Origin: Haliclystus octoradiatus
Taxonomy: Eukaryota > Cnidaria > Staurozoa > Stauromedusae > Haliclystidae
Assembly: GCA_916610825.1 (NCBI GenBank)
Contig: OU744447.1
Span: 7,943,402-8,007,401 of the forward strand
DNA length: 64,000 nucleotides
Reading direction: 5' to 3'
Every line of letters starts with the position of its first letter. Position 1 is the stretch's first letter. Below, piece after piece: positions 1-64,000 of this stretch. The translations under genes and the position numbers were made by a program. Below the pieces are notes generated by a model. It had not been told where the DNA came from. It ran no database searches and was given only the letters and a program-made list of their open reading frames with translations.

Positions 1-251
1 ATCATTCATTCAGGACCTGATAAGTTCACATAGAACTTTTTTCACAGGTCAGATTTTTATTGCATTTCAGCACTAATCTAGAGGGGCTCTGAGCGCCCAC
101 TTCCAGATATTTTCGAAATAAAAGTTTTGAACTATTCAATTATTAGAACAATAAAATGTGTTACCAAAAAGATAAAAAAAAATTGGACCAGTCTAATATA
201 GAGGTATTGATTGAAATTGTACTGGAAATGTTGATCAGTATTAGCTTGTAC

Positions 252-3200
252 CTGTGAAGTTGGTGCTGGTGTCTCTTTCTTAGCTTCTGGTGCTGGTGCA
301 GCTTTTGGCTAAAAAAATAACCGACAAGTAACATTCCTTTATTATTTATATATTCCTGCAGCGCCTTCATTAGCGACGGACGCGCTTTTGCACGCTTCAG
401 GGAGTCGGTTCCTTTATCATTTATCTTTATCTAACTTTTTATTTATGGTTGATTTACTGTGATGTTTGAATATTTAATTTACAGTTAATTTGTTTATTAA
501 TTGTATATAATCTGGTTACAAGCCAGTTAACATCATTCATTTTTCAGAAACAGTTTCTATCAAACTCAACTATTTCACTCCGGTTAATCATCATGATCCG
601 GCTAATATCACTGTATAGTATATTCTAAATATTTCTTAGTTTAAATTCAATCATTATACACAGTATTTATCACATGTAATTGAAGGGCGGTATGTAAGCA
701 GGAGCCTTAGTTTTCCCTGTACTCGCCCAACAAGTTTTAAACTATTGACGAATAAAACAACAACACCAACCTACCTTTGTCACCATGACAACAACAAAAC
801 TCTTGGCAGGGTCAATTCCATAATCTTTGATATGTTTCTCATTATCAAGGATTTTACCTGTTGAAAATAAAATTAAACTCTTCCAAAATCTAAACAATTT
901 TAAAAACCAAAAAACAACACAAGGTTATAAATGCTAAATTATATTATGTGAAGTACTACCAAAGTAAAAGGAAGATATGAGCATGTGAAATAATTATTTC
1001 TATTAAGTATTTCAAATTTTGCTTCCCAAAATTTACAGAATAATTATAATAACACTTCAAAATAGTAGACGTTTGAAAGTCGGTCTGTTTGATACTTTCG
1101 TACTATTGTAGACTGTAGAAGTAGATCGCTCACTTGTGAGTCCCAGCATTTTGATATGAATGGCAATGACTTGACCTGATGTAAATGGCATTGTACATCT
1201 TGTGGTAGTGGGATGCTATTCTGGTGGTATGTGGTCATTGAAGTAAAATGGAAAGCAAAGGGGGAGATTCTCTAACGGGGCAGAAACGACAGGTGGGCTC
1301 TACGCTCTTAGAGTCATGTGCGTGTTTGTCGTTTGTATTGTTTCTGTGTATGAAACCATGCTGAAACTTGATATTTGAAGCCATGCTAAGCCATGACTGA
1401 CATTGATCTTTATCTTTGAATTTACACTAAGCTTAATTCAAGTTGAACTCGTAGCGAGTGCCCGCCAATCTTCCTCCTTTAAACATATTCTACAAGGTAT
1501 TTTAATGCAAGAAAAAATAAGCTCTACCTGCATGAATTAATTTCTGTCCTGCTATTGGAAAATCTGCTCCTTTCTCTTTTTCAATTTTTTCTTTCACAAC
1601 TTGGACCTGAAGTAAGATAAAATAAATAATAATAATATCTATAATATAAGCCGCACCGTTTTTGTGTGTGTGAGTGTGTGTGTATGTGTCCTCATTTTGT
1701 TGTTATTGATTCGCGCTCTCCACGGATAATGCACAACATCCAAATTTTACAGGAATGTTCTCCAGCTACCTGGTCGGGTTTTAGGCTTACTTTAATGTCC
1801 AATGTCGTTCTCAATTTCAATCCAAATCTAGAGGAAGATTTTCTTTTTTCCGTACTTGCGCATCTCGTGGCCTAAACGACATTTTGTTTGTTCGTTTGCT
1901 GCTCCTGCTCATGTGCTCAGGCTATTGTTCCAAGTGTTCTCAAGTATGGCAACAAATCTTAGAATATAAATCCTGAAGTTTACCACAACATTTTGTCATT
2001 AAAGAAGAGAAGATTTGGAAAAAAAGAGATGTTAGAACGATTTTAAAATATTTGAAGATGATAATAAAATCTCAGCGAGCAAGTCAGTCATCCTTACGAG
2101 CACCATGGAAACGATGATCAAGAACATATCATTCCAACAATGGATGAAAATAGCTCCTTTGTAACAACAGACAATGAAGAAATATTGCAACAATAACCAT
2201 TTAATTGATGTCTCCTGAGTCTGTATACAGTAATAATATTTGATTGTATGTTTAATATTTATAGGTTGGATTTAGTTACATACATTATTTCAAAAGATAC
2301 GGAATTTGATTTAAAAAGTTTACATTTGTATAGGTTAAATTTCAGTTACATATATTATTTCAAAAGTTACACCAACGATATGCCTTAAATTTGTCATATG
2401 CAGTTTAAAGATAAAGATATTGAAGAGGTTAATACGAAAATTTATAGTTTCTAAGTTTAAGATGTAATAATTTTGAAAACTATAATTTTTCTTCTGTTTA
2501 AGTTACTTTTATAATTTAAAAAGTTTAATTGCTATTATAATTCTAAATTTAGGTTAGTTAGTTATGTTCCTTGAATCTGAATAAAACATTCGTCCTCAAG
2601 TCATGTAGATTGGGGCCTATATACTTCTGAATATCATTTCAGATATGATCCAATCCTCATTTCCAAAACCGTACAACCCAAATATACCCAGCGCAGTGGG
2701 TCCTTATTGCTAGTTAATTATATAATATCATTAAAATAATTATATACCAATTATAATAATATCAGTATTAATTATAGAAGTCTAAGAATTTATTGAGCAT
2801 ACTTTAAATGAAAAAGTCTACCACACAAAAAGTAACATGATAGCTGTAGAGTGAATAACATATTGTGAAATTAAGGTGATGCAGCAAAATAAATCATCTC
2901 ACCCCTAATATGAAAATTGAAAAAATGTGTTCACTTGTTCTGTGAAATGATGCTACGCATCCAGACTGTAGAGTCTGCTGCCTGAGGCTAAGATCGTAGC
3001 AGGAGAACAATAATTTCAATAATGATATGGGCCTTTTCTGGCTGCACATTTGTCTTGTTTTTACAATTTTCTATATATTTTCAACTAAATCCAGCCGCAG
3101 AACAACACAAGCGGTACTTCAAGCCTCATTATTGTATGATTTGAAAAATAGCTTAGCCGCACAAATTACAAACTCAGCAGTCTGGATTACAAACGTTGCA

Positions 3201-4444
3201 TTTTTCATTATTTTTTGTTTATCGTGAAATCGGCTTAAAATTTCTAAACATATGCCTAATGATAGACTAATCCAGAGCTTCCAACCTTTGAAGTCTCGAC
3301 ATAGGGAGGCTTGGGTGCCGAAGGCATCCTCCGCTAGGGGGGTCTGTGGGCATGCCCCCCGGGAAAATTTTTGAGCAGTTATGCCTAAATAACAGCTAAT
3401 GCTGCGATCTGTTCGAATTTTAGCAAAAATAGTCACCCAGAAATTTACTTAGTTGAATAAGTTGGCAACAAAAGGGATTTAATTAGTCACATGGCGTAGT
3501 CGCCAGAGCTTCAGAGACATTCAACATGGCTGCTAAAAACGGAGAAGAACGTAATGAATTATCGTAAAGCATTCCCAGCCTTCATTTCAGAATTTCAATG
3601 TCAAAACTGAACAGAAAAAGGGTACAAAATATTTTGTTACACAAATTTATATCATTTAGGACATAATCTTGAAATATGATAGACAAAAAATAACTTTATT
3701 ATACAATTTATTTTGTAAATAACAAACACGTGAATTATCGGGAGAATTTGGGAGCAATCCGGAGAGCTGGAATTTGCTTTCGAAAGCGGGAGACTCCCGA
3801 TGGGATCGGGAGGGTTGGAAGCTCTGTTAATTTGTTGTGAAAATTAATGCGGTAAAATTTTTTCATAACTACGTCTAATGAATGCACTGCAGCAATGAGA
3901 TAGGTTTAGGCCTATTTTCTAGATTTGAGAACATATATATATATCTTAGGGCTTGGGCCATTTTAATGATGAGATGACTGGCTGACTGACTCTATTAAAA
4001 TACACTAATTCAATAATGGCTAAACATTTTGTGATTTCGTATATCACATTGAATCATGATTGAGCATCAATTTTCTTTCAGTAAACTGTATTTCTCACCG
4101 TCTATGGCCTATGGCTAGCCAGGCTAGGCCTAGCCGCCTAGTCTAAGCCTATGCACTGTGTTTACAGTCAATTCGCCGATTGTAGTTTTTGATAGGCCTA
4201 CCACGCACAAAGATATATTTTTCATCAACTTAACAGCTCAAATTTAGGTAAAAGATGAAGGCTGATGCTAGCTTAATCATATTTTGGGCTGGAATAACTT
4301 GAACGAAGACCAGATTTAATTCAAGTTTAGTTGTCTTTCACATCCGAGTTCCGACTAGAGTAATCAACATTTTCTTACCGTATCATTTTCTTCAACTTCT
4401 ATTTTAAATGTCTGCTGTTGTAGGGTTTTGAATGTAACAAGCAT
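252..4444 (-). CDS. RAD23: RAD23 UV excision repair / proteasome shuttle protein, 5' part
   Basis: Exons read on the minus strand: 4379-4444 (ATG at 4444), 1528-1606, 775-857 and 252-308, all with GT-AG borders and matching phases (285 nt, 95 codons). The translation opens MLVTFKTLQQQTFKIEVEEN and continues through KIEKEKGADFPIAGQKLI, GKILDNEKHIKDYGI and FVVVMVTKPKAAPAPE. That is the RAD23 N-terminal ubiquitin-like domain followed by the start of its Pro/Ala-rich linker. In this family the UBL docks on the proteasome, while the UBA and XPC-binding domains bind polyubiquitin and the repair factor XPC; those domains would lie left of the window. The first intron is about 2.8 kb and contains a TIR element. 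An upstream in-frame ATG at 4558 exists, but the family starts at MLVTFKTL. The gene is cut by the window edge. Confidence 0.93.
1257..1484. repeat. MITE with AGGGGG/CCTCCTTT ends, relative of 40434-40633
   Basis: The right end (cgtagcgagtgcccgccaat followed by cttcctcctttaaa) matches the right end of the TTAA-flanked element at 40434-40633, and the left end AAAGGGGGAGATTCTC is its rough inverse. The copy lies in RAD23 intron 1 and lacks a clear left TTAA. Confidence 0.45.
3273..3826. mobile_element. Non-autonomous DNA transposon with CAGAGCTTCCAACC inverted ends
   Basis: CAGAGCTTCCAACC at 3273-3286 is matched in reverse by GGTTGGAAGCTCTG at 3813-3826, giving a 554-bp element in RAD23 intron 1. 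No clean target duplication is visible and no transposase is encoded. It includes a G/C-rich run near 3340-3365. Confidence 0.55.
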
Positions 4445-5087
4445 CGTTCTAAATGTATGTGTTCGCTGACGATATAACGAATAAAATAAAAGTCCAAGGA
4501 ATATAAGTTGTGAAGTCACACAAAAAATATTTGAAGTCCAAAAGTTGTAGTCTACCATCTTTTGACGTCACACCTAGTCCCAGATCCCTCAGGAGCCCAT
4601 TTCACATTTGGGTAGCTCATGACGTCACCGTCGTCTGCACATTACCTATCTACAGAACTTGTTGCTGAATTTTTATTTTCATGTTGATGTTGGTAGTAGG
4701 ATTATAGCACATATATATCATTTATAAATTAATAGGAGCTACCACACACTTGCCATCATTTTAATAAAGCACTAAAAATTCACAAGCCTCAGGGCGAGGA
4801 AGTTTTAGCTTCCTGAGTGTCTCCCAAACTTTTTCTATTTTTTTAATAATGTCAATAGTAAATATACAATACATTGTAGATTTTGTAGAGTACAGTAATA
4901 AGTAAATATATAAGAAATTAATTAGTAATATAAAGGTACTTATGTAATCTTCGCTCTTTTAATAGTACTCGATGCCATAACTGCAGAGCTGTTTGCTAAT
5001 AAATAAACGAATAAATACCAATATCTTTAATTACCAATAAAATTACAGCATCTAATAACTGTTAAGTTTCGTATTTAATTAACCTTC

Positions 5088-5140
5088 ATCATCATCATCA
5101 TCATTTATTCAGAACCTTTAAGTTATACAAACTTCTTTTC
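5088..5140 (-). repeat. Retroposon 3' tail with (ATG)n microsatellite
   Basis: The segment (CAT)n-tttattcagaacct is the 3' end of a dispersed repeat that on its own strand reads aggttctgaataa followed by (ATG)n. Other ends occur at 1-30 (cut by the window), 5545-5600 (opposite strand) and 5957-5990. A unique body ending in the same short tandem repeat is typical of L2/CR1-like LINEs and the SINEs they mobilise; the assignment is inference. Confidence 0.45.
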
Positions 5141-5218
5141 AAAGGACTGATAGCTGTATATATAGCTGGACTGTATGTATAGCTGGACTTGTAGCTGTAT
5201 ATATATATATATATATAT

Positions 5219-5393
5219 ATATAATAAAGAAGTCAAAGACTACACATTTTGATACTGTTACTTAAAGTTTCACGCTTTATGCGATCCTCAGACAGTTAAA
5301 ACTGTCTGTTTTAACTGTCTGAGGATCGCATAAAGCGTGAAACTTTAAGTAACAGTATCAAAATGTGTAGTCTTTGACTTCTTTATTATATTT
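5219..5393. mobile_element. Fold-back element A: ~82-bp perfect palindrome arms, hammerhead in each arm
   Basis: The left arm up to 5302 is the exact reverse complement of the right arm from 5308, with a 5-bp centre (5303-5307). The right flank (gctctgtca...gagcact...gctattagataatatctaat) is shared with the palindrome at 9328-9533, so both belong to one family. Because the arms mirror each other, each strand carries a hammerhead-like core: 5314-5356 on plus and 5254-5296 on minus. Penelope-like elements are known to carry hammerheads and sometimes inverted terminal repeats, so a Penelope-like origin is possible but no reverse transcriptase is present. Confidence 0.85.
5314..5356 (+). ncRNA. 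Type I hammerhead ribozyme candidate, fold-back A, plus arm
   Basis: Stem I ACTGT (5314-5318) pairs with ACAGT (5352-5356). Between them: CTGAGGA (5319-5325; only the tolerant U7 position differs from CUGAUGA), stem II CGC/GCG (5327-5329 and 5335-5337) with a U-U step at its base, GAAA (5339-5342), a 3-bp stem III ACT/AGT with loop TTA, and cleavage after the A of GTA at 5351. The mirror core on the minus strand is at 5254-5296. Stem II is short and lacks the usual G-C closing pair. Confidence 0.62.
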
Positions 5394-5570
5394 ACAGCTC
5401 TGTCAACTGACATTGAGCACTGTTTTACTGCTATTAGATAATATCTAATACTATATATATATATATATATGTATTATTGTAATCAATTATTTTATGTTTA
5501 TTCTCTAGTTTATTACGTAAATCAGTCCTGTGAACAAAAGTTATTGTAAAACTTATCAGGTTCTGAATAA

Positions 5571-5602
<32 letters not shown>

Positions 5603-5607
5603 AATCA

Positions 5608-5672
5608 GACATTCATATTCAGTGCTCTTATATTAGTTTCACGCCAAGGCGATCATCAGACTATTTAATCTG
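5608..5672 (-). repeat. Relic of the hammerhead repeat
   Basis: Read on the minus strand this contains CTGATGA, then TCGCC-TT-GGCGT, then GAAAC, matching the core order of fold-back elements A and B. The stem III / cleavage segment is altered (TAATATAAGAGC), so it looks inactive. Confidence 0.45.
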
Positions 5673-6818
5673 GGAATATTAATTTAATAGGAATTTAATT
5701 AATTAAGGAAAATTAATATGCGCATATGAGAATTAATTGATCAGGGGTGATCAAGTGTCCCCATTGCTGCTATGGTCATAATGTAGGTATGCTTATTATG
5801 ATGAGTGCTAGATGCGAATTAAATAATCAGCCAAGTTCATATCACAATTGTAAATTGTTGTAGGTTAACTGGTATACAACTGCTTATGAATTTTAAAGTG
5901 TGGCTTTAACACAATCTCAAATAGATGACTGGAAGCTGATTTAATGATATGATGATATCATCATCATCATTTATTCAGTATCCCACGTAAGCTTAAAACA
6001 AGCTTATTTATAGGGGAGCTGATACATAATAGTTATAGTTATAGTTGAGTGTAGTTATAAAGTAAAATATTAAAGGTAAAGTAATAAAAGGATTTAAAAG
6101 GATTTAGATAACACAACTAGAAAGTTTATAAGCAGAAAACTATTTACATGTAAAGTACACCTTTTGTAATTAAATGGCATCTGAATTTTTAAGTAAATAA
6201 GACATATGGTTTGATCAATGGTCATACTTGCTTGATCCGTGATCTATTTAGCTCAGTTTTCAATTAGAGTGACTTTTCGAATGTCCTTGATGTATGTGAC
6301 GTATTGCGTAATTTGCGTATCAGGCTAAAAGAAGAACAAGTAAAATAACTAACAAAATAACTATGTGCAAGCGTGATATAAGGACATTTTATCAGGGTTA
6401 TGCTGTGTGAATTGACTATTACGTATATAATACATATCTGTATTATATAACTGGTTTGGTTTACAAATATGATTTTAATCTCATGCGCATACTACGTTGA
6501 GGTTGAAGTTTTGAGACATTGAGAACTTTTCTCGTAATCAAATCATGGTCCAATAGCGTCAAAATAGCTCAACAATTAATTGTCTTCTAAAATGCCTGAC
6601 AGATGGTCAATCATATCATTTGCCAATTTGCCCAGACTTGGTCCACAGCGTAACCTATTCGTTTCAGATGGTTTACTTTTTGTTTTAAAAGTTCAAACTG
6701 TTATTAATATAAGTTTCAAGGCAAAATCAAATCGAAATGACTATAGCAGCTGTAAACTGGTATTTGAATTAAATAGATGGCTTTGTGCAATACTCATTAC
6801 GCACTTACAGTAGTCATG

Positions 6819-7380
6819 TGACAGCACGGTCCCATACCCCGGGGAGTTAACAATTGGTAATGTAAGCCGAAACTTATAGTCAAATTCTCTTGTGATAGAA
6901 TATATCGTTTCTTTTTTGATTTCAAAAAATTGGACTCGAATATCTTCAAAATGCCACCATGTTTAAGTCCAATTCTGACGGAGAAAAATTCGCGCTATGC
7001 AAAAACGCAACAGTGATAGAGAAAAAGTTAAAATATCCACATATACGTGTTTCCCAAAAGACGTTATATACACTTTAAAATGTATTAATTTCCCTGGTAT
7101 CGGGACTCTTCTGTAGGGATTTAATTGTTAAAAACCGGTCCTAAATGGCCTTATGGCAAGCATCAAAGTTGCTATTTCATCTTTTATGATGACAGTTTTG
7201 GACTGGATAGTGATAATGATGATTCAAAAAGTGAACAAATTCGTTGCAGAGTGATTTCTCTGTTGCTACTATGCAAGATTCCGGGTACCCGTGCGATGAA
7301 TCTACTAAAACCGTGTTAAAGGGACTGATCTGACGCGTTAATAATCGGCTATTTCTCGGGGTCTGGGGGCCGTGCTGTCA
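6819..7380. mobile_element. 562-bp DNA element with TGACAGCACGG inverted ends
   Basis: TGACAGCACGGTCCC at the left end is mirrored by GGGGGCCGTGCTGTCA at 7365-7380, and similarity continues inward (CCCCGGGGAGTT against TTTCTCGGGG). A broken reading frame inside encodes an acidic Asp/Ser-rich stretch but no recognisable transposase domain. I call it a non-autonomous or decayed DNA transposon. Confidence 0.6.
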
Positions 7381-7632
7381 TTTGACTAGTGCATTAATTA
7401 ACTGACAAATATATAGTAGAAATATATTGCAGGGACAGATACGTGATTACTGCGATCCATGATAGAGGTAGATAGGCGAGTGGAAAATGGTTGAAGCCTA
7501 ATAGATTACAGTAGTACTTTCTGGTAATTTGCCATTTATGATACAAATTTAATCTTCATTTCTTTACTAATCATCATTCCGATTTCATTTTCGACATTAT
7601 TATCATCTACAATGTTTTTACGTTAGCTCAAA

Positions 7633-7729
7633 CCCCGGTCAAATGAAGCCAACATCTTCACAACATTTGATAAAATTTCGCATCAATGTTGTGAAAATCC
7701 TTGCAAAATGTTGGTTCATTCGGCCGGGG
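7633..7729. repeat. 97-bp MITE with CCCCGG inverted ends
   Basis: CCCCGGTCAAATGAAGCCAA is mirrored by TTGGTTCATTCGGCCGGGG. Almost the whole unit can fold into one imperfect hairpin. It lies about 180 bp upstream of the receptor start. Confidence 0.55.
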
Positions 7730-7910
7730 CTTCATTAGCAATTTTCAAGTTTAAAACTAAATTAATTATTAAAGATGAACATAAAGGATAATAGACATAA
7801 CATAGCTGTAATAATTGCAAGTCAGATGTTTACCGTATCCATATGGGAGGAGTCTAGCTATAAATTACTTATCTTTATTTTGCACGAGAAAGACTATATA
7901 AGCTCAAAAT

Positions 7911-10900
7911 ATGAAAATGATAAAATATACACAAGTCGTAGAAAAATTGAGATTCGAATTTATAATTATTTTCATGGTTTTAATTTTGAATTATAAATTA
8001 CTTGAGTCAAAGATTTTACTTATTACAGATACAGATTCAAGATCAGTCACAATAGAACAAAATGCATTTCAACTTTTTATTAAGAATAATACACAGACTT
8101 TCACAATTCTATCATCATCCACTTCGCCAATGAAGAAAAGAATACAATTAATCCAAAATATTTCTTATGATGCAGATAATAGCTGCTTAATTATAATTAC
8201 TGATTCTTTGAGAATGCTAGATTATTATAAGAATATTGCCAAGTTTGAAAATTTACATTGTTTTTATTCGATTTTGACGAAACATGGAACAGAAATTGGA
8301 GTAAGTATAAAAATACAGCATGACTAAAATACCGTCTATATAGGTACATATATAGTAATTCTGCTACGGTGAATATATAAATATTTAATCAACCACAATT
8401 AAACGTTGTTTCCAACAAGATGTGTATATGGAGTCTAAATCGGAATATTATGTTTCAAAAATGAAACGAGGAGGTTGAACTCGAACTCCAACTCTGAGTC
8501 GGACAATATATATAAATACCGTCTACAGGGAAAATATTCTAACAATTTATAACCCGATTTTCCATTCAAATTTAATTTCGATTGATGACGCTGGTCTGAC
8601 ACCGTGTTTCATTTCTGCCAAGGAACCCATCAGAGACCTTTCTGATGTCGTAGCTCGTCAGGCATCGCGCCTGAAGTCCCGCTAACGAATTGTAGAGATG
8701 AGAAGTTGATATAAGAATTTGATTGAATATTGATAGAGAATTTAATTTCAATTTATAAATTTGTTTATTAATTCAATTTTACCTCGTTTCTGACTAATAA
8801 GAATATGATTTTTTTAAAGGCGCGGTTTATTAGAAATGGATTTTCAGAGGATAAATTAAATCAAATATCTAATGGTATACAATAATATATCCAAAAATAC
8901 AAACAGAAAAACTTTAATATTTAATGACATTAATGCTTCATATAATTTAGTTATACAGTAGTTGACATGTATGTAATATATTAGTTATCATTCCACTATA
9001 TATATATATCTTTATTTTATTCATTTCAGTTAAAATGGTTAACTTTAGTTATTATAATTTCGGAACAATGTAAACGAGCAATTTGCTCATATTGACAACC
9101 GAATCAAAATAAAATTACACACACACAATCTATAACTTTAATCTAACTAATAACAATAAATAACTAAATGACGATACATCAGATTCAGATAAACTATTCC
9201 ATGCTAGTGACAATTCTTGAAGTAAAGAATTACTGTCTAAACTAAACTGGTAGCAATTCACTGATGGAAATGTTTCGTGTCGTAAAAAGAATGTCTAATT
9301 TTTGACTATTTTCAACTATATTATCTTATAATATAGTAAAAGGAGTCAAAGACTACACAATCATAATTGTTACTAACAGTTCCATGCTTACTCAATCATC
9401 AGACAAATAAACTAAAAAAATTTTTTTTTTTATTATTATTTTTTTTTTAGTTTATTTGTCTGATGATTGCGTAAGCATGAAACTATTAGTAACAATTATG
9501 AATGTGTAGTCTTTGACTCCTTTTATTATATTTAGCTCTGTCAAATGATATCGAGCACTATTTTTTGCTATTAGATAATATCTAATATTATCTTATATTA
9601 TATATATATATTATATAATATCAAAAAAATAGGATATGTTCTATATCTACGTAACCATTTAAAATTTTGAAAACAAAATCATAAATCAAAATAAAGGCGT
9701 CTTAATACTCTAAGGATGGTAATTTCAAAAGAGATAGACAATCTTGGCAATTTATAATATGTTATATAATTTATAATATTTTATATAATTTATAATATTT
9801 TATATAATTTATAATATTTTATATAATTTATAATATAATATTGCAAGGATATTGCTTGCTTGACCACTATAAACAGGTGAGCGGGCCGCTCAAGCAGGTT
9901 TTGACATATTCTTCTTTTGTAAAATACCCAAAGTCCGTATGACTAAAATTTTCTAATTTATTGGGATTTCTAGTGTCCAAAATTTCTTAAAAGTTCATTA
10001 TTATTCAAAGCTGTATAGAAAGGTCCCGAGAAAGGTAAAATCTCAAGATTTGAGCACTTTATTGACTTGTTTGAACTACCTACTTATAAAATCAATAAAG
10101 TACAGCATTTTGTAGCATCATGGTTTCTGTAGTCTCCCCATTACTACCCGTATAAAACGGGTGAGAAACTTTGAAAAATATGTATTAATTCAAGTGAGAA
10201 AAAATTTGAATTTCTTAAATGATTTGAAGAAGTACTCATATTTCTTAAAATTTTTGAGATTTATGTTTCTTATAACAAATTGTATTCCTGTTTATATTGA
10301 ATCCCCGATTGAATTCTTCTCTGTTTAATTATATAGGAATCAATGCATCACAAGTCATCGATATGCTACGATTACATTAACGAATTAACACTTTTGTTAC
10401 TGAATTTAGTCGGTGTAGGCTCAGTAACAATAATAGAGATTGGTACCAAATGGGTTGCCATGGCAAAATACATTATAGAATATAGAAGAAACAATGGATT
10501 GATTGCACATTATTTTCTCAATACAGATCAATTTGTAACAAAGTATACTATAGAAAGTATATTAGGGAATACACGAACATTATCACCAAGCTTGATTGTC
10601 TTGCTATGTCCATATTATTTATTATCAACATTTATGAGTTCAGCTAAAGCATTTAATATGATTGACACTTCCTATACATGGGTATTTCCAGTTGTCAATC
10701 AAGAATATTTTGAAGAGCTTCAAATTAAACCAATGAGGTATTATTTATTTGATGTCATACCAGAGATAGTAATTAATAAAAGGTTGATTACAAAGATGGT
10801 TTTGTCAATGGAAGGATCAATATATAACACTATGACGGATGCATTGCCGAACAGGTAGTAATATGAGAATGCCCTCCAAAAATGTATTCAGGGACCATGC

Positions 10901-13900
10901 ATTGACTGTTCATGAACGGACCATTTAACGATAAAATAAAGATAAGTCCCTGGGAAAACAACAACTGCTTCTTTCCGACTTTTGAACCCTTCAAAAACCC
11001 CTGTCGTTTAGCCATTTCTTCAATTCTGCCTAGCATTGTTGGATGGTGTACTAGTTTACTGTATTGCGTTTGATGACACAATCAAAAATTTCCATTGATA
11101 TTTTCAATCAAACGTCTTCGCTGTCCCTTTTGTATAAATTTTATCAAGCCATTTCAAACAGATGTACTATTTGTTTGTGTGGTCCCCTGTGAAAACAATT
11201 CATGAAAGAAGTTCATGAAAATTGGGCAATTTAACGTTTATAAACTATTCGTGAACTGCTCAATGCTCATGAACAGTTCAGGAGCTCATGAACATCAAAT
11301 GGGCAAAATTTCATGAAATGTTCACAAACAGTTCATGTGAACAGTTCATGAAAAAAGTTCATGAAAATTGGGTGATTTAGCGTTTATAAACTTTTCATGA
11401 ACTGCTCATGAACAGTTCAGGAGTTCATGAACATTTAATGGCCTAATTTTAATGAAAAGTTCACGAATAAAGTTCATGAAAATTGGGCAATTTAACGTTC
11501 ATAAACTGTTCACGAACTGCTCATCAGCAGTTCAGGAATTCATGAACATAAGATGGCGTAATTTTCATGAACTGTTCATGGACTGAACCAACTTTTTTAC
11601 GGATGGGATGTTCTGGATTGTCCATGACTTTTTCGAACTCAGTCCAATGAGTTGTTCTTGAAAAGTCTTGTCTTGAGAATACTGGCTCCACATAGTCACT
11701 GCTGATAAGATTGCTTCAAAACAAGAGAAACCAACGTCAGATAAAACACACACACACACACACATTTGTTGAATGAAAGTTGCTGTTGTTTTCCCAGAGC
11801 TTACGAATATAAAAATATTCCTGCGAAAATATTTAATCAATTAATTAACTGCATGAATAGCTTTGTAAACTGGTCGAGAATGTTACATTTTCTGAGTTTA
11901 ATATATATATACACTACTGACGCCAAAATCATGAAAACATAGTGAAATTTCATGGCGTTTCCATGGCGTTCTTAAGTCATTTTCACATTTTGATATTGTG
12001 AATATGGATGTTTTCATGGTTTTTAAAACTTTTCATGGCTTAAGAAATGTATGGTTTTCACTTTTTTACAATTTCATGGTGTTTTCACAACACTTTCACT
12101 CTCATGGTTTTGATGTTAGTGGTACTGTATGTAATTATGAAGCTTAAGGAAAGCATAGTAAATGGAGATTCCTGAAATGTAATCATATTTGCCTCTTATT
12201 CTTATTTTTTTAGAACTTCAGCAAGAGATGTTTCAGAAATATTAACTAATTTACTAAGAAGAGACACTGAATTTAATATATGCAAATATAAAATTCGTAC
12301 AATGGTGATATTATTTCCCGACACAATTGATAATCTTTCTTATGATATTAAAAATAATTTATTTTATTGGAAGGACATCTTACAAGCATCAATAAAACAG
12401 ATTCCCCATTTAAGAGTAACCACTGTTTTAGATTCTGTTTACACACAATCGAGAGATCCAGTTGCTGGTTATGGATTGCAAAGATTCTGTACTGAAAATC
12501 AAGCTGAATGCTATCAACCGCAACATAATAAAAATGGAACAATTATAAATTGGGAAAAAATGTGTTGCTCTGGTATAGTTATTGACATTGCTAGACTAGT
12601 AGAAAAAGATTTAGGCATAGTATTAGATATCTATGGTGCTCCAGATGGTAGTTACGGTAGTATGAGTACAGATGGTTCATGGAATGGATTGATTGGTGAA
12701 TTATTATCAAGCAAAGCAGATTTAGCTATTGCGTTTATTGATCAAAATTTACAACGTTCACAAGTTGTAGACTTTCCATATCCTTTTTATGGGTCACATC
12801 ATAGTCTGATAGTTATCAATAATATTCCTGATAATTTTGATTTCATAAATTGGAATTTTATTTCGCATATTGATATTTTGTTACTAACACTACTCTGTAT
12901 TGGATATACTGCTACTTTGCTTACAATTTTAATTGGCGAAGCATGCATTAAATGGGTGAAAACAAAAGCAAAATTAAACATTAAATCATATGGTTTTGTT
13001 GAAGCCAGTATTCATCTTATGGGAATAGCTTTTCAAAGAGATATTGGTGGACAAATGCCATCATCTTTAGCCGGTAAAGCAACTTCGGTTTTCTTTGCAT
13101 TTGGTATGATGATTGCTATAACGGCTTATACTGCAGCATTAACTGCTACTACAGTCGACGTTGATGATGGAAACAAATTTAAAGGTTTTGCTGATGACAG
13201 AGTAAGCATACTTGTGATATGTACATTTACTCTATTGATAATGTTTATTAAGAGAAACAATTATGTCCGCAGCTAAAGAGTACCTTTATCGCAGCACGTT
13301 CATGAACTGGTTCATGAACAATTTATGAACCCACAATAAAATGTTCATAAACTGCTCGTTCAGATCAAAATGTTTGCAATTTCTGTGAAAAAGTTCATGA
13401 GTTCATGGACATGAAATTGCCCAAGTAGTCATGAATTGTTACTCTAAAATATGACACCGTAACTGAGTGTAATCCTGCAATTTGATTGCTTGGACCATGT
13501 GTTTGTAAATTCAAGGATAATATTTTTTGAAAATTCCCCGTTGAAATTTGTTGATAAAATTTTGTCAGATGCTCAAAGCTGAAGAAGAAAAGGAAACTGC
13601 AATGTAATACTAAAGAAATAATATCAACAAAGCTGTCTCCATTTAAGAAAGACTAATCTTTGGAAGTTTTAATTTGATTCAAGAACATTTTAACAAGTAA
13701 AAACATTAATTCAAGATTCAAACGGCCTTCTGCAATAATTAAACAAACTTGATTATGAATTATATTTTATTTTAGAAAAGGGTTACCACACGCTTGCAAG
13801 TGTTTATATTCATATTTACTACACTCAGAAATATTGGTACTTGCCTCCAACTCGTGCTTTTAACACTTCACTCGTGCTTTCCAAAACTCCTCGTGTAGTA

Positions 13901-16443
13901 AATATAAATACAAATATGGCAAGCGTGTGGTAATCGTTTAATGAAATGTTTATGAACATTTTGGTAATTTGTGAACACTTCATGTGAAAATTTGGCAACT
14001 TCATGAACATGAACGTTCATGAACTGTTGGTGAACTGTGCATGAACTGGTCATAAAGTTCATGATTTTTTTTTACAGGGGTGGGAGATTAGTGTAGATAG
14101 CAGGACAGTGGACACAATTTAATATGATTCACCATGAAATGACAATAAGAAACTTTATGAAAAACGTTCATACACACCAACATCAGACCATGAAAAGGCC
14201 ATGAAAAAGTTTGATAACCATGAATACATATCCATACTCACGATACAAAATGTGAAAATGTTTCGAAAATGAGATGAAAACGCAATGAAATTTCACAATT
14301 TTTTTCATGGTTTTGGTCTCAGTAATGATGTTATCTCTCTTATCACCTGAACTTATTTATAAAGTTGTTATCAAACTTTCATATTTTGACCCTGAATCTG
14401 ATTCATTACAAACCACTCTTAAAATGAAGCATGCAATAAAACACGCATGTAGCAGACTGTTATTTTCATGCTTATGTTCTTGTATTTTGAACATATTATT
14501 CAAACTGATGGAAATGAAAATTTAGTATTATGATATTAATTTTGTTTTGTAGCTGCAAAATTCTCAAACTGATTTCAAAGTTGGTGGTTATGCAAATGGA
14601 CCTGCAGAAAACGTTTTTAAAAATCACCCAAATGAAATGTTTAGAAATGTTTATACAACCATTAGTCCAAATCTTGTAAAATCGACAGAAGAAGCAAGTC
14701 GTAAGCTTGCCAATGGGTAAGTTTGACATGATTTTTACTTGCACTTAAGCGGGTTACACTGTGCAGCATTTCTCTGTCTATGTGTTTGAATTTCGCCAAT
14801 ACTGGTATAAATAATTGATGGAAAATGATGAATTCTGGTGTAACAAAAAATGTTGCAGATTTATTGTATTTCATCAAAATGTTGGAAGCCCTGGCCGTTA
14901 GAGCAGTAAAACACAAATGTAGTGAATGAAAAGAACATAAACGTGCAAGTAAATCCGAAAACATGAATGTGACGTGCAAGTAAATTAAATTGTTTTTATT
15001 TGTGTATAGAACGAGAGTCAAAATGAAACATGCTACAATTGTGTGCACAAATTTACAATATTATTATATGTAACAGTATATACTGCCAAGAAAGACATAT
15101 GGTTTCATAGATCGGCGATCATATCAGGCAAGAATGATTCATTTTATTTAATATTAATGCTATGATATTTTAATCATTGAGCACTATCAACGTAGGCTAA
15201 CTATTTATCCATCTATTTAACAATATTATACTGTAGTACAAAATATTTCTTTCATTCTGAGAGAAATTACATGAAATACCTAACTATCTAAATACTTATT
15301 CTTATTCCTTTTCAAAAATTGTGTAGTACTGTACCATTGATGGCTCTGGTGTCAACAACGTCCTTATTTGTTTGTTTTTAATTTAATCGGCTTGATTAAT
15401 TTTATTTTTATGCTCTGTTCATTCACGACATTTGTATTTTTCTAATGGTAGCGGCAGATAAATGGAAGGAGAGGCGGCAGATCACCAACCCGTAATCTCA
15501 TAAATTAGTCAGTTGGGACTGAACACTTGCAAAATTACCAACAACATTTATTGTATTTATTCAAATTTGCATTTGTCCAACATTGTTTAACAAGAATTAG
15601 TTTCTAGGGTTTCAAATCCAGTTTGCAGATAAGCACAAATTTCATTTATTCGAATTGAACTTAAGGTGGATTTCCAGGAGATGAAAATCCTGATCTAGCC
15701 GATTCCCGCTAATTTTCATAACAAATAAAATCATAAGTTACGTGCTATTAATCGTGTAGCGGTGGGACAGAAAACTGAGCAAATCACACAGACCCTATTC
15801 TTTTGTGAATGAATCGTGGTCTGTAATGCAGATTAGCGTAGTTAATGTTTACATTAGATTGGAGAAAATAAAGCAAATCGCCGAGACGAAAAAAAAGTTA
15901 GATCGGTCTCTTTTTGCAATCGCTCGTTTCCTGAACATCGAAAAAACGTACCGTAGCCGCTACATTTTCGTTTTTTGGAAATCCACCTTGATGTGGGTTA
16001 AATTGTAATGCTGTAATCGATTTTGACAATATTTTGTTGATTGTATTTGTAGGGAACTTCAGGGATTTCTAGCTGATAAATTAATATCAGAGATAATCAT
16101 GGGACTATCACATACATGTACGTTAAGAATTTATGATAATAAAGAAATGATGACTATGCAATCATTTGCACTGCCGAAAGATTCCCCGTGGAAAAAATCA
16201 ATATCAAATTTATTAATTACGTATTATACACAAGGTGTGGTTGAAGGTATAAAAAATAAATGGGTATTGAGTAAATGTCTTGATGAATCACAACAGGATA
16301 TATTGAACAGTCGTTTACCTATGGAGTATATTGGTGGATTAATACTCCTTTTAGTTGTAACATTTGTTGTATCAACAATATGCGTCTTGATGGAAATGGT
16401 ATGGAGTAGAATTATTAAACAAAAGCATTGCGAAGGAAAGTAG
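7911..16443 (+). CDS. NMDA-like ionotropic glutamate receptor subunit
   Basis: Exons 7911-8300, 10337-10854, 12214-13201, 14553-14716 and 16053-16443 join in frame (816 aa). Residues about 9-28 form a signal peptide, followed by an amino-terminal domain to about 325. Ligand lobe S1 contains the MCCSGIVID block and the conserved ligand Arg (R484 in QRSQVVDF). The M1-pore-M3 region spans about 518-620, lobe S2 follows, and M4 lies at about 779-803. D695 sits at the agonist amino-group position. Layout and block order fit the NMDA branch. Differences from canonical subunits: the pore-tip Asn is Q577-R578; the M3 gating motif SYTANLAAF reads AYTAALTAT (607-615); and the S2 site reads NGPAE (647-651), where GluN2 has NGSTE and GluN1/3 have a small hydrophobic residue. 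Exon 1 also has an ATG at 7917. Whether it responds to glutamate, glycine or neither cannot be told here. Confidence 0.9.
8590..8702 (-). repeat. Decayed copy of the hammerhead-bearing repeat found at 49088-49215
   Basis: The minus strand aligns over about 112 bp with 49090-49200, including acaattcgttagcgggactt and the caggc-n5-gcctg hairpin. Its ribozyme core is damaged (CTGATGGG instead of CTGATGAG, disturbed stem II, an extra base in stem III). It lies in receptor intron 1. Confidence 0.75.
9328..9533. mobile_element. Fold-back element B, same family as 5219-5393
   Basis: The arms (about 9328-9419 and 9443-9533) are reverse complements with a few mismatches around an A/T-run centre. The outer ends share gtcaaagactacaca with element A, and the right flank is homologous to element A, yet the inner arm sequence differs between the two while staying palindromic in each. 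The plus-strand arm keeps a hammerhead core; the other arm has GGAA in place of GAAA. It lies in receptor intron 1. Confidence 0.8.
9456..9495 (+). ncRNA. Type I hammerhead ribozyme candidate, fold-back B, plus arm
   Basis: Stem I TTGT (9456-9459) pairs with ACAA (9492-9495). Core CTGATGA (9460-9466), stem II TGC/GCA around GTAA, GAAA (9479-9482), stem III ACT/AGT with loop ATT, cleavage triplet GTA ending at 9491. Compared with 5314-5356, stem I and stem II bases have both changed but still pair, while core letters and the GTA site are kept. Confidence 0.62.
9757..9840. repeat. AT-rich minisatellite (unit about 20 bp)
   Basis: The unit tttataatattttatataa is repeated about four times within receptor intron 1. 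Confidence 0.85.
11186..11605. repeat. TTCATGAAC-rich repeat cluster
   Basis: Opens with CCCCTGTGAAAAC and contains many copies of the palindrome TTCATGAA in gttcatgaac/gaactgttca contexts, interspersed with aattgggcaatttaacgtt. It is internally repetitive with a period near 130-150 bp, and lies in receptor intron 2. Related stretches: 13298-13435, 13940-14078, 24455-24760, 29930-30209, 43205-43362, 47715-47872, 49976-50110 and 53374-53560. Confidence 0.7.
11910..12125. repeat. MITE with CACTACTGAC ends and CATGAAAAC core
   Basis: Imperfect inverted ends CACTACTGACGCCAAAATCA and tgatgttagtggtac bracket about 215 bp rich in catgaaaa/ttttcatg. A sister copy lies at 28085-28274 in a HELLS intron and a more decayed one at about 14118-14330. 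Confidence 0.55.
14118..14330. repeat. Decayed CATGAAAAC-type MITE
   Basis: The same ccatgaaa/ttcacaatttttttcatgg content and similar length as 11910-12125, with poorly kept ends. It lies in receptor intron 3. Confidence 0.4.
15663..15989. repeat. 327-bp element with AAGGTGGATTTCC inverted ends
   Basis: AAGGTGGATTTCC at 15663-15675 is the exact reverse complement of GGAAATCCACCTT at 15977-15989. The left end sits in cTTAAGG, which would fit a TTAA-targeting family (piggyBac/Kolobok type), but the right side reads TTGA. It lies in receptor intron 4. Confidence 0.55.
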
Positions 16444-18177
16444 CCTAAAAGTTGTACATAATTTCATAGTTTAGAGCTTTCATATGCTGATATTGTAACA
16501 ACTATAGGGTAGGCCTAAGAACGAGATCCGAATGTGATCGGATTGACTTTCAGCTTCTGATGGAGCTGACATGAAGTTGGATTAAATTGGATTAAATTGG
16601 ATTCTGAGAATTGCTTTTGTAGTTATCACTGGTTATTAACAACATTTATCATGCGATTTGATTAAATCATATTATAGCCATTCTGAGTATAAAGAAACTG
16701 TTGAGATCCATCGTTAATATTAATCATCTTCTATAACAGCCAAGCTGTAACTTTCAAAATTGTTTAAAAGCTACAAAAAAAATTCTGATTTTGATCAGAT
16801 CAGATCAGATTAATTTTCAATCCGAAATTTAGATCAAATAGGATTAGGAGTACAGATGGTTTTCCCTGTAGTCAATTTTAAGGAAACTCCGATCCCGCCC
16901 ACACGTTTAATAACAACACTCTTTACATTTAGCGTCTGGTACATTTGACACTACAAAATCTCAAAATATTTAAGTAAAAAAAAATCTGTCATTTCATGTT
17001 TACAGATTTACTATTGCACCAATATTAGAACATTGCTGTAAATCACATTTAGATTTAAAATAGCAGACAAAGAAATTTGTGTAGCCTAAGTATTGGATTA
17101 ATTCCTAGATATTAATTTTGAGCTACACCAATTAGTTTCCATGACAGCTTTAAAGTTGACTGTGTCTCAAATAACGTAAAAAACCACAGCCATTTTGAAA
17201 CCATTCGTTTGCCCGGTAATAATGTTTAGGCTTTACTTGTATTCATATTCAAATATGTCGTCCTATCTACATTGCTTGGCATTGGTGCTTGGATGGTGAG
17301 ATCCGTTTGTAGGATCAGTTCATTTCCCGTTATTGATAGGATTTGATCTATAACTTTGCCATAATGCAAGCACCAGTCACACTGCCAAGTCAGTGGAGAC
17401 TGGAGAACCCTTATATACTAACCTACTTCTTGCATAATTAAATTGGATGTGGGTGCTGGGTGATTGGGCAAAGCCGTGCCACATTTGGTCCGATTGACTT
17501 TTGATTTCCGATTAACTACTGACATTGTATCTTTCAAACAGTTTGTTGCGCGACGATCGCAAAATCATTTTTGTATATCAGAAGGTCAAACCAATAAGTG
17601 AGGACATCTCTCCCTTGTCAAGTATCTACACCCCCTTCCATCACACCTTATCAACTGAGTAGCACACGTTCTTGAGCAGTCCACATATTGATGTATTCTC
17701 TTTTGCTATTGTGTCACATTCATAGGTAATAGATTTGACAGTAATTAGATTTACAACCGATGTTATAATATTTGTTGATCAGTGGTGATGGGAGAAAAGT
17801 GAACAATTAATTGACCTCAACTATGAGTGGTCACTAAAGAGAGGTGGCTATTATAAAAAGGGAATACTCTCTCATATTTGATTTACAGGATACTGATTGC
17901 AAATCATAGGATGGTTCATCACCAGTTGTTTTCTTTTTTAATACAAAGTCAGTTTCAGATGGCTACACTACCCAAATCAAATATATTGGTGGAAAAACTA
18001 CAATTTGTTTGATTCAAGTTGGAAGTATTTGTAAACGAAAAAATGTCTTTTTACATCACAACTACAAATTTAGAGTGGTATAAACGAATTTTATCATTAT
18101 GTATTTAATATTCTTTGTCTTAGCTGCACCTTAATTAATCTATATTCCAAGTGCCTAATAATTACAATTAATGTTAT
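16444..18177. other. Intergenic region between the receptor and GPX stops
   Basis: The two genes converge here. I see no exon; there are only short simple repeats (attaaattgg units near 16584-16604 and gatca units near 16793-16811) and unique AT-rich sequence. Confidence 0.5.
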
Positions 18178-21100
18178 TTAAAACTCACTTTTACTCTCTT
18201 TTTCCAATGTGTCCCAATTAATCAATTTATATATGGGACTAGTAAGTTCCATAGGAGCTGTAAATTGTGAGATATATTTCACAGCATTTCCATGCCTGTC
18301 AATCAAATATTTACCAAAATTCCATTGTGGTTCATCACCAGTTGTTGCTTTAAGCCATTTAAATAGAGGATGTGCATCTGTCCCAATAGTTTTCACTTTT
18401 CCAAATATAGTGAATTTAATATTATATTTATCTTGAGCAAATCGTAATATTGCACTTGACTTTTTTGGTTCTTGTTCACCAAATTGGTTACAAGGAAATG
18501 CCAGTATTTCAAAATCATTATTATTAAATAAATTATCAATTTCTGTTAATTCTTTGTAATGGTTATCTGTGAAACCACATTCACTCGCGACATTCACAAT
18601 CAAAAGAGCCTGAAACAGGAAAAACTTAAGCTTAATTTCAGTTTGCATAATCATAGTTCTAATACAAACATAAAATGACAGTTCTTTACGCTAACAATAA
18701 TATTTTAGCAAATGTTAAACGCTCTCTGTGCAATGTGGGTTACATAAACACAACTGTTTCGTTGTGAGACACAACGAAGGCGTAAGACAATCACAAGTCG
18801 CCGCGGCAGTTTCATAACAGCCAGGGTCCGACAAAAGATTCAGCCTTCTGGAATCCTAGGGGCATTTCAACTTTTTCTTCTGAATTTTCTTGTTGAGGTT
18901 TGACCAGAAAATCATTAAAAACATCAATTTTGTTCTGAATTTTGTCTAATCCGGAATCTAGGATCCCAGGATCCCACTTCTGTCGGACCCTGATAACAGC
19001 CTAGCATAGCAAGTGCTTATTACAGTAATAAGATTTTTAAAATAGAAATATATTTTATCTTTCCAACAGATCCTTCCACATGCATTTATATGACGAATAT
19101 GGTCGTAAATGACCACAGATTGAAATATTAATCTAGTCGTAAATAATCACAAATATCGTATCAATAATGGAAACACTTGCATCGTTAAACCTTGATTCAA
19201 ATCCCTTGATTGTAACTTTGCCACTTTTCAAAGTCACCAATTTGTGATTCCAGGGAAAACTAAATTGTATGACCAAATATTTGGGTCTGGTGAGCAATTG
19301 TGATCAAAAACTTGATACCAAAATGTGACCAATCTCATAAATGGGTTGGACAGTATGCAAATTAGAAAGCATTATAATAAAAATATGTATCATTGACAAC
19401 ACAAAATCACCCACTTTATAAAAAGGTAAGCCAGTTTGCAGAGTATGGCAGGGCTACTGCCTCTGAGATAATATTTTAAATCTCTTAAGCCGCTCGGGAA
19501 TTTACAGAAATCAGTTCACTCCTATATTCTTAGAATATTTAGAATAGAATTATTTATTTGAAAAATCAGTTTTTTCCACCAGCGAAGGCAAAAATCATTT
19601 AAAGTGTCTGCAGGCAAATAGCCTGTAGACGGCCCAGATATGTCGTCTAAAAGCAGCCTACTCTACGAACTATCAAGTAGGTATTTAGGAGGATTAGCTC
19701 AGATGACAGAGCAACCAAACTTCAGACCGGATCATATCTGATCGACTGTGGTTCAAACCCCACTCAGCCTTGACTTTATCTCAAAAATCAAACAAGTACC
19801 ATCTGAGGGTGGCGGATGGAATGGTGCAAAGGGAATTGCATTGTGAGTAGTTGCGGTGCATCGTTGCGCATTGACAATCGAGACCTGTCTGCCATCAAAT
19901 CAGTTGAAATTGATCTGCAGTGTCGCGGCTGAGATTAACGTGAAGAACGTTCAAAATCATTGCTCTTAGCGAGACGAGCCACTCCTCTAGAAATAGAGGA
20001 GTGGTACGGGTGCCTTCGGTAGGGCGACACCGTCTACATTACATTAAGTAGGTAGGTTCAGGGTTTGATAAAAGTTGCGATCCTGCAATCATAGATCGCG
20101 GAAGGCTGAGCTAAAATCCGAAGGCAGCCAAGAATCAGCTTTTTTTAAAGATTTCTACTAAATATTAAAATAAAATTATAATCTTCTGATTTCCGAAGCT
20201 TATTTGCACGTTCACAAATCAATAATCAGTATTTGTTTACGTTTACATCAAATTCTGCAATAGTTTCTTTACTAGTTCAAGTCTAAACCGGATGGAGCGT
20301 TGACAATGAAATCAATAACAGACCGCTTTGTTCTGATAATGGATGTAATAGTTCATCGTAAGTCAAGGAAAAAACCCCAAGGTTTCACTTGGAAAATCTT
20401 AGGATCTCGAAAGGCAAAAACCTTTATCGGACCCTGGGTAGGTTTATCTATGGTGTCAACTGCCCCACTTGGAATCTCTAATTAATGTAAGTATTACTTT
20501 TGTGAGAACATTTCTAGACTAATGAAACATTGTGTTTGGATCTTGATGCCAAAAATGCTGAATTCAAAGTTTTTTCTAGGGAGGAGGGCTATACAGACGT
20601 ATTTACATGATGTGTGTTAACAATGGCGTTAGACCTGTGTCACATACTTCACTTCGCTGCGTATAGGGGACATGTAAAAAATAAGGTCAAAAAGTGATGT
20701 GCTAATTTCAGAAAAATGAAATGACCAATCACAGCCAAGCATCTGTGATGTACCTTGGATCTATGCAATGATTGGTCTAATTACTTAACTTATGAATTTA
20801 TTTTGTGACGTATATCATGAGACAACTTGCAACTCCTTCAAGAGCAAAATATTGTTCAAACGTATTTTCAAAGCTCCAAGCAGAGCTACATTTTGCTCGT
20901 GTTGTGAGTGTTTCGTAGTAGTTTAAACCACAGGTTTTGAGCTTTTGAGCTCAATCCTATTTTCATTTAATATATCAACATGCTTCTATTGGGTATTTAA
21001 TTCGTTTTATCTGGATATGTGCCCGCTTTATAAAGTTTATAAACTACCGAATATTGTTACGCCGTTTAATACCCTGGCTCGAATGCAACTTGGATGTGTT

Positions 21101-22859
21101 TTCTTGTAGTTCAGTTCAAACCAAGGTTTAAGGTTTTTAAACTTGATTTTATGTTTATAAAATATTATAACATGCTTTTATAGCGTGTCACGATTGTTTT
21201 ACCTGGAGATTTGCCTTTTAAATGCACAATCAATTGATATCGAACTGTAGGCCTAACACGTGCAACTTGGAAGAAAACACTGAATGCCCTAAGAAATAAT
21301 AATTTGCTCATATTGAAACACTCATCGCAGCAATTGTGAGGGTCAACATACAAATTTAAACTTTGATTACTTGTATGAGTTGAAAACAGCTGGTAAACTG
21401 GCATTAAACGGTAAATTATCAGCATGCAAATATTGCAATATTCCATGAATGTGGCTGACAGTGACACACTTTTCATTCTAGCGGCATAACATTGGACTTC
21501 ATTACGGATATTTTTATCATTAGTTGATAGAATGGATTACAGATAATACTTTTCTATGATATGAATGATTTGAATACATCTACTTTACTCTATTGTTAAA
21601 TGTTAGTAAATAATGTGAATGTCAGCAATATTTTGTGTGGTAACAACATTAATATATTAGTTGTTTGTTAAAATACAACATTGTTTTTTCTTTAATACTT
21701 TGTAGAAGTTGTTCTTCATTCCGTTTCTCAACTCATATCTGCAATATTAATTCACTTCAATCAAAATGTCTAGGATTTGCAAAGCTACAAAATTACGTTT
21801 TGTTTTAAAATTTGAAATTGATTTAACTGTGTGATGCCGATAAATGTCCTTCCGTCTTGACAGATGTTGTTTTCGTTTACTGTTGGCCCGCATATACTTG
21901 ACAGCAGGCGCTTGTGGAGTGCATGCGTATTAGGGTCAGAATTTTTTCAGCGCATCACTTTTTCACCTTATTTTTACAAGGCCCAGATGAGCGCAGGTAG
22001 GCCTACGCAGCGGAATAGTGGGACTTGTGGAGCTAGGCTACAATGGCGTTGGCAGCCATAATGCTATAATGCCTCCCTGTATTTGCTTCACCTAGCTCCA
22101 CAAGGCCCACTATTCCGCTACTCTAGATTGTAAAATTTCAGCGAATGAAATGATGCGCTAGCAACATTGTGTCATCTATTTTATAAACAGAATACAATAG
22201 ACCACTTAAGAAAAACAGGTGTAATCTACATGTGAAACGATGTACGTCGCAATGTGCATAATCATTTTAACGCTTCTTCAATTCACAAAGACGTCACAAA
22301 TTATTACATGAGTTAGAAAACAGACCAATCACCACCTAAGGTCGCACATGCTAAGCTGTGATTGGTCATTGTGATTTCTTGTGATGAGCGCATCACTTCA
22401 TTCGCTAAAATGTTACATGTCCCCTATACGAAACGGCCGTTGGTAAAGTGGAGTACAGGGGCATGTGGCACAGGTCTAGTATTTGCCTGTCACCATTGTT
22501 TTGACAAATAAACATACATTATTACATCTACATCCCTCTTCTGTCACAGAGGTTAGTCCTATCATTATCTAAAAGTTTACCAGTGTTTATTAGTGCTAGA
22601 TTTCAAGACGATCTTTACCAATTATTGATCGCTATGAAGTTAAATAATGTTCCTGTATCTTCTCTACCTGGATATGGGGTGCTTGACTTGACCTTGACTT
22701 TTGACAAGTGATTCAAATTCAAACACTCACCTTTCCTCGATACTTTGATAAATCAACTTCATTTCCAGAAACATCATTTACTTTGAAGCTGTATAAATTA
22801 GTTTCACATAGGCAACATTTTATTACAATGAAAAACGAAAGCAAGTTCAAGAATTCCAT
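18178..22859 (-). CDS. GPX7/8-type glutathione peroxidase, secretory pathway
   Basis: Two exons on the minus strand: 22731-22859 (ATG at 22859) and 18178-18609, phase 0, 186 aa. Residues 1-21 (MEFLNLLSFFIVIKCCLCET) form a signal peptide. LYSFKVNDVSGNEVDLSKYR then opens the thioredoxin-like fold. The peroxidatic site NVASECGFT has Cys54, with Gln85 in FPCNQF and Trp139-Asn140 in QWNF, so the catalytic Cys-Gln-Trp-Asn set is complete. The string NVASECGFTDNHY is that of GPX7/GPX8, which reduce peroxide in the ER and help oxidative folding through PDI. Family members end in an ER-retrieval KEDL-like motif; this reading frame ends KESKSEF. A GTGAGT inside the last codons (near 18186) could be a donor to a further exon with another tail. 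The intron holds a SINE, a hAT-like MITE and a 1.85-kb TIR element. Confidence 0.92.
18822..18992. repeat. hAT-like MITE with perfect 8-bp target duplication
   Basis: CAGGGTCCGACAAAAG is mirrored by cTTCTGTCGGACCCTG, and the element is flanked on both sides by ATAACAGC (18814-18821 and 18993-19000). CAGGG ends plus an 8-bp duplication are the hAT hallmarks. Relatives: 32542-32617, 34950-35197, 54649-54832, and degraded copies near 26849-27008, 33340-33400 and 44580-44680. Confidence 0.85.
19688..20044 (+). repeat. tRNA-derived SINE, copy 1
   Basis: The head is tRNA-like: A box TAGCTCAGATGACAGAGC near 19695 and B box GGTTCAAACCC near 19750, the internal RNA polymerase III promoter. The body is shared with the copies at 45834-46222 and 63538-63826. 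Near the 3' end 19981-20002 forms a 9-bp hairpin ACTCCTCTA/TAGAGGAGT capped by GAAA, followed by a CTTCGG turn and CGACACCG. The head has no cloverleaf intact enough to be a working tRNA. Confidence 0.85.
20632..22476. mobile_element. 1.85-kb non-autonomous DNA transposon in GPX intron
   Basis: Long imperfect inverted ends, GACCTGTGTCACATAC at 20632 against GTGGCACAGGTC ending at 22476, are flanked by TA. Inverted similarity extends about 150 bp inward (shared gtataggggacatgt and gaccaatcac). A second inverted pair lies inside at 22009-22036 and 22091-22119 (cggaatagtggg/cccactattccg). No transposase frame is recognisable. Confidence 0.65.
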
Positions 22860-23240
22860 CATATAGGCTTCAATACTTCAAAAAATAGAATGGATTTTAA
22901 TTTTCTTTAGGCGGCCACGGGGGTCTGGAGTCACACAACCCACGTGACTAATTTAACGTTGTCATGGTAACACTTTCCCGCCAAATCCCAACCACGTTCA
23001 CTTAAATCACTTAAAGAAAACTGTCCGCCATTAGGTCCTTCATAGTCATCCTGGAAGGAGCTAATACATAGACATCTGTGGCAGACATTCTTGTACACAG
23101 ACATCGTCTTACTGGTCAGAAATTTCCTCACGCCAATGTAATCTGCTTTTCAGTTTTCATTTATTGCAATAATTAAAGTTGATCACTTCACATTACGTAA
23201 CGTTTATTTGGAGGGAGTAATTGCTCCTAGTCAAAACGGA
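22860..23240. promoter_or_regulatory. Shared divergent promoter region of GPX and HELLS
   Basis: The GPX start codon (22859, minus) and the HELLS start codon (23241, plus) are 381 bp apart, so both promoters and 5' UTRs must fit in this interval unless upstream untranslated exons exist. No clear TATA box is evident. Bidirectional control is inference. Confidence 0.55.
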
Positions 23241-37726
<14,486 letters not shown>

Positions 37727-37814
37727 AGTAATCACCAATTGAATTAGAATTTTAAACATGCAAACATGACAAACCACCTATGGCTTTTATTATAACCTTA
37801 TTATATTATTTGTA

Positions 37815-37820
37815 AATAAA
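37815..37820 (+). terminator. Poly(A) signal of HELLS
   Basis: AATAAA lies 89 bp after the HELLS stop codon, in a T-rich 3' UTR. Confidence 0.6.
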
Positions 37821-38359
37821 CAAGATATACATATGTCGAAATACAGTTTTGTTACAAGTTTGTTTACTTCAACTAGTCTTGACTTTCAAAATGTTAGATT
37901 TCATTTAAAAGGCATAAAATTGGCTGTTGGTCTTTGCGCTCAGTATTTGAATATCATACGTGGAGCACAGTTCTTGTGGCTTGAGAAATGTGGCATTTAT
38001 TTTCAATTGAACCCGCAAGGCGCGATGGTCAATTCTATGCCTTTAATACAAATAAGCTTACTTTGAACTAATATTGAAGAAAGTGTGAATTACACTTGAG
38101 GTCTGCAAATCTATTTATGTCTCAATCGATACATTTACTTTACATTATAAAATTAAAAAGAAGATATTTAAATATTTACAAAATATTTCATAGAACCATT
38201 TGTTCAATTTAAAAAAAAATCATAACAAATTATTAAATAACCCATTTTCAAAAACAGATGTAAAACTTTCAAAAATTTGTACCACATTATAATTTATGAA
38301 TATCCCATGATAATGTATGGTTTTAATATTGTCTGATCGTACTACAAACACTGTCATCT

Positions 38360-41300
38360 CTAAGTCCATGCTGGTTTACCTTTTACTATATTTGATTTTA
38401 TTGGACCTGTTGGTATAAATTTTGGTTGTACTAACTTCTGAGGTTCATTGGGAATGTCACCTACAAAAGAGATTATCAACTATTTAATATTACAGTAGTT
38501 CACGCAAACAACAATTTATTAGATAATATTAGGTGAACACAATTTAGATTGGTTCAAAAAACAAGAAAGTTTGAAATGTTATAAGACCCATCGATTTTCT
38601 TGTTCAGAATGATTTAAAAATAAATAGTGCTAAAATTTTATTGTTTTGCGCCAGTCTAGACAATCATGTATATGAAAGTTCTGGATGTTCTTGATAGAAC
38701 AGCGCATGTTAGGCCTGGTTTCATACGCCTTTCTGTACATGTGCCTATAACGGTATGATCTCATCAAAGATCGACTTCAGGATAGGCTTTCCGAACGCCT
38801 ACTAACCCGCTGGAATGATCCCATTCGGTGTGGATACATGCAGTGGAAGGAACCACTACGTGTAAGGAACCAATATCAAGAATTTCCAGATATATAGATT
38901 CTTTGCATTAGAGGTCTGGGAATCCGATCCCAATCTGACCAGATTGTTTTCGGATTCAAATGGGTTCTTCTATTTCCGGATCTGATCAGGCTTTTCGATA
39001 TCCATCATATAAATATCTGCTGAGTTATTTGCCTATTTTGACTAATTTATGACCATTACACAGATCCAGAATCTGAATATTATGTTTTGTTTTGATTAAA
39101 TACGTTCGGATTGGGCGGATTCAAAATTTTTGTAAACATTCAGACTGCTAATGCCCAATCCGATCAGATGCAGACCTCTACTTTGTAGGTGCGAATGTTG
39201 AAAATTGATGCCTGATTTAGCCCCAAACCATGATCAGTTTCTATAAGCTCTATCATTCAAAGTTCTAATACAGTCGAACTTGCTTAATATCCCCCCTCTG
39301 GTACAGATCAAAAGCGGGACATTAAGCGAGGTAAGAATACGAGAGTTTGTATAGAGAATTGAAAATGGAAATCAGTTTTACATTAAAAGAGGGGATATTA
39401 ACCGAGTTCAACTGTAACTTTATAAGGGGACAATAGAGACTGTAGGCACTGTACCTTCATCATTCATAGTCTTCCTTTGCCACACCAACAGACTTGCATC
39501 TGCACCACCTACTGTTAATAACAGGCGATCATCAACTGTCCATCTAACATTTGTAACGTGGCTGCAATGACCGCGATATGCTCTAAATTTTGCTCCTTTT
39601 TGTTGCTGTGAATGATGGAAAAACAAACAAATTTAATGAAATTGCTACAGTCGAACTTGCTTAATATCCCCCCTCTGGTACAGATCAAAAGCGGGACATT
39701 AAGCGAGTTAAGAATATGAGAGTTTGTATGGAGAATTGAAAATGGAAATCGATTTTAAATGGGGATATTAAGCAAGGTGGGTCATTAAAAGAGGGGATAT
39801 TAACCGAGTTCAACTGTACTACCTTGTGAACTTTCTTACTTCACTCCAGGGGGGGTGTACTCAAACAGGTTAAAGCTAGATAAACACATTTTATCTAGTA
39901 TTGATTAAGACAGCATCATTCCCACCATAGACGTCTGAACTAATATCCTTTTTCTATAGGAATAGCTAATTTCTCTTGGAGTAATCATGATCAAGCTTCA
40001 GAAACATGAGTGCCATTTGACGTTTATGAATTTCCAACCAATTATTGATTAACTTTTTGTTAACTGTTCATGAAATGTTTATGATTTTGGCAGGGAACAA
40101 GTCAAAATTATTGTGTTTGTTAGGCTGACATAGTTAAAAAGACAATGCCTCATAACTGCAGAGCCTGAGTCAAATTAAAATTCATTCTCCAGATCACGAT
40201 GTTGCAGTCGTCATGGATGCCTTTGATTGACGGCTGTATTTAATATTAACTACTATTCAAAAAGCCGATAAATAGTTTGAATTTATTTATTTCGATTTGC
40301 TTAACTTGTACCACTAGTTGGTTCTTATGGAAACAATTAGATAGATCACCCTGGTTGTCTACCATCGTTAATACCAGTAGTCACCTTGGACTATTTGCCG
40401 GTAGCCAACTTGGGCTTGTTGTCTAATTGTTAAAGGAGCAAAATTGACCAGCAGCCGCTACGCACTTAGGATCACGTGCATGCTTATTGTTTATAACACA
40501 ATGTTCATTGTTGAGATGAATTTTATTACAAATTAGGCCTGCGTATAACAATAGTTTCAAAGCAAGACGGTTGAATTACGCTAAGCATAAATTCAACTTG
40601 AGCTCGCAGCGGTCGCCGGTCAATTTTGCCCCTTTAAATAGTTTAGTAAAATTTTAGTAAAAAATTATGATGATGAAGTAGTAGTTTTGATGACAGTTAC
40701 TAATTCGCTGAAATAGATTAAATAGTCCATGGCACCAGACATAACCAAATAAAGTAGAAGGACTGTTCAACTGCTATACTGTTAAACAAGTTATATCGGT
40801 CACCTATAGCCACCTGTATCACCATGTCATCCTTCGCAATGTCCAAAATAGTATTTTCTATCGACTTAACCCTGTATATAATGCATATACCGGTAGCAGC
40901 AATTTATCCACCTCCCATATCTACCTTCCATATACACTTTTAAATGCCGGTACATGTTTCACTGTAGTAGAAAAATGAGAGCAATATTATATTATCAACC
41001 TACCAAGACAGGATAATTAAATATTTTTACATGTCCAAAATCATCACCAGTTGCAATCAATTGATAATCTTTTGTTCTACAAGCCGTATTAACATCAGTT
41101 ACATCCGACATTGCAGGAAATACACCACGAACGGTTGGACCAAGTACACACGTAAATGATGCCCAGTCAGCACGCGTAATAGCCTCTTGAGACATAACTT
41201 TGCGTTTTCCAGATGGAGATTCAAAAAGAAGATGTTCTTTAGCTCCTGAATTAGTCTGAATCAAATGACCTGCAGAGAAATTACATTGATCAAGAGAGTG

Positions 41301-44300
41301 CCTTATACATTATGTCAGGTAACCTAGCAACCATATTACTCAAGACAGAATGCTACTGGCATTGTCAACTTCCAATATAGTGGCTTAACATAATGAGGTA
41401 TGGGGGAGGTAAGTGCCAGAGCAAGCAAACTTCAAATCTGTGATAGTATGTGGTTCAAATACATCAAGGGTTAACTCAGCCCTGATTTTGTTTGAGCATC
41501 AAACGACTATCACATTGTAATGGTGTATGGAGTGATCGAGAGTTTTCATGAAATGCTTAGATCTTTTTTTGAGGTCATAATTTTAATTATTTTTCTATAA
41601 AAAGGGTAAGATACTGCTAGTAGTTTTCTTCTCATTGGGGTGACAGGTTAGTTGTCCCCCCGCGAAAAACAGTTCATGAACAGTTCATGAATCATGAATA
41701 GTTTATAACAGTACATGAATAGTTCATGAATAGTTCATGAAGATCTGAACTGTTTTTCGTAGGGGTTAACCTGAGATCCTGTGAGTAATCGTACGTAGTC
41801 CCAACCACTACAGTCACTCTAGCATTATGTCTAAATAATATTTTCTATTGAATCAACCCTGTACGGTATATTAATTAAGGTCACCCGCATATAACCGTAC
41901 ATTTCCCAACATCTCATTCAATAAAAATCTCTTCCGTTGCCTGATATGTACAGGTTCATTGTACACCAAGGCCAAACGAAATGCATTACAGTGAAACCTG
42001 TATATAGCGGCCAGCTACAAGAGGTAAATAAATTGACCACTATAGACAGGTGGCCTTTACATACAGGTTTGATTCAATAGAAAATACTATTTTAGTCATT
42101 GCAAGAGTGACCACTATAGACAGGTGGCTGCTGTATAGAGGTTACTATTATAACAGGTTTGATTGTATAAAGACATATTGCGACAAATGCTAAGATATCA
42201 ACACTAGCCATCACTCTTTGAAATAAACATTACGGTATATCAAAGAATGATCATACCTTTTGCATCCCAATCAAAATGAGTGAGATAACTTGAATGCCCT
42301 CTGCAAACGGCTCGTCGTTTTCCTCTTTTCATATTATAAATATCTAACATATTATCATGAGATGCAACGCCAAGATATGAACCATCTGAATAGAATGAAG
42401 CAAAAATGTTTGATGCAAAAATAAAAGAAATATGCAGCAATGAATATAATAATAATAACATTTTCAATAAATTAATAAATGATAATCTAAAATTACAATG
42501 TACAAGAAATTGAGTAAAAAACAGAGTTAAAAATAAAAAGATACAGTATAATAAATTATTATTAATAATTAATGATTATTTTATATAACTGTGCAACTTG
42601 ATCCCATTCAAAATATAAATTATCATTAAAACTATCAACAACAAAAAATTTTGTGATTGGGTTAAAAATAATTATTATATGTCGCATTAAAAACATCCCC
42701 TGCGAAAACAGTTCAGGAGTTCATGAACAGTTTATGAACGTCAAATGGCCCCAAATTTTCATGAACTGTTCATGAACTGTCTGTGAGGGTTCATGAACTG
42801 TTCATGAACATTTCTGGAAAATTGGAGCCATTTAAGCTTCATGAACTGTTCATGAACTTCTGAACTGTTTTTCGCAGGGGAATTAACATGAGTTTTTAAC
42901 TTTGTCTTATATAAGTCAAATTATTTTGATGAGGTAAATATTGTTTAGTAAAAAGTCCCAAAGCAAAGAAGCAGCATAATAGAAAGCCAGCCCTTGATAT
43001 CTATGTCTCTGTAGACTGTACTTCAGCTGCTTCGATATACAACTTTTGTTTGGATTTCTCATTTGTTCACAAACCGGGTAGGCTAGAAGCTTTTATTCAC
43101 TCGGTTGGCTAGTTAATTGTTAATACTAATATTTATAGCCGGATGCCCTTCCTGACGCCAATCAACGGTGCACCTACCAAGGATTTGAACCAAAGAGTCA
43201 ATGCATTGACCCTGCAAAATACAGTTCAGGAAATCATGAACAGTTCATGAACGTTAAATTGCCCAATTTTCATGGATTTGTCTTTTTTCCTAACAGTTCA
43301 TGAAAATTGGGCCATTTATTATTTATGTAAAGCTCATGATTTCTTGGACTGTTCTTTGCAGAGGAAAGACCAATCTGCTAATATATCTTTATAGGGATTA
43401 CAATTCAACAAAAAGATAAACGTATAGAAGGTACACTATGTACGCCAATACTGCACGGTATAAATATATGTACAGTGAAACCTGATATAGCGGTCACATC
43501 TATACAGCGGTCACCTGTCTATAATGGTCACTCTTGCAATGTCCAAAATAGTATTTTCTATTGGATCATCAAACCTGCATATAAAGGTCACCTGTCTATA
43601 GCGGTCAATTTATCTACCTCTCGTAGCTGGCTGTTATATACAGGTTTCACTGTACAGGATAAATTTCTGATAGCAGAAAATTAAATACAAGATATTTTGA
43701 ATTTTACTCATTATCTTGATCGGGTATTAGTACTTTGTTTAAACGATTTCAAAATATGTTTATATATTTTTACTCAATTACTGTCGGTAGTGAGTTTATA
43801 ATGAGTTTATAGTGAGTTGGTTTTTTCATGAAATGTTTGATAAACTCTAATAACATCTACAAACTGTTATTGAATTCTCATCCATCATCAATTCATGAAA
43901 CCCATAAATTAGCATAATTAGTGATAGCATTCACATGGCTATACAGTAAATTTTATAATGATAACGGTATAACAATAAAAGATACCTGGTGAAAATTTGA
44001 TGTCTGAAATCTCTTGCGTCCTGTCTTTGACATGCATCAATGTCTTTAAAGTCTTTGCATCAACAACTGTGAAACTCCCTAATTACAATTATAGAAGAAC
44101 AATTAATTAGAACTATATAATATGATGTGATACATGTTTATATTTCTTGAGATACTGTACAGTCAAACCTGTTATAATGGCCACCTCTATACAGCGGCCA
44201 CCTGTCTATAGTGGTCACTCTTGCAATGTCTAAAATAGTATTTTTTATTAAATCAAACCTGGATATAAAGGCCACCTGTCTATAGTGGTCAATTTATCTA

Positions 44301-47300
44301 CCTCTCGTAGCTCGCCGTAATGTACAGGTTTCACTGGATCATACAAATGTGAGTAGCAATTACAAATCAAAATTTCTAAAAACAAAGTAGCTGATTAAAA
44401 CAAAGGTCACACACTGTTGATAAAAAGCCCTTGTGTTGACACTGTCTTGCTTGGAGTCAACAGTCTAATGTCAAATTTATCTTGTCGAAGGAAACTGTAA
44501 ATGTTCCATTAACTCAAGTTACATTTCTTGTATTAATATAGACGTTGGTCTGCGATCACGCTAAGATTTAATCCAGCCTGTAAGACAAGAGTCAGACAAA
44601 AGGTTAAGTCTTCTGAAGTCCTATAACATTTAAACCTGATTTCTAATTTTATCGCGCCCTGTGTAAAACCCTACACCAGCCAAACACAGATATTAATGTT
44701 TGAACTGCTGATTATCCTTGTAAGCTTATAGTGTCTATAGTGGAATATTAACCTCTAGAGATCAAATGTGTGGCTGTTATATATCAAGAAAAATCAAGAA
44801 ACATAAAAGATTTTTCCTTCCAAGATTCTAAATTTTGCTTTTAAGATTTTTCGGGTGATTAAATCATGTAAATGTTTTCACAGCTGAATATTTTTTGGAG
44901 GCTGTTGTCATAAAATAGGATAAAAACCACAATTTTTTACTCATCTTCCAAAATAAAAGAAAGCAAAATATTTTTCTTCTGATTATAAAAACTTGAATAC
45001 AGCTACTTGTTTGTCTTCCTCTTCTTTCTGGATATGTGCAAGCCTTCTGGGAGTCTCAGTCCAATAATCCTCTATTTTATCCAACCCTGGTTGTATTGTC
45101 ACGCGTTTATATGTCTCATATATACCATTGCTACTAATACTATTACTACTACTTCGGTAATACTAATACTACTATATACAGATTTGAATGTATGAAGAAG
45201 ATCTTATTTACCATCATTTAGACCAACAGCAATTGTTTCACCAGTAGGATGGTAGTCAAGACAACGGCCTCCTTTTTTTAACAATGCAACTTTCTTTAAT
45301 CTATGATCTCTCAAATTCCAAACACAAAGTGTTTTATCATCACTAACGGTGGCGCATTCCATTTTGGATGGATGGGCTGCAAGACCCCAAAGTTCTCCTT
45401 CGCCATGACCCTTAAATAGTAACAACAAAATAAATTGCAATAGCTTTTAAAACAACAACAACAAAGTGCGTGTTTCACTGAAAACCAGGTGACACAATAC
45501 AAACATTTTATAGTGATTTGAATGTATGAATTTCAAAATTGAATTGGACAAATTTATTTGTGTTTGTTTGTATGTGAAATAAAGAATATTCATTTCATAA
45601 CCAAATTTTAACGCATTTTTCTTATAAGAAGATATAAGATGCTCATGCTAACGGGCACTCAAGAAACTAAAATCCTTCTCGTCCCTGACAACCGCTTAGG
45701 CCTACAATTTCTGGGGATCTTTTGTGTTTATGTTTAAAAGGTGTTCAAGAATATTCGGCAATTCACAGATCAATACACCATCCTCAATCAACAAAACAGA
45801 CCTCATTGGCCATTCAATGATATGTAGTAATTAGGATTAGCTCAGATGGCAGAGCAACCGAATTTCCGATCGGACCATATCATATCAGATCGACTGTGGT
45901 TCAAACCCCCCGAAGGTCAACTCAGCCTTGACTTTATCTGAAACATCAAATGAGTACCATCTGATGAGGATGGCGAATGGAATGGTCCAGAGGGAATTGC
46001 ATTGTGAGTAGCTGCGGCGCATTGTTGCGCATTGTTGCGCATTGACAATCAAGGCCTTTCTGCCATGAAATCTGTTGAAATTGATCTGCAGTGTTGCGGC
46101 TGAGATCAACAAAGAGCGTTTAAATTCATTGCTCTCAGCGAAAAAGCCACTCTTCTAGAAATAGAGGAGTGGTACGGGTGCCTTCGGAGGGCGAAACCGT
46201 CTACATTACTTTACTTACTTTATATGATGTAGTGCAGTTTAAGGTTCTTAAATTAATTAACTAATTTACCTGTAATATAACCTCCATTGTACCATCAGCA
46301 TGAATTTGTATAATGTCATCATGTCCTGTTCCAACAAGAATCCGTCCTTCATCTGTATGTATAGATCGTACAGGTGGACAGTCTTGTAAAAGAATAGTTC
46401 CAGCAGGAAATCTTGATGTTTCTATTTGAAATGCACGTAACGGTTGAGAGAAATGCTCATCCCAAATAACAACAACGCCATCTTTGCCACCAGATACAAA
46501 ACCCTGTCAATTAAAACATAAAACGTTTCTTTGTGATCTGAACATTTTTTGATAAAATGACTTGTATACAGTTTGAGTGTACCATATCTTTTTTATTTTG
46601 ACAATATTTACAGTCAAACCTGTTATAACGGTCACCTCTATAAAGCGGCCACCTGTCTATAGTGGTCACTCTTGAGATGCCTAAAATAGTATTTTCTATT
46701 GAATCAAACCTGTATATAAAGGCCACCAGTCTATAATGGTCAATTTATCTACCTCTCGTAGCTGGCTGTTATATACATGTTTCGCTGTATTTTCTTTTAC
46801 GTATTTAATTTTCTTTTACACAAGACAAGCGTTGATAACAGCAATTTTCTGAAGTTTTATCCTTTATAAATTTTTGGAATTTATCACCTGAAGATTGCAA
46901 TTAAACGTGTGAAACTCTGAGTAACGGAAAAAGGCTTTTGCCTCATCTTTGTCTCTTATTAATTATTTGGAATAAATAAATAAATGAAGGATCTTGTGTA
47001 CTAGGCAATCAAATTTTGAGGCACACCTGACAACAGTAAACAGGCTTTTGTAATTTATAACGCTACGTCCGTGACTTTTATTGTTCATATTACACACTAG
47101 ATTATGTAAATTAAATTATTTTTTTTATACTATATATGTCAACTTTAAATTTTTCTTTTTCGCTTGAAAATGATATGTTAAACTGTGCATGGGATATGGA
47201 CTATGTGACCGAGAGTGGTCAATTGATTATTGACGTAGGTATTCCACTAACCTTTTCATTTGATTGTAATATGGCAAAAAGTGCATAGACAGCACCCTTA

Positions 47301-50300
47301 TGAGCGACTGTGTGACCGCGAGTGGTCAATTGATTATTGACGTAGGTATTCCACTAACCTTTTCATTTGATTGTAATATGGCAAAAAGTGCATAGACAGC
47401 ACCCTTATGAGCTTGTATTGATTTTCTATATGTTGTTCCTTGCCACACATAAACATCCCCAGATGAACTACCAGCAAAACAAGTATCTTCATATGGACTG
47501 TGACATATACAAAGCATATCTGATAATTCGCCTGCTTTACCAAACGTTGCAGTCCGTTTATCAATTTTGTTACCTGGAATTAAATTATTCTATAGGTTAT
47601 TATTGCAGGAGTGTATAAGAGATAAGTGTTTTATTTGATCATGATAACATTTAAGCAGGCATATATAGAATGGATAGTTGGCAATGTCAATGTTGCATTG
47701 CTACACAAACAGTTAAATGACCCAACATTTTTGAACTGTTCATGAATAGTTCATATAGTTCGCAAAAATAGTTAACGTTTATAAACTATTCATGAACTGT
47801 TTATGACAGTTCATGAACTGTTATAAGGTTTTCATGAGCAGCTGAACAGTTCATGAAATCAATGCGTTTTTACCTGGGATATGTTGGTTCATTACGGTAG
47901 ATAAAGCGCCACAGAGTCAATTTAGAAATAAAATAGAAATGCTGAAACATTCAAATTGGAGTTCACGAAAAATGAAATAAAAATTTGTGGGAATGCGGCA
48001 AATTTCAGGTTTGATCATATTTATAGACTCTGGCTATTTTATGGTATGTTCGTGAATTTTACAGAAGATAAGCTGTTTGTGGACATTCTCAAGAAGTCCT
48101 CTATTAGAGTTCTGGGTCAGATCGAATTGGTGTTCATCAGTAATCCGAATGTTCGCAACAATTTTCAATCCGAATCCAATCCAATCCGAATGTGTTTTCA
48201 ATCCAGAAAAAATGTGAAACATTTGGATTCTGTGTTCAGAATCCGACTCAAGGAATCCGGATCCAAGTAATGTATAATCTTGTACAGTGAAACCTGTATA
48301 TAGCGGCCAGCTACGAGAGGTAGATAAATTGACCACTATAGACAGGTGGCCTTTATATACAGGTTTGATACAATAGAAAATATTATTTTAGACATTGCAA
48401 GAGTGACCACTATAGACAGGTGGCCGCTTTCTAGAGGTGACCGTTATAACAGGTTTGACTGTACTCTATTTATGATCATAATGATATCAAAAACAATGAA
48501 ATGTTATAAATTTTTTATAAAAAATAGCCCAGATAATTTGGTACAGTGAAACCTGTATATAACGGCCGGCTACGATAGGTAGATAAACTGACCACTGTAG
48601 ACAGATGGCCTTTATATACAGGTTTGATTCAATAGAAAATACTATTTTAGACATTAGAAGAGTGACCACTATAGACAGGTGGCCGCTGTATAGAGGTGAC
48701 CGTTATAACAGGTTTGACTGTAGATACTTATATTGGGGATACTGAAAATCCGATTCGAATCGAATCGGACTTGCAGACAAGTCTATTCTCTAGCATCGAA
48801 ACAAAACCTGTATATAACAACCAGATACGAGGTAGGAAAGTTGACTACTATACACAAGTGGCCGTTATATACAGGGATAATCCAACGGAAAATATTATAT
48901 AAGTGATATCAAGAATGACTGCTGTATATGGGTGGCCGTCATAACAGGTGTGAAAGTACTGCCCGCCTTTTAAATCATTTTTTTACATGTTTGAAAAATA
49001 ATATAGAGATAATAAATTCAAAGACAATTTAATTTGCGCATGCAATATGCACGGACTGCGCAACTGATATACACCGAGGCTGTTACCATCTCTACAATTC
49101 GTTAGCGGGACTTCAGGCGTGATGCCTGACGAGCTACGACATCAGAAAGGTCTCTGATGAGTTCCTTTGGCAGGAACGAAACACGTGTCAGACCAGCCGC
49201 TTTATCAATTTAATTTGCATTTGAGTTTCATAAGCTGAACTTCGTAATAACTAACCTGCTAATGTCCAAAATTTAATATGTTTTACACCAACAGAAGCGA
49301 AATGATTAACATCATAAGGATTCCATTCAAGATTATAAATAATATCTTTATGGCCTCTAAAAAAGTCAAAGAAAATTAAGCAAGCAAATTTTAATATTTT
49401 CTCAAGAGTTTATTCGATACACACCAGTACACAGGAGCACAACACTACTAAATATAAATAAAGTTGATATGTTCAGAAACAGTAAGGCCCCAATTTCCAC
49501 TATACCGATTAGCCATTAAAGCGCAGTAATTTGCGTACCGGTTAGGCATTTGAATTACACAATACCAAAAGTAATTTGGTATACCAGGGTGTTCTAGCTG
49601 AGCCAAATCCTCTCTGCTATATGTACTTGGGTGTATCAATTAATCAGGTACGTCTTTGCTGCCGAGCGTCGTAATGTAACTGGTTGAATCCAGTGTTATT
49701 GTTGCCAATGCCACCTTGTTGCTATACACACATTTTGTTTCTATTAGGGTGCCAATCAACAACTAGTGAATTATAGAATGCGAGGTGATTCAATCTTTGT
49801 ATTCGTCAGAGTTGTGCTAGTTTATTTCCAACAATCAATCCACCATCATTTTCAGTCTGATGATGCAATAATTATCCGGCACGATTTCAATCCAGTATCG
49901 TGGAATCCCCATTTAATTATGCAAAAATGTTGATGTAAGCGGTTATTTTCACCTGAAAGCCTCTCCCTTGTAAAAAAAAACACCATGAATGTGAAAATGT
50001 CCAACTGCTCATGAAACTTCAAAGGAATTGTTCATGAACTATTCATAAAGTTCATGAATTGCTTATGAGGTCAGCATAAACTGTCCAAGGACTCATGAAC
50101 GTTCACTGCATAAATTCGCTGGATGATTTACCTGATGCCGCTATTATTCTACATTTTAGATTACTGCTGCTGATGATGATGAAGATTTTAGATTGATGAT
50201 GAAGTGATCACCGTATACAGATAATTACTATACACATAAATGAACACTAACGAAGATTTGAATCCGTTCAATTGGCCATCATAGAATTAGGGACCACCAG

Positions 50301-53300
50301 TCGAAGGATATAGTATAAATTATTACTTAGGCGTGGAGAACTTGAGATATTTTTAAACGTCTTTGAAAAATTTCTCTCAAAAATAAAATGTCTGCTTTCG
50401 AAACTGTTCAAATAGCCTGTTGGCGTTCTTTTGTCAATCTGCTAATAGACCTACCTTATTGTAGCAATCTTTTCTTGTTTTCTCCAATCCCAAACGCAGA
50501 TACAATGATCATCATCAAGACCAACATCAGCCAATTTTGTTCCATCACCTGAAAAAAATATCATTAAATTGAGTTGCAGCCAACACCGGATTAACATTTT
50601 GACTGCCTATATAAAAAGAGTGAAGAAGGTCTATAACATGTCTCTATTTCCCTCATTTTTCAAAGAAAATAATTTCAAAGGTTTAAATGAGATTAATTGT
50701 GTGCGACTAAGACATTTATTTAAGAACAAAAAATATTGGAATTCATGAACAAGTGAACACAAGATAAAATTTGCTTTGAATTGTAGGCCTACAGTTTTTA
50801 CATTGATTAATATGGAAATATTAAGGAAAAACTATAGATAAGAAAATTAAACAAATACAACTTGATATTTTCCATGTAATCACTTTTAGGTTGAAAGATT
50901 CTTATAAGATATCAAATATTTCTTGTCAATTCAACTTCTAATTTCATTATAGCCCCTTTTATAAGCTGTAAACGTTTAACTTGAAAATAATTGCATGAAG
51001 CAATCGAGCCATTGCTGCTATGAAAAAAAATATCAAATTGTATTCGTTAAATTTCTTAATCAAATCAACTTCAAAGAAGCTTCTAAAAAACTTTATAATC
51101 CTATAATATTAGTTATTGTAAATTATTATATATATTATGTTTTTCCAACTCTACTGGGCTATTAAAATGCTGGGTATATCACGGACATCTGACAGGGGTT
51201 GTCGTTCATCAAAAAAAGTTATTAAAATTCCTAAACAAACACATGAAAAGGGTTTTAGTGTTTAGATAGACACACGACACCATTATCAATTCATACTCAA
51301 ATGCTACAAAGCTACAAGTCCCTTGGAGAATTTTATAAAATGAATTTGATGAATTTTTCAAAATTATATGAACTTTATGAATGTTCATTCTTTATGAACA
51401 GTTTATCGACTTTATAATTTGCTTTAATCAGTTATTAACTTCATAACTGTTGTAATATAGTGTTAGTTACTTTACCCAGTCTCTAAATTGGTTGCTGAAC
51501 TATGCATGGAATTGAAATATAACATTCGTACATATCATATTCGTAAAATATCGACATTCCTTGTACACGGTCAACAAACATATAGTTTGTAAGAATGAAC
51601 CTATCCATGGACCTTTTTATGAATATCACAGAGAAGCTAATACCTGAGAAATCAACACAAATAATTCCACGTTTATGAAATCCTTTCAAAATTGCAACTG
51701 TTTTCATTGTTGATGCATCCCACACATGAGTTGAAGGTGATCTGCCAACCTAATACCAAACAATCAGAATAAAATATATAGAATAATAGGCTGAAATACA
51801 AGAGAATATGTATACTTTACATAGACCTGGTGAAGCACTTTCAAACAAATTGAAAAAGTGCTTTATAAGTACATAAACTATGATTATTATACTACAAGGT
51901 TAGCATGTGAGTAGGTTAAGTCACACACACTTATATTTACATTGAACTGAGTCTAGGATAGTAATGGAAAGATAATCTAAACACTACAAACCTTGAGACA
52001 TTGAAATCTTACTGAAAACCTACTTCAAACTTAGTGGATTAGGATAGGTCACTGAATTAGATATGATATAGTATATTTATGTAATGTTACGTTTGATCAT
52101 TCTTGGTTCCTTGTTAAGAATCATGTTACCCATTGACGTAACATGCCTCAGTTTGTTCCTTGTATCTGTTCCGTGATTGAGTCAATCTAGTTTTACTTAC
52201 GTTGTTTGTTATTGTAAGCAATGCTGAGTAGTAATTCCATGCATGTTTTCAGTTTTGTATTATTGATGTAATGCTAACTTGTAGTTCCTCTTTAGTAATT
52301 ATAAAGTCCTAGTAAATTGTAAACTTAGTCAGTTGTACAGTGTACATTGTGTTAAATAAAGCTATCAGTAACCAACTAGCGTGTCTTGCTTGCGCTGTAC
52401 AATACGTGGTATCACAGATACAATACAATTGGATACAATTAAGTACAATTTCAGTTTCAATGTGCCTTCCTTTCAGTAGTTTACCGTTATTATGAGCAGA
52501 ATCTAGATAATTATTTAGTTTTCCTGGTAAAAATCAGTAGGCCTACCATTACATTGAGCTAAGAATCCTAAGATTGTGAATTACAGTAAAACCTGTATAT
52601 AGCAGCCAGCCATGACAGTTAGATAAATTGACCACTATACACAGGTGGCCTTTGTATACAGGGTTAATTCAATAGAAAATACAATTTTATTACTAAAAGA
52701 GTGACCATTATAGACAGGTGGTCACTTTATAGTGGTGACTGTTATAACAGGTTTGGCTGACATGATGAAACACAAATGTCGATCCATTCTTCAGATCAAG
52801 TTTGACTTTCTTAGGAATAATAATCATTACATAGGGTCTCACAATTCACATGGTAGGTAGAAGGGGTCCAACATTGCGTAATAGTGAGCAGCAAAAATTA
52901 TTGATATTTTCTATTTGTAGGCCGAACCTCAACAATAAACCTTGAAACAAAAAGTGGACAATGTCTTGGAATCCCAGAAGGTTAAACTTGTGTGAGATAC
53001 TGATCACAGTAAAATACAAAATAATTTTGTAACATAAAACAACTAGATTGAGCCTACCTGTCCAGTGGCAACATAGTCTTCTGAATCATGAATCGTTAGG
53101 CATAGAATATCATCGTCATGGCAATTATAAAATCTTTGCTCATGCGTCCGTTGACTATATATGATTCCTAACCCAGCAGTATGGAAAACAATCTCATTTG
53201 ATTGGGTGTAAAATAAATTATTACATGCGTTGAAACCATGATACCTATCAATCAAAACAGACGTTAAAATAGAAACGCATAAAAAAAAGAGCAAACAATA

Positions 53301-56255
53301 GGTAGGCTGAGAATATATGTTCCCGTCAAAATGCAATTTCTGCTTTTGCTAGCATAGAAAACTGCCAAACCACTATGAAGACAGTTCATGAATATCAAAT
53401 GACCAAATGTTCATGAATAGTTCCACAACAGTCCATGAAAATTTCGCAATTTAACGTTCATGAACTGTTCATTGTATTGTTTTTACAAGGTTCATGAACA
53501 GTCCATGAAGTAAACAACTTTTTTGCATGGGATAACATACAAAACGGTTATAAACCAGTTGATCAAAAGTTCATGAAAGTGGAATTCCGCCATATTCACA
53601 TTTATGACTAAGTTGAAAAACAATAACATAATAATTGTTCATGAACTCAAAAAAAAAATTACAGATTGCAATTACAACCTATACAGGCATTTATTTTATA
53701 CAATATTGTAAAACGCCCTCGGATTAAACACTTGGAAAGAGCGCTATATAATTGAAGTTATTATCATTATTATTATTAAAAATTAATGTTCATGAACTCA
53801 TGAAAACTATTTTGCAGGGAAAGTGAGTGGTTGTGACCCTGAAAGAGTAATTGTTAATGAATTTGTAAAATGATTGCAAGTGTGAAATAAACATATATTT
53901 CACAATAGCAGTTTGATTGCAAAATAAGGATTAAGTAAATTTAAGTTAATTATATGGATAGGCCTATGGTTGCTCTCACCTTTTAGGCATTAACACTTGT
54001 TTATACAAGGAGGAAAAGAAAGTTTGTTTTAAAATAGAATTGAAATATATTTGCTTTCTTTAAATTACAAAATAAAATAATGTAATTAGTAATGAGAAAA
54101 AAAATATAATACTAAATAAAAAAAAATAAAAAAAAAATAATAATAAAATATAATACTAAATAAAAAAAAATAAAAAAAAAATAATAATAAAATATAATAC
54201 TAAATAAAAAAAAATAAAAAAAAAATAATAAAAAAATATAATACTATAGTTCATGAACAAAAAATGGAACAATTTTTCTGACATCCATGAACAATAAATA
54301 AAAAGGTATTTAAAGCTTATGAATTTTTCGAATAATTGCCCATATGTTGAATTTTTACAAAGGCATTTGCTATAAAGACCCAATTAGCCTACATTTAATG
54401 TCAATAGTTAGAAGCCTGGCTATATCAGCTTATTTTCATCAGGTTGGTTGGTTAGTCAGTTGGTATTTTGAAGTGTGTGCGAGCTTAATGGCTGGATGCC
54501 CTTACTGGCGCCAATCAATAGTGCTTCTGCAGGGAATGAACCCAATACCCTGAGGCCCGAGGTTGAACGCATTGAATCATAACCGCTGTAAGGCCTCATT
54601 TTCTTCAACAGAAAAATCTCACATCACCGTTCAAAGAGACTATCACTGAAACCAGGGTTTGACAAAAGGTCCAGTCTTCTGGAATTCTAAAGACATTTCA
54701 ATATTTTCTTCAAAATTTTTGTTGTTGATGTTTCACCAATAATTAATTAAAGATATCAGTTTTCTTCTGAATTTGATTTGGCTTTTTGGGATCTACGATT
54801 GCAATTGCAGGATTCTTACTTTTGTCGAAGTACATAATAATAAAGCGAGACAACATATACTCACTATTGAGGGATCCTTGAATAGAAAATTATATGAAGG
54901 GGCATGGGCTCAACAGAAGCGCATATTACTATTACACATACCTTATTCTATTGTGAATGAATTGGGTCTGCGACGCAGAATATGCACTGGAACTAGCTAC
55001 AGGCCTTTTTTATTTCTAGCTGAGTTTTAACAATAAGAGCCAGGAACTAGTTCCGATTAAAAATATTTTTTGACTCTAATTAGTTCAGAATATCATGGTG
55101 AATAATTGTAGACTATTTTCAGTAATTACCCGATAGTAAAAGTGTCCGTATGATTGTTTGATTTTTTCAATGGGACTATACTACAACACAGATTGTAGAT
55201 TTGCCTGTGACGCAGGGTATCAATCCCAAAACCGTAAAAATATTTTTATCGATCTAATATTAACTATTAACTGTCTGGAGACATGAAAACATTATCAGCT
55301 GCCTATTTAAAAAAGTATAGCCTAATAGAAGCTTATGTCCTTACCCAAATGCAAATTTGAGTTCAAGTCCCTCTTTGGGCATTGTACCAGATTTTTCTGG
55401 ATTAATTAATGCGCTTTCAATATTTTCATTTCTTGATATAGTTTGACTACCGTCTTCAATAGTCTGCCCACTTTTCAATAATTTATTTGGTGAAAACGGA
55501 CATTTGTGTACTGCATGAATATTTGTTAAACACAATTCACATGATTGTGAAGTCCTTAAACGAATGGAAGCAGCCAATGTAAACAATTCCTCATCAACAA
55601 TATTCCAATTAGCAGCATGATCCCATGATGCTTTTCGTCTAAAACCTATATCATATCTCCACCATGTTTCTGGATCTTGTGATTCCCTGTACACCCATAA
55701 TATAACTCTTTGATAATTTAATAATTCGATAATTCGTGTCGGATAACCACGACTTATAACTGAACAATAGACAGCGTAACAATCTAGCCAAACTAATATA
55801 TCTTTACGTAAAGTATCTTTCATTTGTTTTGGGAATCCAGTAAACGACATTGTTCTTGATAGGATTGACATAAAATCAACATATTTACCAGCGGATATAT
55901 CTGATTGAATATCTGGCGGTAAGGCAGGAAAATCTGGTCCCGAACTTCTAGCTCCCAGTAAAGATCTTGGTCTAGAATCCATACTATTTATAGAAGTGTT
56001 CAGTCTCTGTCCGTTTTCAACATTTAGAGCATTTGTACCCCTCATAAGGTCATTTATATCATCAACACCAGAATAATTGACAGACGAATTCATGGAATAT
56101 CCAAGTGGATCTCCTGCAAGTAATGTTTGGGAAGAGCTCAGCTTTAAATTCGGTTTGCTTGGTGGTGGTTTTACAAGGCCTTCCCAAGCGGGTGCTTTCG
56201 GCGAACGTTTCTTCGTAGGAGTGCTACTGCGACCACCATTACTCTTTGAATACAT
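38360..56255 (-). CDS. Gag-EML fusion: DIRS-type Gag-like domain with zinc knuckle joined to EMAP-like (EML) WD propellers
   Basis: Exons (minus strand, 5' to 3'): 55345-56255, 53058-53244, 51644-51749, 50455-50548, 49256-49356, 47359-47573, 46270-46503, 45212-45410, 43986-44078, 42257-42385, 41004-41269, 39455-39605, 38360-38460. All have GT-AG borders with agreeing phases; 2787 nt, 928 aa. Residues 1-110 are a Ser/Pro-rich basic linker. Residues 112-255 match Gag-like ORF1 of DIRS/Ngaro retrotransposons: [35 protein letters not shown] and a CX2CX4HX4C knuckle (C239, C242, H247, C252). Residues 296-304 ([10 protein letters not shown]) begin the EML HELP motif, continued in exon 2 as [14 protein letters not shown]. 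Two seven-bladed WD propellers follow ([63 protein letters not shown]), the tubulin-binding TAPE domain of EML proteins. The usual N-terminal trimerising coiled coil is absent, its place taken by the Gag-like part. Confidence 0.92.
38910..39180. repeat. TA-flanked MITE with GAGGTCTG ends
   Basis: ttAGAGGTCTGGGAATCCGATC is mirrored by GATGCAGACCTCTA, bracketing about 271 bp rich in ccgatc/gatcagg. It lies in the last intron of the EML gene. Related gatccgaatc-type sequence occurs near 16510-16860 and 48105-48260. Confidence 0.55.
39271..39414. repeat. TA-flanked MITE with CAGTCGAACTTGCTTAATAT ends, copy 1
   Basis: CAGTCGAACTTGCTTAATAT is mirrored by ATATTAACCGAGTTCAACTG between TA dinucleotides. 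Copy 2 at 39648-39816 is almost identical, and the EML exon 12 lies between the two. A third, decayed copy is at about 29320-29468. Confidence 0.75.
39648..39816. repeat. TA-flanked MITE with CAGTCGAACTTGCTTAATAT ends, copy 2
   Basis: Same orientation and ends as 39271-39414, with about 25 bp of extra inner sequence. It lies 43 bp upstream of the EML exon 12 acceptor. Confidence 0.75.
40434..40633. repeat. TTAA-flanked MITE, 200 bp
   Basis: AGGAGCAAAATTGACCAGCA is mirrored by CCGGTCAATTTTGCCCCT, with TTAA on both sides (40430-40433 and 40634-40637). TTAA duplication points to a piggyBac- or Kolobok-mobilised element. Confidence 0.75.
40779..40967. repeat. Pogo-like 177-bp MITE, decayed copy
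   Basis: Recognisable by ttatatcggtcacctat, ccaaaatagtattttctat and the terminal catgtttcactgta. Many substitutions suggest an older insertion than the neighbouring copies. A second decayed copy spans about 41810-41962. Confidence 0.55.
41395..41545 (+). repeat. Decayed tRNA-SINE, copy 4
   Basis: The 5' half only: ccagagcaagcaaacttcaa, B-box-like tgtggttcaaatac and ggttaactcagccctgattt match the SINE head and start of body; the 3' hairpin part is absent. Confidence 0.5.
41657..41766. repeat. TTCATGAAC MITE, short copy
   Basis: ccccGCGAAAAACAGTTCAT to GAACTGTTTTTCGtagggg inverted ends enclose only about 70 bp of ttcatgaa-rich sequence. Confidence 0.65.
41989..42165. repeat. Pogo-like 177-bp MITE, full-length copy
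   Basis: CAGTGAAACCTGTATATAGC at the left and TATAACAGGTTTGATTG at the right, between TA dinucleotides, about 90 bp downstream of EML exon 10. Confidence 0.85.
42699..42880. repeat. TTCATGAAC MITE, most complete copy
   Basis: CCCCTGCGAAAACAGTTCA is mirrored by TGAACTGTTTTTCGCAGGGG, so the family is a MITE-like inverted-repeat element whose interior is made of TTCATGAA palindromes and aattggagccatttaa-type spacers. Confidence 0.7.
43473..43652. repeat. Pogo-like MITE, full-length copy (180 bp)
   Basis: CAGTGAAACCTGATATAGCG to ATATACAGGTTTCACTG, TA-flanked, inside an EML intron. Confidence 0.85.
44160..44336. repeat. Pogo-like 177-bp MITE, full-length copy
   Basis: CAGTCAAACCTGTTATAATG to TGTACAGGTTTCACTG, 82 bp upstream (in gene sense) of EML exon 9. 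Confidence 0.85.
45834..46222 (+). repeat. tRNA-derived SINE, copy 2
   Basis: A box TAGCTCAGATGGCAGAGC, B box GGTTCAAACCC, the same body as copy 1, and a GAAA-capped hairpin with one G-U pair. A short internal duplication (gcattgttgc repeated near 46018-46040) makes it longer. Its tail ends tacattactttacttacttt, about 48 bp from EML exon 7. Confidence 0.85.
46611..46787. repeat. Pogo-like 177-bp MITE, full-length copy
   Basis: CAGTCAAACCTGTTATAACG to ATATACATGTTTCGCTG, TA-flanked, about 110 bp upstream (in gene sense) of EML exon 7. Confidence 0.85.
47204..47412. repeat. Tandem duplication of the 3' end of EML exon 6 and its splice donor
   Basis: A 102-bp unit occurs at 47204-47305 and 47311-47412 (period 107 bp) and is nearly identical. 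On the minus strand each unit encodes [17 protein letters not shown] followed by GTTAGT. The upstream copy (47311-47412) is the real exon end; the second lies in the intron and carries a ready-made second donor. Confidence 0.85.
48285..48461. repeat. Pogo-like 177-bp MITE, full-length copy
   Basis: CAGTGAAACCTGTATATAGC to TATAACAGGTTTGACTG between TA dinucleotides. It is followed 82 bp on by another copy in the same orientation. Confidence 0.88.
48544..48720. repeat. Pogo-like 177-bp MITE, full-length copy; best family example
   Basis: CAGTGAAACCTGTATATAAC is mirrored by GTTATAACAGGTTTGACTG with TA on both sides. The interior repeats the end motif (gaccactatagacaggtggc twice), so each half resembles an inverted end. 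CAGT-plus-AACCT ends with a TA target match pogo/Tigger-type non-autonomous elements. A decayed third copy follows at about 48803-48957. Confidence 0.88.
49088..49215 (+). repeat. Hammerhead-bearing repeat (retrozyme- or Penelope-like fragment)
   Basis: About 125 bp shared, in opposite orientation, with 8590-8702. 5' part: acaattcgttagcgggactt and a TCAGGC-GTGAT-GCCTGA hairpin; 3' part: the ribozyme at 49149-49194. It lies just upstream of the EML exon 5 donor side (minus gene), so EML pre-mRNA carries its antisense. Confidence 0.75.
49149..49194 (+). ncRNA. Type I hammerhead ribozyme, canonical core
   Basis: Stem I GGTCT (49149-49153) pairs with AGACC (49190-49194). CTGATGAG (49154-49161), stem II TTCCT/AGGAA with loop TTGGC (49162-49176), CGAAA (49177-49181), and a minimal loop-less stem III from ACACGTGT. 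The cleavage triplet is GTC, with the cut after C49189. Every invariant core letter is present. Very short stem III is known from hammerheads of Penelope-like elements and animal retrozymes, which are thought to cleave as dimers. Confidence 0.85.
52085..52414 (+). mobile_element. Copia-like LTR with adjacent primer-binding site
   Basis: The segment opens TGTTACGTTT and ends GCGCTGTACA (52401), with an AATAAA-type signal (gttaaataaagc) near its 3' end. Five bases later comes TGGTATCA (52407-52414), the first eight bases of a primer-binding site for initiator-Met tRNA. No retrotransposon coding follows, so it is a truncated 5' end. It lies in an EML intron. Confidence 0.6.
52584..52759. repeat. 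Pogo-like 177-bp MITE, slightly decayed copy
   Basis: CAGTAAAACCTGTATATAGC to TATAACAGGTTTGGCTG, in the same EML intron as the LTR. Confidence 0.8.
53698..53780 (+). repeat. CR1/L2-like 3' tail
   Basis: ggaaagagcgctatataatt followed by (ATT)n resembles the 3' end of CR1/L2-type LINEs and SINEs. A similar tail (aaagtgctttataagtacat) is at about 51838-51890. Confidence 0.4.
54098..54245. repeat. A-rich minisatellite, three units
   Basis: Three tandem units of about 52 bp, each with tataatactaaat, two A-runs and a taat string, in the first intron of the EML gene. Confidence 0.85.
54649..54832. repeat. hAT-like MITE, older copy
   Basis: CAGGGTTTGACAAAAGGTCC at the left and cttacttttgtcgaa at the right correspond to the family at 18822-18992. 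The right-most bases and target duplication are lost. Confidence 0.6.
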
Positions 56256-57166
56256 CGTAAGTAATATAGAGACGCTATATCATGCTGTAATGGCGTTGAT
56301 TGGGACGATTAACCTGTTGTAGTAAACTGATCAAATGTCTACCTGTTCAACAATCACCATCTGCATTGACAACCAAAACGAATAACGCGGGGCATGGAAT
56401 AAACAAACAGTCCATTGACAACAAAGGAGACTGGATCTAAACTGTACTTGCTATACGATCTAATCACATTAAGCAATTTTAAATTAAAACAAACTTGTTG
56501 CCCGCAAAGAGAATTCTTGCTACATTCAGAAAAATTAGTCAAACATGTGCATTTAACGCGTCAGTTGCAAATATGATAGACTAAAGATCATTTCAATAGC
56601 CCCATAGAAAATATCCAACATTTGATAATAATATACCATCAAAGCAGCAAACATTTGTGTAAATTTATTATTATATATCTGGTGAAAGAGAGCTTATAGT
56701 AGATATACATACATACATGCTACAAATATATATACATACATAGTTTGAATATTTTTCAAATAGTATACAGTATCCCTGAGTTAGCTCTAAGACAAACTAA
56801 CAAAAAAGAGAATTTCAAAAAAATTATACAAAAGGCAATTATAATATTTCTATAATTCTATTATATATATCCAACAGCAGAATAGTAGTCTGGAAGTCAT
56901 GCTAGATACTACAATGGATTGTACGCGTGAATTGAAATGTTTGAAAATATTACCAAGAATGCATTGATTTTACATTCAAAGTATTCCCTTTGATGTTTGA
57001 GAGATAAATGATCGCAAAACGAAAGCTATCATCTTCTAAACTATGGAACAATACCATTGTGAAAAATGTGTGAATTTATCACAAATTTTTCATAAAAGTT
57101 TTCACAAAGGTTTTCAAAAGTTTTTCACAATTTATTGATTTATTCATATTTGTCATTGATTGTATA
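56256..57166. other. Interval between the cysteine-rich gene stop and the EML start
   Basis: About 0.9 kb with the EML 5' UTR/promoter at its left and the cysteine-rich gene's 3' UTR at its right. Two AATAAA signals on the minus strand (57139-57144 and 57131-57136) lie 23-36 bp after the upstream gene's stop. I see no other exon. Confidence 0.55.
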
Positions 57167-58303
57167 TTAAATCCAGGCATGAAGAAACGGCAAGATAAAT
57201 ATGATCCCCAAACCAATATTACCAGTGTGAAGATGTGCTGCTCCAGAGTAGTAGGTAATACTTGTACAGTTTAAGCATTGACATTTATTTGTCGGTGTAT
57301 TCTCATGACACATAAGTTTACAGTCTCCAGTAGGACAGTATAATTCAGTGACCTGTGTTTGTTTTCCTGATTTTAATGTACATGATCCTTGTGGACAGTC
57401 TAGAAAACAAGCTTCACTATCACAATTAACATCGCAACCACTTTGACATGCCGATCTACATTCTTTTCCATTGCAAGTAATACTACAATTTTGAGAGCAT
57501 TGTAGGCGACAGTTCTCACTCTCGCACTTGATTGGACAAGAACCGGTTCCTTTACACATTTGAAGGCAAGCCTGATGAACAGAAACAAATAATGTATCAA
57601 AGGAAACCAAGCCTATATCAATAATTGCAGCAATGATTAGGAAGAAAGTAGAATGTCTGACAAAAAATGCAACTTTATACTTCATAGTCCGATGTGCATA
57701 TATTACAGGGAAAATGTCTAACATCGGTTCAGGCAGCAGAACGGTACCGGATGCATAGCATAGGATAGGCATTGTAAGCTGCAAAAAAGGGCGGGGGCAA
57801 ACCGCAAAACTGCAAATCGAATATCTCACTTTGTTCAGCTTTTGATTCTAAGAAGGATTAATACTAATTACTAAGTTCTAGGAAAATTTGTCAAGCAAAT
57901 CTTCATCTGTACAGAAATGCAAATCGGCCGGATTCCGGAATCAGCTTCTATTTAAATGAGAGTGTATAATCAGAATGTTGGGAAAACAGCCTCAAAGTGA
58001 TCTGGAAACAAAACCATCGAGATAATTCAAGAAAAAACCAACAACATCAGTATTTTTACATACTTTTCCTTTACAGTGTAGTTCTCCACAGTTTCCAACC
58101 GGACAATCTTGACGACAAGAAGCAGAGGGCTCATAACAGTTTGCTTCGCACGGAGTTTTGTTACATAGTTGATTGCAGAACTGGGTGTTATTCATGATCC
58201 CACACGTTTCCAGCTTGCATGGAGTATATGTACAATTTCTCGTTTCGTCTGCTGCAGCATATGTGAGTAAAATAGAAGTTATGGCAAGCTTTAGAAAATC
58301 CAT
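57167..58303 (-). CDS. Cysteine-rich, probably GPI-anchored surface protein
   Basis: Two exons on the minus strand: 58064-58303 and 57167-57571, phase 0, 214 aa. An in-frame ATG five codons upstream (58318) is possible, but MDFLKLAITSILLTYAAADE from 58303 is a clean signal peptide. The mature part has about 32 cysteines in short repeats such as CXXXC-X3/4-C (CRLQCSQNCSITC, CRSACQSGCDVNC). It ends with a small-residue site (YYSGAAHLH) and a hydrophobic tail IGLGIIFILPFLHAWI, the layout of a GPI-attachment signal. I do not recognise the family. The regular cysteine spacing suggests stacked small disulphide units. The gene starts 133 bp from HDDC3 on the other strand, so the two may share a promoter. 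Confidence 0.8.
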
Positions 58304-58436
58304 ATTGATCGTGATCATGTCCTTCTGGTCTTGTCAAGAATCGACAATGAAAATTTTATGCGGATCTGATCAGAAAATGACACCATTCTCATTTCAGTGT
58401 AGAATGAAAAATAATTCTGCAAGAGGTAAATCGTAG
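58304..58436. promoter_or_regulatory. Compact divergent promoter between the cysteine-rich gene and HDDC3
   Basis: Only 133 bp separate the two start codons, so core promoters and both 5' UTRs overlap here or within the opposite gene. No TATA box is obvious. Confidence 0.45.
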
Positions 58437-59036
58437 ATGGTAGCAAGAAGCGAAGAAAATCGAACAATTTCAATAGACACGTTTTTGATCATGGATGGTA
58501 TTCCTACTTCTCAATTACTTGGAGCAATTAATTTTGCAGCAATTAAACACAAAGATCAGAGGCGTAAAGATCCAAATAAAACACCATACATAAACCATCC
58601 AATTGGTGTTGCTTACATCTTAAGTAATGAATGCCAAGTTACAGATAATGATGTTTTAATAGCTGCAGTTTTACATGATACTGTGGAAGATACGGAAACA
58701 ACTTTTGAAGAATTAACAGAAAAATTTGGAGAAAAAATATCTTTGATTGTTAAAGAATGTTCTGATGAAAAACATTTATCAAAATCAGAAAGAAAAAGAT
58801 TACAAATTGTTCATGCAAGTTCGTGTAGTTATAAAGCAAAATTAGTTAAATTGGCTGATAAGTTGTATAACTTAAGAGATCTTGAACGGGCCACACCTGA
58901 AGGTTGGACAGAAGAAAGAGTTACAGAATATTTTTCATGGGCAGCAAAAGTGATTCATGAAATGAAAGGAACAGATGAGATTTTAGAAAATAGTCTAAAC
59001 AAAATCTTTCTTGCTCGAGATTTAATTATTGAGTAA
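58437..59036 (+). CDS. HDDC3: HDDC3/MESH1 (HD-domain metazoan SpoT homologue 1)
   Basis: A single uninterrupted 199-aa frame. Family blocks in order: QRRKDPNKTPYINHPIGVAY (41-60), LHDTVEDTETTFEEL with the HD pair H80-D81 and E84-D85, LSKSERKRLQIV, KAKLVKLADKLYNLRDL with D141 and N145, and TPEGWTEERVTEYFSWA. These provide the Mn2+ ligands (H54, H80, D81, D141) and the catalytic acids. MESH1 hydrolyses the 3'-pyrophosphate of (p)ppGpp and, in animals, dephosphorylates NADPH to NADH. Known homologues start close to the second Met (58491, MDGIPTSQLL), so the first 18 residues may be untranslated or an extension. A poly(A) signal AATAAA lies at 59066. The lack of introns contrasts with every neighbour. 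Confidence 0.95.
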   Translation: MVARSEENRTISIDTFLIMDGIPTSQLLGAINFAAIKHKDQRRKDPNKTPYINHPIGVAYILSNECQVTDNDVLIAAVLHDTVEDTETTFEELTEKFGEKISLIVKECSDEKHLSKSERKRLQIVHASSCSYKAKLVKLADKLYNLRDLERATPEGWTEERVTEYFSWAAKVIHEMKGTDEILENSLNKIFLARDLIIE

Positions 59037-60322
59037 AGTTTATCTAATTGATATGAGGTTGATGCAATAAAATATTCTCTATTCATATTCTCAACTTTTC
59101 GTATGAACTTGGAATATTCTGTATTCTGTAACTATAGTAGGCCTATTAGAGCGAGTACTGAGCTTAAATTTACAAAGTGGTTATTTGTCCGAACGGACGG
59201 CTAATCAAACTAATTACTTATTCGTTCGTAAATTATTATGTAAAATCTGATCATCTGTCAATTTTCACTACTGCATTTCTACTTCTATTCACAATCAATT
59301 ACATCATAAATAATACATTTACTTAATTTATATTTAATTTAATTTAATTAATATATGAATATTATAATTACTCTATACATGCTACCCTATCACTGATCTA
59401 TATTTATCAAATATAACACAGGCCAGAGATCTTTATAGAAAAATAATACATGAATTGTACTCAATGAGACAAGAGAACAGCGTGACAAAACATGAGCCCA
59501 TAGAGCGAATGTCTTGCTACGCTTTCCGAGTGCCTAACTAAGTACGTTGAGTGTCTTATTTCCGTAAAAATTGAGTGTCTGTGTCCTATAATTTGATTTA
59601 AAAAACAATCATTACTTTCCGATAATATTTGCATAATTTGTTTGAATGTTCGTAATTCTTCTTTGTTTATCAGCCTTCGATATACTGATAGTGATGTTCT
59701 ATGTTTTCAAACATACGCATTTTATATTGCTATTTCTTTGTGCAAAAATATAAAGCCTAATAAACCAATCATGATCGGGAAGTTGGTTTGATTATTTCCA
59801 AAAATCTTAGAAATAATTATTTTATATAGAGCAGTGTATCATATACACACACTGTTGTTGCTTGGCAACTGTGATTGAAAATAGTAAAAATTAAAATACA
59901 GATAAAGAAATGATGCAATATACTGGATCAGTAAAATAATTTATAAACATTTGAGATTTGTTGAGTTTAATAATGTGAGACTTTGATGAAGTACAGTAAT
60001 GAGTAGTGACATAACATTTCTTACTGAACTTATGTCTAAGTGTTATCATATTTGTCTCCGGTAATCCGATATCATTTCTTGAAATCCTCAATATTTATTT
60101 CTGTTGAGCTTGGGCATGCGTATCACAGTTGTAGTCCTCTTTTAGCACGGTTGCGGTTCTTCGCTGCGGTCACGGTCACATCCAAGTTGCCAGCTCTTGA
60201 TTCCGAAAATTGAAAGTGGTTGTAAGAGTTGACAGAAACCTGTTTCTTTATTGTTAGGCTGATTTTATTGATTTTATTTTAAAAGAACTTTGCTTCTTCG
60301 ATAGCAATATTTGAAAATAAAG
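59037..60322. other. Intergenic region between HDDC3 and HOOK
   Basis: The HDDC3 3' UTR with AATAAA at 59066-59071, then AT-rich sequence with ttaatttaattt-type simple repeats near 59322-59355. No further exon or clear mobile element seen. Confidence 0.5.
59066..59071 (+). terminator. Poly(A) signal of HDDC3
   Basis: AATAAA 30 bp after the HDDC3 stop codon. Confidence 0.65.
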
Positions 60323-63300
60323 ATGGATCTTTGTCAACATCTAATAACATGGGTAAGAGCTAGCAGCTAGATCTATGAACATCTAAGTATATTTTATGAT
60401 TTATTTGTAGACCACCACTTTTATCCACATCCGTAAATGTTAATTTTGATTCAAACAAGCCTAGATTTGTGCTGTTGTATTCAAAGTTTAACAAAGAATC
60501 CTGGTTATTTACAGAATAGTAGCACTATTCCTAGAAGCTCAATCTGATCTTATAAAAATTAACAAACAGTTAGGCTAACTCTGAACACAATTTGAATTTC
60601 AACATGAAATTTTATTGATCATTTGAGAAGAAATGCCTGGGTATGAGTTTGTCTATTTATATACTGCTTTTAATAACTGTCTTGTTATTCGCTATTATTA
60701 CTAAATATTGTATATCCCACCTTGTATATTATAGATATGCTACTATTTTGATTCTGGAACTTTATCTGTTATTTTATTATTCGCTCCATTCCCCCATACA
60801 ACGTAATAATGCACATAATATTCACCGTTCTATGCACATCACACGCAACAATCCCTCAAAAACTTTTGTGTAGATTACTCTGAACAATCTACAATGAGGA
60901 AAAAGTATTAAAAACGTATTTTAAAATTTGCAGTAGTTTCTTTTCCATGTACGGTATATTTGTATTCTAATAATTTTTATACTAGTCGTTACAAATTGTA
61001 ATAAATGCTACAAGAAACAAGATAAGGTTACTGAATAGTAAGATGTTTGGCAAATTTGGATATATTGCATAAAGTATTTGCACAGAACAATGTCTTTTAA
61101 TTATAATTGGGCAAATAAAGGAGGTCAATTGTATTTTGATAAAACTTAATCTCAATTCGTTCTGTCAACAATCGAGAGTCTAGATGTTATACACTCTTGA
61201 GTATGGAAGTAATAATATCGCTAACAATAGTCATTTGAATAGTACACAAACCATCCAATAATTTCTTCAAAGACTGAGTAATGATTTCAATGGTAATGGT
61301 AAAAACATTACTAGCCCTCTTTCTTTACTTAAGACGAAGCAAATATATACACCGCTGTATACTTCAAATCAAACGAACAATGGTGACCGCGTTATTTGGA
61401 TCCTGAATTTGATATTCACGCCATGTGATATCCACTATTACGTATCTATCCTTTCCACTGTCACAAAAATATTCCTATGTCATCACAAAGTCGAGCATAG
61501 ACATGGTACGTGATGACGCAGTTTGATGACTTAAATTTATGTAGGCATTTATCAGCACATTTTTAACATTTTTCTGACACAAATTTCTGTGACACCGCTG
61601 AATTTTCATTAAATAAATATGATTAGAGAGCTACTCGCACTGCTCGCAGCAATTATATGCACAAGGACGTCATTATGAGCCTGTGTAATGTGTATTGATG
61701 ACAAAATCATTCCAGATGTGCTTCTTTATAGCAATTAGAATTGGTTCAATAGAGATAAACCCACAGTTAACCATAGGATAATGATTTGTTTCTTGTAAAT
61801 ATAGCGCTCCTAATGTTTGAATGAATGTTAATCGATTATAAAAATTTATATTTTAAAAATATTATATAAAATAGGTTGGAACTTTTAAAGGATTGGAAGC
61901 TGCTCATGATTCTGCGGAAGATCTCTCAGATGGTGTAGCCATGGCAGAAGTCTTGTCTCAAATGTAAGTGCGAATTTACATATGTTAGGCTTAGAGGCCA
62001 GAGGTGTGCAGAAATGCCTAAATCAAACTCCGACTCCGGCAGGAGTATTCATAAATTAACAGGAGCCAGACTGGAATGAATTTTTCGCAAGTTAGGACTC
62101 GGAGCTAGAGCCTAGAATGCAGTCCTCGTAACTTCTTACAGCATTTCAAAGTTGAAAATTCCCTAGGTATTTTTAGGTAGAAGCTGAATCGGCTACTTAG
62201 TTCCGATGTTAATATGTTTTGTGCCTTTATGTTTGCTTAAATTGGGGTTGATAAATGAATCCATTTCCGGATTTTTTACAGGAGTTTGTCTGAAATAATT
62301 TTGAGTCGGAGTTGGAGTCCATTTTTCTTACATTTTTGGAGCCAGACTCAGAGTCAAGTTACTCAGTTAGAGGCTACTCAAAAGTTAGATCGTTTGCCCA
62401 TGCAATAGAACCTAGTTGGATGGTCGATAATGGGTCCTAATTGCCGTCTCGACTAGTCGAACGGACTGAAAAAGATTTTGATTCAGTTAAAAAACTTTTT
62501 CAGAGTTGGACGGATGCTGAGGAATTTTGATGAGATTTTTATGTCTGGATATGTCTGGAACACTTCACGCGAGCATATATGCAGGCACAATAGTCAGCAT
62601 ACTTTCCGGTTGTATTTCTGAGAATTAAAATATGTTGATTTAAAATTAGCCAATTGTTCTAAATCGAAAATATCAAGAATTTATAAAAAATAAAGATATC
62701 AGAAACGTTCAGTTCAAAAACTAAATATAAAAACTTTATAGGCTAAATTGACTCAAACACTCATTTTAATTTATTTGTCAGCTTCAACTTTTCATTTTGA
62801 TAACGTGCAAGATGTGAATAGTTTTTAATACTGCATTCAGGTCCAATGTATGCGTTTTAAAAAACGTTGTATGCAGTTGGAATTGGCTATAAAGTCATAT
62901 TGTCGTTTGCCCACGCATCCAACAACATTCGACTTCTGCATACGACAAAGTCGAATCAACAAATTTGGATTGTTTGCTCGGGCCTTAATAGTACTATTTG
63001 TGTATTTTCAAACGGAATAAGATTGTTTGAAAGCCACTCCCTTGAAGGGTTTCTTATGAATGGCATTCACTTCCAGAACATTTGTCTTCAAAAAATCAAT
63101 GTCTTCTGATCAGATAGACTCTTACATATTTTGTGAGGAAGGTAGTTGCAGTGCCAACACCTAGACCATGAAAATGTCATGAAGTTTCGAGATAATTTAG
63201 TGATAGTATATAATATATATGACACTTAAAAAACTCATGTGTGACATCTCCGTCCGTTAAATGAACATTAAACAAACAAACGATACTCTTCTAAATAGGA

Positions 63301-63913
63301 AGAAAATAATTAATTTTCACATTAGCTACTAATGATTGTTATTCTGGTCTAGAACTGAACAATTTTGTCGGCAACGGAATCAGATTTAATTGGAATTCAC
63401 ATCGGATTTACGATTAGATCTACTTATATATCCCCTTCAATACAAACACGTGGAAACAGTGTCTGATTTAGCTTTTCAGAATTCTAGAACTTGTTGAACT
63501 TTTGCTACTGGATTTTTGTTTGAGGCTTGGCTCTACGAGGAGGATTAGCTCAGATGGCAGAGCAACCGAACTTCAGATCGGATCATATCTGATCGACCGT
63601 GGTTCAAATCCCCCTAAGGTCAACTCAGCCTTGACTTTATCTGAAACATCAAATGAGTACCATCTGAGGATGGCGGATGGAATTGATCTGCAGTGTCGCA
63701 GCTGAGATCAACAAAGAGCGTTTAAAAATCATTGCTCTCAGCGAAAAAAGCCACTCATCTAGAAATAGAGGAGTGGTACGGGTGCCTTCGGTAGGGCGAC
63801 ACCGTCTACATTACTTTATTTACTTTGGCTAGAAGAGTCACAAAAATATTAATTATCTCTAAAGTTTCTCTGCTCTTTTTCCTCCACCAGGAACCCGAAA
63901 AATTTTGTCTCTA
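60323..63913 (+). CDS. HOOK: Hook-family dynein adaptor, first exons
   Basis: Exon 1 at 60323-60352 encodes MDLCQHLITW and ends at GTAAGA. Exon 2 at 61875-61963 encodes VGTFKGLEAAHDSAEDLSDG then VAMAEVLSQ, and ends at GTAAGT. The order MDLC-x-x-L-x-TW, W-x-x-TF, DL-x-DGVAMA-x-VL is the start of the Hook N-terminal domain (calponin-homology fold) that binds dynein light intermediate chain; Hook proteins link dynein-dynactin to cargo. A 23-nt candidate exon 3 at 63891-63913 (after cctccaccag) has the right phase and would encode MNPKNFVS, fitting the following Hook segment, but such a micro-exon is uncertain. The gene continues past the right edge. Confidence 0.85.
63538..63826 (+). repeat. tRNA-derived SINE, copy 3
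   Basis: A box TAGCTCAGATGGCAGAGC near 63547, B box GGTTCAAATCC near 63600, and the same GAAA-capped hairpin and ccttcggtagggcgacaccg end. It is shorter than copy 1 by an internal deletion after gatggcggatggaatt. The tail is tacattactttatttacttt. It lies in a HOOK intron, 64 bp before the candidate micro-exon. Confidence 0.85.
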
Positions 63914-64000
63914 GTAAAAAAAAACAACTGAACCAATGATAATCTGCTTTCAGAATCATTGTTTCAACGTTCATCTCAAGATATAGATTTATATTTTATC

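Follow-up and report, generated by a model that had tools for sequence, protein, structure and literature searches.

Does a Gag-like domain of retrotransposon type belong to a microtubule-binding EML protein in the staurozoan Haliclystus octoradiatus, and if so, where did both parts come from and what might the domain do there? The question was raised by a first-pass annotation of a 64,000-nucleotide stretch of contig OU744447.1 (positions 7,943,402 to 8,007,401 of the forward strand), hereafter the window. It proposed that a Gag-like domain carrying a zinc knuckle is spliced onto an EML protein, that the domain was domesticated, and that it took the place of an oligomerising N-terminus. Here, we examine the gene model, its relatives in other Cnidaria, the resident retrotransposons of the same genome and the descent of the EML part.

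Results

One gene encodes a Gag-like domain and a single EML unit

The minus strand of the window carries a 12-exon gene (56255-39420) with a product of 906 amino acids (Table 1). All of its introns are GT-AG and the frame is kept at each junction; they lie at residues 304, 367, 402, 433, 467, 539, 617, 683, 714, 757 and 846. At the 55345/53244 junction exon 1 joins exon 2 in phase 2, the HELP motif being completed across it, and ten further in-frame exons lead to the stop codon. The first-pass annotation was right in its exon coordinates, in the number of in-frame exons, in the exact CX2CX4HX4C motif and in the splice itself.

Table 1. Features of the Gag-EML gene, with positions in the window.
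Feature	Position	Strand	Remarks
Exon 1	55345..56255	-	911 nt, from ATG to GG|GTAAGG donor; residues 1-303 and two bases of 304; in order: disordered basic N-terminus, Gag-like domain, knuckle, linker, first HELP residues
AWEGL short motif	56175..56189	-	residues 23-27, outside the Gag domain
Gag-like domain	55497..55919	-	residues 113-253; invariant residues, homology to resident Gags, all-helical AlphaFold model
Zinc knuckle CX2CX4HX4C	55500..55541	-	residues 239-252; in 11/11 listed relatives holding the N-terminus
First residues of HELP motif	55345..55379	-	inside exon 1; end at the phase 2 donor
Exon 2	53058..53244	-	remainder of HELP and first blade
Exon 3	51644..51749	-	
Exon 4	50455..50548	-	
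Exon 5	49256..49356	-	
Exon 6	47359..47573	-	
Exon 7	46270..46503	-	
Exon 8	45212..45410	-	
Exon 9	43986..44078	-	
Exon 10	42257..42385	-	
Exon 11	41004..41269	-	
Exon 12	39420..39605	-	with stop codon at 39420

Residues 290-888 align end to end with the HELP motif and double propeller of human EML1 (PDB 4ci8, E 1.1e-112), and the HELP profile PF03451 scores above its cut-off (29.8 versus 27 bits) at C2:7996564-7996644, which is within exon 2. Judged by sequence, the product has the two intimately packed propellers of a TAPE structure. The gene model has one HELP-TAPE unit and not three, and so does every one of the 11 relatives with this N-terminus. The AlphaFold model of the Gag domain is confident and all-helical (pLDDT 87.7), and that of the corresponding Montipora domain reaches a pLDDT of 85.6. 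Comparison of both models with PDB structures, and of the first also with BFVD, brought out no decisive match to a retroviral-type capsid fold. With 17 K+R and 16 D+E, the domain is not strongly basic. A crude heptad score found no good heptad stretch of a coiled coil before or after it.

Two kinds of repeat were observed in this part of the window. Intron 1 contains a 44-base A/T tandem repeat (54101-54246; 3.3 copies, 99% match). Dispersed short repeats of about 140-220 bases lie at 52596-52743, 54653-54826 and many other places, and are shared with the surroundings of one resident retrotransposon, L037.

The fusion is shared by Anthozoa and Medusozoa

A search with the spliced protein returned 143 proteins. 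Among the best 120 of them, a long N-terminus with CX2CX4HX4C is found in 11 and in none of the other 109, one of which (P0054) resembles a relative cut at the N-terminus. The named carriers belong to Rhopilema, Hydra, Nematostella and Montipora (two proteins). Relatives such as those of Hydra (59% identity) and Rhopilema (61%) cover 98-99% of the spliced product. The database names of the carriers read "echinoderm microtubule-associated protein-like 6" or similar, and Gag is absent from the names shown. A region search with one relative, P0032, returned P0032 itself and nothing else.

When the window sequence and eight of the eleven relatives are aligned over the full Gag region, 20 residues are invariant, including all four zinc ligands; P0039, P0041 and P0042 are near copies of P0040 and were excluded from this alignment (A1) and from the pair counts. 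For the latter, P0032 and P0038 were assigned to Anthozoa and P0002 and P0006 to Medusozoa, on the basis of sequence identity and tree position. Over 20 anthozoan-medusozoan pairs, identity is 33% in the Gag domain, 16% in the 112 residues before it, 14% in the 40 residues after it, and 62% in HELP-TAPE. Invariant residues among the nine sequences are distributed in the same manner (20/141 in Gag, 1/112 before, 1/40 after). The Gag domain thus appears to be under constraint and its flanks not, since a neutral spacer would show no such island. The short motif near the N-terminus recurs in the form [PA][WY][ET]x[LM] in all nine compared sequences, the window included.

Because the fusion occurs in both Anthozoa and Medusozoa, it predates the split between them. 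It is of the same age as crown Cnidaria, a long-established component of cnidarian biology and not a recent accident. A neutrally evolving or recently inserted exon 1, which the first-pass annotation had named as fatal to its proposal, is contradicted by this conservation. There was likewise no sign of an upstream EML exon with a coiled coil, and the first methionine of the eight compared relatives aligns with that of exon 1.

Five relatives (P0006, P0032, P0038, P0039 and P0041) are proteins of 959-970 amino acids on contigs of 3.0-3.9 kb without introns, whereas the window gene spans 17 kb. As an eleven-intron gene could not be read from 3.0-3.9 kb of genomic DNA, spliced transcripts are the most likely origin of these contigs and an intronless copy the less likely one. 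Another idea would be that two separate neighbours, or a gene and a recent insertion, were misjoined by the gene model. Full-length proteins of equal layout exist in the four named cnidarian genera, exon 1 itself ends in the start of HELP, and the Gag domain is constrained, so that we give this idea almost no credence.

The N-terminal domain is related to Gag of tyrosine-recombinase retrotransposons

The genome (261,861,806 bases, 33 contigs) was searched with the domain of P0032, which gave 113 matches. The EML exon was the best of them (5.7e-20) and the others followed from 1.3e-12, many in open frames of 250-420 residues. The domain of the window gene (P0122) gave 110 matches, itself included, the best apart from itself at 7.0e-9. 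A profile built from nine EML N-termini only (the window and eight relatives), with no retrotransposon sequence in it, recognised all 29 retrotransposon loci tested and none of 1785 decoys, which were shuffled or reversed sequences; the 29 loci had been chosen for matching P0032 (30 loci of the 113 matches, one being the EML exon) and are not an independent sample. The Gag origin proposed for exon 1 is supported by this result, and the idea of domestication by the conservation and constraint of the domain described above.

Four elements were fetched with 8 kb each. In three of them Gag is followed, in the same orientation, by RVT_1, RNase H-type and Phage_integrase matches, although the L038 integrase and several RNase H matches score below the Pfam curated cut-offs; the fourth has no ORF for any of the three. 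The RNase H and recombinase ORFs overlap in L036, L037 and L038, leaving no space for a methyltransferase between them. According to PMC4157794, Ngaro and Viper are set apart from DIRS chiefly by the absence of that domain, and the overlap would suit elements of Ngaro type. More than 100 Ngaro/DIRS-type Gag matches occur in the genome (e.g., L007-L035), many with equal score and an open frame; these elements may have been active recently.

In an alignment with 20 distinct retrotransposon rows, 10 of the 17 EML-invariant residues that could be tested recur in 80% or more of the rows, compared with 19 of 132 columns overall. Identity between the window domain and the resident Gags is only 16-23% in this alignment. 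The profile match to resident Gags mostly ends at position 121-126 of 147 (maximum 138) and does not include the complete knuckle. Beyond it, the resident Gags have two fingers, a Cys/His finger and, after it, a terminal CX2CX3HX4C, whereas the fusion has a single one, CX2CX4HX4C. Zinc fingers are variable or lost among tyrosine-recombinase elements, according to PMC4157794. The different knuckle of the resident Gags implies that the one in the EML gene came from another element family or has changed since, and by these comparisons the donor family is not found among the resident elements. A tblastn search of the window with eight ORFs of three elements found only Gag, with no other match under E 1. 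The missing reverse transcriptase and recombinase beside Gag are as expected for a domesticated copy.

The direction of transfer could also be the reverse, with a domain of cellular origin captured by retrotransposons. The Gag tree leaves room for this, as it cannot be rooted: the nine EML rows split from the 20 element rows with support of 100/100 in a tree that is unrooted, with long branches and elements from one genome. We nevertheless regard a cellular origin as very improbable. The domain is present in several element families of this genome, and the fusion gene is the only host gene recognised in the part of the genome matches that was examined. Furthermore, the knuckle is in 0 of the other 109 among the best 120 EML relatives, and the EML5/6 and EML1-4 genes of H. 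octoradiatus are separate genes.

The EML part points to the middle unit of an EML5/6 gene

Two further EML genes lie elsewhere in this genome: EML5/6, with three units, on contig C4, and EML1-4 on C1. By profile score, the unit of the fusion is nearest to unit 2 of EML5/6. In a tree of units, nine fusions form one clade (SH-aLRT 100) which groups with unit 2 (100), the window sequence standing with scyphozoan and hydrozoan sequences; this was a quick tree with SH-aLRT only, a long-branch warning and fragments for the EML genes of H. octoradiatus, and unit 2 alone has a support of 10. The fusion unit would accordingly branch either within EML5/6 unit 2 or beside it.

Ten of the 11 introns of the fusion have a counterpart in the EML5/6 unit 2 of the same genome that agrees in position and phase, for one of them to within a residue. 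Of these ten, a script located 8, among them the one that deviates by a residue; another (FSPG|E, phase 1) was assigned by visual inspection, and the HELP intron was read directly from the sequence and checked again. Of the introns located in unit 1 (9), unit 3 (6) and EML1-4 (4), not one matches the fusion in both residue and phase; those that fall in gaps between fragments (unit 1, one; unit 3, two; EML1-4, four) were left unplaced. The nearest intron from outside unit 2, in EML1-4, is one base away from a shared one. At the start of HELP, unit 2 has an intron of the same position and phase, where units 1 and 3 have none. The EML5/6 exon ahead of this first shared intron encodes the stretch that links unit 1 to unit 2, and it too ends in the start of HELP with a phase 2 donor. 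Intron 5 of the fusion (47574-49255; residue 467, phase 1) is absent from the EML5/6 unit 2 of this genome.

The shared introns imply that unit 2 was copied as DNA, introns included, and they point to the EML5/6 middle unit as the source of the EML part. This changes one element of the first-pass proposal, in which a coiled coil was taken to be normal for EML proteins and Gag to have replaced it. According to PMC4761370, EML1-4 do carry a trimerising coiled coil, but the EML5/6 class is without one. A unit descended from EML5/6 had no such oligomeriser, and the Gag domain would have been added to it and replaced none.

Other features of the window

Several open reading frames lie outside the fusion gene. 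On the plus strand, 58437-59036 is a single open stretch of 199 amino acids with an HD_4 domain (E 1.4e-21), presumably a MESH1-type ppGpp/NADPH hydrolase, and 12176-13273 has a glutamate-receptor ligand-binding match (PF10613, E 2.8e-18). On the minus strand, two adjacent cysteine-rich ORFs (57167-57847 and 57992-58333) gave no Pfam match and possibly encode secreted proteins. A glutathione peroxidase ORF (18181-18690, minus strand; E 1e-30) contains VASECGF, which we take to suggest the cysteine form.

Discussion

A domesticated Gag as a possible oligomeriser of a microtubule-binding unit

We are highly confident of the identity of the fusion and of its history: a Gag of tyrosine-recombinase (Ngaro/DIRS) type sits on a cnidarian EML gene. 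Taken as a whole, with the role included, this explanation is probably correct, at a clearly lower level of confidence. The results support the following sequence of events. A DNA copy, introns included, was made of the middle HELP-TAPE unit in an EML5/6 gene, and a Gag coding sequence came to occupy the exon that ends with the HELP start, with neither reverse transcriptase nor recombinase left beside it. The fusion was already in place before Anthozoa and Medusozoa separated, and it has since been maintained by selection acting on the Gag domain and its knuckle.

The most likely role of the Gag domain, to which we give about an even chance, is to self-associate and so bring single microtubule-binding units together in multimers. 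A lone TAPE unit would otherwise be monomeric; through self-association of the helical Gag core it would gain an avidity like that which the coiled-coil trimer provides in EML1-4. Contact with the microtubule may be made by the disordered, basic N-terminus together with the propellers, and the knuckle could bind RNA or a protein partner. The Gag domain is not strongly basic, and RNA binding is therefore a guess.

It is conceivable that RNA is instead the main business of the domain, and that it binds RNA or RNPs via the knuckle and carries them along microtubules. The strict retention of the four zinc ligands (11/11 relatives) would fit this, as would weak matches of knuckle type to a Lin-28A-like protein (one of nine members, E 0.006) and to eIF3g (profile, E 0.043). 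Retroviral knuckles have a glycine before the histidine and an aromatic residue, however, and the knuckle of the fusion has neither. Fingers of this size bind proteins too, and the near balance of charges in the domain also speaks against such a carrier, which we hold to be unlikely.

Another possibility is that of a restriction factor, in which the captured Gag co-assembles with particles of related retrotransposons, tethers them to microtubules and so blocks their transposition. Captured Gags that act against their relatives are known in vertebrates, and the resident elements of H. octoradiatus, with their many open Gag frames, may be active. Yet at the identity found between the domain and the resident Gags co-assembly is unlikely, and restriction factors usually evolve fast, whereas this domain was held in both Anthozoa and Medusozoa. 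We judge this role improbable, and more so than that of an RNA carrier.

A bolder form of the multimerising role can be considered. On microtubules, Gag might still self-assemble into an ordered lattice or shell, oligomerising the protein without a coiled coil and recruiting RNA as well, in what would be the first known host gene built on the Gag of a tyrosine-recombinase retrotransposon, fixed before crown Cnidaria. This stronger version is doubtful. If true, it would mean a cnidarian cytoskeletal structure absent from other animals.

Comparison with known systems

Among EML proteins, the middle unit of EML5/EML6 is closest to the fusion in score, tree place and introns, and its class is without a coiled coil (PMC4761370). 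The layouts differ: EML5/6 are built of three consecutive units with no Gag domain, the fusion of one unit behind a Gag N-terminus. In having one unit the fusion resembles EML1-4, where a HELP-TAPE unit also follows a separate N-terminal region and a Ser/Thr-rich linker; but EML1-4 have the trimerising coiled coil (PMC4761370) and no Gag, and no placed intron of the EML1-4 gene of H. octoradiatus matches the fusion in residue and phase. On the retrotransposon side, some 120 residues are homologous to Ngaro/DIRS-type Gag, and both have W, R, L, Y, W, YD, R, A and W in common. The fusion differs in being a host gene, the window yielding neither a reverse transcriptase nor a recombinase, and in its single knuckle of other spacing.

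An exchanged EML N-terminus has a parallel in Drosophila DCX-EMAP, an EML protein with a doublecortin N-terminus that is itself a microtubule binder; there the new part is doublecortin and not Gag. Gag domestication itself is a known theme. Arc, PEG10 and the SIRH/PNMA proteins derive from LTR (Ty3/Gypsy) elements and are mostly stand-alone. They have in common with the fusion that a Gag is kept by the host for its own use, whereas the Gag of the fusion comes from the tyrosine-recombinase class and is joined to a cytoskeletal protein. We know of no Gag domestication from that class, and of none fused to EML; no published description of a Gag-EML fusion was found in the titles and abstract starts of the open-licence literature.

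What the fusion adds to this theme is a donor from a poorly understood class, a microtubule protein as partner, and an age equal to that of crown Cnidaria. It provides a natural test of whether this type of Gag still self-associates under host keeping, and Hydra and Nematostella allow gene knock-down. The conserved sequences offer, in addition, a way into the structure of a type of Gag that has been little studied.
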